Shown: piece by piece, positions 1 to 64,000 of the stretch
Position numbering within the stretch: position 1 is the stretch's first letter
How the letters are laid out: the number at the start of each line of letters is the position of its first letter
Source: Paludibaculum fermentans
Lineage (GTDB): Bacteria; Acidobacteriota; Terriglobia; Bryobacterales; Bryobacteraceae
Direction: 5' to 3'
DNA: 64,000 bases
Assembly (NCBI RefSeq): GCF_015277775.1
Contig: NZ_CP063849.1
Location: 1,612,001 to 1,676,000, forward strand
Notes under the pieces: generated by a model
Database searches by the model: none
What the model saw: only the letters and a program-made list of their open reading frames with translations
Told to the model about the DNA's origin: nothing
Position numbers and translations under genes: made by a program

Positions 1-1863
1 CCTTCCGAAGTCTCCTTCGCCGCCTTCTATTCCGATTGCGAACATGAAGTCCTGCCGGTTCAGGCCGGTCATCGGGTTTGCCTGCTCTACAACCTGATTC
101 ACGAGGGGTCCAAGGGCAAGCGGCAGCTTCTGAAGGCACCGAACTACGAGCCGCAGGTCGCCGATGCGGCGATGATCCTCGAAGCGTATTGGAAGTCACC
201 CGCGGCGCCCTTCAAGATCGCATGGCTCCTGGAACACCACTACAGCCCGGCAGGCCTTGCCTTCGCTTCACTGAAGGGCGCGGACGCCGCCAGAGCGCAA
301 GCGCTGGTGCAAGCGGCGGGCCGCGCGAATTGCGTCGCACATCTTGGGGTCGTCCACATTGTGGAAACGGGGGCCGCCGAGTTGGAGGGCGGGTATTTCC
401 ACGACCAGTGGGACGACGAACAGGAGGATGAGGATGAGCCCGAAGACTTCGAGTCTGTCTGCGTCGATGACACCTGGCAATTCCTGGATGAGTGGCGCGA
501 CACGGAGGACAGGGCCGTTGAGTTTGGCCCCATTCCGCTCAGTGCCGGTGAACTGCTGCCCGCCGGCGCACTCGATAACGAATCTCCGGATGAGAGGCGC
601 CTCACAGAGGCCACCGGCAACGAGGGAGCAAGCTATGAGCTGTCTTATCATCGAGCGGCGCTCGTAATCTGGCCTGCCAAACGCACGATCGACGTGCTGC
701 TGCAAGCGGGCGCCGTCGCGGCCCTCCCGTACTTGAAGCAATTGGTGGCGGAAGGCCAGACAGCCCACGCCAAGGCTGTCGCGGCAGCGCGGCGGATTGT
801 ACGTGCCTGGCCCACCCCCGCACAGCCGCAACCCTACATCCCAGCGGCTCGGGAGCCGCAATCGGCCGACCGAATAACGGTAATCTCCGCACTCGCCCAA
901 CTGAAGGCTCCGGCGCTGCTTGAGCAATTCATAGTCGAGGCGGTCTTCCCCACCTTCGACGGATCGGAAAACACAGTCTTGCTGACAGCGGCCGCCGCAT
1001 TGGGAGCCAGGAAGGCCACCGAGGTCCTGGCGGCCCTGATCAAGATGCGCATCCGCGATCGGCCGGACGAGTGCGCGGAGTTGCTACTCGCGCTTGGCGC
1101 AAGCGATCCCCCGCCATCGTTTCGGAAGGTGGCCAAGGCCGCGCTTGAGGGGCTCGACACGATTGGAACTCGTGGCGTCAATCCCTTTGAGCGAGGGGAT
1201 CAGGGCCGCTACTGGCCAAGGACGGACGGGGTCAAAGCGGGGCATCTGAAGCCGCAATTCGTCACAAACCTGTTCGGGGCGCTGTCACTTTTCGGGGGGC
1301 GGACGCTGCACGACGAAGCTGCAGCCAAGCTCGCCTCGCGCCTGGAGGTCTTCCACCCCGTCACCCTACTCGTCCCTGCGATCGAACAACTTTGCTCGGA
1401 TCAGGATCCCATGCCCCCGGCCGTTGCGCGAGTCATCCAACAACTATGGACCAGCGCCGCGGAATACCTCCTTTTGCGCAGCGAGGTTCCGCCTCCTCCT
1501 CCGACAGACTGGCGTTTTGAGGTCAACCTCCCCTGCACCTGCATGGACTGCCGCGAGCTTCGCGCCTTTGCTCGCGATCCCAGCGAGAGTCTTCATCGTT
1601 TTCGTGTCAACAAGGATCGCCGCCGCCACCTGCATCAGATGATCGACCGGCACCGGCTCGATATGACCCACGTGACCGTGCGCACAGGTTCACCCCAGAC
1701 GCTGGTCTGCACCAAGGACCGCCGGACCTTCAAGGCGCGAATGCAGGAATACCATGACGAGCTCGCCGCCATGCGCAAGCTCTTGAAGCTGGCGCGTCAT
1801 TCCGCCGTGGACGCGGACCTATCGATAAGAATGGAGGCGGCCGTGAAGGCTGGCAGGATTTGA
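1..1863 (+). CDS. 2OG-Fe(II) oxygenase family protein, 5' end outside the window
   Basis: The frame is open from base 1, so the gene starts upstream; the visible part is 620 codons. The first visible residues (DCEHEV, then a Gly-His-Arg about eight residues later, then CLLYNL) match the end of a prolyl-4-hydroxylase-type double-stranded beta-helix: the distal iron-ligand His (visible residue 15) followed ten residues later by an Arg (25) placed to bind 2-oxoglutarate. The remaining ~550 residues are a long alpha-helical, Ala/Leu-rich region. A C-terminal block at about 510-600 has a CxCxxC-like cysteine cluster and basic segments, as in large oxygenase-domain proteins of soil bacteria. The substrate cannot be told. 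The stop overlaps the TTG start of the next gene, so the two are probably co-transcribed. The missing HxD half lies outside the window, which limits certainty. Confidence 0.7.
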   Translation, partial: PSEVSFAAFYSDCEHEVLPVQAGHRVCLLYNLIHEGSKGKRQLLKAPNYEPQVADAAMILEAYWKSPAAPFKIAWLLEHHYSPAGLAFASLKGADAARAQALVQAAGRANCVAHLGVVHIVETGAAELEGGYFHDQWDDEQEDEDEPEDFESVCVDDTWQFLDEWRDTEDRAVEFGPIPLSAGELLPAGALDNESPDERRLTEATGNEGASYELSYHRAALVIWPAKRTIDVLLQAGAVAALPYLKQLVAEGQTAHAKAVAAARRIVRAWPTPAQPQPYIPAAREPQSADRITVISALAQLKAPALLEQFIVEAVFPTFDGSENTVLLTAAAALGARKATEVLAALIKMRIRDRPDECAELLLALGASDPPPSFRKVAKAALEGLDTIGTRGVNPFERGDQGRYWPRTDGVKAGHLKPQFVTNLFGALSLFGGRTLHDEAAAKLASRLEVFHPVTLLVPAIEQLCSDQDPMPPAVARVIQQLWTSAAEYLLLRSEVPPPPPTDWRFEVNLPCTCMDCRELRAFARDPSESLHRFRVNKDRRRHLHQMIDRHRLDMTHVTVRTGSPQTLVCTKDRRTFKARMQEYHDELAAMRKLLKLARHSAVDADLSIRMEAAVKAGRI

Positions 1864-2744
1864 GCTTCTCGACGTCCACGATCACTGCTGGCGCTGAAGT
1901 CGTTCCGTGGCTCGCCTCGGCTGGGCCACTCGCCTACTCACCAATGTCGCCGCCGGAGCGGGACTATTTTTTCCAGTACTCCTGGATCGTTCCTGACATC
2001 TTTAATCCCGGCGTAAACAAACGGCGACACTACTGGTTTGGCAATCCTTCGAAGGACTGTCCACGGGTGAAGCTGCTGTTCAGATTCTGGAACGAGGCCA
2101 GGCGCGGCAATCTGGCCCCTCTCTACTTATCAAACGGGGTGGCCTGCTCATCTGCGGATGTGCTTGCGCCGATCGCCGCTTACCGCCACGCGGACGCCTA
2201 TACCGCCGCCCTTGGAGCCGAACGCCTCATTCTGATCCAACACGGCAGCTACCACCTCGGCGACCTCGAGACTCAGCCATTTGTGGAACAAGGCGAGGCC
2301 GTGCTCTACAGAGGAATTCAGAATGCCGAAACGTACCGGCTCCACCGCCTGACAACGGAGGACATCCGACGGCGATTGTTGGCGGTACACGCCCGAAGCC
2401 TGACGGATTCCGTCGTGTCTTTCAACACCGTGCACTGCAATCTGGTCCGATCCGAAACGACCTTCCTGAACGACCGCAGCTTCGTGTTCAATAGCCATTG
2501 TCGGGAAGCAGGCCTTCAACCGGAAGACCCATGGATTCGTTCGGACCTCTATTCCGGATATGCCCTGGAGGAATGGTGCGCCTCCGGCAAGTTTGGACCC
2601 AACTACGTGAAACTGCGAACACCGCTGAGGAACATTCGCATCACGACTTTCGTGGGCAACGAAACAGAGGTCAAAGTGATCGACCCGAACAAACTCGAGG
2701 TCATCGAAGCGGTCGGCTGCAAGGTGCGCGAAGTATGCACATGA
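1860..2744 (+). CDS. Unrecognised protein with ADP-ribosyltransferase-like motif order
   Basis: 294 residues from a TTG codon that overlaps the stop of the preceding oxygenase gene; an internal Met at residue 29 is an alternative start. I do not recognise the family with confidence. In the C-terminal half the order LYRG (Arg151), SFNT (Ser187) and GNETEV (Glu268, Glu270) resembles the R-S-ExE triad of mono-ADP-ribosyltransferases. The segment after the last motif (VKVIDPNKLEVIE) looks like the strand-turn-strand after the catalytic Glu in that fold. There is no signal peptide or membrane segment. The overlap with the oxygenase gene suggests a joint role, possibly two protein-modifying enzymes. 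The ART reading is an inference from short motifs only. Confidence 0.6.
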   Translation: MSFSTSTITAGAEVVPWLASAGPLAYSPMSPPERDYFFQYSWIVPDIFNPGVNKRRHYWFGNPSKDCPRVKLLFRFWNEARRGNLAPLYLSNGVACSSADVLAPIAAYRHADAYTAALGAERLILIQHGSYHLGDLETQPFVEQGEAVLYRGIQNAETYRLHRLTTEDIRRRLLAVHARSLTDSVVSFNTVHCNLVRSETTFLNDRSFVFNSHCREAGLQPEDPWIRSDLYSGYALEEWCASGKFGPNYVKLRTPLRNIRITTFVGNETEVKVIDPNKLEVIEAVGCKVREVCT

Positions 2745-2775
2745 GGCCTTGACCGGCCCTTGCCGGGACCATCCC

Positions 2776-2806
2776 CCAAAAACAGAAATGCCCTCCGATG
2801 GAGGGC
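2776..2806 (-). terminator. Rho-independent terminator downstream of tRNA-Leu
   Basis: On the minus strand a GC-rich 7-bp stem (GCCCTCC / GGAGGGC, 3-nt loop; 2790-2806) is followed by a T-rich tract, rc of 2778-2789. It lies about 30 nt past the tRNA 3' end and also faces the end of the converging gene at 2744. Confidence 0.7.
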
Positions 2807-2837
2807 GTCTGAATCTCTGTAGTTTGCGATCGTTTTA

Positions 2838-2924
2838 TGGTGCGGATGAGAGGACTTGAACCTCCACACCCTTGCGAGTACTAGAACCTGAATCTAGCGC
2901 GTCTGCCAATTCCGCCACATCCGC
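2838..2924 (-). tRNA. tRNA-Leu (anticodon CAG)
   Basis: Read on the minus strand: 7-bp acceptor stem GCGGATG / CATCCGC, discriminator A (2841) and an encoded CCA (2838-2840). The anticodon stem CTAGA/TCTAG closes the loop TTCAGGT, giving CAG. The long variable arm (class II) and the GGTTCAAGTCC T-arm are present. Total length is 87 nt, normal for a bacterial leucine tRNA. It decodes CUG, a heavily used Leu codon in this GC-rich DNA. Confidence 0.95.
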
Positions 2925-2972
2925 ACGATGTGCTTACAACAGTCTTAGTATCTTCAACTCAGGGCCCAAATG

Positions 2973-3404
2973 TCAACTCCGCGGAGCACTTGCCGTGCCG
3001 GTCGGCCACGACTCCCGGTGGTTGCGCATTTCCAGAATCAAAGCCATCACCAGCTTCTCCAACTCGTCCCGGATCTGGCGATGGAACGACTCCTTCTGAC
3101 CCACCGGATCCTTCACCTTCCAGTCCCTGGAACGAGTGATCGGCAGGCCTCTCAGCGCGACACCCGAAAGGTTCACCACCAGATCCACGTCATGCAGCTT
3201 CAGCTCCATTACGTCTTTCGGAAACTGATCGTCCATCTTGATGCCCTTCTCCAGCATGACCTTGCGCGTCACCTCGGGAATCATCGACGCCGGACTCAGC
3301 CCCGCGCTCTCCACTTCCAGCACATCAGACCCATAAGACCGGACAAAGGCTTCCGCCATCTGGCTGCGGCAGGCGTTGCCGATACATACGAACAGGACTT
3401 TCAT
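2973..3404 (-). CDS. Low-molecular-weight phosphatase / arsenate reductase ArsC-type
   Basis: About 143 residues starting MKVLFVCIGNACRS. This is the CX5R phosphate-binding loop of the LMW protein tyrosine phosphatase fold (Cys8, Arg14 from this ATG), used both by tyrosine phosphatases and by thioredoxin-coupled arsenate reductases. A DPVG near residue 105 supplies the general-acid Asp. The family either dephosphorylates tyrosine or reduces arsenate through a cysteine cascade; the sequence alone does not decide. A GTG three codons upstream (3413) is an equally possible start. No ars genes (arsB, acr3, arsR) are nearby, so a role in arsenic resistance is not supported by context. Confidence 0.8.
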   Translation of the reverse strand: MKVLFVCIGNACRSQMAEAFVRSYGSDVLEVESAGLSPASMIPEVTRKVMLEKGIKMDDQFPKDVMELKLHDVDLVVNLSGVALRGLPITRSRDWKVKDPVGQKESFHRQIRDELEKLVMALILEMRNHRESWPTGTASAPRS

Positions 3405-3449
3405 GCGTCGCACGGGTAGCTCTTAATCTCCACTCAACTTAGCTGCGGA

Positions 3450-4016
3450 CTACCCCAGTTTCGCAAGAAAGTGACTGTGGATGCGTAAATCGTTGCTCAA
3501 CTCCGGGTGGAACGTCGCCACCATATGGCGGCCATAGTCCACCAGCACGGGATCGTCCTGATAGGTTGCCAGAATCTTGCCGCCTTCGCCCACCCGGCGG
3601 ATGATGGGCGCCCGGATGAAGACGGCTTCCAGTTCCGGATCCCCTTCCAATCCATGGCCGCTCAGCTTCACCACCCGGCTATCCAACTGGCGGCCGTAGG
3701 CGTTGCGCTCAATCGCCAGATCGATCAGGTTCAGCGAAGCCTGCGCAGGATTCATGACCTCGCTGGCCAGAAGGATCGCGCCCGCACACGTTCCGAAGAT
3801 CGGCTTGCTGGCCCCGAACTCGCGCAGTGGTTCGAATAAGTCGTAGTAACCCATCAGCTTGAGCATCGTCGTGCTCTCGCCGCCCGGAATCACCAGACCA
3901 TCCACCCGCGCCAAATCCGCTTTGGTTCGAACTTCCAGCACCTCAGCGCCCGCACGCCGCAGCGCCGCGCCATGTGCCTCGAAGTCGCCCTGCAGGGCCA
4001 GCACTCCAATCAGCAT
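3450..4016 (-). CDS. pdxT: Pyridoxal 5'-phosphate synthase glutaminase subunit PdxT
   Basis: 188 residues, the usual PdxT length. A class I glutamine amidotransferase: N-terminal IGVLALQGDFEAH, oxyanion/PGGESTT motif at 45-50, nucleophile Cys77 in FGTCAGA, and the His170/Glu172 pair in FHPELSND completing the triad. It hydrolyses glutamine and channels ammonia to PdxS for de novo PLP synthesis from ribose 5-phosphate and glyceraldehyde 3-phosphate. It lies 31 nt downstream of pdxS on the same strand, as in the classic pdxST operon; cytoplasmic. Confidence 0.96.
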   Translation of the reverse strand: MLIGVLALQGDFEAHGAALRRAGAEVLEVRTKADLARVDGLVIPGGESTTMLKLMGYYDLFEPLREFGASKPIFGTCAGAILLASEVMNPAQASLNLIDLAIERNAYGRQLDSRVVKLSGHGLEGDPELEAVFIRAPIIRRVGEGGKILATYQDDPVLVDYGRHMVATFHPELSNDLRIHSHFLAKLG

Positions 4017-4047
4017 CGTGAACGTTCCTCTTTCTTGCCTTGGCCAG

Positions 4048-4935
4048 TTACCAGCCGCGCGTCTGCATCAGGTCGCCTTCCGCCATCTGGCGGATATCGA
4101 GACCCGGCATCGCATCGCCCAGCTCTTCACTCGCCTCCAGCACGGCCAGGGGCTCGTTGTAGTGGGTGTTGGCCTTCACAATCGCCTTGGCGCGGGTTTC
4201 GGGATCGGAGGACTTGAAGATGCCGCTGCCGACAAACACGGCCTCGGCGCCCAACAGACGGGCCAGGGCCGCATCCGCCGGAGTCGCAATGCCGCCCGCG
4301 GAGAAGTTCGGCACCGGCAGCTTGCCGTTGTCGTGGACATACTGGATGAGCTCGAGCGGCGCCTGGTGCTTCTTCGACTCGGCTACCAGTTCTTCCTGCC
4401 CCAGCACCGTCAACTGCTTCATTTCCTTGACGATTGTCCGCATGTGCCGCACGGCCTCGACAATGTTGCCGCTGCCGGCTTCACCCTTGGTGCGGATCAT
4501 GGCCGCGCCTTCGGCAATCCGGCGCAGCGCTTCGCCCAGGTTGCGGCAGCCGCAGACAAAGGGCACCTTGAAGTCGCGTTTCCAGACATGGTGCTCTTCG
4601 TCGGCCGGAGTCAGCACCTCGCTCTCGTCGATGTAGTCGACTTCCAGGGCCTCCAGGACCCGCGCTTCCGCAAAGTGGCCGATGCGGACCTTGGCCATCA
4701 CCGGGATGCTGGTGTTCGCCATGATCTCGCGGATCTTGCTGATCGCCGCCATGCGCGCCACGCCGCCTTCCTTGCGGATGTCCGACGGGACACGTTCCAG
4801 CGCCATCACCGCGCAGGCGCCGGCCTTTTCGGCGATTTCAGCCTGCTTGGCATCCGTCACGTCCATGATCACGCCGCCCTTGAGCATTTCGGCCAGGCCG
4901 ACTTTCACGCGGAAAGCTTCGTCGAGATACATCAT
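4048..4935 (-). CDS. pdxS: Pyridoxal 5'-phosphate synthase subunit PdxS
   Basis: 295 residues from the ATG at 4935. An upstream TTG (4953) is unlikely because GGAAGGAG sits between it and the ATG pair, well placed as the ribosome binding site. The protein is a (beta/alpha)8 barrel with the highly conserved family segments [17 protein letters not shown] (imine-forming Lys), [10 protein letters not shown] and the C-terminal [12 protein letters not shown] phosphate-binding loop. It forms the synthase core that, with PdxT, makes PLP. It is the first gene of pdxS-pdxT and lies 54 nt below a co-oriented MocR-type regulator that probably controls it. Confidence 0.97.
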
Positions 4936-4989
4936 GTTAAGGTCTCCTTCCAAGACTCTGTGCCCACACCCGCCAATACTGTACGGGGC

Positions 4990-6465
4990 TTATACGATTA
5001 CCGGAGCCAGGCCGGCTGACTGCGCGGCCCGGGCCGCCGTCAACTCTTCCTGACACACCCGGCCGAGAATCGCCAATCCGGTCTCAATCTGCTCCGGCGG
5101 CAATCCGGCAAAACTCAGACGCAAGGCGCCGGGCTCCTGTCGCGAAACCGCGAAGTAGCGACCGGGCAAAAAACTCATTCCGGCCCGCTGCGCCTTCGGC
5201 AACAACTCCGAGGCATCCAGCGGATCCGGCAGACGAACCCAAAGATTCATGCCGCCCTGGGGACGCGTAAACCGCGCGCCCTGCGGCAGATACCGTTCAC
5301 AGGCGGACAACACGGCGTGCAGCCGCGCCCGGCCCGCTTCCACCATGCGCTGGCGGTGGCTTTCCAGGCTGCCTGACTGCGCAAACCGCAGCAGCACCGC
5401 CTGGGACAACTGGTCGGAATGCAGGTCCGTCCACTGCTTCAGTTCCGCCAGCCGGCCGATGACTGGCCGCGGACCGGTCACCCAACCCACTCGCAGACCG
5501 GGGAACGCCAGCTTGGAAAAGCTCTTCATCTGGATGGTGTCGCCCGAATCGTCCATCTGTTTCAGCGACGGCAGCTCCGCGCCCTGATAGCGCAACTCGG
5601 CGTAGATGTCGTTCTCGACAACCACCAACCGGTTCTCGCGAGCGATTCGCAGCAGCGCCTGGCGGGCGGCCAGCGGCATGGTCGCGCCGGTGGGATTCTG
5701 GAAACTCGGGGTCACGACGATGAGACGCGGCCGCTCCCTGGCGATCAGCCGAGGCAGCGCCTCAACATCCAGGCCATCCGGGCCAACCGGCACACCGACA
5801 ATCCGTACTCCCGCGTGCGCAAAGACGTTGCGGAGACCCGGGTAAATGGGATCTTCCACCAGGACACAATCGCCCTGCCGGGTGAAAAGCCGTTGCAGCA
5901 GGTCCAGCGCCTGCTGGCAGCCGTTGGTAATTAAGAGGTCCTCGTCCGGGCGCTTCTGGCCCTGCAGGTAGGCGCGCAACGGGGCATAACCCAACGGCGA
6001 GCCCAACTGCAGAATTTCAACAGCTTCCGGCCCGTCAATCACTTCGCGGCAGGCGTTGCGGAACTCGGTGAGAGGGAAGAGTTCGGCTGCGGGCCGGGCG
6101 GAAGTGAAGCTGATCAGATCGGTACCCGGAGCCGCCACGGGCACGGGCGGATCCGGTGCCCGGTTCGCGACAAACCGGTCTTCCCACTCCATAGCTCCAG
6201 AGGCCGCCGGACCGGGATCATTGGGACCCGCGACAAAACTGCCCCGTCCGACATGGCCGCGAATCAGCCCCTCGGCTTCGAGCAATTCGTACGCCGCCGC
6301 CACGGTTGTCCGGTTCAGGCCAAGTAGGCCAGCCAATTCCCGAGTGGGCGGGATGCGTTCCCCGGGAGCCAGACTGCCATCCCGGATGGAAGCCTTGATC
6401 CTGGCGTGCAACTGCCGGTAGATAGGCTCATCCGAATTTGCGTCGAGCTGGGGCAGATGAATCAT
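4990..6465 (-). CDS. MocR/PdxR-type GntR regulator with aminotransferase domain
   Basis: 491 residues. The N-terminal 1-80 is a GntR winged helix-turn-helix (PIYRQLHARIKASIRDG, IPPTRELAGLLGLNR). Residues ~115-480 form a fold-type I aminotransferase domain with the PLP-binding Lys318 in KSFSKLAFPGLRVGW. MocR proteins use PLP or its aldimines as effector, and the PdxR subgroup activates pdxST. The gene is immediately upstream of pdxS in the same direction rather than divergent as in most described cases. The PdxR assignment rests on that neighbourhood, so no symbol is given. Confidence 0.9.
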   Translation of the reverse strand: MIHLPQLDANSDEPIYRQLHARIKASIRDGSLAPGERIPPTRELAGLLGLNRTTVAAAYELLEAEGLIRGHVGRGSFVAGPNDPGPAASGAMEWEDRFVANRAPDPPVPVAAPGTDLISFTSARPAAELFPLTEFRNACREVIDGPEAVEILQLGSPLGYAPLRAYLQGQKRPDEDLLITNGCQQALDLLQRLFTRQGDCVLVEDPIYPGLRNVFAHAGVRIVGVPVGPDGLDVEALPRLIARERPRLIVVTPSFQNPTGATMPLAARQALLRIARENRLVVVENDIYAELRYQGAELPSLKQMDDSGDTIQMKSFSKLAFPGLRVGWVTGPRPVIGRLAELKQWTDLHSDQLSQAVLLRFAQSGSLESHRQRMVEAGRARLHAVLSACERYLPQGARFTRPQGGMNLWVRLPDPLDASELLPKAQRAGMSFLPGRYFAVSRQEPGALRLSFAGLPPEQIETGLAILGRVCQEELTAARAAQSAGLAPVIV

Positions 6466-6549
6466 CGCCGAAGTCGAAGAATACCAGATTGGCCTGCCGG
6501 CAGCAAGCCAAGATCCTTACATTGGATGGCTTGGATGATCGCTGGACCT

Positions 6550-7059
6550 TCACTCAGCCGGAGGCGGATCGAAGGGGACGGTCCGAATGGTCACTCCGGC
6601 TTCCTGGAACAAGTCCATAGTGCGTTGAAAATGCTCGTTGTATTGCACGCTGGAGTACTGCTGGAAGCGCGTCTCGTCAGTGACCACGGCGATGATGCCG
6701 GCCTGGACGATAGCGCGAGCGCAGTCCATGCAGGGCATCAGGTCGGTATAAATGGTGCAACCCTCCAGCGCCGTACCGGCACGGGCCGCATTGTAGATGG
6801 CATTGCGCTCGGCGTGTTCAATCCAAAGGTACTTCTCCGGCCGTTCCAACCGGGCCGGCACGTCGTCCCGGACGTGGCGTGGCAGGCTATTGTAGCCGGT
6901 GGACCGGATCTCATGCGCCGGCCCCACGATCACGCACCCGACTTTGGTGGAAGGATCCTTGCTCCGCTTGGAGACAACGCGGCAGATTTCCAGGTAGTAA
7001 CGATCCCAGTCGGGAACAGGCATTCCATTAAGGTAATGCATGAACCCAGTCGACTGCAT
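6550..7059 (-). CDS. Deoxycytidylate (dCMP) deaminase family protein
   Basis: Up to 169 residues. The Zn-dependent cytidine deaminase signature is complete: a His-Ala-Glu (IEHAERNAIYN) with catalytic Glu, and PCMDCARAI with two Zn cysteines. The DWDRYYLEICRVVSKRSKDPSTKVG start and the inserted PARLERPEKYLWIEHAE are typical of dCMP/ComEB-type deaminases, which make dUMP for thymidylate synthesis. The start is uncertain: Met1, Met7 and Met13 are all possible, none with a clear ribosome binding site, and family alignments favour a start near MPVPDWDRYY (Met13). It follows the hemerythrin-like gene within 3 nt and is probably translationally coupled to it. Confidence 0.87.
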   Translation of the reverse strand: MQSTGFMHYLNGMPVPDWDRYYLEICRVVSKRSKDPSTKVGCVIVGPAHEIRSTGYNSLPRHVRDDVPARLERPEKYLWIEHAERNAIYNAARAGTALEGCTIYTDLMPCMDCARAIVQAGIIAVVTDETRFQQYSSVQYNEHFQRTMDLFQEAGVTIRTVPFDPPPAE

Positions 7060-7062
7060 GAA

Positions 7063-7533
7063 CTATACGGTGGATAGGCCGCGGCGGCGCGCAAACTCAC
7101 TTCCCAGCTCTTCCAGTTTCCGCTTCCCCAGCACCTTCCGGGCGAGTTCGAAGAGGACGCGCTCTTCCACGGCGAAGTGCTCGCGGGTCAGTTCCATCAC
7201 CTGGCTCAGAAGCTTCCGTACGGCTTGGGTTGTCTTTGCGGAACGCAGCTCTTCCATCAGCCGGCGCTGCTCGTTGTGTTCGCCGAACATCGCGTCCAGA
7301 GTCCTCTTCACGCTGTCGCGCTTCTCCGGAAGCGAATGAAAAAGAAGCGCATCTTCCTCGATGGCGTGGGCCATCAATAAGGCTTCGACGGAATAGCCGG
7401 CCCCCTGCATCTCGCGCAGGCCCATCTCCGGCAGCCGTTGCTCCAGGCTGCGAAACAGAGCCAAGATGGCCGCGTGTTCACCCAGGAGCAACTCAATCAG
7501 GTCGAGGTGTAGATTCTGGACTAAAGCAGACAT
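7063..7533 (-). CDS. Hemerythrin-like (HHE domain) protein
   Basis: 156 residues, all alpha-helical, with the His/Glu spacing of HHE cation-binding proteins: LLGEHAAI (His near 20), MAHAIEEDALLFHSL (His/Glu near 56-60), FGEHNEQRR and TREHFAVEERVLF (His/Glu near 118-122). Such four-helix bundles hold a di-iron centre for oxygen or NO binding or iron handling in the cytoplasm. It is the first gene of a two-gene unit with the dCMP deaminase. The 185-nt gap on its 5' side separates it from a divergent catabolic operon and should contain both promoters. Confidence 0.8.
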   Translation of the reverse strand: MSALVQNLHLDLIELLLGEHAAILALFRSLEQRLPEMGLREMQGAGYSVEALLMAHAIEEDALLFHSLPEKRDSVKRTLDAMFGEHNEQRRLMEELRSAKTTQAVRKLLSQVMELTREHFAVEERVLFELARKVLGKRKLEELGSEFARRRGLSTV

Positions 7534-7718
7534 AATGCTCTAATTGTCTTATTGTGCCAGACACCGCAACAGAAGCGAAGCAATTTGTTGAAAAACGTAC
7601 ATCATCACGATCGCTAATGCAGACTCCGCCGTACAGAATCAGGGGCATTCCAATACCGTGGAAAACTGGGCTCCGCACGGTGACGCTGCGCTGAGGCCGT
7701 TCGCTAGAATGGCCCAAG

Positions 7719-8402
7719 ATGCTCATCAAGCTGTCGTACAACCTGTCTGAGCACACCCCGTTCTACACCACGCTGCCCAAACCGAAACTCGACCAGATCT
7801 ACGACCTGGCGAAGGGGCATCCCTGCAACTCGTTTTATTTCACGGCCAGCAACCACGCCGGCACGCACGTGGACGCGCCGCGCCACTTCAACCCTTCCGG
7901 GCGTGCCATCACGGATTACGCCCTGGATGAGTTTTTATTCCGATCTCCCGCCATTCTGGACGTGCCACTCCTGGATGAGGAACTGATCCTGCCGGATCAC
8001 CTGCAACCCGCGCTCTCAAAGGCCTCGCCCGGCACGGACATCCTTCTGCTTCGAACTGGCTGGGGCGGGCACAGGCAGGACGAGCGCCGTTATGTCGACC
8101 ACGGTCCCGGCTTTGGACCGGCAGCGGCCGAACTTCTGATGGAGCGCTTCCCTGCCCTGCGCGCCCTCGCCATGGACTTCCCTTCCGTCTCCGCCCTGAC
8201 CCATGACGCGGAAGGTGCCGAGGCACACCGGGTCTTCCTGGGCTGCACGACCTATGCCCACCGGCCCATCCTGTTGATAGAGGATGCTCATTTGCCGGCG
8301 GACCTGCCGGCGCTCCAGCGCGTCACGCTGATGCCCTGGTTGTTCGATGGTCTGGACAGCGCACCCTGCACACTGTTCGCGGAAACTGCCAATCATGACT
8401 GA
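7719..8402 (+). CDS. Cyclase family protein (kynurenine formamidase-like hydrolase)
   Basis: 227 residues with the family-defining metal motif ASNHAGTHVDAPRHF at about 45-58 (HxGTHxDxPxHF), which binds the metal in kynurenine formamidase and related amide/lactone hydrolases. A later DFPSVSALTHD...AHRVFLG segment holds the second ligand set. No kynurenine pathway partners are present. Context (deacylase, enolase-superfamily enzyme) points to hydrolysis of an acylated or cyclic carboxylate intermediate. It is the first of three overlapping genes on the plus strand; its stop overlaps the next start (ATGACTGA). Confidence 0.85.
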   Translation: MLIKLSYNLSEHTPFYTTLPKPKLDQIYDLAKGHPCNSFYFTASNHAGTHVDAPRHFNPSGRAITDYALDEFLFRSPAILDVPLLDEELILPDHLQPALSKASPGTDILLLRTGWGGHRQDERRYVDHGPGFGPAAAELLMERFPALRALAMDFPSVSALTHDAEGAEAHRVFLGCTTYAHRPILLIEDAHLPADLPALQRVTLMPWLFDGLDSAPCTLFAETANHD

Positions 8403-9411
8403 ATCACCGATATTGCTGCACGACCTCTCGGCCGTCGATTTCGACACCCCCGGCAAGCGCCACTACCAGTTGGGCTTCCACCTGGACTCAGCCTGGGGCT
8501 ATTCGCTTGTGCCGCTGACTGTGGTACGCGGAGCGGCTGGCGACGCTCCGGGGGTGGCGGTGAACGGCGGGACGCACGGCAATGAGTACGAAGGCCAGGT
8601 CGCGGTGAAACGGCTCTGCGCGGATCTTGATCCCGCCGCGATGTCCGGGCTGGTGGTACTGATCCCGCAGTTGAGCGAAAGCGCCTGCCGGGCCGGCACA
8701 CGCCTCTCTCCCCTCGACAACGTGAACATGAACCGGGCGTTCCCGGGGAATGCAAAGGGCACAATTTCGTACCGAATCGCTAACTTTCTGAAGACCCAGG
8801 TTTTCCCCCGCGTGAAGGTCGTCATCGACATCCACTCCGGCGGCCGGGAGGCGGTCTTCCCGCTCTGCACCTCGTTTCACCGGCTTCCGGACGCCGCGCA
8901 GTTCGCTGAGATCGCCAAAGCGGCTCGCCTGTTTGATACACCATTCTTATTTGTCTACTCGCGGCAGATGAGCTCCGGGCTGCTGACCGACGAGGCCGAA
9001 GACGACGGCAAAATCGCCATCGGCGGAGAGTTCGGCTCCGGCGAACTCGTCAGCCCCGAGGGCGTCCAACACGCCTACGAGGGGTCGCTCAACGTGATGC
9101 GGGAGTACGGCTTGCTGCCGGGGCCGGTCCGGCCCAGCACCCGGAAGCAGCGCCTGATCCAGGCTCCGGATCTGGACGATTACCGCCCCTGCCCTCGTGA
9201 CGGCATCTGGGAGGCTCTCGCCGTACCGGGCGAAGAGGTGGCCCAGGGTCAACTGCTCGGCCGCCTGCACGATTTCTCTGACCACACGGCGCCGGCGCTC
9301 GAGATCCGGGCGCATCGGGCCGGGGTGCTGATCGCCCGTTACGCGGCGGCGGTCTGCCCGAAGGGTTTGACGCTATTCGTGATCGGTGAAGAGACGGAGT
9401 TCCCCGCATGA
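8395..9411 (+). CDS. Succinylglutamate desuccinylase/aspartoacylase-type zinc deacylase
   Basis: 338 residues from the ATG at 8395, which overlaps the upstream stop. An M14-like zinc carboxypeptidase fold: GGTHGNEYEGQ (zinc His and Glu), NMNRAFPG (substrate carboxylate-binding Arg region), DIHSGGR (third zinc ligand) and GEFGSGE in the C-terminal half. The family removes acyl groups from N-acyl amino acids; this form resembles N-acetyl-diaminobutyrate (ectoine pathway) deacylases, but no other ectoine genes are present. Start codons overlap on both sides, showing strict co-expression with the cyclase-like and enolase-superfamily genes. Confidence 0.87.
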   Translation: MTESPILLHDLSAVDFDTPGKRHYQLGFHLDSAWGYSLVPLTVVRGAAGDAPGVAVNGGTHGNEYEGQVAVKRLCADLDPAAMSGLVVLIPQLSESACRAGTRLSPLDNVNMNRAFPGNAKGTISYRIANFLKTQVFPRVKVVIDIHSGGREAVFPLCTSFHRLPDAAQFAEIAKAARLFDTPFLFVYSRQMSSGLLTDEAEDDGKIAIGGEFGSGELVSPEGVQHAYEGSLNVMREYGLLPGPVRPSTRKQRLIQAPDLDDYRPCPRDGIWEALAVPGEEVAQGQLLGRLHDFSDHTAPALEIRAHRAGVLIARYAAAVCPKGLTLFVIGEETEFPA

Positions 9412-10559
9412 AGATTACAAATGTCGAAGTGCTGGTGCTGAAATCGCCCGGACTCTACCGGTCGCCGGAGGCCGATGAAGAGGCAATTGGCCCGACCTAC
9501 ATGGGCCTGGTGAAGGTCACGACCGACGCCGGCATCGTCGGGTATTCGGACATGGAGACCTCGGCTCCGGTGGCCAAAGCCGCGGTGGAGGCTCCGCGGT
9601 GGAGCGAACCCGGCATGGAGTGCTTCGAGGGACTCGCCTCGCTGCTGGTGGGCGAGAATCCTCTCGAGGTCGAGCGGCTCTGGTACAAGATGTACCGCGG
9701 TTCGATCTACTACGGCCGTCGCGGAGTGGCCATCCAGGCGATCTCCGCCATCGACATTGCGCTGTGGGACATCTGCGGCAAGTTCTATGGCCAGCCGGTG
9801 TGCGTCCTGATGGGCGCCCGCTGGCACGAGAAGATCCGGGCTTACGCGAGCACGCTGTTCCGGCCGACGCCGGACGCCATGCGAGCGGCCACCCAGCGCT
9901 ATCTGGACCAGGGCTTCACGGCCATCAAGTTTGGCTGGGGCGTGTTTGGCGAGGATCCCCGCCGCGATGTGGAACTCGTGGCCGCCGCCCGCCAGACGAT
10001 GGGCGACCGCAACGACCTGCTGGTGGACACGGGCTGGTTTGTCGACCGGACGCCCAAACAGGCGATCAATGTGGTGCGCTCACTGGAGCCCTACCGGCCG
10101 TTCTTTATCGAAGAGATCCTGAACCCCGAAGACTACGACGGCTACCGGACCGTGGCCGAAGCGGTGACGACGCCGATCGCCTGCGGCGAGCAGGAGGCCA
10201 CGGAGTGGGGCTTCCGCGAGCTGATTGAACGCGCCAAGGTGGACATCCTGCAGCCCGACCTGACGCGCTGCGGCGGCCTGACCGTCGCCCGCAAGATCGT
10301 TCACATGGCGGAGCGGGCCAACATCCACGTGATCCCGCACTCGTGGTCGTCGGACCTGCTCACCGCGGCTTCCCTGCACCTGAATGCGTTCCAGAGGCGT
10401 GCGGTGCTGATCGAGTTCAACACGGCCAGCGGACCGCTGAGCCGGGAGCTCGGGAAGGATCCGATCCGGCTGGAAGATGGCTACCTGAGAGTGCCGAGCG
10501 GGCCGGGCCTGGGCGTGGAAGTGAACGAAGAGGTGATCGCGAAGTATCGAATTGCGTAG
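9408..10559 (+). CDS. Mandelate racemase/muconate lactonizing enzyme family protein (enolase superfamily)
   Basis: 383 residues. The N-terminal capping domain (MKITNVEVLVLKSP to about 125) is followed by a TIM barrel with the superfamily metal ligands in LLVDTGW, FIEEILNPED and ACGEQEATEWGF, a base region around TAIKFGW, and a His in IPHSWSSD on the opposite face. Members abstract the alpha-proton of a carboxylate, usually dehydrating a sugar acid; the exact substrate cannot be read here. The ATG overlaps the preceding stop. The gene ends inside a perfect 11-bp inverted repeat that also marks the end of the converging amidohydrolase gene. Confidence 0.9.
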   Translation: MKITNVEVLVLKSPGLYRSPEADEEAIGPTYMGLVKVTTDAGIVGYSDMETSAPVAKAAVEAPRWSEPGMECFEGLASLLVGENPLEVERLWYKMYRGSIYYGRRGVAIQAISAIDIALWDICGKFYGQPVCVLMGARWHEKIRAYASTLFRPTPDAMRAATQRYLDQGFTAIKFGWGVFGEDPRRDVELVAAARQTMGDRNDLLVDTGWFVDRTPKQAINVVRSLEPYRPFFIEEILNPEDYDGYRTVAEAVTTPIACGEQEATEWGFRELIERAKVDILQPDLTRCGGLTVARKIVHMAERANIHVIPHSWSSDLLTAASLHLNAFQRRAVLIEFNTASGPLSRELGKDPIRLEDGYLRVPSGPGLGVEVNEEVIAKYRIA

Positions 10560-10581
10560 CGGACCCGCGGGGGTCCGCTAC
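10556..10581. terminator. Perfect hairpin between convergent genes
   Basis: An 11-bp perfect stem (GTAGCGGACCC / GGGTCCGCTAC) with a 4-nt loop spans the 23-nt gap between two convergent stop codons and includes one of them. No T-tract follows on either side, so it may act as an mRNA 3'-end stabiliser or collision barrier rather than an intrinsic terminator. Confidence 0.55.
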
Positions 10582-10582
10582 C

Positions 10583-11428
10583 TCAGCCGAGCCCGAGCAG
10601 ATCGAGCGTGTCCCGGTGGATCATGCCCTCGATCGCCTTCTCCGGGATCCTGGGCAGGTTGGTGTTCTCCGCCATGCGATTGACGGACCGCAGCGCGTCC
10701 ATCGTGCCCTGCGGCGTGGTGAACGGGTAGTCGGACCCCAGCAGCAGGCGGTCCAGCACCCCATATTCCATGGCCGCCACCAGCGCGTTGTAGAACTGCC
10801 ACGGGCGGTAGAACAACGCCGAGATGTCCGCGTACATGTTGCGGTTCTTGCGAATCAGCACCAGCGTCTCGTTGATCCAGGGATGGCCCATGTGCGCGAT
10901 CACGGTGACCAACTTCGGGAACTCCAGCGCCAGCGGCTGCAGCAGGATCGGGTTGGCGATCTCCAGCGACACGTTCTCGCAAAACGTCGTGCCCTGATGG
11001 ATCAGCATCGGGATGCGCAGCTCTTCCGCCCGCTTCAGAATACGGCGGAAGCGCGAATCAGTGGGCGCAACGTTCTGGTAGATGGGCCCCATTTTGAGGC
11101 CCCTCAGTCCCAGCGTCTGCACGCAGTGATCGAGCTGTTCCACCGAATCCGGGTCCTGCGGATCGATGGAACAGAAGCCGATCAGTTTCTCCGGGTGCTG
11201 GCCGACATACTCGGCCACATACTCGTTCGGGACCAGCACGCCGACGTGGCGCGCCCGGAAGCCGAGCACGATGGCGCGATCCACCGGTTCCATTGCTGCC
11301 CAATGCTTGTCCAGATCGACGTGAATGTCCTTGTAGCCCGCTCCGGCCGTCACCTTGGCGTCATGAACAAAACGCTCGCCGATGTGACACGGGCATTCCC
11401 AGACATGCGTGTGGACGTCAACGATCAC
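10583..11428 (-). CDS. Amidohydrolase family protein (amidohydrolase_2 type)
   Basis: 281 residues from GTG. It starts MIVDVHTHVW, the HxH metal motif of strand 1 in the amidohydrolase superfamily. GLRGLKMGP, LIHQGT, VIAHMGHPW and GSDYPF mark the successive ligand-bearing strands. Members of this subfamily are decarboxylases (ACMSD-like) or lactonases such as 2-pyrone-4,6-dicarboxylate hydrolase. The start overlaps the stop of the RraA-like gene by one base (TAGTG), so the two form an operon. With RraA this suggests ring-cleavage or sugar-acid lactone breakdown; the substrate is not determined. Confidence 0.87.
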   Translation of the reverse strand: MIVDVHTHVWECPCHIGERFVHDAKVTAGAGYKDIHVDLDKHWAAMEPVDRAIVLGFRARHVGVLVPNEYVAEYVGQHPEKLIGFCSIDPQDPDSVEQLDHCVQTLGLRGLKMGPIYQNVAPTDSRFRRILKRAEELRIPMLIHQGTTFCENVSLEIANPILLQPLALEFPKLVTVIAHMGHPWINETLVLIRKNRNMYADISALFYRPWQFYNALVAAMEYGVLDRLLLGSDYPFTTPQGTMDALRSVNRMAENTNLPRIPEKAIEGMIHRDTLDLLGLG

Positions 11429-12135
11429 TAAAGCACCCCGTACTTATCGTAAACCTGGCGCAGCAGCATGCCGTTCATGAGCTCGGCCCGGCTGTGATTC
11501 TCCCGGGAAACTTTGTCGGTGGCCATGCTCACCGCCTCAGTCACCACCGCGGCCGGCACGACGACGACGCCGTCGAAGTCGGCCACCACCAGATCACCGG
11601 GTGTCACCAGCACGCCCTGGCATTCGACGGGGATGTTGTAGTCCACCACCAGGCCGCGTCCGCGCGAATCCACAGGCTTGATGCCCGTGGCGAAGACCGG
11701 GAAGCCCAGCGACTGGATCTTCTTCACATCGCGCACCAGGCCGTCGATGACGGCGCCGCGCGCACCGCGGCTCAGCGCCGCCGTGGAGAGCAGTTCCCCC
11801 CATGGAGCGTTCCGTTTCGAATCGCCCGTGGCGACCACCGCGATCTCACCGGGCAGCAGGCTATCGACAGCCTCGATCTCGATGTCGTATGGGTTCTCGC
11901 CCAGGTGATAGACATCCATGCACAAGATGGTTCGAGCCCATCCGGCGAAGACCAGGTCCGGCGACAACGGCCGGATGGTCTCCCTCATCGCCTGTTGGCG
12001 GAAGCCCAGTTCATCCAGGGCATCGGCCAGCACGGCCGTATAGAGGTTCTGTTCTACATGTTCGAAGAGCTCCACATCCGCCGTCTGCAGTACCCTGCCC
12101 GGCGCTCTTCCGTTGCTTTGCTGTTCAGTGGCCAA
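11428..12135 (-). CDS. RraA-like / HMG aldolase family protein
   Basis: About 235 residues. The fold signature is clear: LADALDELG, FAGWARTI, GELLSTAALSRGARGAVIDGLVRD (with the Gx3Ax5G and Asp-binding segment), and VTPGDLVVADFDGVVVVP. Such proteins are class II 4-hydroxy-4-methyl-2-oxoglutarate aldolases/oxaloacetate decarboxylases; RNase E inhibition by RraA is a special case. The start chosen is the TTG at 12135, preceded by GAAGGAAGG; an earlier TTG (12162) would overlap the transporter gene. It probably works with the amidohydrolase downstream to cleave the last intermediate to pyruvate-type products. Confidence 0.87.
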   Translation of the reverse strand: MATEQQSNGRAPGRVLQTADVELFEHVEQNLYTAVLADALDELGFRQQAMRETIRPLSPDLVFAGWARTILCMDVYHLGENPYDIEIEAVDSLLPGEIAVVATGDSKRNAPWGELLSTAALSRGARGAVIDGLVRDVKKIQSLGFPVFATGIKPVDSRGRGLVVDYNIPVECQGVLVTPGDLVVADFDGVVVVPAAVVTEAVSMATDKVSRENHSRAELMNGMLLRQVYDKYGVL

Positions 12136-12154
12136 CTTGCACCTTCCTTCGCCG

Positions 12155-12586
12155 TCAGGCAACGCTCAACATGACTAACGACGCGATTCCTAACACCACA
12201 CCGCAAAATCCATAAGGGCCGATGCGCTCCTTGAAGAGCAGCAACCCGGCCGTCGCGACCAGAAAGAGCGAGCCGCCGGTGGTGAGCGGGAACGCTATGT
12301 GTCCCGGCACCCCGCTCGACAGCGCCATGGCCGTGAAACTCTGGCCCGCCAGGCTGCAGCCGCCCATGGCCGCGCCCAGCAACACTTCCCGCCGGTTGAC
12401 ACCGTCGCGGCTCACCAGCAACGCCGCCAGCGCGAAGATGAACCCGCCCAGGTACCAGAAGAGAAGATACTGCTGCTGATAAGCAGCCAGTCCACGCTCG
12501 GTGAGAATCTTCAGCCCGAACGGGCCGAGGCCGTTCGCCACGAAGGCGACTAGCATCAACCGGAGCCAGATGTTGGTCTTACTCAT
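12155..12586 (-). CDS. EamA/DMT-type half transporter, C-terminal-half-like
   Basis: About 143 residues from the ATG at 12586 (MSKTNIWLRL), nearly all hydrophobic: five likely transmembrane helices, equal to one EamA repeat (half of a ten-TM drug/metabolite transporter). The last helix is preceded by LFKERIGPYGFCG, a typical EamA repeat end. It overlaps the preceding half-transporter by 8 nt in another frame, so the two probably form a heterodimer rather than one protein. It sits in the catabolic cluster and may import or export its carboxylate substrate. Confidence 0.8.
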   Translation of the reverse strand: MSKTNIWLRLMLVAFVANGLGPFGLKILTERGLAAYQQQYLLFWYLGGFIFALAALLVSRDGVNRREVLLGAAMGGCSLAGQSFTAMALSSGVPGHIAFPLTTGGSLFLVATAGLLLFKERIGPYGFCGVVLGIASLVMLSVA

Positions 12587-13022
12587 GACGCCGCTCCGCA
12601 TCACGCTTGTCCTTCCACAGCAGCGCCATGGAGACAGGGATCAGGCTCAGTGCGATGGCGCGCTTCAGCCCCACCGGCTCGTGATAGATCAGGATCGAGG
12701 CCAGGGTGGGCAGCCCCGAGGAGAGATTGATGGCCAACCAGCTGGTGGCGATATCGCCGTAGCGGATACCGGCCTGGAACGACAGGATCGCAATGGACGC
12801 GCTGACTCCGAAAGGCAGGGCGAGCGACCAGGCGCCGGCGGGCCCATGCCACTCGCCTCCGCGCATCGTGATCGTGATGATGACAAAGACCAGCGACCAG
12901 CCGTACATCAGCGCATTCACCGGACTGGGGCGGCACTTCAACGTGTCGGCCAGTTTGTGGAAGATGCCCAGCGCACTGAATGCCAGCAGCCCCAACAGCG
13001 TGTATAGGTAGCCTTCGTTCAT
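12579..13022 (-). CDS. EamA/DMT-type half transporter, N-terminal-half-like
   Basis: 147 residues with four to five predicted TM segments and one EamA repeat: MNEGYLYTLLGLLAFSALG at the N-terminus, then SWLAINLSSGLPTLASILIYHEPVGLKRAIA, the conserved EamA pore segment. A basic tail (KDKRDAERRHE) ends it. Full-length DMT transporters are ~290-300 residues with two such repeats; here they are separate overlapping ORFs. A frameshift in a single gene is possible, but each ORF has a normal start, a proper repeat boundary and a charged tail, so a natural pair is favoured. Confidence 0.8.
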   Translation of the reverse strand: MNEGYLYTLLGLLAFSALGIFHKLADTLKCRPSPVNALMYGWSLVFVIITITMRGGEWHGPAGAWSLALPFGVSASIAILSFQAGIRYGDIATSWLAINLSSGLPTLASILIYHEPVGLKRAIALSLIPVSMALLWKDKRDAERRHE

Positions 13023-13145
13023 CTTTCCTCAGATACCACAGGCCCGCTTGCGCTCTCGGGACTCAGCACCATTACAACCTACAAATCGACGGTTCACGGC
13101 CAATCTGGAGGGCCTCCGGAATTACATTCCCATTAGCAGGAAACA

Positions 13146-15879
13146 TCAGTAGCTCACCACGATCGCATAGCTTTGCTCGGCCGGAGCCGGCAGGCGGACC
13201 CATTCTTTGGCAGGATCAAAATCAGTCCAGTCGCGCCCGTTGACCGTGACGCTGGTCATACGGCTGCCAGCCGGATGGCGAAAGCGAACCAGCAACGAAG
13301 AGGGCTTGGCGCGGCCCTCCAACTCAACGTCAGCGGACAACTGCCGGCCGCCCTTGTTCTGCACGGTCATCGAAATGGCGCCGAAACGGCTGGGGGCGCG
13401 CTTCACGGAAATCGTCTTGCCCGGCGCCAGCCACGCTCGCGGCGTAAAGCCCGCCAGCAACAGGGAGTCGTCGTCCCGTTCGAGGATCAGCATGTTGCGA
13501 TACAGCTCGAACCAGGCGCCGTCGGTGGAAGGCGGGCCGAAGTATTGGCCATGCGTCGAGCGATGCTCCACCGGCTCCAAGGCCGATTGGCTGAACGCGC
13601 TCGCCATGTAGCTGTAGAAGGTGCGGATGACGGCTTTCGGATCGTCGCGCCAGAGGTAGGCCGTGGCGTGCTGGTTGTAGACAGGTTCGTTCGCAATGCC
13701 CCAGCCGCGAATGAGCAAGTTGTCCTCGTGATCGTTCAGGAGCCAGTTACCCAGGTCACTGGCCGGTGCGACAGCTTTCAGGCGCAGCATGTGCGCGGCT
13801 CCGGTGTCGACGTCAGTGGGGTACCAGTCGTCGAGGATGCGCCGGAAGGTGTTGGCTTCGCAAGGCACATAGGGGGATCCAGGTATGATCTCGCAATTGG
13901 ACGAGCGGCGAGTTGGCACTGGCGGTGCGGAAGCCGTGATCCACGGCAGCCGCCAACTGCTTTGCCGCGAGGCGGGCGGCCGGTCCTTGCGGATGCCCGA
14001 TCTGCTCAAGGGCCCTGCCGAAGAGTTCCAGGCCGGCGTACATATAGGCCTGGTTGAAGGCCCACAGTCCTTCGCCGGTGAGGTCGTTCAAGGGGCCGGA
14101 AACCAGCCCTTTCGTCGGGCCTTCGCGGTGTTGCGCGGCATTCACCTGCGCCAGGCACCATTCCAGGGCCTTGAGCGATTGCGGCATGACGCGCTGCAGG
14201 GCCGCTTTGTCGCCAGAGAGGAAGTAGTTCTGCGCCGTCGCGTAGAGCATGCCGGGCGTGTACACCAGCCAGTTCGCATAGCCGCTGACGTGACCGTTGA
14301 TCTCCTGGTTGTTGCGGTACTGCGCCTTCAGTTCCTCAGCCGCGACGTCACCGTAGCCGCGCAGGCCGAACAGCATGTAGTCGATGTACACCGCCTGATT
14401 CACGGGCCACGGAGTGCCGGTCTGGTCGTAGGCAAAGTTGGAATACGGCAGGTCGATGCGGGCGTCGTCGCCCACGCCATGGCGGCGTGGCAGGCGCAGC
14501 GCGTGCCACAGGCTGGCGCGGAAGAGATCGTTGACCACCTTCTCCGGCACCTGGAACTGAGCGCCTTTGTCGATCCATGCCGTCCAGAAGCCCAGCGTGG
14601 CGGTTCGGGCCTGCTCGTAGTCGAGCTTGGCGAGCAGCGCCGCGCCAGCGTCGTCCACCATGGGCGAGGGTAGCTTGACCACCAGTTCACGAGCGCCTCC
14701 GGCGGGGATTTCCAGAGGAATGGAAATGTTGACGCGCCTCATCCTCTGGTCGTCGTAGTCCTGCACGCCCGACCAGACAGCGCGGCCGTCGCCGCCGTCG
14801 ATCTCCAGCAGGGTCTGGCCGAAGCTGCGGTTGCGGACGGTGGTCTTCGCGCCGGACTGTTCGACATCAAAGATGGAGCTCAGGCCGCCCGGCATCGCCC
14901 GGCGGTGGCTCAGATTGATGGGCACGCGCCGCGGCTTGCCGTCGAGGGTCGAGACCCGCAGGCGCTGCATCAGCACCATGCGCATGTCGCCGCGGCGCTC
15001 CGCAGGGGGGCCTTCCAGCGGATATGCGAACTGCTCGATCTCATAGCGGATGCCTTCGCGCTCGAAGACCGTGGTGACGACGGGCAGGCCGTCGTGCAGT
15101 CCCTGCTTCTTCCACGTCCTGGCAATGCCCTTGGTGATGTCGCCGACTTCGAACCAGAACCGGAAGCGGTCGGGGTTGCCGAAGTCGTTGCGGACGCCGG
15201 CGCCGCGATCGATGCCGAACTTGTGGATCGAACTGTCCCACGCCAGGCCGATGATGTGGCCGGCTCCGGTCTGCTGGGGGTTGACGTACGTGGGGCTGCC
15301 CATATCCTCCCAGCGGCCGGTGTACTCTTCATAGCTCGCCTCGGGCTCGGCCTGGATCCGATCGAGGATCCGCTGGCCCTTCCAGGCTTCGAGAGACTTC
15401 CGATGTTCGGCAAAGGGGACGAAGGGCTCGCCCGCCGTGATGTAGATGTCGAGCGAAGGGACCCAGATCGCGCGTTCCCTCTTTAGTTGCTCGATCGTGA
15501 CGGCGAAACCGCCGGTGCCGTCGGCGCGTGTTTTCACATAGAGCCTGGGGGCATGCGGATCCATGGAGGCGTCGTCACCGAGACGGCGAGCGGTGTCGGC
15601 ATCGGCGGCCGCCAGCAGGTCGGCCCAGATGACCTGGAGTTTCTGCAGCTTTGGTTCGGTCCTCGCGGGACTGTCCAGCAAGAAACTCAGGCCATCGGCG
15701 GCACCGTCAATGGCACCGGTTTTGACCTGATTTCGAAGCGTCATTCCGCCGTCGGTGGAGACTTGCAGGGGTGACGCCGAGGCGGCCTGGGCGCCATGGC
15801 CCCAGGTGACGCGCACTGGTAATGGTTCAGCCCAACAGGCGGCCAGCGTGATCGACAGGAGGAAGGCGCATCGATTCAT
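13146..15879 (-). pseudogene. Large secreted protein, six-hairpin glycosidase-like, split by a frameshift
   Basis: Two minus-strand frames make one ~910-residue protein. The first (from the ATG at 15879) runs to ...RDHTWIP, then into out-of-frame residues; the second resumes ...YVPCEANTFRRIL and continues to 13146. The switch falls on a run of five Cs (minus strand; 13872-13876); removing one C restores continuity. The N-terminus has a signal peptide ending LAAC, a plausible lipobox. The middle and C-terminal parts contain Trp/Tyr-rich helical segments (NWLVYTPGMLYATAQNYFLSGD, FNQAYMYAGLELFGRAL) like the (alpha/alpha)6 barrels of bacterial glycosidases, then a beta-rich tail. I do not recognise the exact family. 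It may be a real loss of function or a homopolymer sequencing error. Confidence 0.75.
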
Positions 15880-15965
15880 CAACTGCGATTATACGGACCA
15901 CTGCCCGCGGCGCCATGCCCCTTCGACTGCAATCCGGCCTGTCATTCCAGCTAATCGGAAAGCGG

Positions 15966-16712
15966 CTAGCGTGCCGTCCAGCCGCCATCCACGGGCAGAG
16001 TGGCGCCGGTGATGTAGGAAGCTTCGTCGGAGGCCAGGAAGAGTGCCGCCTGGGCCACCTCGCCCGGTTGACCGACGCGGCCCAGCAGAGTCTGCGCGCA
16101 CTGCCACTCATAAGCGGCCTCGCCGGGCTTGGGCGAGATGCGGGTCTGGATGGGTCCGGGACACAGCGAGTTGACGCGGATATTGTTCTTGCCATAGTCG
16201 TAGGCCGCGCTGAGCGTAAACCCGAGCAGCGCGGCCTTGGCTGCGGTATAGGCAACGGAGGTGGGACAGCCCACCATGGCCTGGATCGAGACCACATTGA
16301 CGATGGATCCGGCGTGCTGGGCGATCATGTACGGCAGTACGGCGCGGGTGCAGTTGTTGGTCCCCAGGAGCTGCACGCGCAGGCATTTGTCCCACTCGTC
16401 GTCGGTGGCTTCCAACACGCCATGGAACTCGCCCAGGTAGGCTGCGTTGTTGCACAACACGTCGATCCGTCCGGTCCAGCGGGCCGCGATCTCAACCGCT
16501 TCCGTCACTGCTGTTTTTGAACTCACATCCGTCGGCCAGAACTCGGCACGTCCGCCGGCGGAGCGCATCGACTCGGCCAGTGATCCGCCCGCCTCGACAT
16601 CCAAGTCCGCAATCAGGACGGCGGCGCCTTGCTCGGCGAACGCTTCAGCAATTGCACGGCCAATTCCGTGGGCTCCGCCCGTTACAATCGCAACTTTATC
16701 CTTGAGACGCAT
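15966..16712 (-). CDS. SDR family NAD(P)-dependent oxidoreductase
   Basis: 248 residues, a classical short-chain dehydrogenase: TGGAHGIGRA nucleotide-binding motif at 11-20, an Asp at the end of beta-2 (ADLDVE, suggesting NAD), CNNAAYLG, Ser in VVSIQAM, and the catalytic YTAAK. The C-terminal SYITGATLPVDGGW is typical of the 3-oxoacyl-reductase/glucose dehydrogenase-like group. It oxidises an alcohol group of an unknown substrate, plausibly a sugar or sugar acid given the neighbouring dehydratase and lactonase-type genes. It lies 65 nt below the IclR gene on the same strand. Confidence 0.9.
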   Translation of the reverse strand: MRLKDKVAIVTGGAHGIGRAIAEAFAEQGAAVLIADLDVEAGGSLAESMRSAGGRAEFWPTDVSSKTAVTEAVEIAARWTGRIDVLCNNAAYLGEFHGVLEATDDEWDKCLRVQLLGTNNCTRAVLPYMIAQHAGSIVNVVSIQAMVGCPTSVAYTAAKAALLGFTLSAAYDYGKNNIRVNSLCPGPIQTRISPKPGEAAYEWQCAQTLLGRVGQPGEVAQAALFLASDEASYITGATLPVDGGWTAR

Positions 16713-16777
16713 ATCGCACCATTCTCCCGCGCCCTCCGGCGAGCGCCAACCCGCAATCCACGGTATTGGAAACTAGT

Positions 16778-17566
16778 TCAGCTTTCGCGGCTGGAAGGCG
16801 CCCACCCTAAGCGGCGGGACATCTCGAAAGCCGCTTCCTGGACCAGGGCGCCCATCCGCGCCACATCCTCGGTCCGGATCTGCTCCACGGTCCCCGACAC
16901 GCTCACGGCGGCCTCCACTTCGCCGGAGACGCCCAGGACGGGCGCCCCGATGCAGCGGATGCCAATCTCTTCCTCCTCGTCATCAACGGAGTAGCCAGCC
17001 TGGCGCGTGCGCATCAACTCCTGCTTGAGGCGGGTCAGGGTCGAGATGGTATTCTCGTTGTGACGCAGCATGCGGCGCTCCTTGACGAGCCTGTTGATCT
17101 CTTCCTCCCGCCGCCACGCGATCAAGGCTTTGCCCAGGCTCGTGCAGTGGTAGTCGATTCGCTTCCCGATCCATGTCGCTACAGGCATGATTCCGGATGG
17201 CTCCACCTTCGCTACCAGCAGGGCTTCGTTGTTCTCCAGAATCGCGATGTGAGCGGTCAAGCCTGTCCGTTGTGTCAACTCGCAAAGGAGCGGACCGGCC
17301 TTCTGCCGCAGGGTGATGCCGTAAGAGGCCACAGTGGCGATCCGCACCAGGTTGAGGCCGGCGACGTAACGGCCCGACGACTCCAGTTTCTGCAGGTAGC
17401 CCAGGCGCTCGAACGTCACCAGAATGCTATGTATCGAACTCTTTGGAAACTCCAGTTGGGACGCCAGTTGCGAGAAGGTGAAGCCGTTCTTGGACTTCGC
17501 CACCAGCTCAAGAATCGTGAGGCCTCTTTCCAGTGCCGGAACGGTGGGGGTCTTGTCAGCAGGCAT
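16778..17566 (-). CDS. IclR family transcriptional regulator
   Basis: 262 residues from the ATG at 17566, preceded by GAGGAG at good spacing; an upstream in-frame start (17638) is rejected. An N-terminal winged HTH at about 10-70 (ALERGLTILELVAKSKNGFTFSQLA, FPKSSIHSILVTFERLGYL) is followed by the IclR effector-binding domain (DYHCTSLGKALIAW, RQAGYSVDDEEEEIGIRCIGAPVLG). The gene is divergent from the large TonB-dependent receptor 148 nt away and upstream of the SDR gene. It is the obvious candidate regulator of the catabolic neighbourhood and possibly of the receptor. Confidence 0.92.
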   Translation of the reverse strand: MPADKTPTVPALERGLTILELVAKSKNGFTFSQLASQLEFPKSSIHSILVTFERLGYLQKLESSGRYVAGLNLVRIATVASYGITLRQKAGPLLCELTQRTGLTAHIAILENNEALLVAKVEPSGIMPVATWIGKRIDYHCTSLGKALIAWRREEEINRLVKERRMLRHNENTISTLTRLKQELMRTRQAGYSVDDEEEEIGIRCIGAPVLGVSGEVEAAVSVSGTVEQIRTEDVARMGALVQEAAFEMSRRLGWAPSSRES

Positions 17567-17714
17567 CGAATTCTCCTCAATCAATCCAACCTGCTGGATT
17601 CTAGCAGCAAACCAGCGCCCCGGAAACCAACTTTCCAATACACAGGAATGTGGGGCCCAACTTCAATTGACTCAATCCGCTTCCACCCCGAAGATTGACC
17701 CAAAGGAGCCACCA

Positions 17715-20700
17715 ATGCGAATTGTGAGTCTCGCATGTATTTTTTTGTTTCTAACCGGATTTCTGCTGCCGGCGCAGATCGGTACCGAAGGCGCGTTCTT
17801 CGGTACGGTCACCGACAGTTCCGGTAGTGCCGTACCTGGGGCGGAAGTCGCAGCGCTGCATGTTGGAACTGGCCTGTTAAAGCGCGCAACAACCGATGCT
17901 GATGGCAGCTTCAGCATTCTCTCGCTGCCCATCGGGCAGTACACGGTCACTGTCAAGGCGAAAGGCTTCAAGACCTGGGAGATCGCCAAAGCTGAACTGA
18001 CGGTGGGCGACCGCAACCGTCTGTCCCCCGTCCTGACTGTCGGCGAAATTACTGAATCGGTCTCAGTCACCGGCAATGCCGAGCTGCTGCAGACTGAGAA
18101 GACCAGCGCCGAGACCGTTGTGCAGATGCGTCAGATCAGGGAGTTGCCGCTGGACACGCGCAACCCGCTCGCCCTGGTATCGCTGGTGCCCGGCATGCGC
18201 TGGGCCAGCACGCAATCGGGCGGCGAGCGCGCCACCTATGTCCAAGGCCAGGGGCTGCGCAGCAACAAAGCCGCATTCCAGCTGGATGGATTGGTCTCCA
18301 ATGCGCCCATGGACGAAGGCGGCACCGGCATGCCGAACGTCGACACGGTGGCCGAGTTTACCGTCGAGACTCTGAACTTCAGCGCCGAGAACGGCCGCGA
18401 TCCCATTCAGGTGAAGGTGGCCACCAAGTCGGGCACCAACGAACTGCACGGCGCGGCCTGGGAGTTCCTGCAGAACGACGCCTTCAACTCCCGCAACACC
18501 TTCGCGACCAAACCGCCGCGCGTCCGCCGCAACCAGTTCGGCGCGGCCGTCGGCGGCCCGGTGATCAAGAACCGGACCTTCTTCTTCGGCAGCTTTGAAG
18601 GCACCGTGATCCACAACGAACAGATCTGGAACACGCAGGCCGTGACCTCGGCCATGAAGACCGGTGACTTCTCAGGGCTTGGGCGGACCATCATCGACCC
18701 GCTGACGAAGTCGCCTTTCCCCAACAACGTCATTCCCACCAATCGCATCTCGAATGCCTCGAAGTACTTCCTGCCGAAGCTGCTCGAAGCCAACTCCCCG
18801 GGCGGCCTGTTCAAGGCCAACACCGGCACCGTGAACAACACCTGGGAAGGCACGGGCCGCGTCGATCACCAGATCAACGATGCCCAGCGGATCTACGCCC
18901 GTTACGTCACGATCCGGCAGCCCAGCACGCAGCTTGGCTACAAGCCCAGCGCCGTCACCGACGATACGGTGAGCCAGCACAACATCGGCGTCAACTACAC
19001 CTGGACGATGTCCAGCAACACGGTGCTCACGCTGCTGGGCGGCATGCTGCGGACCCGCGAGAACTACACCAACGCGGAGCTCGGCGTGAACAACGACGCC
19101 CTCTCCGCCGGCATTCAGGGTTTCCCGACGGCCGGCCGCGAGAAGTGGATCGGGCCGCCGAACCTGAACATTGGCGGCGGCTACCAGGGCATCTCCTACT
19201 CCGGCTGGGGCGCCCCCGGCTCGCTCTGGGGCAGCGTGTACAACGCCAAGGCCGACCTGCGGCATTTCCGCGGCGCGCACACCATGTCCGCCGGCTTCGA
19301 ATATGGCGATTCGCATACGTACGGGGATCACGGCAGCTGCTGTGTCCGCGGTACCTACAATTTCGGCAATCTCTACACGAACGACGGGTTCGCCGACTAC
19401 CTGCTGGGCCTCACCTCGTCCAGCTCACGCAACGCTCCTCTGGCGGAGTTCGGCACCAATCGCGCTCCTTACGCCGGCTTCTACGTCAACGACAGCTGGC
19501 GCCTGAAGCAGAACTTCACCATCGAGCTGGGCCTGCGCTATGAGCGCTGGTTCGCCCGCCACAACATGCGCCAGGCCACCAGCACCTGGGATCCGAAGCT
19601 GCAGAAGGTCGTCGCCGCGGTCCAGGGCGACGGCAATATCAACACCTCCGCGTTCCTGAATACGCCAAACGTCGCGGCAGCCACCGCCGGACTGTGGACG
19701 ACCGCGCGCCAGGCCGGGTATAGCGACAATCTGCTGGAAGGCAATGGGAATTGGGCTCCGCGCATCGGCGCCGTCTACCGTCCCTTCGCCCAGCGCCAGA
19801 TCGTGCTGCGTGCCGCGTACGGCTTGTTCTACAACAGCTTCACCGGCAACCGGTCGGCCTCCTCGGCCGCCAATCTCCCCTTCTGGGGTGTGGAATCCCT
19901 GGGCTTCGGGCTCTCGCAGCTCCAGCCCTGGGAAACGGTGTGGAGTTCGGATCCCAACGCCTTCGGCATCTTCGGAATCGGCGAAGCCGTCGATCCCCGC
20001 CTGAAGGCCGCCCGCACGCACGAGTGGAACATGACCGTCCAGACGGCACTGCCCTGGAAGTCCGCCCTGACGCTGAGCTATGTCGGCACCAAGGTGGACC
20101 GCGAAGTCATCTTCATGCCGTACAACGCACCGACTGTCGGTCCGCACACCAACCTCCAGGCCGACCGCCCGAATCCGCTCATCAGCAGCGTGCAGCGCAT
20201 GGAGAACTACGGCCGCAACTGGTACAACGCGCTGCAGGCGAAGGCCGAACGCCGGTTCGCCAACGGCGTCTCGTTCACCTTCTCCTACTCTTTCTCCCGG
20301 TCGATGGGTGAAGCTTCGAACGGCTCGGACGAGGGCACTTCGATCCTTGCTTTCTCCCCGGCCTGGTACAACCGCGGCCGCACCTCGTTCGACTTCCGCC
20401 ACGTCGAGTTCGCCACCCTGGTGTGGGAACTGCCCTTCGGCAACGGCCGGCACTACCTGTCCTCCGTCAACCGGCTGACGGATGCCGCCCTGGGCGGCTG
20501 GGACTTCTCGTTCACCCAGCAGGGCCGCTCCGGCGCGCCGTTCTCCATCGGAGGCGGCTACTCGAACCTCGGCAACGGCGATGGCTCGCGCGCCAACCTG
20601 GTGGGCGATCCTCACATCTCCAACCCGACGCCCGACCGGTGGTTCAACACCGCCGCGTTCGCCAGCCCGGCTCTCTACACCTTCGGCAGCGCGCCGCTGG

Positions 20701-20924
20701 GAATCCTGGAAGGCCCCGGAGCCATCCAGTTCAACACCTCCCTCTCCAAGCGATTCCGCGTCGCTGAGAAGAAGGACCTGCAGTTCCGCTGGGAGGCGTT
20801 CAACGCGCTCAACCGCGTGAACTACAACACTCCCAACACCAATGTGGCCAGCACCCAGCTGGGCCGCATCACCGGAGCCGGCAGCGCCCGCTACATGCAG
20901 CTGGCCCTGAAGTTCCTCTTCTAG
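17715..20924 (+). CDS. TonB-dependent receptor, Oar-like with carboxypeptidase regulatory domain
   Basis: 1069 residues from the ATG at 17715, preceded by AAAGGAG; longer in-frame extensions are not used. Signal peptide MRIVSLACIFLFLTGFLLPAQ. Residues ~25-110 are a carboxypeptidase regulatory-like beta-sandwich (FFGTVTDSSGSAVPGAEV...SLPIGQYTVTVKAKGF), then a plug region with the low-conservation Oar type (FQLDGLVSNAPMDEGGTGMPN, VKVATKSGTNELHGAAWEFL). The rest is the outer-membrane barrel, ending in ...MQLALKFLF with C-terminal Phe. Oar-like receptors are greatly expanded in Acidobacteriota and probably take up oligosaccharides or breakdown products. The transcript ends at a strong terminator 26 nt beyond the stop. 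Confidence 0.93.
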   Translation: MRIVSLACIFLFLTGFLLPAQIGTEGAFFGTVTDSSGSAVPGAEVAALHVGTGLLKRATTDADGSFSILSLPIGQYTVTVKAKGFKTWEIAKAELTVGDRNRLSPVLTVGEITESVSVTGNAELLQTEKTSAETVVQMRQIRELPLDTRNPLALVSLVPGMRWASTQSGGERATYVQGQGLRSNKAAFQLDGLVSNAPMDEGGTGMPNVDTVAEFTVETLNFSAENGRDPIQVKVATKSGTNELHGAAWEFLQNDAFNSRNTFATKPPRVRRNQFGAAVGGPVIKNRTFFFGSFEGTVIHNEQIWNTQAVTSAMKTGDFSGLGRTIIDPLTKSPFPNNVIPTNRISNASKYFLPKLLEANSPGGLFKANTGTVNNTWEGTGRVDHQINDAQRIYARYVTIRQPSTQLGYKPSAVTDDTVSQHNIGVNYTWTMSSNTVLTLLGGMLRTRENYTNAELGVNNDALSAGIQGFPTAGREKWIGPPNLNIGGGYQGISYSGWGAPGSLWGSVYNAKADLRHFRGAHTMSAGFEYGDSHTYGDHGSCCVRGTYNFGNLYTNDGFADYLLGLTSSSSRNAPLAEFGTNRAPYAGFYVNDSWRLKQNFTIELGLRYERWFARHNMRQATSTWDPKLQKVVAAVQGDGNINTSAFLNTPNVAAATAGLWTTARQAGYSDNLLEGNGNWAPRIGAVYRPFAQRQIVLRAAYGLFYNSFTGNRSASSAANLPFWGVESLGFGLSQLQPWETVWSSDPNAFGIFGIGEAVDPRLKAARTHEWNMTVQTALPWKSALTLSYVGTKVDREVIFMPYNAPTVGPHTNLQADRPNPLISSVQRMENYGRNWYNALQAKAERRFANGVSFTFSYSFSRSMGEASNGSDEGTSILAFSPAWYNRGRTSFDFRHVEFATLVWELPFGNGRHYLSSVNRLTDAALGGWDFSFTQQGRSGAPFSIGGGYSNLGNGDGSRANLVGDPHISNPTPDRWFNTAAFASPALYTFGSAPLGILEGPGAIQFNTSLSKRFRVAEKKDLQFRWEAFNALNRVNYNTPNTNVASTQLGRITGAGSARYMQLALKFLF

Positions 20925-20949
20925 TCCGTGACCCCTTAGTCGGAACAAG

Positions 20950-20979
20950 TGCGGCACCCCCGTGGTGCCGCATTTTTTT
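20950..20979 (+). terminator. Rho-independent terminator of the TonB-dependent receptor gene
   Basis: A 9-bp stem TGCGGCACC / GGTGCCGCA with a 5-nt loop is followed directly by seven Ts (20973-20979). This is a textbook intrinsic terminator 26 nt after the receptor stop codon. Confidence 0.92.
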
Positions 20980-21085
20980 GTGCCTGCCCGCCTGAGTTTT
21001 TACCGTAAAATCCCTACCGTAAGCTAACCCCGCATTACTCCGAATCCACCCCGCTACTGCCTCACTATGCAGATAAGGAGAGGCA

Positions 21086-22408
21086 ATGAATTCCACCTGG
21101 GTTTCGCAATCCGCCACGTCGCAGCCGCTGCCAGCGTCCCTGCAGCGGCTGGCCCGCGGCCTCACCATCTCGTTCATCCTGCTGGCAAGTTTGAAAGCTT
21201 CCGGTCCCATGCTGGACGACGATTTCACGCGCGCCGCCCTGGCGCACAATCAGGGCCGCCATGCCGAAGCAGAGGGCATCTACCGCAAAGTGCTGGCTCG
21301 GATGGATCAAAGCGGGCACGAGGAGCCTCGTCTCGCGCTACTGCTGAACAATCTTGGGGCTGAGTGCCACCTGCAGTCCAAGACCGCCGATGCCGAGGCG
21401 TTCTACCGCCGGGCAGCCAGGGAGTGGCCGAAGAGCACGCTGACGCCCAGCGGCCTGGGTACGACACTGGTCAACCTCGCCGGCATCCTGCGGCGCCGGG
21501 GTCAACTCGACGAAGCCGCCACCCTTTATCGCGATGCCCTGAGGGCGCTGCTGCCCGTCCAGGGACCAGACAGCCTGGAGTACGCCGGTGCGCTGGCCAA
21601 CCTGGCCGACCTGCTGCGCGACCAGAACAAGATTCAGGAAGCCCTGCAGTTCGCGGAACAGTCGGTCCTGATCGCGGACCACTGGCTGGGCTCGGCTGAC
21701 CCGCATCTCGGCCACAAACTGCGCGTGCTGGCCAGCATCTACCTCGTGCTGGGCCGGCTGGACGAGGCGCAGGCCCTGTGCGAACGGATCCTGGCCGGGT
21801 CCACCGGCAATGGCAATTCGGCCCGGGCCGATGTGGCGGCGACATGGAATGAACTGGGCGAGATTGCGGTGAGGTCGGGCCGGTACGATGAGGCGGACCG
21901 GTGTTTTCGGAAGTCAGTCGAGTTGTGGCAGCAGCACCCTGCCCCGACCCCGCACATGATGGCAATCGCCACGAATAACCTGGCGCAGACCTACCGCCGC
22001 CAGAAGCGCTATGACGAGGCGGGTCCGCTGTTCGCCCAGGCGCTACAGTTGCTGGAAGGGTCCAGCTCCGACCATCAAAGGGAACTGGCCAGTATCCTCG
22101 GCAACCAGGCCGGCTTCCAGGCGGAGACCGGTCACTATCCCCTGGCGGTCGCCACCTTCCGCAAAGCGATCGAGCTGTCTGTCCAGGCCAGGGGCGAGGA
22201 GAGTGCCGACGTGGCGTTGCTGCGGCTGGAATTTGCGGCCTTGCGCCGAGCGCAGGGCCACTACGTCGAGTCAGTGGACCTCTATCAGAAGGCAATGCCG
22301 GTGCTGGCCCACACCTTTGGTCCGGATGACCAGCGCGTGCAGCAGTCGGCCGCGGACTACAAACGCTGCCTCAAAGAGGCACAGGCGCATGTCGTGATGT
22401 TGAAGTAA
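21086..22408 (+). CDS. Tetratricopeptide repeat protein
   Basis: 440 residues, start supported by AAGGAGAGG nine bases upstream. An N-terminal hydrophobic stretch (LTISFILLASLKAS, near 28-41) may be a signal anchor. From about residue 45 to the end there are successive ~42-residue kinesin-light-chain-type TPRs (repeated N-L-A/G pairs such as LLNNLGAECHLQ, TLVNLAGILRRRGQ, ALANLADLLRDQNK, ATNNLAQTYRRQKR) with the paired alanine/glycine pattern of helix A/B packing. No catalytic domain is present; it is presumably a protein-interaction scaffold facing the periplasm. Transcribed alone, converging on the TolB/TPR gene 16 nt away. Confidence 0.85.
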   Translation: MNSTWVSQSATSQPLPASLQRLARGLTISFILLASLKASGPMLDDDFTRAALAHNQGRHAEAEGIYRKVLARMDQSGHEEPRLALLLNNLGAECHLQSKTADAEAFYRRAAREWPKSTLTPSGLGTTLVNLAGILRRRGQLDEAATLYRDALRALLPVQGPDSLEYAGALANLADLLRDQNKIQEALQFAEQSVLIADHWLGSADPHLGHKLRVLASIYLVLGRLDEAQALCERILAGSTGNGNSARADVAATWNELGEIAVRSGRYDEADRCFRKSVELWQQHPAPTPHMMAIATNNLAQTYRRQKRYDEAGPLFAQALQLLEGSSSDHQRELASILGNQAGFQAETGHYPLAVATFRKAIELSVQARGEESADVALLRLEFAALRRAQGHYVESVDLYQKAMPVLAHTFGPDDQRVQQSAADYKRCLKEAQAHVVMLK

Positions 22409-22424
22409 TGGGGCGGGTTGGGCC

Positions 22425-24233
22425 TCAGCCGCGCAGGCCCAACCTGCGGACCATCGCCTGGTAGCGCGGTTCGCCGTGCAGAGCGTCGTAGCCTGGGTGC
22501 ACTCCCAGCGAACACACTGGCAGTTCCCGCCGATCGCAAGCCCCCTCCAGCCAGTCCAGCGCGAGCTCTATCTCGCCCAGTCCCAAATGGGCCAGCGCCC
22601 GCGCCGTGGAAGGGACATAGCGGTGTTTTGCCGTCTCCTCCAGCTCAGACAGTAGCGCCCGTGCCCGGTCCGGTTGGCCCGCCAAACCATAGGTCTGCGC
22701 CATCGCACCCAACAGGCTTGGCAGACTGCCCGACATGGAGCGGCCCTCCTCAAATAGGGCCAGCGCCTCATCGTAGCGGCCCGTGTGCGTGAAGACCCGG
22801 CCCATGCCCGTAACGAACTTGTAGTGGCGGCCGTGGATCTCGAGCCCTCGCTGGTACTCCTCCAGTGCTTCCTCGTAGCGGCGCGCCAAAAGGTAAGTCA
22901 AGGCCATGGAATCCTGAATCGCGATGGACAGGGGATCCAGTTGTACCGCCAGCTTCACCCGGTCAATCGCTTCGTCGAACCGGCCCAGCATCGCCAGGTA
23001 GTCGCAGGCATACCAGTGCTGGGCGGTGGCATAGCCGGGATGGAGTTCCAATGCACGCCGGTAGCGTACGCCCGCCTCCTTCCAGCGCCATTCGTAGAGA
23101 GACTCAATCAGGCCCAGCGAGGTGTGCGCCTCGGCGAGTTCCGGATCGAGCTCCAGCGCCCGCAAAGCCGCAGTCTTGGCCATGGGCATAGTGTCCTTGG
23201 TGGAAGCAAAACCCAGCTCCGCCATGACGCTGTAGCTGTCGGCAAGACCCGCATAAGCCGGCGCGAATCCGGCGTCGATCGTGACGGCCTGCGAGAACAA
23301 CTGGATGGCGGACTGGAAACCCTCCCGGGTCCGCTTGTTCCACTGGTAACGGCCCTGCAGGTAGCGGTCGTAGGCATCTACGTTCCAGCGCCGGCGGGCA
23401 CTATCCGGCGGCGCCGGGCAGCCCAGCAACTGGACGCGCAGGCTGTCCGCGATCTCGCGCGCAATGTCTTCCTGGATATCGAACAAGTCCGCCATCCAGC
23501 GGTCGTAGGTTTCGGCCCAGAGGTATTGCCCAGACTCTGTCAGCACCAGGCGCACCGTAATGCGGATCCGCTCTCCAGACCGGCGTACACTGCCCTGAAG
23601 CACCGAGCCGACCATCAGGCGGCGGCCCACCGCGGCGTAGTCGTCGCGGCCTTCCTTCAATTGAGCGGCGGTGGTCCAGGCGACCACGCGCAGGCCGCGC
23701 ACCTTTGTCAGTGCATGGATCAGCTCTTCGGTCAGGCCGTCGCTGAAGTACTCGCCATCGGGCTCCGGACTGAGGTTCGAGAACGGGAGTACGGCGATGC
23801 TGGTGGCCGGATTCTCTTCCGCCGCCGGCTCGGGTCGGGTTTCGCCGCGCATGCGGAATGCTGCCGCGTAACAGCCAGTGGGGATCTCGATGACCAGGTC
23901 GTCGTCCAGGCCTTCGCCCTCGTAGTAAGACTTGAGCTTTGCGCGCAGCCGGCGTGCTTCCACGCGCACAATCGGATCGGTTCTGGGATCGAACGCGCTG
24001 GTCCGGTCGAAAACCTCCACGCCCAGCAGATACTCTTTCAGTTCCGAGCCCTGGCCGGCGAGTGAGCGTTGAACCACGAAGCGCAACAACCGGCTCATTC
24101 GCTCGGAAGTGCGAAAGGTCTTACTGGATGCTATTTTCTCCGCCTGGATGCGCACTGCCTGGGGATTGGCGGAGATCAGGAACCCTTGGAACTGTCCACT
24201 TGGATCAGTGCCCTCTCTACCCTCTGGCGCCAT
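22425..24233 (-). CDS. Winged-helix, TolB-like and TPR domain protein
   Basis: 602 residues in three parts. Residues ~15-120 resemble the adenylate cyclase/SARP-associated winged-helix region of acidobacterial regulators (FRTSERMSRLLRFVVQRSL, ELKEYLLGVEVFDR...DPIVRVEARRLRAKLKSYYE). Residues ~140-275 match the TolB-like domain of CadC/cyclase proteins (SIAVLPFSNLSPEPDGEYFSDGLTEELIHAL). Residues ~290-590 carry TPRs (AAQHWYACDYLAMLGRFDEAI, TYLLARRYEEALEEYQRGLE). No transmembrane helix is apparent, so it probably acts in the cytoplasm as a regulator or multimeric sensor. The target is unknown. Confidence 0.83.
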   Translation of the reverse strand: MAPEGREGTDPSGQFQGFLISANPQAVRIQAEKIASSKTFRTSERMSRLLRFVVQRSLAGQGSELKEYLLGVEVFDRTSAFDPRTDPIVRVEARRLRAKLKSYYEGEGLDDDLVIEIPTGCYAAAFRMRGETRPEPAAEENPATSIAVLPFSNLSPEPDGEYFSDGLTEELIHALTKVRGLRVVAWTTAAQLKEGRDDYAAVGRRLMVGSVLQGSVRRSGERIRITVRLVLTESGQYLWAETYDRWMADLFDIQEDIAREIADSLRVQLLGCPAPPDSARRRWNVDAYDRYLQGRYQWNKRTREGFQSAIQLFSQAVTIDAGFAPAYAGLADSYSVMAELGFASTKDTMPMAKTAALRALELDPELAEAHTSLGLIESLYEWRWKEAGVRYRRALELHPGYATAQHWYACDYLAMLGRFDEAIDRVKLAVQLDPLSIAIQDSMALTYLLARRYEEALEEYQRGLEIHGRHYKFVTGMGRVFTHTGRYDEALALFEEGRSMSGSLPSLLGAMAQTYGLAGQPDRARALLSELEETAKHRYVPSTARALAHLGLGEIELALDWLEGACDRRELPVCSLGVHPGYDALHGEPRYQAMVRRLGLRG

Positions 24234-24341
24234 GGTCTATTATCTAACCACCGCACCCTCATCGGCAACGCCGGGACCGGTTCGTTACATACCCGATGTT
24301 CGCCTGGCGGAGCCCGCGTGGGGCCCCGCCACGGTATCGAG

Positions 24342-25274
24342 CTAAGCCAGGGCGTCCTGACAGAACTTCACGCAGGTCTTCATTTCGGCCATCACGCTGG
24401 AGTTCGCCGGAACGTTATACTCGAGCTCGATATTGGCCGGCCACTTGTACTTCTCTTTCTTCATCAACTGCAGGACTTCCTTCAAAGGAGTGTCGCCCTG
24501 TCCCCAGGGCGTGTTGCCGCCGCCCTTTGTGCCAAACTTCTTGTCCTTGAAATGGAAGCTGGTAATCCGGTCGTGGTGTTCCTTGATGAACGGGATCGGG
24601 GATGCGCTGATCGCCTCGGTGAAGTGCCCCACATCCAGGTTGATCGAGTTGTACTTGGACTGCGACAGCGCCGCGTCCCAGCTATGCGCATCCACGTGCG
24701 TGTGGTTGTGATAGCCGATGTAGATCTTGTGCCTGGTGGCGAATTCGCCTACGCGTTTGGAGTGCTCCGGCTTGGTGGGCAGCTCCATCGTGATGCAGTT
24801 CGCCCCCAGCGTTTTCGCCACTGTGCAGATGTATTCGTACTCGTCATCCGACATCGTCTCAGCCAGGGGCAGCTTGAAGATATCGATCTTGACGCCGGCC
24901 GCGTTGTAGAGCTTCCGGAACTCCTTGTACTTGTCCATGGAGGCCGACAGCCGCCACTTCTTGCGCTCTTCCTCGAACTGCTTCAGTGCCTCGCGGCGCT
25001 CCGGCGTCATCTGGCGGCCGGCGCCGGCGGGCAACTGCGGCGGCGCGGGCGCGCCGGCAAAGGATTCGGCGGGATCGGACATGAGCTCGATGGAGCTCAG
25101 TCCCAGTTCCACGCAATATTTGAGGACGTCCTGCGCCGTGCTCGGCAGGGCCCGGAAGCTGTAGGTGATCGCGCCGATCTGCACGCCCCCGAACTTCGAA
25201 TTCACCGCGCCCAGCAGCGTGGAGGCCGGAATTGCGGCCAAAGCCGCCTTACCCAGTTCCCTGCGTGTCATCAT
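24342..25274 (-). CDS. Tat-exported sugar phosphate isomerase/epimerase-like protein
   Basis: 310 residues from the ATG at 25274, which overlaps the stop of the Gfo/Idh gene (ATGATGA); the longer in-frame start is not used. A twin-arginine leader (MMTRRELGKAALAAIPASTLLG) precedes an AP-endonuclease-2/xylose isomerase-like TIM barrel: IGAITYSFR, GLSSIELMSD, NCITMELPTK, IYIGYHNHTHVDAH, INLDVGHFTEA, HDRITSFHFKDKK. The metal-binding Glu, His and Asp of these strands are present. It probably isomerises or epimerises a keto-sugar in the periplasm together with the co-expressed oxidoreductase. Confidence 0.87.
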   Translation of the reverse strand: MMTRRELGKAALAAIPASTLLGAVNSKFGGVQIGAITYSFRALPSTAQDVLKYCVELGLSSIELMSDPAESFAGAPAPPQLPAGAGRQMTPERREALKQFEEERKKWRLSASMDKYKEFRKLYNAAGVKIDIFKLPLAETMSDDEYEYICTVAKTLGANCITMELPTKPEHSKRVGEFATRHKIYIGYHNHTHVDAHSWDAALSQSKYNSINLDVGHFTEAISASPIPFIKEHHDRITSFHFKDKKFGTKGGGNTPWGQGDTPLKEVLQLMKKEKYKWPANIELEYNVPANSSVMAEMKTCVKFCQDALA

Positions 25275-26857
25275 ACTTTCACCTCCCAGCCCTTTCTGTA
25301 GGCGGGCTTCACCCATTGATTGGCTGCCTTATTGTTGCTGAACTCGCCTTTGGCGTTGTCCCACAGCAGCTTGCCGTCGCAATGAACCGCGGCCGAGCCC
25401 AGTACGAGCCACTCGGTGTAGGGCGCCGCGATCGAGAAGTTCGAACAGGCCGGAGCTCCGCCTTTGCAGGCCCGCACCCAGTCGTGCAGGTGGGCGGCGT
25501 GGTTACTGCCCGTGCTCGCACCCGGCGAGCGCGCGAGGTAGGAGTTGGGCAGTTTGTACTCGCTCCAGCGCGCACCCGGCAGCAGTCCGACGCCCTCGCC
25601 GCGACCGCTGGTGCCCATGTAGCCCTTGGAGCCGGCGAAGATCAGGTTGTACCCGCTGCGATTGGCAGGACCCGCGGGCCGTGCCGCGGGACGAGGCGCC
25701 TGCGCCGGCGCGACTCCGCCGGTGCCCATGCGGAAGCCGCCCTGCCCCTGCACCGGCCCAACCTGGGGGCCTTCGCCCGGAACTTTACGCGCCTCGTCCA
25801 GTGTCATGCCCGGAGGCAGGTACGCGTCGCCGTCCGCGTGGTGGTACCAGTAAACGGTCACCGGCGGCATGCCTGGACGCTCCGCGAACTCGTATTTGAT
25901 GGTGAGCTCATCCGGGAAGGTGAAGGGCGGCAGGTCGCTCTTCTTGATGCACTCCACGCTCACCAGGTATTTCGGGCTGAGTTGCAGCGCCCAGTTCGCC
26001 GGACCAAGGATGTGAACACCCCAGTCGCCGATCAGGCTGCTGCCGAAGTCGTAGAAGCCGCGCCAGTTGAACGGCAGGTAGAACCCGAACCCGTCGGTGG
26101 AGTTCGGCCTGCCCGCCTTGGCATTGCGGTCGGCCACAAACGCGGTGTAGTCGGCATCACCGGCGGTGAAAGGCCGCGAAGGCGCGGTACCCAGCCACAG
26201 GTCCCAACTCAAGGTATCGGGGACGGGCGTCGCGGCGGGCACCTTCGTCATGCCCTGCGGCCAGCTCGGTTTGCCGGTCCAGGCGTGAACCTCCTTCACT
26301 TCGCCGATCTCGCCGGACCAGAAGATCTCGCAGGCCACGCGCGTCGCGTCGTGCGAGTACCCCTGGTTGCCCATCTGCGTGGCGACCTTGTACCGCTCCG
26401 CGGCGGCCGCCATCATCCGCGCTTCGCCCGAGAGCCGGGTGAGCGGCTTCTCGACATAGACGTGCTTACCCGCGGACATGCAGTGAATCGCGCAGTAGGC
26501 GTGCATGTGGTCGGGTGTGCCGATGACGACAGCATCAATATCCTTGCCGGACTTGTCCAGCATTTCCCGGAAATCCTTATAGCGTTTGGCATCGGGAAAC
26601 CGCTCAAAAGACTCCTTGCCGCGCGCCCAGTCGACATCGGCCAGGGCCACCACGTTCTCGACGCCGGAATGAGCCAGTTTCAAGTCGGCGGCAGGTTGGC
26701 CGCCCGCACCGATCGCAGCCAGATTCAGCTTTTCGTTGGGAGACTTGTATCCCATCGCCTTGAGGGAAGCGACGCTGCCGAAACCGCCGATGGGAATGGC
26801 GCCGGCCAGCAGCGCGCCGTGGAAGAAATGACGGCGGGAAAAGTGGGATGAAGACAC
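25271..26857 (-). CDS. Gfo/Idh/MocA family oxidoreductase with Tat signal
   Basis: 528 residues. Twin-arginine leader SRRHFFHGALLAG at 7-19, then the Rossmann fold (LNLAAIGAGGQPAADL) with the family EKP motif (GKHVYVEKPLT) and a C-terminal alpha/beta domain with GDWGVHILGPANW. It is longer than usual because of a proline/glycine-rich insert (GGVAPAQAPRPAARPAGPA) near 400. These enzymes carry a tightly bound NAD(P) folded in the cytoplasm before Tat export and oxidise or epimerise sugars. First gene of a two-gene operon with the isomerase-like protein. Very common in Acidobacteriota and Planctomycetes. Confidence 0.9.
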   Translation of the reverse strand: MSSSHFSRRHFFHGALLAGAIPIGGFGSVASLKAMGYKSPNEKLNLAAIGAGGQPAADLKLAHSGVENVVALADVDWARGKESFERFPDAKRYKDFREMLDKSGKDIDAVVIGTPDHMHAYCAIHCMSAGKHVYVEKPLTRLSGEARMMAAAAERYKVATQMGNQGYSHDATRVACEIFWSGEIGEVKEVHAWTGKPSWPQGMTKVPAATPVPDTLSWDLWLGTAPSRPFTAGDADYTAFVADRNAKAGRPNSTDGFGFYLPFNWRGFYDFGSSLIGDWGVHILGPANWALQLSPKYLVSVECIKKSDLPPFTFPDELTIKYEFAERPGMPPVTVYWYHHADGDAYLPPGMTLDEARKVPGEGPQVGPVQGQGGFRMGTGGVAPAQAPRPAARPAGPANRSGYNLIFAGSKGYMGTSGRGEGVGLLPGARWSEYKLPNSYLARSPGASTGSNHAAHLHDWVRACKGGAPACSNFSIAAPYTEWLVLGSAAVHCDGKLLWDNAKGEFSNNKAANQWVKPAYRKGWEVKV

Positions 26858-26988
26858 TGGAAAGAACCTCTAGAAGAGCCTATCGTAATTGGTGCGATGG
26901 ACGCACCTGCGCATGCCCGGCCGTTGCCAGCGGGTGTGCAGGGGAAACCCGCCGGATTCGCATTCCTCGACGAGCCCGGTGCGGTGTC

Positions 26989-26994
26989 TATAAT
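26989..26994 (+). promoter_or_regulatory. Possible -10 element upstream of the hisC-like gene
   Basis: A perfect TATAAT lies 13 nt before the chosen ATG at 27008. Only a weak -35 (CTCGAC) is found at 17-nt spacing. If used, the message would have a leader of about 7 nt. Treat as tentative. Confidence 0.3.
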
Positions 26995-27007
26995 AGGGGA
27001 CGACCGA

Positions 27008-28129
27008 ATGCCTCTCGTCCCGCCGTATATCGAAGCCCTCCGCCCCTACGTGGCGGGCATGAGCCCGGAGGAGGCCCGGCGTCGTTACAACCTGGAGCAC
27101 GTCGATAAACTCGCCTCCAACGAGAACCCGCTGGGACCGTCGCCACTGGCCATCGAGGCGATGCAGCGGAGCCTGGCCGGGCTCAACTTCTACCCCAGCG
27201 GAGGGGTGGAGCTGCGCCGCCGCCTGGCCGAACTGTATGAAGTAAAGATCGAAAACGTCATTGCGGGCAGCGGAAGCGAAGGCATCATGGCGAATATTAT
27301 TCGCACCTTCCTGCTGGACGATGATGAGGTGCTGACGACCGAGAACGCGTTTATCGGCTTCCGTGTCCTGGCCCAGTCGCGTGGAATCGCTTACCGGACA
27401 GTGCCTTATCAGGACTGGCGGTACGACTTGCCGGCGCTCGCCGCCGCCATCACTGAAAAGACGAAGATCGTCTACCTGGCGAACCCCAACAACCCGACCG
27501 GTACCATCTTCACCCGCCACGAGTTTGACGAATTCTACCGGCACGTCCCGGAGCGGGTGCTCATTATTCTGGATGAGGCCTACTTCGAATACGCCAAAGA
27601 CCACCCGAAGTACCCGGATTCGATGCACTACCGGTACGACAACGTCATCACACTGCGGACTTTCTCGAAAATCTATGGCCTGGCCGGGATCCGCATCGGG
27701 TATGGTTTCGCCCACGAAAACCTGATTGCCAATCTGCTGAAGGTGAAACTGCCTTTCGAACCCAGCACCGTCGCGCAGGCCGCCGGCATCGCCGCCCTGG
27801 ACGACCGTGAATTTCTGCACCGTTCACTGGAACTGAATGCCCGCGGGCTGCGAATGATGACGCAAGCGTTTCAAGAGATGCAGCTTGATGTCGTCCAGAG
27901 CCAGGCTAATTTTGTAATGCTGCCCATGTCCACGCCGGAGCAAGCTGACCGCATCGCCACCAGCCTGCTGAGCCAAGGCACCATTGTCCGTCCGCTCAAG
28001 GCTTTCGGCCTGCCCGCCTGCCTGCGGATCTCGACGGGCGCCATGGATGCGAATGAACGGTGCGTCGAACACATGCGCCGGGCCGTTATGGAGGAGAAAT
28101 CATGTCCGAGTCCGACCTCTTCCCGCTAA
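27008..28129 (+). CDS. Histidinol-phosphate / aromatic aminotransferase (HisC-like)
   Basis: 373 residues from the ATG at 27008 (MPLVPPYIEALRPYV); the longer in-frame start (26897) reads through an apparent promoter region. Fold-type I aminotransferase: LASNENPLGPS, GSGSEGIMANIIRTFL, YLANPNNPTGT, ILDEAYFEYA, PLP Lys221 in LRTFSKIYGLAG, and the substrate-carboxylate Arg near the C-terminus (LRISTG). Family HisC converts imidazole-acetol phosphate in histidine synthesis, but many members transaminate tyrosine or phenylalanine. No other his genes are here; the 28-nt overlap with hppD argues for tyrosine to 4-hydroxyphenylpyruvate in aromatic catabolism. Hence no symbol is assigned. Confidence 0.88.
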   Translation: MPLVPPYIEALRPYVAGMSPEEARRRYNLEHVDKLASNENPLGPSPLAIEAMQRSLAGLNFYPSGGVELRRRLAELYEVKIENVIAGSGSEGIMANIIRTFLLDDDEVLTTENAFIGFRVLAQSRGIAYRTVPYQDWRYDLPALAAAITEKTKIVYLANPNNPTGTIFTRHEFDEFYRHVPERVLIILDEAYFEYAKDHPKYPDSMHYRYDNVITLRTFSKIYGLAGIRIGYGFAHENLIANLLKVKLPFEPSTVAQAAGIAALDDREFLHRSLELNARGLRMMTQAFQEMQLDVVQSQANFVMLPMSTPEQADRIATSLLSQGTIVRPLKAFGLPACLRISTGAMDANERCVEHMRRAVMEEKSCPSPTSSR

Positions 28130-29202
28130 GCGGGATCGACCATATTCACTTCCTGGTGGCCAATGCCAAACAGGCGGCATACTACTACCGCGCCGCCTTC
28201 GGGTTTCGCATCACGGCTTACCGCGGCCCGGAAACAGGCACTCGCGAAGCCGTAAGTTACGTCCTGGAACAGGACCGGATCCGCTTTGTCCTCTCCACGC
28301 CGCTGAGCAGCGACAATCCGATGTACGACCACATCCGGCGTCACGGCGACGGGGTGCGCGACGTGGCTTTTCTCGTGGAAGACGCGGCCGGAGCGTGGCG
28401 CGGCGCGGTCGAACGCGGCTCCGAATCAGCCTACGAGCCTTCGGTCCTTGAGGACGAGAACGGTGTGGTCCGGATGGCGGGCATCCGCACCTATGGCGAC
28501 ACGATTCACTCGTTCATCAGCCGTCACGGTTATAAGGGTGTCTTCCGTCCCGGTTTTGTTGCCGTGCCCCAGGAAGATGAAGCTGCGCGGCCCGTCGGCC
28601 TGCGTCAGCTCGACCACATCGTCGGCAATGTTCCGCTGGGGGAAATGACGCGGTGGGTCTCGCATTACCAGAGCACGTTGGGATTCTCGCTGTTCCAGAG
28701 CTTCGACGACCGGGACATCAGCACGGAATACACGGCGCTCATGTCCAAGGTGATGGCCAACGGCAATGGCCGCATCAAATTCCCCATCAACGAGCCGGCG
28801 CCGGGCAAGCGCAAGTCCCAGATCGAAGAGTACCTCGAAGCCTATGAGGGCGCCGGAGTCCAGCACATCGCCATGACCACGGGCAACATCGTGGACACGG
28901 TGAGCCGCCTGAAGGCGCAGGGTGTGGAATTCTTGCATGTGCCTGCCTCGTATTACGAGCAGTTGAAGAGCAGGGTGGGCTCGATCGACGAACCGCTGGA
29001 CGAACTTGCCCGCCTGGGCATCCTGGTCGACCGCGATGAAGAGGGCTATCTGCTGCAGATCTTCACCAAACCCGTAGTGGACCGCCCGACGCTGTTCTAC
29101 GAGATCATCCAGCGCAAAGGCAGCCGCAGCTTCGGCAAAGGCAACTTCAAGGCGTTGTTCGAAGCGATCGAACGAGAGCAGGAATTAAGGGGAAACCTCT
29201 AG
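28102..29202 (+). CDS. hppD: 4-Hydroxyphenylpyruvate dioxygenase
   Basis: 366 residues from the ATG at 28102, preceded by GGAGGAG; a longer in-frame start exists but is disfavoured. Two vicinal-oxygen-chelate halves. The iron triad is visible: His172 (QLDHIVGN), His255 (VQHIAMTT) and Glu334 (LFYEIIQRKG), with the C-terminal FGKGNFKALFEAIE helix that covers the active site. Converts 4-hydroxyphenylpyruvate to homogentisate in tyrosine degradation (also the plastoquinone/tocopherol precursor route in some bacteria). It overlaps the aminotransferase gene, implying the two first steps are translated together; no homogentisate dioxygenase is in the window. Confidence 0.95.
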   Translation: MSESDLFPLSGIDHIHFLVANAKQAAYYYRAAFGFRITAYRGPETGTREAVSYVLEQDRIRFVLSTPLSSDNPMYDHIRRHGDGVRDVAFLVEDAAGAWRGAVERGSESAYEPSVLEDENGVVRMAGIRTYGDTIHSFISRHGYKGVFRPGFVAVPQEDEAARPVGLRQLDHIVGNVPLGEMTRWVSHYQSTLGFSLFQSFDDRDISTEYTALMSKVMANGNGRIKFPINEPAPGKRKSQIEEYLEAYEGAGVQHIAMTTGNIVDTVSRLKAQGVEFLHVPASYYEQLKSRVGSIDEPLDELARLGILVDRDEEGYLLQIFTKPVVDRPTLFYEIIQRKGSRSFGKGNFKALFEAIEREQELRGNL

Positions 29203-29321
29203 GAGCACTAGAACCCCACCTTAGGGTGTGACAAGATACCGTGCGATTGCGTTATGGTTAAGGCGTCCATGTCTGAAATTGAGGAGTAACTGCGTGGTCA
29301 GTCACTCTTTGGAGCCGAACC

Positions 29322-31730
29322 ATGAACGATCGGGAACCGTGCTCTGCCCGCCATATCGTTCTGGTCGTTGACGACGACCAGCAGATCCGGCAGCTTCTGT
29401 CGGATCGACTGTCGAGGGATGGTTACGATGTCAGAACCGCGCAGGATGCGGCCGAAGCGCTCCAGATCACTTCCCGCGACCTGCCCTGTGTGATCCTGCT
29501 GGATATTCTCATGCCGGGCGGTGTGACTGGGATTGAGTTGTGCCGCCACTTCAAGTCGGACCCGCGCGTCACGCATGTTCCGGTGATTTTCCTGACTGGC
29601 ATGGTGTCGGAGGAGGATGTTGAAGCCGGGTCGGACGCGGGCGCTTCGGATTACATCAAAAAGCCCTTCGACATAGATGAAGTCCGGTTCCGGGTTCGGA
29701 CCCAGGTCAGGCTGCATGAAGCAATTCGGAAGCAGAGCAGGACGCAGGACCGGCTCAGCCTGATCAGCAAGGCCGCCAAGGACGCCATCATCCTGCTGGA
29801 TGATGAGGGCCGCGTGGTGCATTGGAATGAGGCGGCCGCGGCGATGTTTGGCTATCCGGCTTCAGAAGTGATGGGCCGCAACATGCATTCGCTGCTGGCG
29901 CCCAGCAGATTTCTCGAAGCCCACCGCGCCGCGTTCTCCCTGTTCCGCAAGACCGGACTCGGCGCCGCCGTCGGCGTCACGCTGGAATTGACGGCACTCC
30001 GCCAATCCGGCGAGGAGTTCCCCATTGAACTCTCACTCACGGCCACACCGGTGGACGGCAAATGGTGGGCTCTTGGCATTGTCAGGGACATCAGCCAGCG
30101 CAAGCAGGTGGAAAAGACGCTGCGCGAGAGCGAAGAGCGATTCCGGCGCCTGTTCGAAGAGGGTCCGCTGGGTATTGCGCTGATTACGCCCGATTTTCGA
30201 GTTCATCGCGCCAACGCCGCCCTCGTCAGAATGCTTGGCTACACCGAAGCCGAAATGCAGGATCTCTCGGTGATTGAGTTGACCGCTCCGGAGGACATCG
30301 ACGTCACCCTAAAACAGGCGGACGGGCTGCTGCGCGGCGAAATGCCGCACTACCAACTGCAAAAGCGGTATGTGACAAAGAGCGGGGCCGTCATTTGGGC
30401 GAATACCTCAGTCTCCCTGATTCGGGACGAACAGGGAGCCCCCCTCTACGGCTTGGTCATGGTGGAGGACATCACGGCCAGAGTGGTGTTCGATCAGAAT
30501 CAGCGGCTGGCCGAAACCCGGCTGAGAGAGAGCGAGAACCGCCTGACCAAGATCCTCGAGAACGTGCCGGTCGGCATTGCGATCGTCAGCCTCGACAAAC
30601 GCGTCCGATGGGCGAACCAGGCGGCTCTAAGCATGATCGGCGCGCCGGAGTTGGACATCATCGTGGGCCAGCCGTGCAACCAGGTTCTCTGTCAGTTCTC
30701 TGACACGAATTGCCCTTTTTGCGATGGGCAGGATTCGGTCATGAGTGCCGAAACGACGATGTCGCGCTCCGACGGCGCGCTGCTGCCGGTGCTCAAGAGT
30801 GCCCATACGGTCGAGTTCGACAACGAGATTGTGCGGCTCGAAACCTTCATGGACCTCCGCGACCGCAAACGGCTGGAGACGGAGCTAGGCCACTCGCGCA
30901 AGCTGGAGGCGGTGGGCCAATTGGCCGCCGGAGTCGCCCACGAGATCAACACACCCATCCAATATGTGGGCGACAGCGTTCAGTTCCTCAAAGAGGCATT
31001 CGACAGCTTTGTCCAACTTCTTCCGAATTACCGGAAGCTGCTGATCACACCCGCCGGTTCGGACGAGTACGCTGCGCTGACCGCGGAGACCAAGCGACTG
31101 GAAGAAGAGATGGATCTCGAATGGTTGCTGAATGAGATCCCATCCTCTTTCAGCCGCTGCCTGGATGGTGTGGACCGGGTGGCTCGAATCGTACGGGCGA
31201 TGAAGGAATTTGCCCATCCGGACCAGCGCGAAAAGGGGCCGGCCGACCTGAATCACGCCATCCAGAGCACGCTCACCATTGCCCACAACGAGTATAAGTA
31301 TGTGGCCGACATCGAGACTCATTTCGGTGACATTCCCAATGTGATCTGTCACGTCTCGGAATTGAACCAGGTGTTCCTGAACCTCATCGTGAACGCCGCG
31401 CACGCCATTGCGGGGCATCTGGCGAACACGGGCCTTCGCGGCGCCATCGGCATCACCACCTCGCGCCAGGGCGACAACGTCCGAATCGACATCGAGGACA
31501 CAGGGGGCGGCATCCCCGACGAGATCCAAAACCGGATTTTCGACCCCTTCTTCACGACCAAACCAGTGGGCAAGGGTACCGGGCAGGGGCTGGCGATCGC
31601 CAGGTCAGTGGTGGTGGACAAACACGGCGGGACGCTGACGTTCCGGTCCAAGCACGGGCTAGGCACTACGTTTACAGTGCTGCTGCCCATCGACGGCAAG
31701 CATCCGGAGCAAAGTGAGGCGGTCAGATGA
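29322..31730 (+). CDS. Response-regulator/PAS hybrid sensor histidine kinase
   Basis: 802 residues, no transmembrane segment. Domains: receiver (~10-125, phospho-acceptor Asp61 in LLDILMP, Lys in YIKKPF), three PAS domains with PAC tails (~145-265, ~270-390, ~405-520), a linker, a histidine-kinase dimerisation helix with His540 in AAGVAHEINTPIQYV, and an HATPase (DIEDTGGGIPDEI, TKPVGKGTGQGLAIA). An extended insert after the H-box is typical of this cytoplasmic kinase group. It overlaps the next gene (ATGAGCAAG), an HDOD response regulator, which is the probable partner. Confidence 0.9.
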   Translation: MNDREPCSARHIVLVVDDDQQIRQLLSDRLSRDGYDVRTAQDAAEALQITSRDLPCVILLDILMPGGVTGIELCRHFKSDPRVTHVPVIFLTGMVSEEDVEAGSDAGASDYIKKPFDIDEVRFRVRTQVRLHEAIRKQSRTQDRLSLISKAAKDAIILLDDEGRVVHWNEAAAAMFGYPASEVMGRNMHSLLAPSRFLEAHRAAFSLFRKTGLGAAVGVTLELTALRQSGEEFPIELSLTATPVDGKWWALGIVRDISQRKQVEKTLRESEERFRRLFEEGPLGIALITPDFRVHRANAALVRMLGYTEAEMQDLSVIELTAPEDIDVTLKQADGLLRGEMPHYQLQKRYVTKSGAVIWANTSVSLIRDEQGAPLYGLVMVEDITARVVFDQNQRLAETRLRESENRLTKILENVPVGIAIVSLDKRVRWANQAALSMIGAPELDIIVGQPCNQVLCQFSDTNCPFCDGQDSVMSAETTMSRSDGALLPVLKSAHTVEFDNEIVRLETFMDLRDRKRLETELGHSRKLEAVGQLAAGVAHEINTPIQYVGDSVQFLKEAFDSFVQLLPNYRKLLITPAGSDEYAALTAETKRLEEEMDLEWLLNEIPSSFSRCLDGVDRVARIVRAMKEFAHPDQREKGPADLNHAIQSTLTIAHNEYKYVADIETHFGDIPNVICHVSELNQVFLNLIVNAAHAIAGHLANTGLRGAIGITTSRQGDNVRIDIEDTGGGIPDEIQNRIFDPFFTTKPVGKGTGQGLAIARSVVVDKHGGTLTFRSKHGLGTTFTVLLPIDGKHPEQSEAVR

Positions 31731-32959
31731 GCAAGAAAACAGTCCTGTTCGTCGATGATGAATTGAACGTCCTGGAAGGTCTCAGGACGCGTCTTCATCG
31801 TCAGCGCGGGAAGTGGGAGATGGTGTTCGTCCAGAGCGGCAGGGAGGCACTGGAGCGCCTCGCGATTGGCGATGTCGATGTCCTGGTAACCGACATGCGC
31901 ATGCCGGAAATGGACGGCGTGACGCTGCTGAAGCGAGCCCAGGAAGAGTATCCCCGGGTCGTCCGCATTGTCCTGTCGGGCCATGCCGAACTGGAAGCCG
32001 CGCTGCGCGCGATTCACGTGGCGCATCAGTTCCTCAGCAAGCCCTGCGAACCCGGTGTCATCGAGAATGTGGTGGAACGGGCCTGCAACCTGCAGTCCCT
32101 GCTCCACAATGAGGTGCTGGAGAAGACAGTAGGCCGGATCGAGAACCTGCCCTCACCGCCGGTGATCTACTCGCAACTGATGGTTGCGCTGAATAACGAA
32201 TTCGCCAGCCCCATCACCGTGGCCTCCATCCTGAAGCAGGATATGGCGATGTGCGCCAAGACACTGCAGCTCGTCAACTCCGCCTTCTTCGGCTTCACCC
32301 ACAAGATCACCGAGGTGCAGGACGCGGTCACTTACCTGGGCTACAACACGATCCGCCAGATAGTGCTCACGGTGGAGGTGTTCCACCGGCCCAAGAGCAA
32401 AACAATTCCGGCCATTACGCTGGAGGCGCTCCAGACGCACGCCGGCCTGGTGGGCGCCCTGGCCTCGAATCTCCTGACAGATAAGCGGGACAAGGAAGAT
32501 GCGTTCATCTCCGGCCTTCTGCATGACATCGGCAAGCTGGTGGTTGCTACGGAGATGCCCGAGGAGAATAAGAAACTGCAGATGCTGGCCTTGAAACCGG
32601 AGCTTACTTCCCTCGAGGCTGAGAAGCAGGTGCTGGGCGTCACGCACGCCGAGATCGGCGGCTATCTGCTGGGGTTGTGGGGACTTCCCTACTCCGTGGT
32701 GGAGGCGGTAGCGAACCACCACACGCCGGCCAACGTGGAGATTCCCGGCCTGAGCGTCCTGGCGGCCATTCACGTGGCCGATGCGCTGCTGCACGAGGAG
32801 ATGCGGATCCGGCGTCCTTCTTCCAAGCCGCACCGGTCCCTGCTGGACTATGCCTTCATTGAGCAACAGGGACTGACCAAGAGCCTGCCCATCTGGCGCG
32901 ACAAGGCACGCCAGCAGATGGACCTCGGCGCTCGCGGCATGTCGAAGGCGCTCAGCTAG
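31727..32959 (+). CDS. Response regulator with HDOD domain
   Basis: 410 residues. Receiver domain at 3-125 (FVDDE, phospho-acceptor Asp56 in VTDMRMPEMDG, Lys in FLSKPCEPG), then an HDOD domain at ~140-345 (LPSPPVIYSQLMVALNN, LLHDIGKLVVATE, YLLGLWGLPYSVVEAVANHH). HDOD proteins are HD-related helical domains, mostly without nuclease/hydrolase residues, that bind signalling partners in motility, stress and c-di-GMP networks. Start overlaps the sensor kinase stop by 4 nt, forming a two-component pair. The output may therefore be protein-protein or nucleotide signalling rather than DNA binding. Confidence 0.92.
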   Translation: MSKKTVLFVDDELNVLEGLRTRLHRQRGKWEMVFVQSGREALERLAIGDVDVLVTDMRMPEMDGVTLLKRAQEEYPRVVRIVLSGHAELEAALRAIHVAHQFLSKPCEPGVIENVVERACNLQSLLHNEVLEKTVGRIENLPSPPVIYSQLMVALNNEFASPITVASILKQDMAMCAKTLQLVNSAFFGFTHKITEVQDAVTYLGYNTIRQIVLTVEVFHRPKSKTIPAITLEALQTHAGLVGALASNLLTDKRDKEDAFISGLLHDIGKLVVATEMPEENKKLQMLALKPELTSLEAEKQVLGVTHAEIGGYLLGLWGLPYSVVEAVANHHTPANVEIPGLSVLAAIHVADALLHEEMRIRRPSSKPHRSLLDYAFIEQQGLTKSLPIWRDKARQQMDLGARGMSKALS

Positions 32960-33010
32960 ACGCCAGGCCAGGATGCGCTGGCTGCCCGCCAGCCGATACA
33001 CTTTGAGTTC

Positions 33011-33793
33011 ATGTTGAGAACAGTCCAGGCGACCCGCTATGTCACGCCGCTGCGTGAAGGCGGATCGCTGCCGGCCATCGTAGAGGCGGACGACCTCGGC
33101 TTGTACGTGGTGAAGTTCCGCGGCGCCGGCCAGGGCCCGCTCGCGTTGGTCGCCGAACTCATCGCCGGCGAGATCGGCCGGGCATTGGGTTTGAATGTGC
33201 CGGAGCTCGTGTTTATCGAGGTAGACGCCGGGCTGGGGCGCAACGATCCGGATTACGAGATCCGGCAGTTACTCCAAGCCAGCGTGGGTTTGAACCTCGC
33301 CCTGGATTACCTGCCCGGCTCGACCATGTTCGATCCCGCCGCCCGGGACAAGGCCCCGGCGGACCAGGCCTCCATGGCGGTCTGGTTCGACTCTTTTGTC
33401 ACCAACATCGACCGGACGGCCAGTAACCCGAACCTTCTCCTCTGGCACAAGGCGCTCTATTTCATTGATCACGGGGCGGCCTTGTATTTTCACCACAACT
33501 GGCAGAGTCTCGACCAGATGGCGCAATCGGCCTTTCCCGCCGTGAAAAAGCACCTGCTATTGCGCTGGGCGTCCGCGATCCGGCAGGCGGAGACGGAAGC
33601 GAAGCTGAAACTGAACGAAAGCGTCTTTGCGGCGATCCTCGATCAGGTGCCCGATGCCTGGCTGGTGCCCAATGCTGGAGACGGCGATGCCGCCACCCGC
33701 CGTGCCGGCTACCTGCGGTTCCTGACGGAACGGCTGACCGCGTCCGCGAGCTTTACAGAGGAGGCCCTGCGTGCCCGATCAGAGCTCGTATGA
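33011..33793 (+). CDS. HipA-like kinase family protein
   Basis: 260 residues. It lacks the full HipA two-domain length but shows the minimal HipA-kinase motifs: LYVVKFRGAGQGP (ATP-loop Lys), ELIAGEIGRALGLNVPE, catalytic loop SFVTNIDRTASNPNLLLW with the Asp/Arg and Asn, and FIDHGAALYF with the metal Asp. It probably phosphorylates a protein or small molecule. Its last 23 bases overlap a DUF3037 gene. No HipB-type repressor is present, so this is not a canonical hipBA toxin-antitoxin; it matches the orphan HipA-like/DUF3037 pairs of soil bacteria. Confidence 0.82.
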   Translation: MLRTVQATRYVTPLREGGSLPAIVEADDLGLYVVKFRGAGQGPLALVAELIAGEIGRALGLNVPELVFIEVDAGLGRNDPDYEIRQLLQASVGLNLALDYLPGSTMFDPAARDKAPADQASMAVWFDSFVTNIDRTASNPNLLLWHKALYFIDHGAALYFHHNWQSLDQMAQSAFPAVKKHLLLRWASAIRQAETEAKLKLNESVFAAILDQVPDAWLVPNAGDGDAATRRAGYLRFLTERLTASASFTEEALRARSELV

Positions 33794-34169
33794 TTATGCG
33801 GTCCTGCGCCTGGTGCCTCGCGTGGAGCGCGAAGAGTTCATCAACGCGGGCGTGATCGTGTACTGCCGGCAACTGCGCTTTCTTGGTGTTTTCATTCATA
33901 TGGATGCAGCTCGACTGCAAGCACTGTGGCCGGAGGCCGATGTGGAGGAGTTCCGGACGCGCCTGGAAGCCTTTCAACGCATTGCCGCTGGCGATCCCGA
34001 GGCGGGTCCCATCGCCCAACTCACACAAAGCGAACGGTTTTACTGGCTGGCGGCGCCGCGCAGCACGGTGATCCAGGTCTCGCCCATCCACAGCGGGTTG
34101 TGCACTTCGCCCAAAGAGGGATTGGAGTCGCTTTGCCACCGACTGCTGGCCGCCACAACGATCGCGTGA
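33771..34169 (+). CDS. DUF3037 domain-containing protein
   Basis: 132 residues from a GTG preceded by GAGGAGG. The DUF3037 signature is clear: YDYAVLRLVPRVEREEFINAGVIVYCRQ, a short helical middle, and an FYWLAAPRSTVIQVSP-like segment before the C-terminus. The function of the domain is unknown. It overlaps the HipA-like kinase by 23 nt, in a recurrent two-gene arrangement, so it is likely a partner or regulator of that kinase. It is the last ordinary gene before the low-coding island. Confidence 0.9.
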   Translation: MPDQSSYDYAVLRLVPRVEREEFINAGVIVYCRQLRFLGVFIHMDAARLQALWPEADVEEFRTRLEAFQRIAAGDPEAGPIAQLTQSERFYWLAAPRSTVIQVSPIHSGLCTSPKEGLESLCHRLLAATTIA

Positions 34170-34490
34170 GCAGGGACTGGGCGCGGAGGGGGCAGGCTAA
34201 GGGAGACCTCGGGGGAGCCCGTCGCTTACGCTCCGGGACTGGGAGAGGGGATGGTGGCCGGGTGCGAGGCGCGGCTACACCCGGGACCGGGGGCAGGCAC
34301 ACGGAGGGCGCGATGGTTGCTGGCAGCGGCGCCCTTACACGGGGCTCGACGGTGAAATTGTCAAAGAGCAGGGCCGGATGGAGTCCGACTGGGGTTGCGA
34401 CCGGCGGCGGAGCCTGATGGCGGCTTCGTTTTGTGAATCCCCGGCGGCTTCGTTTTGTTCATCTCCGGCGACTGCGCCGGGACGTGGTTC
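34170..34490. other. Non-coding flank of the accessory island
   Basis: No gene is supported. The stretch holds a GC-rich segment near 34216 that shares the motif GCCCGTCGCT...CTCCGGGACTGG with 40305, and two near copies of a 23-bp unit (GGCGGCTTCGTTTTGT) at about 34422-34460, next to the end of the small family gene. Repetitive elements of this kind are typical of acidobacterial intergenic DNA. Confidence 0.5.
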
Positions 34491-35198
34491 TCAGCGCTTG
34501 GAAACGTTGTAGAAGTCGGGTGGCAACCCGCCTTCGGAGGCCAGGCCGACTTCGTTTCGTGGAATGCGGATCGGCTGGAGGCCGCCGAGCGGGTCCTGGT
34601 TGTCGGGGTGGTTCGTGTCGATGCCGGTGGTGAGGTGTTCGAGGGCGCGCCTTGGGCGGCCATAGCCTTCGTAGAAGAAGAGTTCATCGGTGTTGCTGGT
34701 CAGGCGGGTGACTTCGGCCAAGGGGACGTTCTCACGGACGCCTTTGACGACATCGGGGTGTTGCTGGGCGAGGGCGGCTCGCTCGGTTTGGAGTTTGCTG
34801 AGTTCCTTGATGGCTCGGTAGAGGCCGCGTTCGAGGTCGCGGCGGTAACGGGCATAGCGGTCGAGTTGGGCGCCGTGCGGGTCGGTTTCGGCCAATGGGT
34901 CCGTTTCGGCGAGGATCAAGCATTCGAAGGATTCGATGCGGCGGAGGTTCCAGGTGTGAGTGAGGATGCGGTGGAAGATCTCCTCCTCGAGGCAGTTCGC
35001 GGGCCGGGTATCGAGGCGCAGGGACGCTTCGAGGGCGGTGAACGAGGCGCGGTCTTCGGGCGTGATGCTGAGGTGCTGGGCGGTGAAGCCGTGGCGACGG
35101 GCGTTCTGGGATGAGCGGGCCTTGCCTTGGATGGAGACGGGTCCGGTGGACTGTTTTGCGTTGGCCTGATTGGCGGTGATCTGAGCGGCGGTAGCCAT
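34491..35198 (-). CDS. Conserved acidobacterial small-family protein (ANxxNAxxSTGP type)
   Basis: 235 residues with a clear AAGGAG site 10 nt before the ATG. The N-terminus ANQANAKQSTGPVS...GKARSSQNARRHG is the hallmark of an abundant uncharacterised family in Acidobacteriota, usually followed by an acidic/aromatic helical region (SFTALEASLRLDTRP, EEEIFHRILTHTWNLRRIE) and coiled-coil-like arms (RYARYRRDLERGLYRAIKELSKLQTERA). There is no known domain or function; copies are often numerous and located near mobile elements, as here. Plus-strand ORFs over the same interval are shadows. Confidence 0.75.
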   Translation of the reverse strand: MATAAQITANQANAKQSTGPVSIQGKARSSQNARRHGFTAQHLSITPEDRASFTALEASLRLDTRPANCLEEEIFHRILTHTWNLRRIESFECLILAETDPLAETDPHGAQLDRYARYRRDLERGLYRAIKELSKLQTERAALAQQHPDVVKGVRENVPLAEVTRLTSNTDELFFYEGYGRPRRALEHLTTGIDTNHPDNQDPLGGLQPIRIPRNEVGLASEGGLPPDFYNVSKR

Positions 35199-35956
35199 GA
35201 TGTCAAACTCCTTGTAAATGAAAATGGCCGGCGTAGGGGCCGGCGCGATTCCAGGGTAACTGGGAGTGTCAAGGGAAATTGGCCCATTTCTGGAAGCTTT
35301 TGTTGAAAAGAAACGAAATAAAGAGTTTCGGATGCGGTGACGGCCAATCGCTCAATACCGGAATTGGGGGAAAAGTGCGTTGGCTTGGAGGTGCCGGACG
35401 GCTGCCTGAGGGACTGCAGGGGTGCGACCGACTCCGCGCTTGCCAGGTTTGCGTCACAGGCTGGTTGGCGGCCTTTGGCTTCGTTTGGAGCGGCCAGGGT
35501 GATGGGGCGGCTGGAGCCGGCCGCTGCGGCGAGGACGGCCGGAATGCTGGCGGCCTGGCGGGCGCGCTCCTGGGCGTGGAAGGGGCGGAGGGCCTTCTGG
35601 ACGGCGGTGATTCGGGCACAGATCCAGGCGTGGTAGCGGCCCAGGATTTGGAGGACCTCGGCGTGGTTCTGGTGAATCCAGAGCACGGCTTGGCGACGGG
35701 CTCCGTTGCTGACGCGGAGGGCTTCGGCCCAGAGTTTGGCTTCGAGTTGGAACAGGCGGCGCTCGTGGCCTCGGAGCATCAGGCGTTGGACGAACAGGGT
35801 GCGGAAGCGCGGGTCGGCGATGTCCTCCGTCTGCTCCAACGACTGTTGGTAGAGGCTGGCTTCGATGCCGGCAGGCAGGAGGTAGAGGCTGTCCTGTCGT
35901 CTCGGCCGGCTGGTGGCGCGTGGCGTGCGGCGGTGGCAACGGGTTCGTTTCGTCAT
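34916..35956 (-). CDS. Doubtful helical ORF, read-through of a decayed family gene
   Basis: Only about residues 25-150 look like protein (LYQQSLEQTEDIADPRFRTLFVQRL, QLEAKLWAEALRVSNGARRQAVLWIHQNHAEVLQILGRYHAW), helical and similar in style to neighbouring small-family genes. The frame then runs without a stop for another ~600 nt into the next gene, giving low-complexity residues, and no ribosome binding site precedes the ATG. Probably a 3' fragment that has lost its stop. The same frame continues, after a TGA at 35981, from the frameshifted gene just upstream. The reliable part lies at about 35500-35900. Confidence 0.4.
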   Translation of the reverse strand: MTKRTRCHRRTPRATSRPRRQDSLYLLPAGIEASLYQQSLEQTEDIADPRFRTLFVQRLMLRGHERRLFQLEAKLWAEALRVSNGARRQAVLWIHQNHAEVLQILGRYHAWICARITAVQKALRPFHAQERARQAASIPAVLAAAAGSSRPITLAAPNEAKGRQPACDANLASAESVAPLQSLRQPSGTSKPTHFSPNSGIERLAVTASETLYFVSFQQKLPEMGQFPLTLPVTLESRRPLRRPFSFTRSLTSWLPPLRSPPIRPTQNSPPDPSPSKARPAHPRTPVATASPPSTSASRPKTAPRSPPSKRPCASIPGPRTASRRRSSTASSLTPGTSAASNPSNA

Positions 35957-35980
35957 GGCGTTGGATTTCAGTTTCAGGCG

Positions 35981-36449
35981 TCAGCGGGGTTTCGTCCTGG
36001 AGGTGCGGAGGGTGGCGAGATCGGCGCGGCTGCGGCGCCAGGAGCGGGTTTCAAAGTCCTGGCTCATGCGGATACAAGCGGCATCGCGGGCGCTCCGGTC
36101 TCGAATGGCGACGTAGGTAAGCGGGATCGGCGTTGGGGCACTCCTTCGTCACCGAATCCCAATCGCGCTCGATGGCCACGCAGAGGGCCGTCGTCTCGAT
36201 GAGCGAGTACCGGGAGTTGCGCCAAAGTTCCTCGGCAATGGAGTCGGCCATGTGCTGTTCGAGGCGGGTGGTGGGGGCGACGTGCTGGTGGACGTCGTCG
36301 CGGAGGGCTTTGAAGAGGCCCTGGTCCTCGATGCAGGTGATGACGCTGGTCGAGTCGTCGCCCATGAGGAGAGCGTTCTCGGCGCTGGTGGTTGGCAGAA
36401 AGTGGCGCGAGGGCGTGAAGCCGTCGGCCGCCGGTTTGAAGATTTCCAT
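35981..36449 (-). pseudogene. Frameshifted small-family gene
   Basis: An intact-looking start ([20 protein letters not shown] at 36449) leads into a helical region ([46 protein letters not shown]) recognisable as a relative of the family gene at 34491. The original frame stops at 36051 with an arginine-rich tail. Near 36115 the +1 frame gives AIRDRSARDAACIRMSQDFETRSWRRSRADLATL, a much more natural continuation, ending in TGA at 35981. A one-base frameshift at a CTAC/CTACG repeat would explain this. Reading as a decayed copy is an inference. Confidence 0.5.
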
Positions 36450-37002
36450 GTGGTTGCTCCTTGGCGGAAGTTGTACTCCATAAGAGAAAGCGATTCTGGG
36501 GGCTGCGGCTGTAAGCGATTGGATGGAAAGCGAAGATAAATCCCGAGCGGCGGGCAATGAAGCTCGCTTAATGCTGGAATTGGGGGAGAAGTGGGGTAAG
36601 TGGAGGTAGATTCGCCTGGGCGAGGGTTGCCTTTGGAAGGCCGGGATTGGCCTTGGCCGGGCGTTGCCCTGCGACGTATTTGGAGATGGCCGGCGTGGCG
36701 GGCGATGCTGAGGACTGCTGGGGCGATGGTGAGAAAGTTGGGGACAGTTGCACCCGTCCCAAAGGGGTTTTCCTTGTGCTGATTGCAGACTCTCAGGTAC
36801 TTTTTGTGGGATATGGCGCAGAGTTCGGCCTTCTGAGCGGATTGGGGGTGCCGTCGTGGGCTCGGCGACTGGCGGAGCAGTGGAAATGCGGAGGAGATCT
36901 GGCGTCGTTCAGCGAGTTCCCGAGTGATTTGCCCCAACCGGAGGCAGGGTTTTGCTGATTCGCGGTGGGACGGGTCAGGCTGTCGACGGCTCCGTCGACG
37001 GC
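36450..37002. other. Non-coding stretch of the island
   Basis: No supported gene, although one minus-strand frame remains open by chance. It contains an inverted motif GGGAC...GTCCC (36741-36760), a 12-bp tandem direct repeat GTCGACGGCTCC (36983-37006) directly at the breakpoint of the IS fragment, and a segment near 36572 that resembles one near 35365 (GGAATTGGGGGA). This is consistent with rearranged, decaying DNA. Confidence 0.5.
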
Positions 37003-37337
37003 TCCTGCGCAACCGCTCGGTCAACCGTTCGTTTTCGCGCAGGAGCCGCTGCACCTCCTTGGTGGAGGAGTCGATCCGCGGTTTGGGCCCGCGAGTTCGA
37101 GGGGTGAGACCTTGGGTAATGCCTGCGTTTCGTTCCCGACGCCAATTGGTGAGGTGAGACGAGTAGAGGCCTTCCCTGCGCAGGAGCGCGCCGATGCTTC
37201 CACTGTCGGTGGCAGCGTCGGCCTCGGCCAGAATCTTCCGTTTGTAGGCAGCCGGGAAGCTGCGGCGTTTGGCGCGCGGTCTCACCTCGGGGTTGGCGTG
37301 GCGTTCGGCGCCGGCCTTGGGGGCCGCTACACTGCGC

Positions 37338-39295
37338 GTCGAGTAGGCACGGCAGGTTGCCCCGCCGCGCCTCTCACAGAACCGGACTTGCGGGTCTCGC
37401 ATCCGGCTCTTTGGATCAATGTGTCACCATGCCAGACTGAGCTGGCTGGGAACTTGCGGTAGAGGATTGGCCACGCGCCAGCGGTCGTACAGCGACCCGA
37501 TCTGACCGTGAAACCAATCGTTGGGGTATGCCTTGGTCATCCCCCGCCGGTTGCTACGAGACCAGACACCTTGCCGGTAATAGGCAACTCCGGCAGCTTG
37601 CCCGGAGCTGGCGCCTCGTTTCACCAAGTGCCGGTACAGAAAGCGAGGCCGCTTCTTCTGGCAGATCACGATAGCCCGCAACCTGCGGCGTGCGTGCGCG
37701 TCATACCGTCGAAACTCGTCCGCTCCTGCTCGGGTACAAATCCGGAAATAGGCGATCCAGCCCTGGAAATATTTGTTCAGTCCTTCCATGCAGGCCCGCA
37801 GCGAGCTACCCCAGCGCCTTGGAGTCAACTCCAAGATCCTAGCGTTGAGCTTCGCCTTCGTCTTGGCCGATATCAGCACCTCGACATTCGGGCCCCCGTC
37901 CGTCCCAAACCGAAAACCCAGGAAATGAACCTTCTCCGGTTGAGTCACAGAACTCTTCGCCTCGTTGATCTGAAGCCGCAACCGGTTCTCCAGATACCGA
38001 CGCGTCGAAGCCATGACCCTTTCTCCGGCTCGTTGGCTCCGCACGAAGATATTGCAGTCATCGGCGTAGCGCACAAACCGGAGCCCACGGCGCTCCAACT
38101 CCCAGTCCCATTCGTCCAGGACGATGTTGGACAGTAGTGGAGATAGAGGACCCCCTTGCGGAGTGCCCTCCTCCGTGGAAACCTTTGTGCCGTCCGGCAA
38201 CACCACCTTCGCTTTCAGCATCCGCCGCACCAGGTTGAGAATCCGGACGTCGCCCACCTGCTGCCCCAAACGGTTGAGCAAGCGTTGATGATGGACTCGA
38301 TCGAAAAATTTCGATAAATCCAAATCGACCACGACCCGGTACCCTTCCCCCAAATACTGCTTCGCCTCTGCAATGGCGGTGTGAGCACCCCGCTTCGCGC
38401 GGAATCCGTGACTGCTGTGATGAAACCGTGGCTCGAAGATCGGCTCCAGAACCTGGAGTACGGCCTGTTGAACCCACCGGTCCACCACATTCGGAATACC
38501 CAAGCCGCGCTCGCCTCCGCCCGGTTTCGGGATCCATACCCGTCGGATATCACCCGGTCGATACGTTCCGTCGAGAAGAGACTTCTGCAACTCAGGCAGC
38601 AGAGCCGGGGCCTCATCGACCACCTGCTCCACACTCCGCCCGTCTACGCCGGGCGCACCCTTGTTTCGCAACACATTCAGCAACGCCTGCGCCAGATTGC
38701 TCGCCGACGCCACCGCCTCCATCAGCCGCCCTTCGGCGGCCGTGCAAGTGGCAGGTTCCATCCGGCCGCTACCCTTCGCTGTGTGCACCAAGAATCGCTT
38801 CCCATAGGACTCGTCCTGCGGGCCGCGAGCCTTGTCCCCTTGCGGGCTATCGGCGAACACGAAGGCCAACTGCCGTTGTTCTGCGCTTTTCAATCCATCT
38901 CCCCCTTGGCTCTACTGGCTTTCACCAGCTTCATCGCTACTACGAGGAGATCCGACTTCTCCCTGGGCATCGGACGGTCGTTCTCAATACCTTCCGCCCT
39001 ACCGCTTTCGCGGTCCCAAAGAGATCTCTTGGAGTAAGAACAATCAATGTCCTGCCGCTCCCATCCCCCACACCGTCCTGACACCGGTTGAATATAGGGC
39101 GTCGCGTTTCCGAGCACGCTTGCCTCCACCAGGCCGGCCTCACGGGGCTTCACTTTCGTTTGGTGCTGCAGTTCGCCTCCGACTTCTTCCCCACGCGCCC
39201 TCGCGGTGCCGCGCAGTTGCCCTTGGCTCACAGTTGCCTCCAACAGGCCCTGTAGGGGACTTGCACCCCCAATCGATCGTTCATGTCCAACACAC
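37338..39295 (-). mobile_element. Group II intron, 1958 nt, with reverse transcriptase ORF
   Basis: On the minus strand the 5' end GTGTG (39295-39291) fits the GUGYG consensus. Domain V is at 37379-37409 (GAGCC...GGTTC hairpin with the AGC triad), domain VI follows with a GGGGCAACC apical part and the probable branch A in CCTACTC, and the 3' end is ...CTCGAC (AC at 37339-37338). A maturase ORF occupies domain IV. Exact ends are supported by restoration of the orfA frame on excision. Intronic structure upstream of the ORF (GGGGGTGCAAGTCCCC hairpin, GGTGTGGGGGATGGGAGCGG) is typical of domain I. Pairing EBS/IBS could not be folded by hand. Confidence 0.85.
37424..38893 (-). CDS. ltrA: Group II intron reverse transcriptase/maturase
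   Basis: 489 residues. Reverse transcriptase blocks in order: GAPGVDGRSVEQ, RVWIPKPGGGERGLGIPNVVDRWVQQA, VVVDLDLSKFFDRVHH, GTPQGGPLSPLLSNIVLDEWD, and the catalytic FVRYADDCNIFV (YADD 276-279). Then the maturase X/GIIM region (KTKAKLNARILELTPRRWGSSLRACMEGLNKYFQGWIAYF). The C-terminus is basic and lacks the HNH endonuclease cysteines, so retrohoming would rely on nicked or single-stranded targets. Required for splicing and mobility of the surrounding intron. The frame is intact, so the intron may be active. Confidence 0.95.
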   Translation of the reverse strand: MKSAEQRQLAFVFADSPQGDKARGPQDESYGKRFLVHTAKGSGRMEPATCTAAEGRLMEAVASASNLAQALLNVLRNKGAPGVDGRSVEQVVDEAPALLPELQKSLLDGTYRPGDIRRVWIPKPGGGERGLGIPNVVDRWVQQAVLQVLEPIFEPRFHHSSHGFRAKRGAHTAIAEAKQYLGEGYRVVVDLDLSKFFDRVHHQRLLNRLGQQVGDVRILNLVRRMLKAKVVLPDGTKVSTEEGTPQGGPLSPLLSNIVLDEWDWELERRGLRFVRYADDCNIFVRSQRAGERVMASTRRYLENRLRLQINEAKSSVTQPEKVHFLGFRFGTDGGPNVEVLISAKTKAKLNARILELTPRRWGSSLRACMEGLNKYFQGWIAYFRICTRAGADEFRRYDAHARRRLRAIVICQKKRPRFLYRHLVKRGASSGQAAGVAYYRQGVWSRSNRRGMTKAYPNDWFHGQIGSLYDRWRVANPLPQVPSQLSLAW

Positions 39296-39354
39296 TCGGT
39301 CGCCCTTCGGGCTCCCTCCGAGCCCCCCGGGACCGCTTGCTTGTTGCTGGACAT

Positions 39355-39783
39355 GCTGACTCTCCTTCCTTCAAATCAGTGTCCAAGAAAATCGCGGGGC
39401 GGGAGAACTTCAGACTGGCTTCGCTTGGCCGGGTCACGCAAAAGATCACAATCGCCCACTTGCCGTCATCGCTGGCGGCACACATGGGCAACTGGATTTC
39501 CTAGCCCGGCGATCCCAACGGGCCCCCTTCGTTTGCGATCCAGTAGAGTCCAGGTCATTGCTTCCCGTGACGGTCACCTGCAGACTGATGCTCGCGTTCA
39601 AGTACATTGGGCGGGTCGTCGTGTTCTATTTTCAGAACAATTTTCATTTCAGGGTGGGCCAGTTGGCATTCACTCGCCATTTCCGCTCATTACGTTAGGA
39701 GAAGTTGTTCCGTTTACGGAACGCCTTTGTTGTTGTGGACACTCCAAGAATAGGGATGAACCGAGAACTCCATGATCCGCCTC
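39355..39783. other. Left flank of the IS element and unique spacer
   Basis: Just 5' of orfA (minus strand) the segment TCTTGGACACTGATT (near 39375-39390) resembles an IS3-family terminal region, but no matching inverted end is visible because the other end is lost. The remainder to 39783 holds no supported gene; an imperfect palindrome GTTCTATTTTCAGAAC lies near 39620-39640. Confidence 0.4.
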
Positions 39784-40080
39784 CGGCTTCGCCGAGGGTA
39801 ATGCTGGAGCAGCGCTAGCAGGTGGTTGGAGCCAGCCGGCGTTGGGTTGGTGGAGGTTTTCGTTGGGATTGCGGCGGGCCCCCGGCTTCGCCGAGGGTAA
39901 TGCTGGAGCAGCGCTAGCAGGTGGTTGGAGCCAGCCGGCGTTGGGTTGGTGGAGGTTTTCGTTGGGATTGCGGCGGGCCCCCGGCTTCGCCGAGGGTAAT
40001 GCTGGAGCAGCGCTAGCAGGTGGTTGGAGCCAGCCGGCGTTGGGTTGGTGGAGGCTTTCGTTGGGATTGCGGCGGGCCTC
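39784..40080 (+). repeat. Three tandem copies of a 99-bp unit
   Basis: Units begin CGGCTTCGCCGAGGGTAATG at 39784, 39883 and 39982. Copies 1 and 2 are identical over nearly their whole length; copy 3 has a few changes (for example TTTTCG to CTTTCG, ending GGCCTCC), and a degenerate fourth start follows at 40080. 99 is a multiple of three, so every frame can stay open on both strands, which makes the repeated 33-residue peptides (minus frame ...NLHQPNAGWLQPPASAAPALPSAK) misleading. Likely a non-coding minisatellite. Confidence 0.9.
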
Positions 40081-41850
<1,770 letters not shown>

Positions 41851-41859
41851 GGATCCAGC

Positions 41860-42609
41860 ATGTATAAACTCGTCCTCATCCGCCACGGCGAAAGCACGTG
41901 GAATAAGGAGAACCGCTTCACGGGCTGGACGGACGTCGATCTCAGCGAGAAGGGCGTTCTGGAGGCCGTGGAAGCGGGTCAGGTACTGGCCAAGGAAGGC
42001 TTCCAGTTCGATCTGGCGTACACGTCGGTGCTGAAGCGTGCGATCAAGACGCTGAACACCGTGCTGGACCAGATGGACCAGTTGTGGATCCCGGTGGAAC
42101 GCTCGTGGCGGCTGAATGAGCGCCACTACGGCGGCCTGCAGGGCCTCAACAAGTCGGAGACGGCGGACAAGTATGGCGAGGCCCAGGTCAAAATCTGGCG
42201 CCGCAGCTACGACGTTCCTCCGCCGGCCCTGACGGCCGACGACGAACGGTTCCCGGGCCGCGACCGCCGCTATGCGGATGTCGCTGCGGCCGACCTGCCT
42301 CTCACCGAATGCCTCAAGGACACCGTCGCCCGGTTCCTGCCGCTGTGGCACGAATCCATCGCGCCGGCCGTCAAGAGCGGCAAGCGAGTAGTCATCGGCG
42401 CCCACGGCAACAGCCTGCGGGCCCTGGTGAAGTACCTGGACAACGTCAGTGAAGCCGACATCCTCGAGCTCAACATTCCGACGGCCATGCCGCTGGTCTA
42501 TGAGCTGGATGCCGACCTGAAGCCCATCAAGTCTTACTATCTCGGCGATCCCGAGAAGGTAAAGGCAGCCATGGACGCAGTCGCCAAGCAGGGCCAGAAG
42601 AAGGCCTGA
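41860..42609 (+). CDS. gpmA: 2,3-Bisphosphoglycerate-dependent phosphoglycerate mutase
   Basis: 249 residues, the usual cofactor-dependent length. Catalytic LIRHGES (phospho-His) at 7-13, [39 protein letters not shown], and the second His in [12 protein letters not shown]. Interconverts 3- and 2-phosphoglycerate. It forms a two-gene unit with eno, so the two adjacent glycolytic reactions are expressed together, and is followed by a strong bidirectional terminator. Confidence 0.98.
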
Positions 42610-42631
42610 CCGGCGGTTCCATTCGAGTGCG

Positions 42632-42675
42632 AAAAAAGCGGGTCCGGTTCCCTCAGTGGAGCCGGACCCGCTTTT
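42632..42675. terminator. Bidirectional rho-independent terminator
   Basis: An 11-bp perfect stem AGCGGGTCCGG / CCGGACCCGCT (42637-42647, 42662-42672) has an A6 run on its left and a TTTT on its right. It therefore ends eno-gpmA on the plus strand and the long sensor operon on the minus strand. Confidence 0.92.
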
Positions 42676-42724
42676 CCGTTCCAGGCAGCCGTTCCCTGTC
42701 TACTTCGTTGAAGAGATCCCTGTT

Positions 42725-45007
42725 TCAGACCCTGCCGGCGAGATCGGTCACTTGCGCAACGCCCTGGACCGCGGAGGCCAGTTTAGCCGGCCCCTCCGCC
42801 AGGGGCGGAGCAACACCCGTGCCTTCCGGGCGTGCGGCGACTATCCGTTCTCCTGCCGAGCGGATGAGTTCATTGGTCATCTCGGGCGTCTGGCACTGTC
42901 CCCAAAGATGCAGGGTGCGGCGCAACTCCTCGAACGCGATGGGTTTGCTCAGATAGTCGTTCATGCCCGCCGCCAGGCAGGCGGTTCTATCTTCATTGGT
43001 CGCGGCGGCGGTCAGCGCCACCACGGGCACGCAGGATTGAGCGGAAGGCATCTTCCTGATTCTTCTGGTCGCTTCCAGGCCGTCCACCGACGGCATGTGC
43101 ACATCCATCAAGACGATGTCGTATGAGTTTGCCTCCACCCGGCTCACCGCGGCCCTGCCGTCACTGGCGAAATCAGCGTGGCACCCCAGCTTCTGCAGCA
43201 TCCGCAGGATGACCATCTGATTCACCATGTTGTCTTCGGCCACGAGGATCTTCAGTGCTTTGAGGTGGCCGCTGTCGTCCGGTTGTACCGGTTTCCTGGC
43301 CGCCTCAGCGATCCCGACGGAGATGGTGAACTCGAAGGTCGCACCTTCTCCAGGCCGGCTCTCCACATGGATCTCCCCGCCCATCATCTCGACGAGACTC
43401 TTGGAGATAGCCAGGCCCAGCCCAGTACCGCCATAGCACCGGCTGATGGAGGCATCCACCTGGCTGAAAGAGTGGAACAGGCGATCCAGCCGGTCCTCGG
43501 CGATCCCGATGCCCGTGTCCTTCACGGTAACGCGGATCAACTGCCGGCCCTCCATCGGCCCCGGACCCTCCAGAACAGCCTCCATCCGGATTGAGCCGCT
43601 GTGTGTGAACTTCACCGCGTTGCTCATCAGATTGGCCGTGACCTGGCGCAACCTTGTCGCATCGCCCAACACGACCGCCGGCAGCGATTCATCCAGGCGC
43701 AGTGAGTATTTGAGATTCTTCTCCTCGGCGCCTTTGCGGAACAGTTCAAAGCTCCAATCCAGGCAACCCCGGATGTCGAAGGGCTCCTCCTCCAGTTCCA
43801 GCCGCCCGGACTCGATCTTGCTGAAGTCGAGCACATCGTCGAGTACGCGCCGCAGCACCTCGCCCGAGGTGCGAATGAGTCCCATCATCGGGCGCAGATC
43901 GTCGGCATTGGGCTCTTCCTCCAGCAGGAAACTCAGCCCCAGAATGCCGTTGAGCGGGGTACGGATTTCGTGGCTCATGTTGGCCAGGAACTCGCTTTTG
44001 GCCCTGGCGGCCGCATCGGCGCCCTGGCGCGCCCGTACCAGTTCCTCCTCCATCCTTTTGCGTTCGCTGATGTCGAGCACGAAGCACAGCGAGTAGCCCA
44101 CGCCCGCAATGACAACCCGCCTCGCCCACAGCAAGCCCGTTCGATGGCCCAGAAGAGGATTGATGTAAGTCAGCTCACGCGAGTCGATATCGCGCCCTTC
44201 GGCCAACTTTGCGCGGATATCCTCGTATTCCGCGGGATCCTTCAACCACTCGAGATCCATCGCGCGCCGGCCAATGAAGCGCGACTTCCCAATGCCGACC
44301 AGCTCCTCCATGGCGCGGTTCACATCCACGTAGCAGCCTGATAGGTCGGATAGCGTGATGCCGATCGGACTGGATTCGAAGACCGTGCGAAAAGCCACTT
44401 CAGCCGCGGCTTTTTCCTCCAGCTGACGCTGGATGCGATCGTTGGCGTCTCGCAATTCAGCCGTGCGCCGCGCCACCATCAGGTCCAGGTCCTCCAACCG
44501 GGCTTGCGCCTGGCGGCTCACCAACCATTTGCGGGTGAGCGCATGCGCCAACTGGATCACTTCAATATTGTCGAAGGGCTTCTTCAGAATGAGGAGATTC
44601 TCAGACTGCCCCAAGTGACGCTGGATCTCATTCCAGGAGTAATCGGAGTAGGCCGTGCAGACAACAACCTGCAGGCTGGGGTAGGCGTGCCAAAGATGAG
44701 TGATGGTTTCGACACCATCCCAGCCGGGCGGCATACGGACATCCACAAACGCGAGTGCGTAAGGACGGCCCTCGGCCAGCGACTGTTCCAGCTTCCGCAA
44801 CCCCTGCTGTCCCTGAAACGCCGAGTCGATCTCAAACCGCGTCAGCGGGACCGGGTCAGCCCCGAACAGAATACTCTCATCCTCCTGGAGATTCTCCTGC
44901 GCCTCGATCTCACCCAGCAGGATCTTCTTCAGATCGTCGTGAATCGCCCTGTTGTCGTCAATAACCAGAATCCTGTGATTCGGCTCCAAAAGACCTGCTG
45001 TTGTCAT
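42725..45007 (-). CDS. Hybrid sensor histidine kinase (REC-PAS-HisKA-HATPase-REC)
   Basis: 760 residues, no membrane segment. N-terminal receiver (Asp89 in FVDVRMPPGWDG), a PAS domain at ~205-315 with its PAC tail (FRTVFESSPIGITLSD), then HisKA with His346 in LANMSHEIRTPLNG, HATPase (VTANLMSNAVKF, GGTGLGLAISKSL), and a C-terminal receiver with Asp635 in LMDVHMP. Such kinases sit at the centre of a multistep phosphorelay. Last gene of the seven-gene operon; its ATG overlaps the membrane kinase stop by 4 nt. No DNA-binding regulator follows; the phosphate may pass to a distant histidine phosphotransfer protein. Confidence 0.92.
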   Translation of the reverse strand: MTTAGLLEPNHRILVIDDNRAIHDDLKKILLGEIEAQENLQEDESILFGADPVPLTRFEIDSAFQGQQGLRKLEQSLAEGRPYALAFVDVRMPPGWDGVETITHLWHAYPSLQVVVCTAYSDYSWNEIQRHLGQSENLLILKKPFDNIEVIQLAHALTRKWLVSRQAQARLEDLDLMVARRTAELRDANDRIQRQLEEKAAAEVAFRTVFESSPIGITLSDLSGCYVDVNRAMEELVGIGKSRFIGRRAMDLEWLKDPAEYEDIRAKLAEGRDIDSRELTYINPLLGHRTGLLWARRVVIAGVGYSLCFVLDISERKRMEEELVRARQGADAAARAKSEFLANMSHEIRTPLNGILGLSFLLEEEPNADDLRPMMGLIRTSGEVLRRVLDDVLDFSKIESGRLELEEEPFDIRGCLDWSFELFRKGAEEKNLKYSLRLDESLPAVVLGDATRLRQVTANLMSNAVKFTHSGSIRMEAVLEGPGPMEGRQLIRVTVKDTGIGIAEDRLDRLFHSFSQVDASISRCYGGTGLGLAISKSLVEMMGGEIHVESRPGEGATFEFTISVGIAEAARKPVQPDDSGHLKALKILVAEDNMVNQMVILRMLQKLGCHADFASDGRAAVSRVEANSYDIVLMDVHMPSVDGLEATRRIRKMPSAQSCVPVVALTAAATNEDRTACLAAGMNDYLSKPIAFEELRRTLHLWGQCQTPEMTNELIRSAGERIVAARPEGTGVAPPLAEGPAKLASAVQGVAQVTDLAGRV

Positions 45008-47205
45008 GTCAGCATCCCCTTCATGTCGTCGGCGAGCTTCATCGGAAGTTCCAGCGTAAAGGTCGCGCCCTTGCCCGGCCCGTCACTCTCGGCTCTCAAC
45101 GATCCGCCCATTTCACTGGCCGCCAGTGCGCACGAATGCAAGCCAAAACCATGGCCATCCGCCTTGGTTGTAAACCCATGTCCGAAGATGCGGGTGAGGT
45201 TCTCAGCGGGTAGCCCGGCACCGTTGTCCTGCACGCTGAGAATGATGCGCCGCTCCCCTTTGCGCCTCACACAGACCCGGATCGTCTTGCCATCCGCAAC
45301 GTCGACCTCCTTGAGAGCCTGTTTAGCGTTGCGCAGGAGATTCAGCAGGATCTGCAGGATCTTGTGCTTCTCCGCGGCGATCTCAGGAACTGTCTCGAAA
45401 TCCCGCTCCACCTTAATACCGTGACGGCCAAACCCCGGATCCAGGATCCGAATCGCGTCGTCCAGCATCTCGGAAAGCTTGACGTTCTCCACCAGCCCGG
45501 AGACTTTGGCATAACTCTGTTGAGTGGCTACAATCTGTTTGATGTGGCCGACATGCGAGCTCAACATCTCCAGTTCCTGCAGGATTCCATCCCGCTCCGA
45601 CTTGAAGTGCCCGCCGAGTTTGACCAGGTACGGCAGCACTCGCTGTCCTTTCGGATCACTGGCCAGGAAGCTCGAAACATCAGTGGAGTGCTGTTCCAGC
45701 ATGCCGATGAGCGCCACAAGGTTGTCGACCCGCGATTCGCGGATCTTACCCGCGACCAGCGAGGTGGACACATTCACGCTATTCAGCACATTGCCTACGT
45801 TGTGGAGAACCCCCGTGGCGATTTCGGCCATGCCTGCCTCGCGCGATAACTCCATCAAGCGCTGTTGTGCGGCGGCCAGTTCCGAGTGCGCCCGGTCCTT
45901 GGCCGCAATCTGCTCCTGCAGTTCCCTGGTGCGTTCAATCACACGCTGCTCCAGGGTCTGCTTGGCGTCGATGAGGGCTGTCCGGACGCGGTGCCTGGCG
46001 ATGGCGGCGCCCAGCATGTCAGCCACAGCCCGCAGGCTGTCCTTCTCGGCCTCGCCCCACTCCCGCGTCTGCTCGAAATCGTCGATGCAGACCACGCCCC
46101 ACCATTCCCCGGCGACCACCACCGGCACCAGAATGGCCGACTGGATGCGCTGATCCAATTGATCCCGGAAAGCGGCCGGCAGACTGGACGGGATCACGGT
46201 GACAATGCGGCCCTCCCGGAAGGAGTCGATCCAGGGTTGCGCGTCCGGGCCGGACCAGTCGAAAGCTTCCCAGCCTTCCTGCCGTGCGGCGCCGCCCGCG
46301 GCAACCCACTCTTTCCGCAGAACCGCGCGAATTGCCTCATCGTGGTGGAAGATCCGCACAACCGCGGCCCGGCTCGTTCCGGCGGCCTGCCCTACCCTCT
46401 CCAGGACCTTCCCAATAATGGTGTCGCCATCGCCGTCCGTGAGAAACTCTTTCGCGGCGAAGCTGACGCTATCCAGAATCTGGTTGCGGGCCAGAATCGT
46501 GCGGGCCATGTCGTTAAAGGCGCCCGCCAGACGCTGGATTTCGTCCCGGCTGCGTACGTCGGCCCGTGCCCGCAAATCGCCCTGCGCCACCTTCTCCACG
46601 GCGGCGTGCAAGATCTGAATCGGCCGCACCAGGTGGGCCGCGTACACGAGGGAGATCAGCAGGCTGAGGCACCCGCAAAGCACCGCCAGCCCGGCCGTTC
46701 GCGTGTATGTGCGCCGGACGCTCTGGTCATAGGAGTCCAGTGACAGGCCAACATGGATCCAGCCCCATTGAATGCCGCTATAGTCAAACGGGAACGCATA
46801 CTGGAACACACGCCGGCCGAACAGCGGCACCACTCCGATGGAACTGGCCGGGATGCGCGCCGCGGGGCGCCACGTCTCGCCCAGTTTGTCGATCTTCCAG
46901 GTGGAGCGGTCCACTACGATGGAGAAACCATCGTTCTTCGTGACGACTACGTAGTCGATTGCCGTGTCGCCGGAGAGTACCTGCATCGCCTGATCGACGA
47001 CCGAAGAGTAGTCCTCCGATACCGCCGCGCCCGCCGCGACACCTCGAATCGAAACAGCTACGCCCCTCGCCTTCGATTCCAAGCCCAACTCGAATTCACG
47101 CTTCTGTTCCGGCACGATCACCATTACAAAGACCGCAAGCGTCACGAGGGTCACCAACCAACCCAGCAGTGTGATGCGAAGCGTGATGCCCTTGGGCATG
47201 TGCAT
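45004..47205 (-). CDS. Membrane histidine kinase with periplasmic sensor, HAMP and GAF
   Basis: 733 residues. TM1 (about 10-30) and TM2 (about 163-185) bracket a ~130-residue periplasmic sensor domain; then a HAMP linker (AAHLVRPIQILHAAVEKVAQGD), a GAF domain (~255-415, ending GVVCIDDFEQTREWGEAEKDSLRAVADMLG), a coiled coil, an unusual phospho-acceptor region with His468 in ATGVLHNVGNVLNS, and an HATPase (LLRNAKQAL, DNGAGLPAENL, HGFGLHSCALAASEMGG). It is preceded by GGAGG and lies 4 nt below a PhnD-like gene. Its periplasmic domain is a natural docking partner for the co-encoded binding proteins. Confidence 0.9.
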   Translation of the reverse strand: MHMPKGITLRITLLGWLVTLVTLAVFVMVIVPEQKREFELGLESKARGVAVSIRGVAAGAAVSEDYSSVVDQAMQVLSGDTAIDYVVVTKNDGFSIVVDRSTWKIDKLGETWRPAARIPASSIGVVPLFGRRVFQYAFPFDYSGIQWGWIHVGLSLDSYDQSVRRTYTRTAGLAVLCGCLSLLISLVYAAHLVRPIQILHAAVEKVAQGDLRARADVRSRDEIQRLAGAFNDMARTILARNQILDSVSFAAKEFLTDGDGDTIIGKVLERVGQAAGTSRAAVVRIFHHDEAIRAVLRKEWVAAGGAARQEGWEAFDWSGPDAQPWIDSFREGRIVTVIPSSLPAAFRDQLDQRIQSAILVPVVVAGEWWGVVCIDDFEQTREWGEAEKDSLRAVADMLGAAIARHRVRTALIDAKQTLEQRVIERTRELQEQIAAKDRAHSELAAAQQRLMELSREAGMAEIATGVLHNVGNVLNSVNVSTSLVAGKIRESRVDNLVALIGMLEQHSTDVSSFLASDPKGQRVLPYLVKLGGHFKSERDGILQELEMLSSHVGHIKQIVATQQSYAKVSGLVENVKLSEMLDDAIRILDPGFGRHGIKVERDFETVPEIAAEKHKILQILLNLLRNAKQALKEVDVADGKTIRVCVRRKGERRIILSVQDNGAGLPAENLTRIFGHGFTTKADGHGFGLHSCALAASEMGGSLRAESDGPGKGATFTLELPMKLADDMKGMLT

Positions 47206-47209
47206 GGCG

Positions 47210-48250
47210 TTAGTTCCTCCCCTTCCCGCGATCCGGCAACCCGCTCTCGACGACGGGGACCGGTGGGGGCATTCGAACCGTTGATGCGCCTGGCAGGCGG
47301 TAGTACTCTTTCCAGAGGTCTCTAACAGGATCCAGGTCGCTGGCCTGAAGCCGCAGAATCCGATCGGTCTTGAAGACCATCAGCAACTGGCGGTGACGGA
47401 CGTCCTCATTCAGGGACAGAATGGCGTCGAGGAGTTCCGCGTGATACGGGTGAGGCTCCACCGGCATGGCGATCACGCTCTCCACCATTGGTCGCGAACG
47501 CACCAGCACTTTGAGCCGGGACAGCTGCGGATTCATCTCCTTGGCCAGATTGAGATTCACCTCGTCCACGACGCAGGCATCCACCGTGCCGAAGAACAGG
47601 GGCAAGATACACGTCTGCGCTTTGGCCGCTTCCTTGATCGAGCCGAAGAACGTACTGGCGCGCCCTAGCCTCTCCCGGTTGAGGAGGACATCCGTCCACG
47701 CCAGAGCTGTGTTCGATCCCCCTCGCGACGAGACGAGAATGTTCTTTCCACGCAGGCCGGCGATGGAGGCGAGGTTGCTGTCCGGATTCACGAGCAGAAC
47801 ATACGGATACGCCGCGCCGCCGCTCGAGTTCAGGGCCAGTGTGAGGATCGGCACCATGAGGTGGCTGCTCTCCAGTTCCAGATACTCGGCAATCCCGGGG
47901 ATGATCACATCCACCGATTTCTCCTGCAGGCGTGCTTTCAGACTGGAGATGTTGTCGATGATGTCCACCCGGCAATCCAGCAGGAAGCCCCTTTGCCGGC
48001 CCACTGTTTCAAACCAGAGTCTCAGGGCCGCACGGATGTCGTTCGGGTTCACGTTGTTCAGCATTCTGTTGCTGGCGACGACGTTCAAATGGGTGCGGCG
48101 AAGGCCTCGCCCGTCCGGGCTGTCGGCGCCCGCCGAAGACGCGGTCTGGGCCATGGACAGTTGAAGGGAAAGCAGCACGGCGAGCATCCACCAGCGCGAT
48201 AGCGCGTGCAGAAAATGGACAACGCTCTTCCTGTGGCAGGGCCTGCGCAT
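47210..48250 (-). CDS. PhnD-like periplasmic substrate-binding protein (copy 1)
   Basis: 346 residues. A Sec-type signal anchor (WWMLAVLLSLQLSMAQ) at about 20-35, then a type II periplasmic binding fold of the phosphate/phosphonate group: LNNVNPNDIRAALRLWFETV, a hinge region, and the family-typical LPLFFGTVDACVVDEVNLNLAKEMNPQL that resembles the PhnD ligand-cleft loop. There is no lipobox and no ABC permease or ATPase nearby, unlike a transport operon. Abuts the previous copy (TAAATG) and lies 4 nt above the membrane kinase. The C-terminus (PPPVPVVESGLPDRGKGRN) is proline-rich. Confidence 0.85.
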   Translation of the reverse strand: MRRPCHRKSVVHFLHALSRWWMLAVLLSLQLSMAQTASSAGADSPDGRGLRRTHLNVVASNRMLNNVNPNDIRAALRLWFETVGRQRGFLLDCRVDIIDNISSLKARLQEKSVDVIIPGIAEYLELESSHLMVPILTLALNSSGGAAYPYVLLVNPDSNLASIAGLRGKNILVSSRGGSNTALAWTDVLLNRERLGRASTFFGSIKEAAKAQTCILPLFFGTVDACVVDEVNLNLAKEMNPQLSRLKVLVRSRPMVESVIAMPVEPHPYHAELLDAILSLNEDVRHRQLLMVFKTDRILRLQASDLDPVRDLWKEYYRLPGASTVRMPPPVPVVESGLPDRGKGRN

Positions 48251-49228
48251 TTAGGGATGGCCCTTTCCCGCCGCGTCTTCCAGCCTGACCAGCGCCGGTC
48301 CCAATCCGGAGGAGGATGCCTCCACGATGTGGCGGTACTTATTGCGCAGCACCCGAACCGATTCGAACTGCGCTTTACTGGCGCGGACCAGCGGCCCAAT
48401 CCTGAAGACAATGCCTAACTGCTCACCCGCCGGGGTCTTGTGCAGGTTCAGCAGCGACGCGACCAACTCGTCCTGGTGCGGGTGCGGCTGCAGGGGCATC
48501 GCCACCACGCCCTCCAGGTAAGGTTCAGAGCGGGCAACAACGCGGAGCCGTCCCAATTGCGGATTGAGCTCCTTCATCGCCTCCCAGTTGCCCGAATCGA
48601 CCACACACGCGTCGATTCTGCGGAAGAACAAAGGCATTACGCACTGCGAGGAGCGATAGTTGATTTCCACGCTGCTGAAGAAGGCGCCAGCCCTGCCCAG
48701 GCGGCTATCCCCCAGCAGCGTCTCCAGCCACATCAGTCCCAGGTTCGATTTGGTGCGGGAGGAGATGACAACGCGCTTCTGGCGAAGGCCAGGGAGAGTC
48801 ACCGCTCCGGAGGAGTCGTTGGTCAGCAGCAAATACTGATACACCGCGAGTTGCCCTCTTTCGGTGCCGGCAAACACGGCGTCGAGAAGGTTCGTTTCAG
48901 AAAGGACCAGGTAGTCAGGCGTATCCAGCACCAGCAAATCCACCATGTGGTCCTTCAAACTCTGGCGCATCTGTGGAATGGACAGTGCGATCGCCACCTT
49001 GGCATCCAACTGGAAGCCACGCAGTTTTCCCAGTTGCTCCGACCAGACCTTCATCGAAGCGATAGCGTCAGCCTGGTTGACAGTGGCGAACACCGATTCG
49101 CTGGCCGAAACCCGCAGATAAGTGCGGGTCAGACCCGCTGCGCCGGTCCCGTCGCCCGCACACATACGCACGTTCATCCCTGGCAAGGCGACGACGAGGA
49201 GGAGCAGTGACTTCTGGCGCAGTGTCAT
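48251..49228 (-). CDS. PhnD-like periplasmic substrate-binding protein (copy 2)
   Basis: 325 residues, Sec signal LLLLVVALPGMNVRMCAG followed by the same two-lobe binding fold. Signature segments match the other copies in order: ATVNQADAIASMKVW, LLVLDTPDYLVL and MPLFFRRIDACVVDSGNWEAMKELNPQL. Length and all motifs are retained, so the gene looks functional. It is less similar to copies 3 and 4 than those are to each other, fitting an old tandem duplication. Gap of 3 nt to the upstream copy and 0 nt to the downstream copy imply one transcript. Confidence 0.83.
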   Translation of the reverse strand: MTLRQKSLLLLVVALPGMNVRMCAGDGTGAAGLTRTYLRVSASESVFATVNQADAIASMKVWSEQLGKLRGFQLDAKVAIALSIPQMRQSLKDHMVDLLVLDTPDYLVLSETNLLDAVFAGTERGQLAVYQYLLLTNDSSGAVTLPGLRQKRVVISSRTKSNLGLMWLETLLGDSRLGRAGAFFSSVEINYRSSQCVMPLFFRRIDACVVDSGNWEAMKELNPQLGRLRVVARSEPYLEGVVAMPLQPHPHQDELVASLLNLHKTPAGEQLGIVFRIGPLVRASKAQFESVRVLRNKYRHIVEASSSGLGPALVRLEDAAGKGHP

Positions 49229-49231
49229 GGA

Positions 49232-50191
49232 TCACCCCTTCCTGGCCGCCGAACCCCGCTGCGCGCGCACCCGGTCTGCCGCATCCAGAATGGCCAAGGC
49301 AGAAGTCAGGCAGCCTGCGTCCCGGAGGGTCAATTCATCGAACTGGAAAAGCGTCGCCAGTTGCTGGCCAGCCGTCGTGTTCCGCAGACCGGAGATCGCT
49401 TTTATGACCTTCTGCCGGTTCAACCCCTGATAGTTCTTGCGGAAGATATAGAAACTCAACACCATCTGAGGAGAACTGGCGATCACCCTCAAGTCGCGCG
49501 CCACCTGTGGATTCAACTCGCACATCGTCTCGAACCCGCGCTTGGATGTCAGGCAGGCATCGGACTGACCGAAGAAGACCGGCAGCACAACCCGTGAGAA
49601 CTTTGCATCCACCGACATGGACGAGAAAAACTGGTCAGCGGGACCTCGATGCCCCTCCTCCAGCATCGTGGCCAGCCAGTCCGCGGCAAGGCACATCCGC
49701 GGCGATTTCAGTGTGCAGAAGCGCTTGCCCTTCAAGTCGCTCAACTGCCGGAAGCCGCCGCCCTTCTTCACCAGAATCAAATACTGTTCAAGCCCGGCCG
49801 GCCCGCCAGCGGCCACGATTTGGGTGGAGTCCAGCAGGTCAGCGATCTGACGGTACTCGAGAATATTCAGCGCGACCGCATCCAGGTCGCCGTGATGCAT
49901 CCTGTCGTAGATTTCCTGGGTGGTTGAGAAAAGCTTCGGATCGATCAGGACATTCAGTTCCTTGGTGATGAGCGAGATCCACACCTTCATCGCGGCCCGG
50001 GCGTCGTTCAGATTGACGTCACCCACGACGCTCTCGGAAAGAGCCAGCCGCACGGGTACGCCATCCTGGGACAGCGCGAGTACGCCCGAAAAGGTTGGGT
50101 TTGCGCCCAGCGCCAGCGAAATGGCCCGGCGGCGCGAAAGCCGTTCGATCCAACCGCCCGCCGAGTCTGTCCTATAGTCCGGCTTCGACAT
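49232..50191 (-). CDS. PhnD-like periplasmic substrate-binding protein (copy 3)
   Basis: About 319 residues from the ATG at 50191, which has AGGA upstream; a longer in-frame start is not used. The leader carries RRR (SRRRAISLALG) before a short hydrophobic segment, a possible twin-arginine signal rather than the Sec signals of copies 1 and 2. Conserved segments: DVNLNDARAAMKVW, VALNILEYRQIADLL, KRFCTLKSPRMCLAADWL, LPVFFGQSDACLTSKRGFETMCELNPQ. Close to copy 4 over most of its length. Third of four tandem copies. Confidence 0.83.
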   Translation of the reverse strand: MSKPDYRTDSAGGWIERLSRRRAISLALGANPTFSGVLALSQDGVPVRLALSESVVGDVNLNDARAAMKVWISLITKELNVLIDPKLFSTTQEIYDRMHHGDLDAVALNILEYRQIADLLDSTQIVAAGGPAGLEQYLILVKKGGGFRQLSDLKGKRFCTLKSPRMCLAADWLATMLEEGHRGPADQFFSSMSVDAKFSRVVLPVFFGQSDACLTSKRGFETMCELNPQVARDLRVIASSPQMVLSFYIFRKNYQGLNRQKVIKAISGLRNTTAGQQLATLFQFDELTLRDAGCLTSALAILDAADRVRAQRGSAARKG

Positions 50192-50199
50192 ATTGCGTC

Positions 50200-51168
50200 C
50201 TACAGCGAGGCGCCTTTCCGCCCGGCAACGCCGTGGCGATTCCGAATCCGGTCCGCGGCGTCCAGCAAACTGAGTGCGCTGGCAAAACAACTGGCATCCC
50301 GCAGCGTCAGCTCCTCGAACTGGAACAAAATCGCGATCTGCCGCCCCGCGACGGTCGAGCGCAATCCAGATAGCGCCTTGACGAACCGGTCCCGGTAGAC
50401 CGACTGATAGTTTTTACGGAAGACATAGCCGTTGACGACCATGCTGGGCGAGGCAGCAATGGTTCTCAGCTCCTTCGCAACCTGGGGATTCAGTTCGCAC
50501 ATGGAATCGAAGCCGCGCCGCGTTGCCACACATGCATCCGCCTGCCCAAAGAAAACGGGTAGAACCACGCGTCCGACCTTGCTGTCGCTGCCCACCGTCG
50601 CGAAGAACTTGTCCCATGGCCCGGAATAGCCGCCGTCCAGGATGGTGGAGAGCCAGGCGGGAGCGACGCACATCCGCGGATTCTTGAGCATCATCAACCG
50701 GGCGCCCCGCAGGTCGAGCGGTTTCTGGAAACTACTGTTGTTCTTCACGAGAATGAGATACTGCTCAGGCCCGACGGAGCCACCCTCGGCGACCACCTGG
50801 CTGGCGTCCAGGTTATCGGCGACCTGGCGATACTCGAGGACATTCAACGCCACGGCATCCAGCAACCCCTTGCGAGCCCGGCTGAGAATCTCCTGAGTCG
50901 GGTCAAAGGCCTTGGCGTTGTAGTCCACCACAATGTTCATCTCTTGCGCGAGCCGCTTCACCCAGATCGACATCGCGGCGCTGGCGTCATTCGTATTCAC
51001 GTCTGTCACCAGACTCTCCGAGACCGCGAGCCGCAGCGGGGCCACGGGCTCGGCAGCAGCAGGCATCGCAGGCGCAGCCGCTCCGCTCACCAGAAGAGCC
51101 AGCGCCTGGCGGCGCGAACACATTCCGTGCCAGGCCTCGCTCATCGATCGTGGTGAATGGTGTGTCAT
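50200..51168 (-). CDS. PhnD-like periplasmic substrate-binding protein (copy 4)
   Basis: About 322 residues; the ATG at 51168 is chosen over a TTG at 51180. The leader CSRRQALALLVSGAAAPA again has a twin-arginine character. Matching segments: DVNTNDASAAMSIWVKRL, VALNVLEYRQVADNL, ARLMMLKNPRMCVAPAWL, LPVFFGQADACVATRRGFDSMCELNPQVA. Nearest paralogue is copy 3, suggesting a recent duplication within the array. It follows the TolC-like gene within 8 nt (20 nt from the chosen start). Confidence 0.84.
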   Translation of the reverse strand: MTHHSPRSMSEAWHGMCSRRQALALLVSGAAAPAMPAAAEPVAPLRLAVSESLVTDVNTNDASAAMSIWVKRLAQEMNIVVDYNAKAFDPTQEILSRARKGLLDAVALNVLEYRQVADNLDASQVVAEGGSVGPEQYLILVKNNSSFQKPLDLRGARLMMLKNPRMCVAPAWLSTILDGGYSGPWDKFFATVGSDSKVGRVVLPVFFGQADACVATRRGFDSMCELNPQVAKELRTIAASPSMVVNGYVFRKNYQSVYRDRFVKALSGLRSTVAGRQIAILFQFEELTLRDASCFASALSLLDAADRIRNRHGVAGRKGASL

Positions 51169-51188
51169 GGCGCAACTCAAGCCCAGGC

Positions 51189-52745
51189 CTAAGGCTTCGA
51201 CGTGATCCTCTCCCTGACTTCCTTGCCGATCACCACGGATAGCTGCGACTCAATCGCGACATGGTCATAGCGCGTCTTATAGAACTGAGCGCTCATCAGC
51301 GCCTCGAAGAGCTGAGCCCGGATCACCTTTTCCGTATCGACGAGTTCGTTCTGATAGGCCCGCGAGGTCAGTTCCCGGTTCTCGCGGGCCGCGACCATGG
51401 CGCGTTCCGCTGCCTGATAGGTCTTCGAGGCCGCCTCCAGGCTCAAAAACAGCTCGCGAACCTGCAGTCCGATGCCTTCGCGCAGCAGCAACTTCTCTTC
51501 CTTCAACTTCGCGACCCGCGCCAGCGCCTCGCTCACCCTGTTCTTCGTCAGGAAGCCGTCGAAGATCGGGATCTCCGCACCCGCGCCAATCGTCCAGCCC
51601 GTCTTGTTCCGGGTTGTGGCTGTACCCGTCGTGTAGTCGTTCCACCAGCGATGAACCTCACCGGTCAGTGCGATCTTCGGGTAGTAGCCGCTGCGCGCCG
51701 TAGACACGGCCCCGTCCAGGGCCTTGAGCCCGGCCTCAACCTTGGCCCAGTCCGGATTGAACTCATAGGCCGAGCTCACCAGTTCCGCCGCATTGCCCGC
51801 GAAGGGCCGGTGCGGCACCTCCTCGCTGGAGGGCACCACCGTGGCATCCCACGGCAAGCCCATGGTGTAGGCAAGCGCGGCTTGGGCCGCGGCTTCGTTC
51901 TTTGCCAGTTCGGCCACCGTGGACCGGATGGTCTCCACCATCACGACGTTGTCCAAATAGTCGGTCTTGTTCACCCGGCCCGCGCCGTTCTTGTACAGCG
52001 ACTCAGTCAACTCCAGCGTGACTTCCATGCGCGCCAGCGTGTCCTGCCCCAACTGATGCAACTGCCGGGCGAGTACCGCGCCGTAGTAGAGCCGGACGAC
52101 ACTATCGGTGAGCTCCAGGTCAGTGCGCCTCAGTTCCGCCTGCGCCGCCATCTTCCCGCCCAGGGCCTGCTGACGGTAGCCGCTGCGCATGCCGCCGTCG
52201 AAGAGCAGCCAGGTGAAGTTGCCTGTCGCGGTCACGCTCTGCGGATCCATCAACTTCACGTCCTGCTCAGGTACTGGAAACACCTGCGCATTGGTGGTGA
52301 TGCTCTGGCCAGGGAACGACACAGGCATCTGCACAGCTACCGGTGGGAATCCGGGACCAAACGCGTTGGCCGGAATGGTGACCGAAGTGGAACCGCCAGG
52401 CACCGTCACGGTCTGCGACGGAATGTACATATTGCTCGCCGGGAAGACGAAGTTCGGGGCTTCGTCCATCCGGAACCACCCGGCTTTTGCGTTCACCTGC
52501 GGCCAGTAACCGGCCAGGGCCTGCCTGTGCTGTGCCTCCGCTATCGCCACTGCAAAGCGTGACGCGGGCCGCCGGTGGTTCTTCTCGAACGTGATCCGGA
52601 GGCAGTCGTCCAGCGAAAGGACCTGCGGCGCGCTCGCTGACGTTGCGGGCGCGGGCGCCGCAGCCGGCTGAGCGGCGAGGCTCGTCATCCAAAGAGCGGT
52701 GGTGCTCAGAGAGACACAAAGAATCCGTACACAAGCATATGACAT
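51189..52745 (-). CDS. TolC family outer membrane protein
   Basis: 518 residues from the ATG at 52745 with signal peptide MSYACVRILCVSLSTTALWMTSLAAQ; the long in-frame upstream extension is not supported. Two repeated helical hairpin/beta halves typical of outer membrane efflux proteins: LDDCLRITFEKNHRR, LAGYWPQVNAKAGWF, LELTDSVVRLYYGAVLARQLHQL and a second set starting AAELVSSAYEFNPDWAKVEAGLKALDGAVSTARSGYYPKIALTGE, ending EYRQALKE-like helices. Normally docks with a periplasmic adaptor and inner-membrane pump, but no such partners are here. First gene of the operon with four PhnD-like proteins and two kinases. Confidence 0.9.
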   Translation of the reverse strand: MSYACVRILCVSLSTTALWMTSLAAQPAAAPAPATSASAPQVLSLDDCLRITFEKNHRRPASRFAVAIAEAQHRQALAGYWPQVNAKAGWFRMDEAPNFVFPASNMYIPSQTVTVPGGSTSVTIPANAFGPGFPPVAVQMPVSFPGQSITTNAQVFPVPEQDVKLMDPQSVTATGNFTWLLFDGGMRSGYRQQALGGKMAAQAELRRTDLELTDSVVRLYYGAVLARQLHQLGQDTLARMEVTLELTESLYKNGAGRVNKTDYLDNVVMVETIRSTVAELAKNEAAAQAALAYTMGLPWDATVVPSSEEVPHRPFAGNAAELVSSAYEFNPDWAKVEAGLKALDGAVSTARSGYYPKIALTGEVHRWWNDYTTGTATTRNKTGWTIGAGAEIPIFDGFLTKNRVSEALARVAKLKEEKLLLREGIGLQVRELFLSLEAASKTYQAAERAMVAARENRELTSRAYQNELVDTEKVIRAQLFEALMSAQFYKTRYDHVAIESQLSVVIGKEVRERITSKP

Positions 52746-53065
52746 ACAGAGCTCAATATCCGTTTCAAAACATAGAGGGATGCGCGAGAGTGAAGCCGTC
52801 CTCATGGAATTATCGGGACGAAGACTGTGTGTCTTTAGTGTTAATTCAGGAAACCCTGATGTAGCGACCCTTACATTCAAATAGATGGAGGTCTTCCAAT
52901 GCACCCATACCGAGAAGTCATGAATCGGATTGAATTGGCTTCGTCCGTTCAAAGTGGGCGCAGCGAGGTGAAGCGCATGCCCAGGAGGATGACACCGCTC
53001 GCCGTCCGGGGCGGGACGCATCAACGGCGGTCCAGTCCACGCTGGTTGTGCTGGAATGGAACTTC
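52746..53065. other. Divergent intergenic region upstream of the sensor operon
   Basis: 320 nt between the TolC-like gene (minus) and the membrane protein gene (plus), markedly AT-richer on the TolC side (52746-52880) than the rest of the window, as expected for a promoter region. No convincing -35/-10 pair or operator could be chosen by eye. Short ORFs in it have no support. Confidence 0.45.
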
Positions 53066-54517
53066 ATGCAGTTGCTCCAAGGCCGCCAGTCCCTGTGGTT
53101 CTGGGCGGGATTAGTCCTCATCCTGGGTTACTTTTTCTACTTTGCCGGCGACGGGCTCAGCGCCGGTTTTTTCCCCGACCTGATGATGAACATCAGCGGC
53201 GCCCTGGAGCGCCCCGTACCGCGTCTGCTCCTCGATCTGGTCTGGCCCGACGACTCCGCTTACCGGCCCGTGGGCGCCCTTGCTTACCGCGGCCTCTACC
53301 AGGCCTTTGGGCTCGTCCCGGCCCCGTACAGGATCGCCTGCTTTGTCCTTCTGGCCGGCAATCTGCTGCTGGCCGGTTGGCTCACCCGCCTGTTGAGCGG
53401 TTCGCGCTGGGCCGCACTCTGGGCGATGGCACTATTTTCGTATCACGCCTACCTGTCTGATCTCTACTACAGTTCGGCCACGCTTTACGATCTGCTCTGC
53501 GGCACCTTTGGCATTGCGTACCTGGCCCTGTACGCGCACTGGCGCGGGAACGGAAGCACCATACGGCCCTGGCACAGCCTGGCCCTCGTCTGCTTGCTTC
53601 TGGGCGCCATCGGGTCCAAGGAACTGGGCCTGCTGTTGCCGCTATGCCTGCTTCTGTTCGAGGCCTGCTTCCTGGGAGTGTGGCCACGTCCCCACGTCAA
53701 GACGCTGGTCCCGCTGGGATTGTGCGTGCTGACGGGCCTGTTCTCGGCTGTCGCGCGCTTTGCGATTACGACGACGTTCGGCAGAAACCCGGCTTATCAG
53801 GTGGGGCTTTCGGCCGAACGGGTGATCGGCAACCTCCAGCACTACGGCGGCATGCTGTTCTACCTCCACCGCGATCTCACGCACCGGGACCTCGCCTACT
53901 GCGCCCTCGCAGCCGTGCTGCTGACGGTGCTGGCCCGCAGCCGCCAGGCCGTGTTGTGTCTCGTCCTGTTCTTCCTGTTACTCGCGCCGGTGCTGGTGAT
54001 CGAGCCGCGCAGCCTGTATGTGATCTACGTGCCCTTCGTCTTCCTCTGTGCGTTCCTGGCCATCGTGCTGCACCGCGTCACCTGCCTGCGCTGCTGCCCC
54101 GAGCGCGTGATGGGCCCCTTGCTGCTCGCGGCCCTGCTGTCCGGACTCGCGCCGCTGCACGCCTACCGGAAGCCCTTCGGCAACGCATGGATCCGCAACG
54201 ATGAGTCGCAGGTCGACACCATCCTGGACCAGTTCCATCGCGCCTGCCCTGCCCTGCCACATGCCGCCCGTCTCTATATCAATTCCGACTCCATCCCGGA
54301 AGACGACTACCTGCTCACGTTTACCTTGCGCCTGCTTTACCACGACCGCGACCTGGAAGTGCTCCGGCGCAAACAGATCCATCACTGCCCGACGCAAGAG
54401 GAGTGGAGCGGCTACACGCGGGCTTTCGACTTTGAGGGGTGGCGGCTGAAGGAGATCCGGAACCGGGCGGAGGCTTGCAAGGAGGGCGCCGGGGCGACAA
54501 GCACCCCGGCGCATTGA
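53066..54517 (+). CDS. Polytopic membrane protein, GT-C glycosyltransferase-like
   Basis: 483 residues from the ATG at 53066. About ten predicted transmembrane helices (WFWAGLVLILGYFFYFAG, PAPYRIACFVLLAGNLLLAGWL, WAALWAMALFSYHAYL, LALVCLLLGAIGS, LGLCVLTGLFSAVARFA, RQAVLCLVLFFLLLAPVLVI, FLCAFLAIVLHRV). An early loop with Asp (FAGDGLSAGFFPD) resembles the catalytic region of dolichol/undecaprenyl-phosphate-dependent GT-C transferases such as PMT/ArnT families. The C-terminal ~80 residues are soluble. Direct family recognition is weak; O-antigen-polymerase-like or oligosaccharyl-transferase-like are alternatives. Confidence 0.7.
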   Translation: MQLLQGRQSLWFWAGLVLILGYFFYFAGDGLSAGFFPDLMMNISGALERPVPRLLLDLVWPDDSAYRPVGALAYRGLYQAFGLVPAPYRIACFVLLAGNLLLAGWLTRLLSGSRWAALWAMALFSYHAYLSDLYYSSATLYDLLCGTFGIAYLALYAHWRGNGSTIRPWHSLALVCLLLGAIGSKELGLLLPLCLLLFEACFLGVWPRPHVKTLVPLGLCVLTGLFSAVARFAITTTFGRNPAYQVGLSAERVIGNLQHYGGMLFYLHRDLTHRDLAYCALAAVLLTVLARSRQAVLCLVLFFLLLAPVLVIEPRSLYVIYVPFVFLCAFLAIVLHRVTCLRCCPERVMGPLLLAALLSGLAPLHAYRKPFGNAWIRNDESQVDTILDQFHRACPALPHAARLYINSDSIPEDDYLLTFTLRLLYHDRDLEVLRRKQIHHCPTQEEWSGYTRAFDFEGWRLKEIRNRAEACKEGAGATSTPAH

Positions 54518-54536
54518 GGAGGAGAGAGAACTACAA

Positions 54537-55841
54537 CTACGCGATCTTCGGAACTTCGAAACCCTTGCGATACGGGCGCGTGAACATGGCGTTCGCCTCG
54601 GCGTCGCCTTTCACTTCACACTTCACCGGATCCACCGTCAGGCTGCGGCCCAGGCGGTAGCTGATGTTGGCCAGGTGCATGAGGGTAGCACTGAGGGCGC
54701 CTTCCTCGATCGGGCCATTCAGCTTCGAGTAATCGTTGGCACGCACCGCGTCAATGAAGTTGACCCAGTTCGAACCGCCCGCGCTCTTGGCCGGACCCGG
54801 CTCCGCTTCGCGGCCCAGGAAGGTCTTATACGAGGCGTAGCCCTCGATGGCCATGTAGCCCTTCGAGCCGTAAAAGACATTGCCGACCGTGTTGCTGTCC
54901 TTGCGCTTGCCGCCTTCGCCGATGCCCGCTTCGTGGTTCGACATCCAGTGCCGCACCTCGAACACCATCATCTTCGTCTTGCCTGCTTCGTTGAACTCGT
55001 AGGTAGCCGTGAGGACGTTCGGCGTCTCCTGGTCGTCGTCGAACATGAAGTGCCCGCCCATGGCATGCACCTTGGTGGGCAGCTTCACACCCAGCAGCCA
55101 GCGGCAGATATCCACTTCGTGGATGCCCTGGTTGCCGAAGTCGCCGTTGCCCGTATCCCAGAACCAATGCCAGTTGTAATGGAAGCGGTTCTTGGTGAAC
55201 TCACGCTTGGGCGCGGGGCCCAGCCAGAGGTCGTAATTCACACCGGCGGGCACCGGTTCCGGCTTCGCCCGGCCGATGGTATCGCGCCACTTGTAGCACA
55301 GGCCGCGGGCCATGTAGACATCACCGATCAGCCCGTCCTTGATCTGCTGTGCCGCCTCGCGCAGCCCTTCGGTGGAGCGTGCGTTCACGCCATGCTGCAC
55401 GATCTTGCCGTACTTCTTCGTGGCCGCCACAATCTGCTTCGACTCATAGATATTGTGCGAAGCGGGCTTCTCGACGTACACATGCTTGCCGGCCTGCAGC
55501 GCCCAGATGGTCTGCATCGTATGGTTGTGGTTGGGCGTGGCAATGGAGATCGCGTCGATAGACTTGTCTTCCAACAGCTTCCGCAGGTCGACATAGCGCT
55601 CAGGCTTCTTGCCGGTGACCGTCGAAACTTCACCCAGCCGCTTGTCGAGAATGCTCTCGTCGATATCGCAAAGCGCGGCGATTTCGACGTTCTTCATGCC
55701 TTCGTAAGCCTTGATGTGGCTGTTTCCCTGTCCTCGAAGACCCACGCACGCGATGCGGATTGTGTCGTTCGGGCTAGCCAGTGCGCTGGCCGTCAACGGG
55801 GCCGCGGCGGCTGCGCTCATCAGGAAGTGGCGGCGGTTCAT
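54537..55841 (-). CDS. Gfo/Idh/MocA family oxidoreductase with Tat signal
   Basis: 434 residues from the ATG at 55841, preceded by AAGGAGATC; in-frame extension to 56069 is rejected because it would read through the divergent leader. Twin-arginine leader MNRRHFLMSAAAAAPLTASALAS, Rossmann fold (IRIACVGLRGQGN), EKP motif (GKHVYVEKPASHN), and the C-terminal domain with GNQGIHEVDICRWLLG. A typical acidobacterial/planctomycete periplasmic sugar oxidoreductase of the same class as the one at 25271, but not closely similar. Convergent with the membrane protein gene (19 nt gap). Confidence 0.9.
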   Translation of the reverse strand: MNRRHFLMSAAAAAPLTASALASPNDTIRIACVGLRGQGNSHIKAYEGMKNVEIAALCDIDESILDKRLGEVSTVTGKKPERYVDLRKLLEDKSIDAISIATPNHNHTMQTIWALQAGKHVYVEKPASHNIYESKQIVAATKKYGKIVQHGVNARSTEGLREAAQQIKDGLIGDVYMARGLCYKWRDTIGRAKPEPVPAGVNYDLWLGPAPKREFTKNRFHYNWHWFWDTGNGDFGNQGIHEVDICRWLLGVKLPTKVHAMGGHFMFDDDQETPNVLTATYEFNEAGKTKMMVFEVRHWMSNHEAGIGEGGKRKDSNTVGNVFYGSKGYMAIEGYASYKTFLGREAEPGPAKSAGGSNWVNFIDAVRANDYSKLNGPIEEGALSATLMHLANISYRLGRSLTVDPVKCEVKGDAEANAMFTRPYRKGFEVPKIA

Positions 55842-55904
55842 CTGATCTCCTTTTCGGGCTGCCAATACTATATAACAGGATGGATGGATCCTGAGGTTAC
55901 TGAT

Positions 55905-56411
55905 ATGCCATTCAGTCATGACGAAGCCAAACTGATCGCTGGTTACACCCTCGCCAACTACGAGCGGGAAAGAAATACCACCAAATCCGTGATCGCGGCG
56001 ATCCCGGCCGGCCAGGAAGAGTACAAACCGCATGGCAACTGCATGGGCGCGCTCAAGTTGGCGTTCCACATCGTGGCCAGCGAGCGCTTTTTCCTGAACG
56101 GTGTGGCCAACGGCAAGTTCGGCCCTGGCGGAGAGATGCCGGAATCGATCAAGACGCCCGCCGACGTCATCGCCTGGTATGACGCCAATGTGCCTCCAGC
56201 GATCGATGAGGTGAAATCCCTGTCAGGCGAGTCGATCAGCCAGACCATCGACTTCTTCGGGATGATGCAGGCGCAGGCGATTTTTTATCTGACGCTGATG
56301 ACGAACCACTCCGTGCACCACCGCGGCCAACTGGCGGCCTATCTTCGCCCCATGGGCGCCAAGGTGCCCAGCATCTACGGCCCCAGCGGCGATGTCGGCG
56401 TGAATGGCTGA
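55905..56411 (+). CDS. DinB family protein
   Basis: 168 residues from the ATG at 55905, with GAGG eight bases upstream; an ATG at 55884 is an alternative. Four-helix bundle of the DinB/YfiT-like (DUF664-like) metal-binding fold: LIAGYTLANYERERNTTKSVIAAIP, a His in ALKLAFHIVASERFFL, and NHSVHHRGQLAAYLRPMGAKVPSIYG, in which the HHRGQ provides metal ligands. Members are often thiol-dependent enzymes or stress proteins of unclear substrate. It is convergent with the PAP2 gene and divergent from the Gfo/Idh gene 63 nt away. Confidence 0.88.
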   Translation: MPFSHDEAKLIAGYTLANYERERNTTKSVIAAIPAGQEEYKPHGNCMGALKLAFHIVASERFFLNGVANGKFGPGGEMPESIKTPADVIAWYDANVPPAIDEVKSLSGESISQTIDFFGMMQAQAIFYLTLMTNHSVHHRGQLAAYLRPMGAKVPSIYGPSGDVGVNG

Positions 56412-56417
56412 GACAAA

Positions 56418-57779
56418 CTAGAAGCCTCTCGACGGCGCCTCACCGTCGAGAGGCAGCGTTCCGGCAGCCAGCGGACTCAGGCTATCCTCGCCCGCGGGAG
56501 AAAGGCTGCGCACGCTGCTGCGCATGACTCGAATGCAGGTGGAGGCGGCGAATTGCAGGCGCCGTTCCAGGGACAGCGAACCGGCCACGGTCACAAGGGT
56601 CAAACCCCACAGGACGGCGGGCGAGCCCGTCAGTACTCCAGCCTGGGTGCGTAATAAGACCAGCCAGCAGACGGTGAGGGCCAAACCGCCCAGAACGCTC
56701 TGATACCTCGCCGGCGTTTTCCAGCCCAGGCCCGTCACCCAAAGCCCCAGGAATGTCACGACAAAAGGCAGCGCGACGACCAAGTCGATGACGTAGTGCT
56801 CCCCCAAGGCCAAGGTCGCGAAAGCCGTCCAGGAGACGAAGAGCAGGGCGAGGGCACGCACCCACCCGCCATAGTGCTTCAGCAGCCAGTACACGGCTAA
56901 CGCCGATCCAAAATGCAGCGAGGGCATGCAGTTGCGGGGCGAACCCAACTGGGCGAGTGGACCCAGCGAAAGCGTCGAGATGTCCGGCGGATGGTGGGGG
57001 TAGTTGGCGGCAAACGCGTGGATGGGCCCGACTGCCGGAGCCACCCAGTAGATGATGAACCCCGTGAACGCCATGCTGATGAGCAACTGCAGCACCCGGA
57101 ACGGCGCCTTTGGATCGATCAGGTCCAACCCCACCGCAACCACCGGAGCAAGCGGCAGCAACTGATATACAACAAACGTCAACAGCTTCCAGAGGGGGCT
57201 GGCGGCCATCCACGTACCCAGGACAAAACTGGCGTCGAGCCCGTACCCGTGGTCAATCGCAAAGAACAAGGGATCCAGGGTGGTGGGGCTCATCGAATTG
57301 CTGAGCGGCAGGGCCAACCCCAGCAGGCTCCACAGGACAAGGAACATCCATCCGCCCGCGAAGGCTCGTGCGGCCTTGCGCTGGGCATCGCCCTTCAAAT
57401 AGATGGCCCGCGCCGCCAATACGAACAGACCGCCGAGGCCGAGATAACTTCCCAGAACCACGGCAAGCGGCTGCGCGAAAGGCGTGATGGGTTTCGCCAG
57501 CCATTCCTGGAGAGAATAAATGGAGGCCGAAACGGCGATACTCCAGGCGATGGCGCGCAGGCCCGGCCGAGTCATCAGGAGGTAGAGGAAGCTGGCGAAC
57601 AGCATGCCTGCCAGTGCCTGATCAGTCCGCAGGTAGGTGGGGAAACCCAGGAAAAAGCTGCAGATCACAGGCAACGGCGAAAAGACAAGCAGCCGGAGCG
57701 CCCATTTGGACTCCAGAAAATCGGTATTCGGGGCCGGGGGCGGCGTCTCCGTTCTCTTATTCGCAGCCAAGGGGCACAA
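56418..57779 (-). CDS. PAP2 family phosphatase (inositol phosphorylceramide synthase-like)
   Basis: 453 residues with ten or more transmembrane helices. The phosphatase signature is split as in the Aur1/PAP2_3 group: NCMPSLHFGSALAVYW (His of the second motif) and ALGEHYVIDLVVALPF (His plus Asp of the third). The N-terminal half carries extra helices, including LRAIAWSIAVSASIYSLQE. Catalyses phosphate-ester removal or transfer at the membrane surface, probably acting on lipid phosphates. Its 3' end contains a perfect hairpin shared with the converging DinB gene. Confidence 0.82.
   Translation of the reverse strand: MCPLAANKRTETPPPAPNTDFLESKWALRLLVFSPLPVICSFFLGFPTYLRTDQALAGMLFASFLYLLMTRPGLRAIAWSIAVSASIYSLQEWLAKPITPFAQPLAVVLGSYLGLGGLFVLAARAIYLKGDAQRKAARAFAGGWMFLVLWSLLGLALPLSNSMSPTTLDPLFFAIDHGYGLDASFVLGTWMAASPLWKLLTFVVYQLLPLAPVVAVGLDLIDPKAPFRVLQLLISMAFTGFIIYWVAPAVGPIHAFAANYPHHPPDISTLSLGPLAQLGSPRNCMPSLHFGSALAVYWLLKHYGGWVRALALLFVSWTAFATLALGEHYVIDLVVALPFVVTFLGLWVTGLGWKTPARYQSVLGGLALTVCWLVLLRTQAGVLTGSPAVLWGLTLVTVAGSLSLERRLQFAASTCIRVMRSSVRSLSPAGEDSLSPLAAGTLPLDGEAPSRGF
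56424..56454. terminator. Perfect hairpin at a convergent gene junction
   Basis: A 12-bp perfect stem GCCTCTCGACGG / CCGTCGAGAGGC with a 7-nt loop lies 13 nt after the DinB stop and inside the last codons of the PAP2 gene. No T-tract is present, as in the hairpin at 10556. It may end or protect both transcripts. Confidence 0.55.
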
Positions 57780-57880
57780 TTCTCCTCACGCTGCTATTTC
57801 TATCGGCGGGTCGACGCGCGGAGTGTAGATCGGGCGGCCGTGAGCGGGGTCAGCGTGCCCTTGCCGGCTGGTGGGCCGGG

Positions 57881-58633
57881 CTAACGCCGCATGGCCACCC
57901 GGAAATCGCCCACCTTGGGCATCCGGATTATCTTGCACATTTCAAACAGGCGGGACCGCGCCCGCATCCCGATCTTCTCCGCCAGCGTCGTCTTCACATC
58001 GAAGCGAGCGGGCGAACCCTCGGGCATGCGTTCAATCAACGTGCCGCCCATCTCGGCATCGGGCAGATTCGTGGTGGCGATGATCGGCTTGCGCTCATTG
58101 CAGCGGTAGGTGATGATCGACGTCACCGTATCTTCCACCCAATCCGTCACGCGGTGCGCGCCCAGGTCGTCCAGCAGGAGCACATCGCATTCCAGCGCCA
58201 TCTCGTAGGCTTCCCGGGGGCTCTCGCCCGACGACGGGTCGTAGCTGGCACGGATCCGTTGCAGCAGGTTCTGGTAGTCCACGAAAATTCCTTCGTGGCC
58301 CGATTCGATCAGCCGCTGCAGGACCGCCACGGCCAGGTGCGTCTTGCCGGTACCGGGTTCTCCGATGAACAGCAGGCCCGGAGGATCGACCGCCGGGAAC
58401 TCCTGGCAATACCGCGACAGCTGCAGTTGCATCATGCGCAGTTCCGAGGAGCCGCGATCTGAGAAGTTATCGAACCGGTCACCCAGGTAGTTGGCGGGGA
58501 TCCTCGCCCGCTTCCAAAGCGAGTCGGCGCGCGAATCCACCCGGCACTCACAGCGCTGCGCAGCGGTCAGGCCGTCCTTCTCCAGGATCTTCCAACCCAA
58601 GCCGCCGCAAATTGGACAGACTTCTTCCGCCAT
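57881..58633 (-). CDS. DnaC/DnaI-like primosomal ATPase with N-terminal zinc finger
   Basis: 250 residues. An N-terminal CxxC...CxC zinc finger (Cys6, 9, 28, 30), then an AAA+ core with Walker A GEPGTGKTH (91-99), Walker B VLLLDDLG (151-158), sensor 1 in PIIATTNL and an arginine-rich C-terminus. This architecture matches the helicase loader DnaI/DnaC group and the ATPase of related transposon-encoded proteins; the zinc finger and lack of an adjacent transposase point to a chromosomal replication factor. Single gene flanked by a hairpin on its 5' side. Confidence 0.87.
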   Translation of the reverse strand: MAEEVCPICGGLGWKILEKDGLTAAQRCECRVDSRADSLWKRARIPANYLGDRFDNFSDRGSSELRMMQLQLSRYCQEFPAVDPPGLLFIGEPGTGKTHLAVAVLQRLIESGHEGIFVDYQNLLQRIRASYDPSSGESPREAYEMALECDVLLLDDLGAHRVTDWVEDTVTSIITYRCNERKPIIATTNLPDAEMGGTLIERMPEGSPARFDVKTTLAEKIGMRARSRLFEMCKIIRMPKVGDFRVAMRR

Positions 58634-58675
58634 AGGGATCGCAGACCGATTTTAGCAGGCCCAGACACGAAGAAG

Positions 58676-58709
58676 CCCCCTGGCCCGAGAGGAGTGGTGG
58701 GCCAGGGGG
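58676..58709 (-). terminator. Hairpin between the VIT/vWA and DnaC-like genes
   Basis: An 11-bp perfect stem CCCCCTGGCCC / GGGCCAGGGGG with a 12-nt loop, just downstream of the stop at 58721 on the minus strand. The following minus-strand bases (CTTCTTCG) give only a weak T-tract, so intrinsic termination is likely but not certain. Confidence 0.7.
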
Positions 58710-58720
58710 TCGGAATAGGC

Positions 58721-61117
58721 TCAGTTTGTGGCGGCCCGAACGTTTAGGACGGCGTCGAGCCGGGACAACTCTTGGAGTTTATCCAAACTGATGCGTCCTG
58801 TGCGAATCTTCGCCACCTTCGACGGCTTCGTCTCCTCGAAGCCAAGCTTCTTCAACTGCTCCAGCACCTCGGGCGTGGCTTCAGTCAGCCAGATTTCCAC
58901 TTCGACTTTTCCGCCCACGGCCTTTTGCTTCACCTCGGCCGAGAGCAGGTGCGCGTCGATCTTGGAGTCGTTCTCTTTCCTGAGCTCATCGGCAGGAGCC
59001 CCAGGCATCGGCTTCGTCGCAGGCATCCACGGAGGAGGAGGAGGCGCAGACGCTTGGCTCCGGGAAGTGATGATGCCCCCGATGACGCCCCCAGGCGCTC
59101 CACCAGGCACCCCGCCGGCGGTCCCTGTCGCATACCCTGCACCTTTCGCCATGCCGAGCCGGGCGCGCCCTTGCAACATCATGGCCTCAGCCCTGTCCCC
59201 TCTGGCTCCAAACACGCCCTCGTGGCTTACGCCTTCCGGCATCTCCACCGGCACCTCGATCCGCACCGGTTTGCCGTCGCGGGTCACTGTCTTCTCTTCC
59301 ACTGCCACGAACGACGTGTACTGTGTCATCAGCCGGTACTCCAGTCCAAGCCTCGTCACTTCCTGGACGTCCGGATTCTGAGGGTTCTGATGCATCAGGT
59401 CCTCGATCTTCGTCCGCGCCCACAGCGTGGCCAGCACGTCGTGCTCCGGCTGCTGCGCTGGCAGATTCACCTGGATATTGCGCGAGAAAGGCTGCCCCGA
59501 CATCCGCCCGTGCAGCGTGATCGTTCCGCTGGTGCCGCTCGAATAGCGGCCGCTCAGCACCACCGGCTTCGCGCTGAAGAGATCCGGAATGCGGTTCGGA
59601 TAGATGTCCGATACGGGCAGCCCATGCCAGTCGATCGTGACATCGGTCAACAGCGGATTGCGAACGCGCTCATGGAAACGCCGCGCCGCCGCGGAGCCAT
59701 CATCGTTCAGCGCCACATACTCCACTTCGCCGCGCCCGACTTCGGCCATTTTGTCCAGCAGGTAGCGGTTCACCGCACTGCCGATGCCGAAGCTGAACAC
59801 CCGCGCATTCGAGTTGCGCTGGATCTCCGCGATGATCTCGGGTTCGTTCCCGACATAGCCGTCGGTCATGAAGCAAACGATCCGCACCTTCTCTGGATCG
59901 CCGGACGATTGTAGGGCCGCCCGGATCGCCTTCATCATCTCCGTCCCGCCGCTGCCATAAGTCCCAGCCAGGAACCGCCGCGCCTGCCTCAGATTCTCTG
60001 GAGTGGCCGGCACCGCCTGAGGGAACAGAATGTGCGTATCACCGGCGAAGGTGATCAGGTTGAACGTGTCGCGCGGGTACAAACCGGCCAGCGCGAGTTG
60101 CATCGTCTCCTTGGCCTTCTCAATCGGGAAGCCGCTCATGGAACCGGAGGTGTCGAGCACGAACACCAGTTCCTTCGGCGTGACGTCTTCCTGCGTCACT
60201 CGTTCCGGCGGCTGCAGGATCAGCGAGAAAAACCCGCCGCGCTGCGCCTTGTGTGTCAGCACCGCATCCTGGATCTTCGCGCCGGCCACGTCGTACTTCA
60301 GGACGAAGTCCTTGTTCGGGATCACTGCATTCTGCTTGAGTGTGACCACCGCCTCATGCGACGACCGCCGGTCCAGCGCCACTTCGTGCGTCTTCGAGCT
60401 GAAGCTGTCGATCGCCACACCGGCGTCGAGTTTCACTTTCAACGAGACATCATGCCCTGCCCTGGTCTCCGGCGGAGCATACTTCGGCGTCACCGCCTGG
60501 GCCTCCTGCTGGCTCATGCTGGCCGGGCTGTAGCGCGGTCCCACCGTCATCGGGAACGAGAACTCGTAGGAACCTTCGTCGTACTTCAGCGTCTCGACAT
60601 AGCTGATGACGATCTTGACTTTCGCGCCCGGCTCGATATTGGTGACCGACTGCGTGAAGATGTTCGGCCGCTGCTGTTCCAGCAGCGAAGCCACCTGGCC
60701 GCGATCGCGCGCCTGCTCGTAAATCTGCCGGGCTTCCTCCCGCCGCTTGATCTGCGCCTTCACCGTCCGGCTGCCCACCAGCATGGTCATATCGTCCACA
60801 GCCGCCATGCGCGGCAATGGAAACGTGTAGATCGCTTCGATCTTGTCCGGAGTGGAGTTCTCGAACTCCTGCGTCACGGTGACGCGGGCCAGGAAGCCGG
60901 AGATCTCCGCATTGACGTCGGTGTGTTTCAACGGGCAGAGCTCGCCCGTATGCTTGCTATACGGATCGACGCGGATCAACGATCCCTCGCTCACTTCGCC
61001 ATTGGCAACCGCTCGATCCGCTGGTTTGGGTGGGGTGGGCCGGCCGCCGGCGCCGGAGAGAATCAGGGCGGCGCCCATCAGGGTGGCCGCGACGAGTGTG
61101 ATGTCGGCTTTTTGCAT
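58721..61117 (-). CDS. VIT and von Willebrand factor A domain protein
   Basis: 798 residues. An N-terminal membrane anchor/signal (LVAATLMGAALILSGAGG), a VIT domain (~45-190; RVTVTQEFENSTPDKIEAIYTFPLPRMAAVDDMTM), then a vWA domain with the MIDAS motif DTSGSMSG near 320, a Thr and an Asp/Glu in the later TDGYVGNE loop. A Gly/Pro/Ala tract (GTAGGVPGGAPGGVIGGI) near 675 is shared with the anti-sigma-like protein upstream. The last part has a small alpha/beta domain. Probably an exported or envelope protein made as the third gene of the sigma-factor operon. Confidence 0.9.
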   Translation of the reverse strand: MQKADITLVAATLMGAALILSGAGGRPTPPKPADRAVANGEVSEGSLIRVDPYSKHTGELCPLKHTDVNAEISGFLARVTVTQEFENSTPDKIEAIYTFPLPRMAAVDDMTMLVGSRTVKAQIKRREEARQIYEQARDRGQVASLLEQQRPNIFTQSVTNIEPGAKVKIVISYVETLKYDEGSYEFSFPMTVGPRYSPASMSQQEAQAVTPKYAPPETRAGHDVSLKVKLDAGVAIDSFSSKTHEVALDRRSSHEAVVTLKQNAVIPNKDFVLKYDVAGAKIQDAVLTHKAQRGGFFSLILQPPERVTQEDVTPKELVFVLDTSGSMSGFPIEKAKETMQLALAGLYPRDTFNLITFAGDTHILFPQAVPATPENLRQARRFLAGTYGSGGTEMMKAIRAALQSSGDPEKVRIVCFMTDGYVGNEPEIIAEIQRNSNARVFSFGIGSAVNRYLLDKMAEVGRGEVEYVALNDDGSAAARRFHERVRNPLLTDVTIDWHGLPVSDIYPNRIPDLFSAKPVVLSGRYSSGTSGTITLHGRMSGQPFSRNIQVNLPAQQPEHDVLATLWARTKIEDLMHQNPQNPDVQEVTRLGLEYRLMTQYTSFVAVEEKTVTRDGKPVRIEVPVEMPEGVSHEGVFGARGDRAEAMMLQGRARLGMAKGAGYATGTAGGVPGGAPGGVIGGIITSRSQASAPPPPPWMPATKPMPGAPADELRKENDSKIDAHLLSAEVKQKAVGGKVEVEIWLTEATPEVLEQLKKLGFEETKPSKVAKIRTGRISLDKLQELSRLDAVLNVRAATN

Positions 61118-61183
61118 CGGGCAAACTCCTCAAAGTGTCTTGCACCCGGGAAATGCCGTGTTGCCGCCGATCCTTTCAGCGAT

Positions 61184-62506
61184 TTATTCGATTTTCAGGA
61201 GAATCGAACGCACCAGCGGCCCAGTGGCCGTCAACGCTCCCTGGGCCTGTCCGCCGGCAGCCAGCGCGGCAGGAGCCGGCGGAGGAGGCGGTGGTGGAGC
61301 CGGCATCGCCGAAACACGCCGCTTGGCGCGCGAACGCGTCTCGTTTGACCGGCGGTCCGCACGCGACGCAGACTCCTGTGACGGCGCGGCCTGCGTGTCG
61401 CTCACTGAAACCATAAGCGGCACTTCGCCCTTTTCACGGGGCGGCAGATACAACGCCAGCGGAGTCCCGCCCTGGATCGCCCTTGGCGGCGCCAGCGGTG
61501 GGGTCAGCGAGATCATCCCGCTACGCTCGCTCGTCACGGTCAGCCGCAAGCCGCGGCCCGAAGGAACCGCGGCCCCAACGGCCACATCGTGCCAGGTTCC
61601 ATCCGGCTGGAGAAACGCCAGGGCAAGCTGCAACGGCTCGACGGCCGCCTTTGCCTTGGCCAGTTCGCCCTTCCGGGCGCTGACCTCCGGCACGGCGACC
61701 GTGGGCGAAATCGTGACACTCTCTGTCGCTGCTGTCGCACGTAGCGCCTCGTCAGCCGCCTTCTTCGCTTCCTGCTGCCGGATAGGCTGTGGCGAAGGTG
61801 GTGGAGGAGGCGGAGCCGAGGCATACGAGCGCTGTACGATGAGCGGCTCCACCGGATTAGTCGGAGGCGCGATGATACCGCCGAACACACCGCCAGGGGC
61901 ACCGCCCGGGATGCCGCCGGCTACGCCCCGTGGCGCCTGATCCCGCTCCGCTCGTTCCCTCACAGGCTGTGGTGCATTCCCTGGCGTGGCAGGCTGCATC
62001 GTGCCTGTTCCGACGCCAACGCGCTTGTCCGCCAGGTCCTGTTTCTCCAACCGGTCGCTCACGCTGCGAGCCTCGGGCGTTGCCGTCAGGGTCTTCGGAG
62101 TTGCGACAGATGAGGCGACCGGCTCGGGCTTGGGCAGATTTTGGGCGATCTCCTGGACTTTCTCTTGCGCCGGCGCCTGCGCCAACTCCGTCGTGGGAGC
62201 AGGCTTCCGCACCACCAACAACACCAGCAGCGCCACCACGGCCGTCGCCGCCGCCGCCCAGGGCCACGGAGCCCGCCACCAGGCCCGGGCCTTTTCGACA
62301 GGACGCAGCGCCGCCAGCAGCGCCGCCCGCGTATCGCCATCGGCCAGGGTCTCGCGCAGGGCTTCCTCGTCCATCAGCGCATCGAACAGCCGCTGGTCGT
62401 GCAGGGCCGCATCCATCAGCGCCTTGTTTTCTTCGGGCGTGAGCGTGCCCGTGGCATAGCCGCCCAGCAGCATCTCAATCTGTTCGGGAGTGAAGCGTTG
62501 GTTCAT
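61184..62506 (-). CDS. Anti-sigma-factor-like membrane protein with proline-rich periplasmic domain
   Basis: 440 residues from the ATG at 62506, which overlaps the sigma-factor stop (ATGA). A short N-terminal cytoplasmic part (1-75; QIEMLLGGYATGTLTPEENKALMDAAL) fits an anti-sigma/zinc-finger-like region without Cys ligands; one transmembrane helix at about 81-99 (WPWAAAATAVVALLVLLVV); then a long Pro/Ala-rich region with GGIPGGAPGGVFGGIIAPP and an APPPPPPPPAP stretch, and a beta-rich segment (SLTPPLAPPRAIQGGTPLALYLPP). The position after an ECF sigma gene suggests it holds that sigma factor at the membrane. Confidence 0.78.
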   Translation of the reverse strand: MNQRFTPEQIEMLLGGYATGTLTPEENKALMDAALHDQRLFDALMDEEALRETLADGDTRAALLAALRPVEKARAWWRAPWPWAAAATAVVALLVLLVVRKPAPTTELAQAPAQEKVQEIAQNLPKPEPVASSVATPKTLTATPEARSVSDRLEKQDLADKRVGVGTGTMQPATPGNAPQPVRERAERDQAPRGVAGGIPGGAPGGVFGGIIAPPTNPVEPLIVQRSYASAPPPPPPSPQPIRQQEAKKAADEALRATAATESVTISPTVAVPEVSARKGELAKAKAAVEPLQLALAFLQPDGTWHDVAVGAAVPSGRGLRLTVTSERSGMISLTPPLAPPRAIQGGTPLALYLPPREKGEVPLMVSVSDTQAAPSQESASRADRRSNETRSRAKRRVSAMPAPPPPPPPAPAALAAGGQAQGALTATGPLVRSILLKIE

Positions 62507-63009
62507 CGCGATCTCTCCCAGCGCCCGCCCAGCCGCTCCAGCAACGACTTCCGGCAGCGCGAATCCCACGTATAGATCGTGTTAATCGAATCCACCTCGA
62601 AGTGGACCCGGATCTCCTCAAAATTGCGGCCCATCAGCTTCAGCCGGAAGATGTCCCGGCAGCGGTCGCCCAGGCCGCGAATCGCCTCCAGCAACTGACG
62701 GCGCAGCTCAGCGCGCGAGGCCGCCTGCTCCGGATCGTCACCCTGGCTGGGCAGCGGCAACTCGTCCACCGGCACCGCCGTGTGCTCGCCGCGCCGTACC
62801 GCTTTTCTGACCGCGCTGGACATCTTGAAGCGCACGATTTGGAAGGCCAGGGGCAGAAGTTCAGCGGGCTCCGCCACTTGCGGGTACTTTTCGTGGAGCA
62901 CGAGCAGCGTCTCCTGCGTCACGTCTTCCGCGGCCTCCCTCGATAGACGTGATGCCGCGAAGTGGAAAATCCTTTCACGCAAAACGCCGAGAGTCTCGTC
63001 TGCTGGCAC
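62503..63009 (-). CDS. ECF-type RNA polymerase sigma factor
   Basis: 168 residues. Region 2 is visible as RLSREAAEDVTQETLLVLHEKYP followed by a helical segment (PLAFQIVRFKMSSAVRKAVRR), and region 4 as LGDRCRDIFRLKLMGRNFEEIRVHFEVDSINTIYTWDSRCRKSLLERLGG, a helix-turn-helix. There is no region 1.1 or 3, as in ECF sigma factors. It is translated with an anti-sigma-like protein and a VIT/vWA protein, so it likely controls expression of an envelope response. The gene is convergent in position with the Fur-family gene, 67 nt apart on the opposite strand. Confidence 0.88.
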   Translation of the reverse strand: MPADETLGVLRERIFHFAASRLSREAAEDVTQETLLVLHEKYPQVAEPAELLPLAFQIVRFKMSSAVRKAVRRGEHTAVPVDELPLPSQGDDPEQAASRAELRRQLLEAIRGLGDRCRDIFRLKLMGRNFEEIRVHFEVDSINTIYTWDSRCRKSLLERLGGRWERSR

Positions 63010-63076
63010 TGAAATGGCTCACTGCCAAGATAGTCGAAGCGGAGGCTCATGGTAAAGTTGGTCTGAGGTCCTATTG

Positions 63077-63598
63077 ATGCCCGAAGCAGCCCACGGCGCC
63101 GGAACCGGAATAGCCAAAGACTCTTTGAAGCAGCGTGGAATCCGCCTGACCCGGCAGCGCCAGCTCCTCCTGGACCTGCTGGACAAGTCGGGCCAGCACC
63201 TGGACGCGGAAACGCTCTACCAGATGGCCCACCAGCGGGATCCCAAGCTCAATCGAGTTACCGTCTACCGCACTCTCAAGTTGCTGAAAGAAGGCGGACT
63301 CGTCGACGAGCTCGACCTCATGCACCACACCGGGGACCAGCACTTCTACGAGACCCGGACCAAGCAGGAACACGCCCACATCATCTGCCTGCGCTGCGGC
63401 AAGGTGGAAGAGTTCTTCGGCGATCCGCTGCAACGCCTGCGCCGCCAGGTGGAAGCGCACTTCGGCTTCCAGATCATCATCGCCCGCACCGAAATCGGCG
63501 GCTATTGCGCCCACTGCCAGGTGTTGAGGCTGCAGGAAGTGGATGCCGCCCGCCAGCCTGAAGTAGTAGAAAAAACCACAAAACGTAAGAGTTCCTGA
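63077..63598 (+). CDS. Fur family transcriptional regulator
   Basis: 173 residues from the ATG at 63077 (a TTG at 63074 is unlikely). N-terminal winged helix (GIRLTRQRQLLLDLLDKSGQHLDAETLYQMAHQRDPKLNRVTVYRTLKLLKEGGLV), metal region HHTGDQHFYE, then two CxxC pairs (HIICLRCGKVEEF and YCAHCQ) for structural zinc, as in Fur, Zur and PerR. The effector metal cannot be told. The Lys/Thr-rich C-terminus (QPEVVEKTTKRKSS) is an extra tail. Its neighbour is a small membrane protein; no metal transport genes are in the window. Confidence 0.92.
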   Translation: MPEAAHGAGTGIAKDSLKQRGIRLTRQRQLLLDLLDKSGQHLDAETLYQMAHQRDPKLNRVTVYRTLKLLKEGGLVDELDLMHHTGDQHFYETRTKQEHAHIICLRCGKVEEFFGDPLQRLRRQVEAHFGFQIIIARTEIGGYCAHCQVLRLQEVDAARQPEVVEKTTKRKSS

Positions 63599-63664
63599 AA
63601 CTCTCTCTAGATCCCGCCATCTAAATAAGTGAGCCAGCGGGATGTTACACTGGTTCTGGAAGTA

Positions 63665-64000
63665 ATGAAGCGTCTGATCTTTTGGGAGTTCCCGCGCGGG
63701 AGCCGTCCCTACGACATTGCCGTCGCGCTGATCTTGCTGTTCATCTTCGGCGTGCCCCGGGACGTCTTCAAGGATCAGCCCCGGCCCGCCAGCATAGTCC
63801 AGATGCCCTCTGAACAAGGGGCCATCATCTACTGGATAGAAACCGGACTCTTGGCCGATACCCCTGAAGCGATGCGCCCCAAAGTAGCGACTGACCTGCT
63901 GGCTGCCCGAACCGGAAAACGACTGAATGTGGCGCGTGTCGAGCCTTTCTACGACGCCGAGCAGGAAGTCCGGGGCTTCATGGTCATCGTGAAACAGTGA
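63665..64000 (+). CDS. Small protein with one transmembrane helix
   Basis: 111 residues, stop at the last base of the window. The ATG at 63665 is chosen (weak GGAAG upstream); an earlier in-frame codon is possible. One TM helix near 18-35 (DIAVALILLFIFGVPRDV), then a basic-rich soluble domain (GAIIYWIETGLLADTPEAMRPKVATDLLAARTGKRLNVARVEPFYD). I do not recognise the family. It lies 66 nt after the Fur gene and may be under its control. Confidence 0.6.
   Translation: MKRLIFWEFPRGSRPYDIAVALILLFIFGVPRDVFKDQPRPASIVQMPSEQGAIIYWIETGLLADTPEAMRPKVATDLLAARTGKRLNVARVEPFYDAEQEVRGFMVIVKQ

What the first reader, a model, noticed from the sequence alone, without database searches (positions are those of the whole stretch)
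1860..2744. Possible ADP-ribosyltransferase translated together with a 2OG oxygenase
An unrecognised protein has Arg151 (LYRG), Ser187 (SFNT) and Glu268/Glu270 (NETEV) in the order of an R-S-ExE ART, and is translated by overlap with a large 2OG-Fe(II) oxygenase-type gene. A pair of protein-modifying enzymes in one operon would be unusual and could form a conflict or toxin-like system.
Basis: inference. Interest (0 to 1): 0.6.

Follow-up and report, generated by a model that had tools for sequence, protein, structure and literature searches.

The report
Orphan ART-like enzyme coupled to oxygenase
A previously unclassified bacterial protein, translated together with an iron-dependent oxygenase and lying where related genomes carry toxin-antitoxin genes, looks like a remote member of the enzyme family that cuts NAD to tag other molecules, but that activity is still unproven.

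Summary
A 294-aa gene (1860-2744, TTG start overlapping the upstream TGA) has R151, S187 and E268-x-E270 as stated, and the upstream gene is a complete 804-aa 2OG-Fe(II) oxygenase (H141-x-D143, H199, R209). The small protein belongs to an orphan family: no credible Pfam, NCBIfam, PHROG, PADLOC or PDB-sequence match. Relatives occur in Acidobacteriota and a few Gammaproteobacteria. R151 and ExE are kept in every relative that covers them, down to about 37% identity.

Two AlphaFold models (pLDDT 64 and 67) put R151 and ExE on core strands. Structural second looks list ADP-ribosyltransferase-superfamily folds first (CNFy domains 4-5, Tpt1/KptA, PARPs, Tne2, TccC3), but Z is at most 5.9 and Foldseek alone finds nothing significant.

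The pair recurs in 12 loci, plus two convergent, but neither gene needs the other. A sibling genome carries an AbiEi-type gene in place of the cassette beside tRNA-Leu; others carry BrnT/BrnA or a resolvase there. Relatives sit near TOTE, AbiE, PIN, Fic and integrase genes. Best reading: an ART-like conflict enzyme with an oxygenase partner. Fold likely; activity inferred.

The parts
1860..2744 (+). 294-aa orphan-family protein, predicted ART-like enzyme
   Evidence: ORF; relatives and conservation; models
2109..2741 (+). residues 84-294, the part modelled as the ART-like domain
1860..2108 (+). residues 1-83: very conserved N-terminal segment (TST...VPWLA.G.LAY.P..PP..DYFFQYSW) of unknown role
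   Evidence: invariant columns; low pLDDT
2310..2312 (+). codon of R151 (LYRG), candidate NAD-binding Arg
   Evidence: invariant in 15 of 15 rows; strand 146-152 in the model
2418..2420 (+). codon of S187 (SFNT), invariant but in a helix: not the STS serine
2559..2567 (+). Y234-A235-L236, STS-equivalent position (F/Y-S/T-L in divergent relatives)
2661..2669 (+). codons of E268-x-E270 (NETEV), candidate catalytic ExE
   Evidence: ExE in every row that covers it
1..1863 (+). 3' part of the 804-aa 2OG-Fe(II) oxygenase; the gene begins 552 bases before the window (G000:C1:1611449, L002:11449)
2838..2924 (-). tRNA-Leu(CAG), right border of the variable slot
   Evidence: colinearity

Best explanation
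The 294-aa protein is a remote, previously unclassified member of the ADP-ribosyltransferase fold superfamily. NAD+ would bind between the strand carrying R151 and the loop and strand carrying E268-x-E270, and the enzyme would either transfer ADP-ribose to a cell component or simply destroy NAD+. The invariant N-terminal segment (residues 1-83) would give target or partner binding. In one lineage it is translated by stop/start overlap from the mRNA of a complete 2OG-Fe(II) oxygenase with a probably helical-repeat C-terminal part, which most likely hydroxylates a protein and so primes or restrains the ART-like enzyme or its target. The two genes form a dispensable conflict (defence or toxin-like) cassette in a variable slot beside tRNA-Leu. 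Shown: gene reality, residue conservation, the recurrent pair, the replaceable locus, TA genes in the surroundings. Supported but not proven: the ART fold. Inferred: NAD use, toxicity, the oxygenase's role.
For: R151 is invariant in 15 rows and ExE in every row covering it, down to about 37% identity. Two models with different spans and alignments place R151 on a strand that starts the core and ExE on a late strand after a low-confidence loop. All 8 genomes with the ART-like gene among 151 relatives also hold the oxygenase, which occurs in only 16. Oxygenase directly upstream in 12 loci, convergent in 2. A sibling genome is colinear on both sides but has a DUF6088/AbiEi gene in place of the cassette; others have BrnT/BrnA or a resolvase near the same tRNA-Leu. 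Relatives lie by AbiEi/AbiEii, TOTE primase, PIN, DUF5615/DUF433, Fic and phage integrases.
Against: pLDDT is 64-67; Foldseek alone gives no match below E 0.5; every Z is under 6, a range in which chance arrangements are common. The STS serine is absent in the window's clade. Profile-profile tests against KptA and DarT show nothing, although they also miss the true KptA-DarT relation. Seven genomes with divergent ART-like genes lack the oxygenase, and many oxygenases occur without the ART-like gene, so the pair is not obligate. The TA genes nearby were not compared with a random-gene background.
Confidence: 0.5

Rival explanations
1. The protein has the ART fold but acts as a plain NAD(P)+ glycohydrolase (NADase), causing dormancy or abortive infection without modifying a target.
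For: Tne2, an NADase toxin, is among the structural neighbours; the STS position is not conserved; a conflict setting suits NAD depletion.
Against: ExE, typical of transferases acting on proteins, is fully conserved; the long invariant N-terminal segment suggests a specific target or partner.
Confidence: 0.2
2. The resemblance to ART is an artefact of weak models; the protein is a new fold, for example a substrate-recognition partner of the oxygenase.
For: Low pLDDT, no significant Foldseek hit, no profile match; tight coupling to the oxygenase in one lineage.
Against: ART-superfamily chains fill the top rows for both models; R and ExE are invariant and lie in the expected order on strands; the protein occurs without the oxygenase in seven genomes, so it is not just its partner.
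Confidence: 0.22
3. An RNA-processing enzyme related to Tpt1/KptA (2'-phosphotransferase-like) rather than a toxin.
For: Tpt1 is one of the two best structural neighbours.
Against: R instead of the Tpt1 His in the LYHGT position (KptA rows), an ExE that most of those KptA rows lack, a different N-terminal half, and location among TA and mobile genes.
Confidence: 0.06

Closest known systems
R-S-E ADP-ribosyltransferases (ART superfamily, mono-ADP-ribosyltransferases)
   Same: Conserved Arg in a 'LYRG' strand, conserved ExE on a late strand followed by 'V..IDP'; ART folds lead the structural neighbours.
   Different: No conserved STS serine (A235 in the window); no sequence or profile match; unique N-terminal segment; modest structural scores.
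Tpt1/KptA RNA 2'-phosphotransferase
   Same: C-terminal ART-like lobe aligns with residues 147-287, Z 5.6; LYHGT against LYRGI.
   Different: Tpt1 has His at the Arg position and a different N-terminal half; other genome setting.
DarT (DarTG toxin-antitoxin)
   Same: ART-fold conflict enzymes; DarT is common in the same families (24 of 101 genomes).
   Different: No detectable sequence relation; no macrodomain or NADAR antitoxin was noticed beside this gene; partner is an oxygenase.
2OG-Fe(II) oxygenase, Pfam PF13640 (prolyl-hydroxylase-like)
   Same: Upstream gene meets the HxD...H...R signature.
   Different: This is the partner gene; it has a long C-terminal half with HEAT-like repeats (weak match) and a conserved C-x-C-x2-C segment.

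Membership tests
R-S-E ADP-ribosyltransferase | Invariant Arg at the first core strand | tested here: met
   R151 in 15 of 15 rows, strand 146-152
R-S-E ADP-ribosyltransferase | Ser of the STS motif on a core strand | tested here: not met
   S187 is helical in both models; the STS-like position 235 is A, S or T. Rests on models of modest confidence
R-S-E ADP-ribosyltransferase | Catalytic Glu in ExE/QxE | tested here: met
   ExE in all rows that cover it
R-S-E ADP-ribosyltransferase | ART fold | tested here: inconclusive
   ART-superfamily chains top the VIA lists, Z 3-5.9; Foldseek not significant
R-S-E ADP-ribosyltransferase | NAD+-dependent ADP-ribosylation | not testable with these tools
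   needs biochemistry
DarT | Match to Pfam DarT PF14487 | tested here: not met
   no Pfam match of that kind in any of 15 members; own genome negative for PF14487
Tpt1/KptA | Match to Pfam PTS_2-RNA PF01885 | tested here: not met
   no match; own genome negative
2OG-Fe(II) oxygenase (partner gene) | HxD...H iron triad and 2OG-binding Arg | tested here: met
   H141, D143, H199, R209 conserved in 15 homologues; PF13640 over its cut-off
Type II-like toxin-antitoxin module | Obligate adjacent toxin and antitoxin genes | tested here: not met
   each gene occurs without the other

The most novel reading that the evidence does not exclude
A new ART-superfamily family, with the STS serine replaced, forms with a 2OG-Fe(II) oxygenase a two-enzyme conflict system in which hydroxylation of a shared target licenses or blocks ADP-ribosylation: a toxin controlled through oxygen and 2-oxoglutarate rather than by a binding antitoxin.
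Probability: 0.15. Interest if true: 0.8.

Novelty: new variant of a known kind. Interest (0 to 1): 0.5.

Why it matters
The family has no entry in the libraries searched, so genomes carrying it would show only a hypothetical protein. If the activity is confirmed, it adds a lineage to the ART superfamily with an altered S motif and pairs it with an oxygenase, which would link NAD-based effectors to a metabolic signal (2-oxoglutarate, oxygen, iron). The tRNA-Leu slot, where sibling species hold different TA modules, gives a compact natural setting for asking what swaps with what.

Tried and rejected
Sequence and profile searches of the protein against Pfam, NCBIfam, PHROGs, PADLOC and PDB: nothing credible (a PADLOC hit PDC-M02B at E 0.026 was seen in 1 of 15 members only and dropped). 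Phage, plasmid and IMG/VR collections: no relatives. Profile-profile comparison with KptA and DarT: negative, but the positive control KptA-DarT also fails, so the test has no power. The idea that the ART-like gene alone is being inactivated, as for a costly toxin, was rejected: the ORF is broken in about 8 loci, but the oxygenase also carries stops or frameshifts in L014, L022, L026 and L030, and MAG errors cannot be excluded. The viral structure library gave no significant match.

Full report
Observation. It is a real gene: relatives at 63-76% identity in other genera show pN/pS of about 0.24-0.32. The frame upstream is the 3' part of an 804-aa gene beginning 552 bases before the window; it matches PF13640 (E 5e-9) and keeps H141-x-D143, H199 and R209 in all 15 homologues compared, including 34%-identity forms. 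The window's genome is a 9.5 Mb, two-contig assembly; its family includes a MAG filed as Candidatus Sulfopaludibacter (G012, whose 5646-base contig 34 has the same length and match as L018), so it is probably Bryobacteraceae (inference).

Family. No Pfam, NCBIfam, PHROG, PADLOC or PDB-sequence search gives a credible match. Relatives: 7 of 150 related genomes plus the window's own, 19 loci in GTDB contigs from Acidobacteriota and Gammaproteobacteria, two more from another Acidobacteriota class, none in phage, plasmid or IMG/VR collections. R151 and S187 are invariant in all 15 aligned rows; E268-x-E270 is ExE in every row that reaches it, although the residues around it change (NETEV, GETEV, GEAEV, GESEV, GECEV).

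Fold. Model 1 (full length, 13 rows): pLDDT 64, pTM 0.67. Model 2 (residues 84-294, 23 rows including separate pieces of broken copies): pLDDT 67, pTM 0.66. Both put LYRG on a strand, then helices, then a short strand at Y234-A235, a helix, the strand YVKLRTP, a low-confidence loop and the ExE strand, in the order known for ARTs. Foldseek against PDB gives no match below E 0.5 for either. The VIA second look is more telling: for model 2 the first nine rows are all ART-superfamily (CNFy domains 4-5, Tpt1, PARP13, PARP15), with PARP10, Tne2 and TccC3 lower; for model 1, IcmQ, CNFy, KptA, TccC3, PARP1 and PARP2 make up about half the list. That CNFy domain 4 and IcmQ are ART-like rests on my own knowledge of those structures. 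Z values of 3-5.9 are weak singly; the concentration on one superfamily in two models is the evidence. I put the ART-like fold at about 0.7.

The S motif. S187 is invariant, but helical in both models. The strand where ARTs carry STS corresponds to Y234-A235-L236; at position 235 the residue is Ser in L023, L024 and L025, Thr in L027 and L034, and Ala in the window. So the family is R-(A/S/T)-ExE, and the strict R-S-E definition is not met on the present models.

Pairing. The oxygenase lies upstream on the same strand in 12 loci (own, L010, L014-L020, L022, L026, L027; overlapping or within about 100 bases except in L017, about 800) and downstream on the opposite strand in two (L030, L036). 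Among 151 relatives, all 8 genomes with the ART-like gene have the oxygenase and only 8 of the other 143 do; by hand the chance of this under random assignment is about 2e-9, not corrected for relatedness. But seven genomes with divergent ART-like genes lack any close oxygenase, in L021 the two lie on different contigs, and several genomes have the oxygenase alone. The oxygenase is therefore a frequent partner, not an obligate antitoxin.

Location. The genome of a sibling species (G002) is colinear with the window's genome on both sides (L002 1865-11281 and 14770-15737); between them it has 1.6 kb with a DUF6088/AbiEi gene where the window's genome has the oxygenase and ART-like genes, beside tRNA-Leu(CAG). 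By the same tRNA, G006 has a BrnT/BrnA pair and G004 a resolvase fragment and an HTH gene. L014, another genus, has the ART-like gene at the same tRNA-Leu and, by sequence inspection, the same kind of downstream genes. Elsewhere, relatives have as neighbours AbiEi/AbiEii and a TOTE primase (L021), TOTE and a PIN-like gene (L015), PIN (L019), DUF433/DUF5615 (L020), Fic plus M78/HTH (L024), Fic and two phage integrases (L025), and an integrase (L016). This supports a mobile, conflict-type role; no random-gene background was computed.

Decay. The ART-like frame is broken at different places in about 8 of 19 loci, but the oxygenase is broken too in several, so there is no sign of selection against the ART-like gene alone. 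The cassette is dispensable.

Mechanism and limits. Most likely: NAD+ held by R151 and ExE, transfer of ADP-ribose (or NAD+ hydrolysis), in a conflict context, with protein hydroxylation by the oxygenase as an extra control in one lineage. Nothing here measures NAD use, toxicity or hydroxylation. Literature searches found no paper describing such a pair, within an open-access library only.

Noticed in passing
L034:2376-2903 (-) and L035:2376-2846 (-): Directly upstream of the divergent ART-like gene lies a 157-176 aa unclassified protein that itself has RLYRG and continues G-x-x-FTD...A..YA...G.VLVLDIP, a pattern reminiscent of small ART-like domains; two ART-like genes may lie side by side there. 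No credible Pfam, NCBIfam, PHROG or PDB hit.
   Followed up: partly
window 2745-2924 and L125, L126, L127: The slot beside tRNA-Leu(CAG) holds different cargo in sibling species: oxygenase plus ART-like gene, DUF6088/AbiEi, BrnT/BrnA, or resolvase remnants.
   Followed up: yes
L054-L062 and others: A wider family of 800-aa 2OG oxygenases with a conserved C-terminal C-x-C-x2-C segment and a G-x-P-x-x-LVCTK-like motif occurs without the ART-like gene; its substrate is unknown.
   Followed up: partly
models of window 1860-2744 against PDB 9k3a_B residues 1418-1603: A cyanophage A4 pre-ejectosome protein is the first Foldseek row for both models and Z 4.0-4.1 in VIA; it may contain an unremarked ART-like domain, or be noise.
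   Followed up: no
L015, L022, L026-L030, L032: Broken copies of the ART-like gene at different positions (one TAG, several frameshifts, one internal deletion); the oxygenase is also broken in some.
   Followed up: partly

Follow-up and report, generated by a model that had tools for sequence, protein, structure and literature searches.

What do four PhnD-like binding proteins, encoded side by side in Paludibaculum fermentans, do together, and why do two of them carry a different export signal from the other two? The genes lie within a window of 64,000 nucleotides (the whole stretch of DNA that was analysed), and every feature described here is on its reverse strand. Copy 1 (47210-48250) and copy 2 (48251-49228) have Sec-type leaders, and copy 3 (49232-50191) and copy 4 (50200-51168) have twin-arginine leaders. 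Upstream of them stands an outer-membrane factor of the TolC family, from a distinct subfamily (51189..52745; PF02321, E 8e-43, in two stretches that correspond to two OEP repeats), a protein of 518 aa when read from the ATG at 52745; its listed ORF begins at a TTG at 53024. Downstream follow HK1 (45004..47205), a receptor kinase with the order TM, periplasmic domain, TM, HAMP, GAF and HATPase by Pfam and TM peaks, and HK2 (42725..45007), a hybrid kinase (REC, PAS, HisKA, HATPase, REC by Pfam) which by its coordinates starts inside the HK1 stop, with an overlap of 4 bases. Our main reading, to which we give a probability of about 0.6, is that the four copies are periplasmic ligand receptors, exported by Tat (3/4) or by Sec (1/2), that would feed one kinase.

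All four copies fall in the Pfam family PF12974, with 64, 58, 65 and 43 bits for copies 1 to 4, above the curated cutoff of 27. The structure models of copy 1 (m154a00cea43d) and copy 3 (m614e2a2f4b73) have a mean pLDDT of 86.0 and 91.7. The earlier note on this DNA had placed copies 3 and 4 in one group and copies 1 and 2 in another, and both groups are recovered. Identity over the mature proteins is 160/272 (59%) for copies 3 and 4, 100/271 (37%) for copies 1 and 2, and 22-27% across the pairs. The tree of 98 rows, built without the weak relatives L121-L125 and four partial sequences, puts copies 1 and 2 in clade A and copies 3 and 4 in clade B, the latter two together within a single clade of 9 rows (100/100). 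L059, which holds only partial binding proteins on a suspected chimeric contig, was excluded from both trees and from the later pools. Copy 3 is closer to L037_2 (99/97) than to copy 4, and the 3/4 duplication is therefore not recent at the species level. One recent and one old duplication had been supposed; the order stands, with 3/4 after 1/2, and the recency of 3/4 falls away because related genera share both splits. Both duplications are older than had been proposed. The binding-protein family is sparse across the phyla searched with the A2 profile, which found it in 4/297 genomes of the same phylum (3 of these weak, 6e-16 to 5e-20), 6/288 of the phylum of L047, 4/247 of the phylum of L052 (3 of these weak) and 1/81 of the Synergistaceae.

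The two pairs also differ in their leaders. Those of copy 3 (...RLSRRRAISLALG...) and copy 4 (...MCSRRQALALLVSG...) match the twin-arginine consensus ahead of a moderately hydrophobic core, with the motif scan placing the SRRRAI codons of copy 3 at 50120..50137 and the SRRQAL codons of copy 4 at 51100..51117; in copies 1 and 2 the hydrophobic core is not directly preceded by an RR. The maximal 13-residue Kyte-Doolittle mean of the core is 1.96 and 2.29 in copies 1 and 2, versus 1.12 and 1.82 in copies 3 and 4. Downstream of the RR, copy 3 has no ATG, GTG or TTG until the mature domain is reached, so that every start that still gives a leader includes the RR. Across relatives, we applied a strict consensus rule, [ST]RRxΦΦ, which supersedes a looser first rule. 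It is matched by 19/29 acidobacterial copy-3/4-type proteins, 0/16 of the copy-1/2 type and 0/53 others (0/43 and 0/10 outside both acidobacterial clades); Fisher's test of 19/29 against the 0/69 other rows gives 2e-13, with rows that are related by descent. The looser scan, under other rules, gave a weaker contrast (17/29 versus 2/16, 3/10 and 7/43). Besides the start Met, the RR pair forms the only leader columns at least 90% conserved among the 29 acidobacterial copy-3/4-type proteins, and the h-region of the RR group is weaker than that of acidobacterial clade A (1.60 versus 2.10, p 8e-4). The genome contains one tatC. The proposed division into Tat-like leaders for copies 3/4 and Sec-like leaders for copies 1/2 is thus borne out by the strict motif and by core hydrophobicity, and the split is conserved in acidobacterial relatives.

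Sec can also use RR leaders, and all four copies might be Sec substrates, with the RR of copies 3/4 serving as no more than a basic n-region. The general Tat models of Pfam and NCBIfam are in keeping with this, being near-silent on 29 clade-B and 26 clade-A leaders; TAT_signal (E 0.073) and formate_TAT (E 0.019) each matched 1/29 clade-B leaders. Sec signals in all four copies are nevertheless not what the motif rule finds, as it marks copies 3 and 4 as twin-arginine. By eye, the RR is present in 26/29 clade-B leaders that are otherwise highly divergent (it is missing from L069_2, L071_1 and L072_1). Shuffling the leaders of the same 29 proteins gives an expectation of 0.24 strict motifs, against 19 seen, and the paralogues of the same operons lack the motif. 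With the very weakly hydrophobic core of copy 3 added, export of all four by Sec seems improbable to us.

If copies 3 and 4 do travel by Tat, the reason could be that they acquire a metal or another cofactor while still in the cytoplasm; the earlier note had thought them perhaps cofactor-bound. Copies 3 and 4 are richer in cysteine (5 and 4 residues) than copies 1 and 2 (3 and 2). A periplasmic binding protein that is exported by Tat is also known: IdiA/FutA of Trichodesmium, described in an excerpt of PMC6254336 as an iron importer that binds Fe3+. The present operon differs from that precedent in combining Tat-type with Sec-type paralogues. However, the distinguishing cysteines are poorly conserved within the Tat-type clade, being kept at three columns by 16, 11 and 15 of 29 members. 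The single near-invariant cysteine is also found in copies 1/2 (24/26 clade-A rows), and no metal motif was recognised in the alignment. Relatives beyond the two acidobacterial clades have the same core and the strict RR in none of the 43 and 10 rows. We found no evidence for the cofactor, and regard it as an unlikely explanation.

Our main reading, receptors that feed one kinase, draws on the gene context. A dedicated TolC, a sensor domain that is conserved and a module that recurs as a whole are its main features, which the earlier note had missed. The module, found under seven phylum labels, runs from the TolC-type channel through 1-6 PhnD-like binding proteins to a HAMP-linked kinase with a Cache-like domain, and usually on to a hybrid kinase. 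Clade B copies stand next to TolC and clade A copies next to the kinase, both in the window and in 19/20 loci that hold both clades. Of 39 loci with 600 bp or more of upstream sequence, 29 have TolC next to the binding-protein array or inside it. Among 200 family genomes, 13 have the binding proteins, the same 13 have the TolC subfamily (A7 profile), and 12 of the 13 have the HK1-type sensor domain (hypergeometric 2e-18, with kinship ignored).

The HK1 sensor module (46630..47205) consists of a Cache-like domain between TM peaks at residues 13-31 and about 171-190. A single-pass phmmer search with HK1 residues 1-192 matched 31/104 ORFs at E 2e-122 to 4e-27. With a duplicate set aside, these come from 30 different loci, each of which contributes a single ORF. 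This search is cited in place of an iterated profile, whose E-values are inflated by construction. The 31-row alignment has a mean column identity of 58%, conserved across phyla. sCache_3_2 matches the domain of the window weakly (26.8 bits; curated cutoff 28.4) and 19/31 members at E up to 0.1. The output half varies, with a GGDEF end in place of the kinase in L117, HisKA-HATPase-REC-REC-Hpt in L045 and L046, and HisKA_2 in L056 and L120. The TolC subfamily is 53-61% identical to the TolC of the window in most rows outside close kin. The binding proteins are less conserved than the channel and the sensor domain. The output half of the kinase can be swapped, even for GGDEF.

The arrangement has exceptions. 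L040, L113, L114 and L118 have strong binding proteins and neither TolC nor sensor domain next door, the gene order of L115 is broken, and L119 has a sensor-like ORF more than 5 kb upstream, detected by the iterated profile only. Flanking proteins of several loci gave no consistent ligand clue, and the scanned neighbours of L118 and L119 had no Pfam match. L113 alone carries an ArsP_1 permease together with a pyridine-nucleotide-disulfide oxidoreductase/rhodanese protein.

The same context bears on two other functions. The copies could be shuttles or adaptors that pass a compound through the periplasm to the TolC-type channel for efflux, with the kinases adjusting the process. The dedicated TolC subfamily accompanies the binding proteins more faithfully than any other partner does (13/13 genomes) and is highly conserved across phyla, and in one genome the ArsP_1 permease of L113 is flanked by three binding proteins. 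Against this, the sensor-domain partner is almost equally faithful, no adaptor or pump family is a recurrent neighbour in the 36 loci compared, and the arrays of L113 and L114 have no adjoining TolC. Efflux is thus a possibility that we hold to be rather unlikely, although it is the strongest of the competing readings. The copies could also be orphan PhnD/PtxB-type receptors for an ABC importer encoded elsewhere, with uptake regulated by the kinase. Their fold and PF12974 membership are typical of ABC binding proteins, and several binding proteins for a single transporter is a known arrangement. Yet no ABC permease or ATPase family occurs in the seven cluster and ten flanking ORFs of the window, and an all-against-all comparison of ORFs from 36 loci found no recurring ABC-type neighbour, only binding proteins, TolC, kinases or response-regulator proteins, and antisense shadow ORFs. 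The NCBIfam cutoffs for PhnD, the phosphite/phosphonate subfamily and SsuA are missed by far, and the binding proteins are strictly paired with a receptor kinase. Uptake is accordingly given a low probability, below that of efflux.

Known systems show what is shared and what differs. The best fold kin in the PDB are the signalling binding proteins AioX/ArrX, tied with PtxB. According to an excerpt of PMC5908839, the arsenic-sensing XSR systems (AioX/ArrX/ArxX with AioS/AioR) likewise have a separate PhnD-like periplasmic gene beside a histidine kinase. The present locus differs in its several binding proteins per kinase, of two ancient types and two export routes, in its dedicated TolC, and in its hybrid kinase where the AioX systems have an AioR-type regulator. 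No X-S-R cluster with a DNA-binding response regulator was found; the kinase is present, and HK2 carries only REC, PAS, HisKA and HATPase by Pfam, with no DNA-binding output domain. The ten flanking ORFs of the window include no arsenic enzyme. The AioX/ArrX/ArxX pocket given in the same excerpt comprises Tyr88, Cys106, Tyr131, Ser161, Ser163, His192 and Asp210. We compared it by profile alignment with a chain offset of 38 set by hand, in which Tyr88 and Cys106 precede the aligned stretch. Of the aligned positions, Ser161 and Asp210 are retained by most of clade A, unlike Tyr131, Ser163 and His192; copies 3/4 have substitutions at Ser161, Ser163 and Asp210 too. The aligned pocket residues are thus mostly not kept, and membership of this subfamily is not supported.

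The TtrS/ThsS kinases, in an excerpt of PMC5408782, also use a PF12974-type domain as a two-component input, fused to the kinase, whereas here a free periplasmic set accompanies a kinase with its own Cache-like domain. The ORFs of the window are separate, and a PF12974-HisKA-HATPase fusion was set aside. The phosphonate and phosphite ABC binding proteins PhnD/PtxB share the fold and the Pfam family; unlike them, the four copies adjoin a receptor kinase and no transporter genes among the ORFs scanned. Identity as PhnD receptors was also rejected, as copies 1 to 4 score 30, none, 30 and 16 bits with TIGR03431 (cutoff 261 bits).

Our proposal of several receptors on one kinase builds on the export motifs, two ancient clades, gene order, co-inheritance and a sensor domain conserved beside an exchangeable output. 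Tat would carry copies 3/4 across the inner membrane already folded, and Sec would carry copies 1/2 unfolded. Each binding protein, once loaded with ligand, would dock on the same Cache-like domain of HK1 and move HAMP, and several inputs would therefore converge on one kinase, from which phosphate would then pass to HK2. A wider version, which we offer tentatively and at clearly less than even odds, makes the whole an envelope-spanning cassette with a dedicated TolC channel, interchangeable receptors split between Tat and Sec, and one Cache-HAMP receptor with exchangeable output; ligands would pass through the channel or be monitored at it, and each kinase would read them through combinations of its 1-6 receptors.

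We found no description of a module of PhnD-like proteins, TolC and kinase in the literature searched, which comprised open-licence papers only, nor a ligand or function for this design, which combines several receptors with one kinase and a dedicated outer-membrane channel and occurs under seven phylum labels. The gene set, inherited as a package in a soil bacterium, suggests an unstudied route by which one receptor could take in several chemical signals. Within a single operon, closely related receptors have apparently settled on different export routes, so that the reason for Tat use is testable with matched controls. The channel itself belongs to the same OEP family as TolC, OprM and SilC, and its profile matches SilC, OprM and TolC. 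Unlike these, it is a distinct, module-tied subfamily with no pump or adaptor beside it (flanks and 36 loci), and compared with SilC it has about 75 profile positions versus about 13 between the matched stretches, which corresponds to an insert of ~60 residues.

Seven closely spaced genes, all on the minus strand, run from a TolC-like channel (51189-52745; Pfam OEP) through four PhnD-like binding proteins, namely copy 4 (50200-51168), copy 3 (49232-50191), copy 2 (48251-49228) and copy 1 (47210-48250), to the receptor kinase HK1 (45004-47205; Pfam HAMP, GAF, HATPase) and the hybrid kinase HK2 (42725-45007; Pfam REC-PAS-HisKA-HATPase-REC). By coordinates, the gaps from the channel to HK1 are, in gene order, 20, 8, 3, 0 and 4 bases, and the two kinases share a 4-base overlap. 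All four copies exceed the Pfam cutoff for PF12974 and, together with one weak sub-cutoff match, are the only such proteins in the entire 9.53 Mb genome. In the most likely reading, receptors predicted to be exported by Tat or by Sec would bind different ligands and signal to one Cache-HAMP domain, and the signal would be relayed by HK1 and HK2; the channel could serve ligand entry, ligand export, or be retained at the site for another reason.

The copies form two pairs, as the earlier note had proposed, with 59% identity between copies 3 and 4 and 37% between copies 1 and 2, versus 22-27% across pairs. The same grouping is seen in a maximum-likelihood tree of 98 full-length relatives, window copies included, with which a smaller 74-row tree agrees. 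In the larger tree, the 29 acidobacterial rows of copy-3/4 type group as clade B (support 96/82), and the 26 rows of copy-1/2 type, among them members from Verrucomicrobiota and Thermodesulfobacteriota, as clade A (95/88); the deepest split is weakly supported there (87/50), and receives 98/99 in the 74-row tree. Copies 3 and 4 lie within one 9-row clade (100/100), copy 3 being placed next to a Sulfopaludibacter gene (99/97), while copies 1 and 2 lie within a 14-row clade (100/96), each with its own orthologues in related genera. One recent and one old duplication had been suggested; the 3/4 duplication is indeed the younger, but both predate the genus, since both pairs are placed beside genes of related genera.

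The twin-arginine-like leaders claimed for copies 3 and 4 are borne out: SRRRAI (copy 3) and SRRQAL (copy 4) precede the hydrophobic core, and no such motif occurs in copies 1 and 2. Under a strict definition, in which [ST]RRx is followed by two mainly hydrophobic residues and lies 14 or more residues ahead of the mature start, the motif is present in 19/29 acidobacterial clade-B leaders, 0/16 acidobacterial clade A, 0/10 other clade A and 0/43 others, where shuffled leaders would give 0.24, 0.11, 0.11 and 0.31. In the same groups, a looser consensus finds 23, 0, 1 and 3, and another rule, built differently, 17, 2, 3 and 7; general Tat models match at most one of the 29 clade-B leaders. The only columns at least 90% conserved in the clade-B leader alignment are two arginines and the start methionine, the arginine pair being kept, by eye, in 26/29 (missing from L069_2, L071_1 and L072_1). 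The hydrophobic cores of the 19 strict-motif leaders are weaker, at 1.60, than those of acidobacterial clade A, at 2.10 (p 8e-4, a value that overstates independence because the rows share descent). The simplest reading is that Tat export was gained in the acidobacterial clade-B ancestor, as the strict motif was not seen outside Acidobacteriota among the 98 leaders scanned, and then lost in some lines; the state of the strict motif requires a minimum of 7 changes on the tree. The genome has one tatC. Copies 3 and 4 probably have to fold in the cytoplasm, for reasons that their sequence does not reveal; the bound cofactor once suggested is possible but unsupported. Elsewhere in the window, an internal start in a GFO/IDH/MocA oxidoreductase ORF (54537-56069) gives the leader MNRRHFLMSAAAAAPLTASALA, which we take to be a textbook Tat pattern.

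The layout was compared across 41 loci, some of them partial, that have strong members; several loci belong to the same genome (for example L112-L114, and L058 with L118-L120). Where 600 bp or more is available upstream (39 loci), the channel gene directly precedes the binding-protein array in 29, counting one in which it lies within the array. Copy number ranges from 1 to 6. Of the 20 loci holding both types, 19 place clade B towards TolC and clade A towards the kinase (exception L115); at L042 clade B, and at L071 clade A, is represented only by a gene fragment. By record title and taxonomy line, the module occurs in Acidobacteriota, Verrucomicrobiota, Thermodesulfobacteriota, Synergistota, Bacteroidota and Nitrospirota, and in one MAG labelled Clostridia. 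At L042 (7202-8833; contig shared with L064), the TolC ORF continues into the last ~65 positions of a clade-B protein; this is a deletion scar, with the channel fused to a remnant and one clade-A copy left. At L113 (7869-11901) there are three binding proteins, two of them separated by an ArsP_1 permease, with a pyridine-nucleotide-disulfide oxidoreductase/rhodanese protein nearby, neighbours that hint at sulfur or arsenic in the ligand.

One set of 200 family genomes, a sample like all our genome surveys, was searched for the binding proteins, the TolC subfamily and the HK1 sensor domain. The binding proteins are present in 13, and the TolC subfamily (E 1e-30) in exactly those 13. The P. fermentans genome holds 65 OEP stretches but one member of this subfamily. 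The sensor domain is found, in single copy, in 12 of the 13; the other is G125, where the assembly is fragmented and the arrays reach contig ends. Within the genus, 2/9 listed genomes carry the module. That the genes are adjacent and inherited together demonstrates partnership rather than mechanism. In genome G065, an orphan clade-A gene (L040/L065; L040:8857-9945) has no adjoining TolC or kinase, and the module lies on another contig; since this gene coexists with a sensor domain elsewhere in the genome, the binding proteins may act in trans.

A single-pass search with HK1 residues 1-192 matched 31/104 pooled ORFs, with E from 2e-122 to 4e-27; these represent 30 distinct loci. Mean column identity in the sensor-domain alignment, relatives and window together, is 58%, versus 42% and 51% in two binding-protein alignments. 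Its profile has no PDB match at E up to 0.1, and its Pfam sCache_3_2 match is slightly below cutoff. The outputs after HAMP vary, from GAF-HATPase in the window to HisKA-HATPase-REC-REC-Hpt (L045, L046), HisKA_2 (L056, L120) and PAS-GGDEF (L117). It is mainly because a fixed periplasmic domain with exchangeable outputs adjoins the binding proteins that we call them its receptors. At L117 (8095-10805), a binding protein is directly followed by this domain joined to HAMP-PAS-GGDEF, and that module may drive cyclic-di-GMP.

AlphaFold models of copy 3 (mean pLDDT 91.7) and copy 1 (86.0) best match ArrX, AioX and PtxB (Foldseek E ~1e-18 to 1e-15). VIA-align gives, for copy 3, Z 21.4, rmsd 3.3 over 248 residues with PtxB and Z 20.2, rmsd 5.0 over 252 with ArrX, and for copy 1, Z 23.1, rmsd 4.4 over 251 with ArrX. 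The AioX pocket includes Tyr131, Ser161, Ser163, His192 and Asp210 (PMC5908839); by alignment, these residues are for the most part not retained in the module. Most clade-A proteins retain Ser161 and Asp210 but not His192, Tyr131 or Ser163, and copies 3 and 4 have Ser161, Ser163 and Asp210 substituted. The family shows a near-invariant signature of its own, FF...AC...E-L/M-N-P-Q, with the second F and the N in 98/98. On these grounds, the ligand is not safely predictable from AioX or PhnD.

The TolC alignment is conserved to a degree similar to the sensor domain, with a mean column identity of 50%; leaving close kin aside, most rows share 53-61% with the window channel, and the three most distant share 35-41%. 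Compared with SilC, the module channels carry ~60 extra residues between two matched stretches, where SilC has ~13, and in the window channel and members of the subfamily profile A7 this stretch is conserved and proline-rich (IPxQxVxVPGG...PVSFPGQ...VPEQDIKLMD). From TolC topology, it presumably sits at the first outer-facing hairpin. That the channel serves efflux seems to us unlikely.

In the remaining window, a stretch at 34001-36000 has a GC skew of +0.24 over 2 kb, a value far from that of the rest of the window, and the ORF at 34916-35956 has no Pfam match. A weak transposase-like ORF (36149-37402), a group II intron reverse transcriptase/maturase (37424-38893; RVT_1 and GIIM) and an IstB-like ATPase (57881-58633) are also present.
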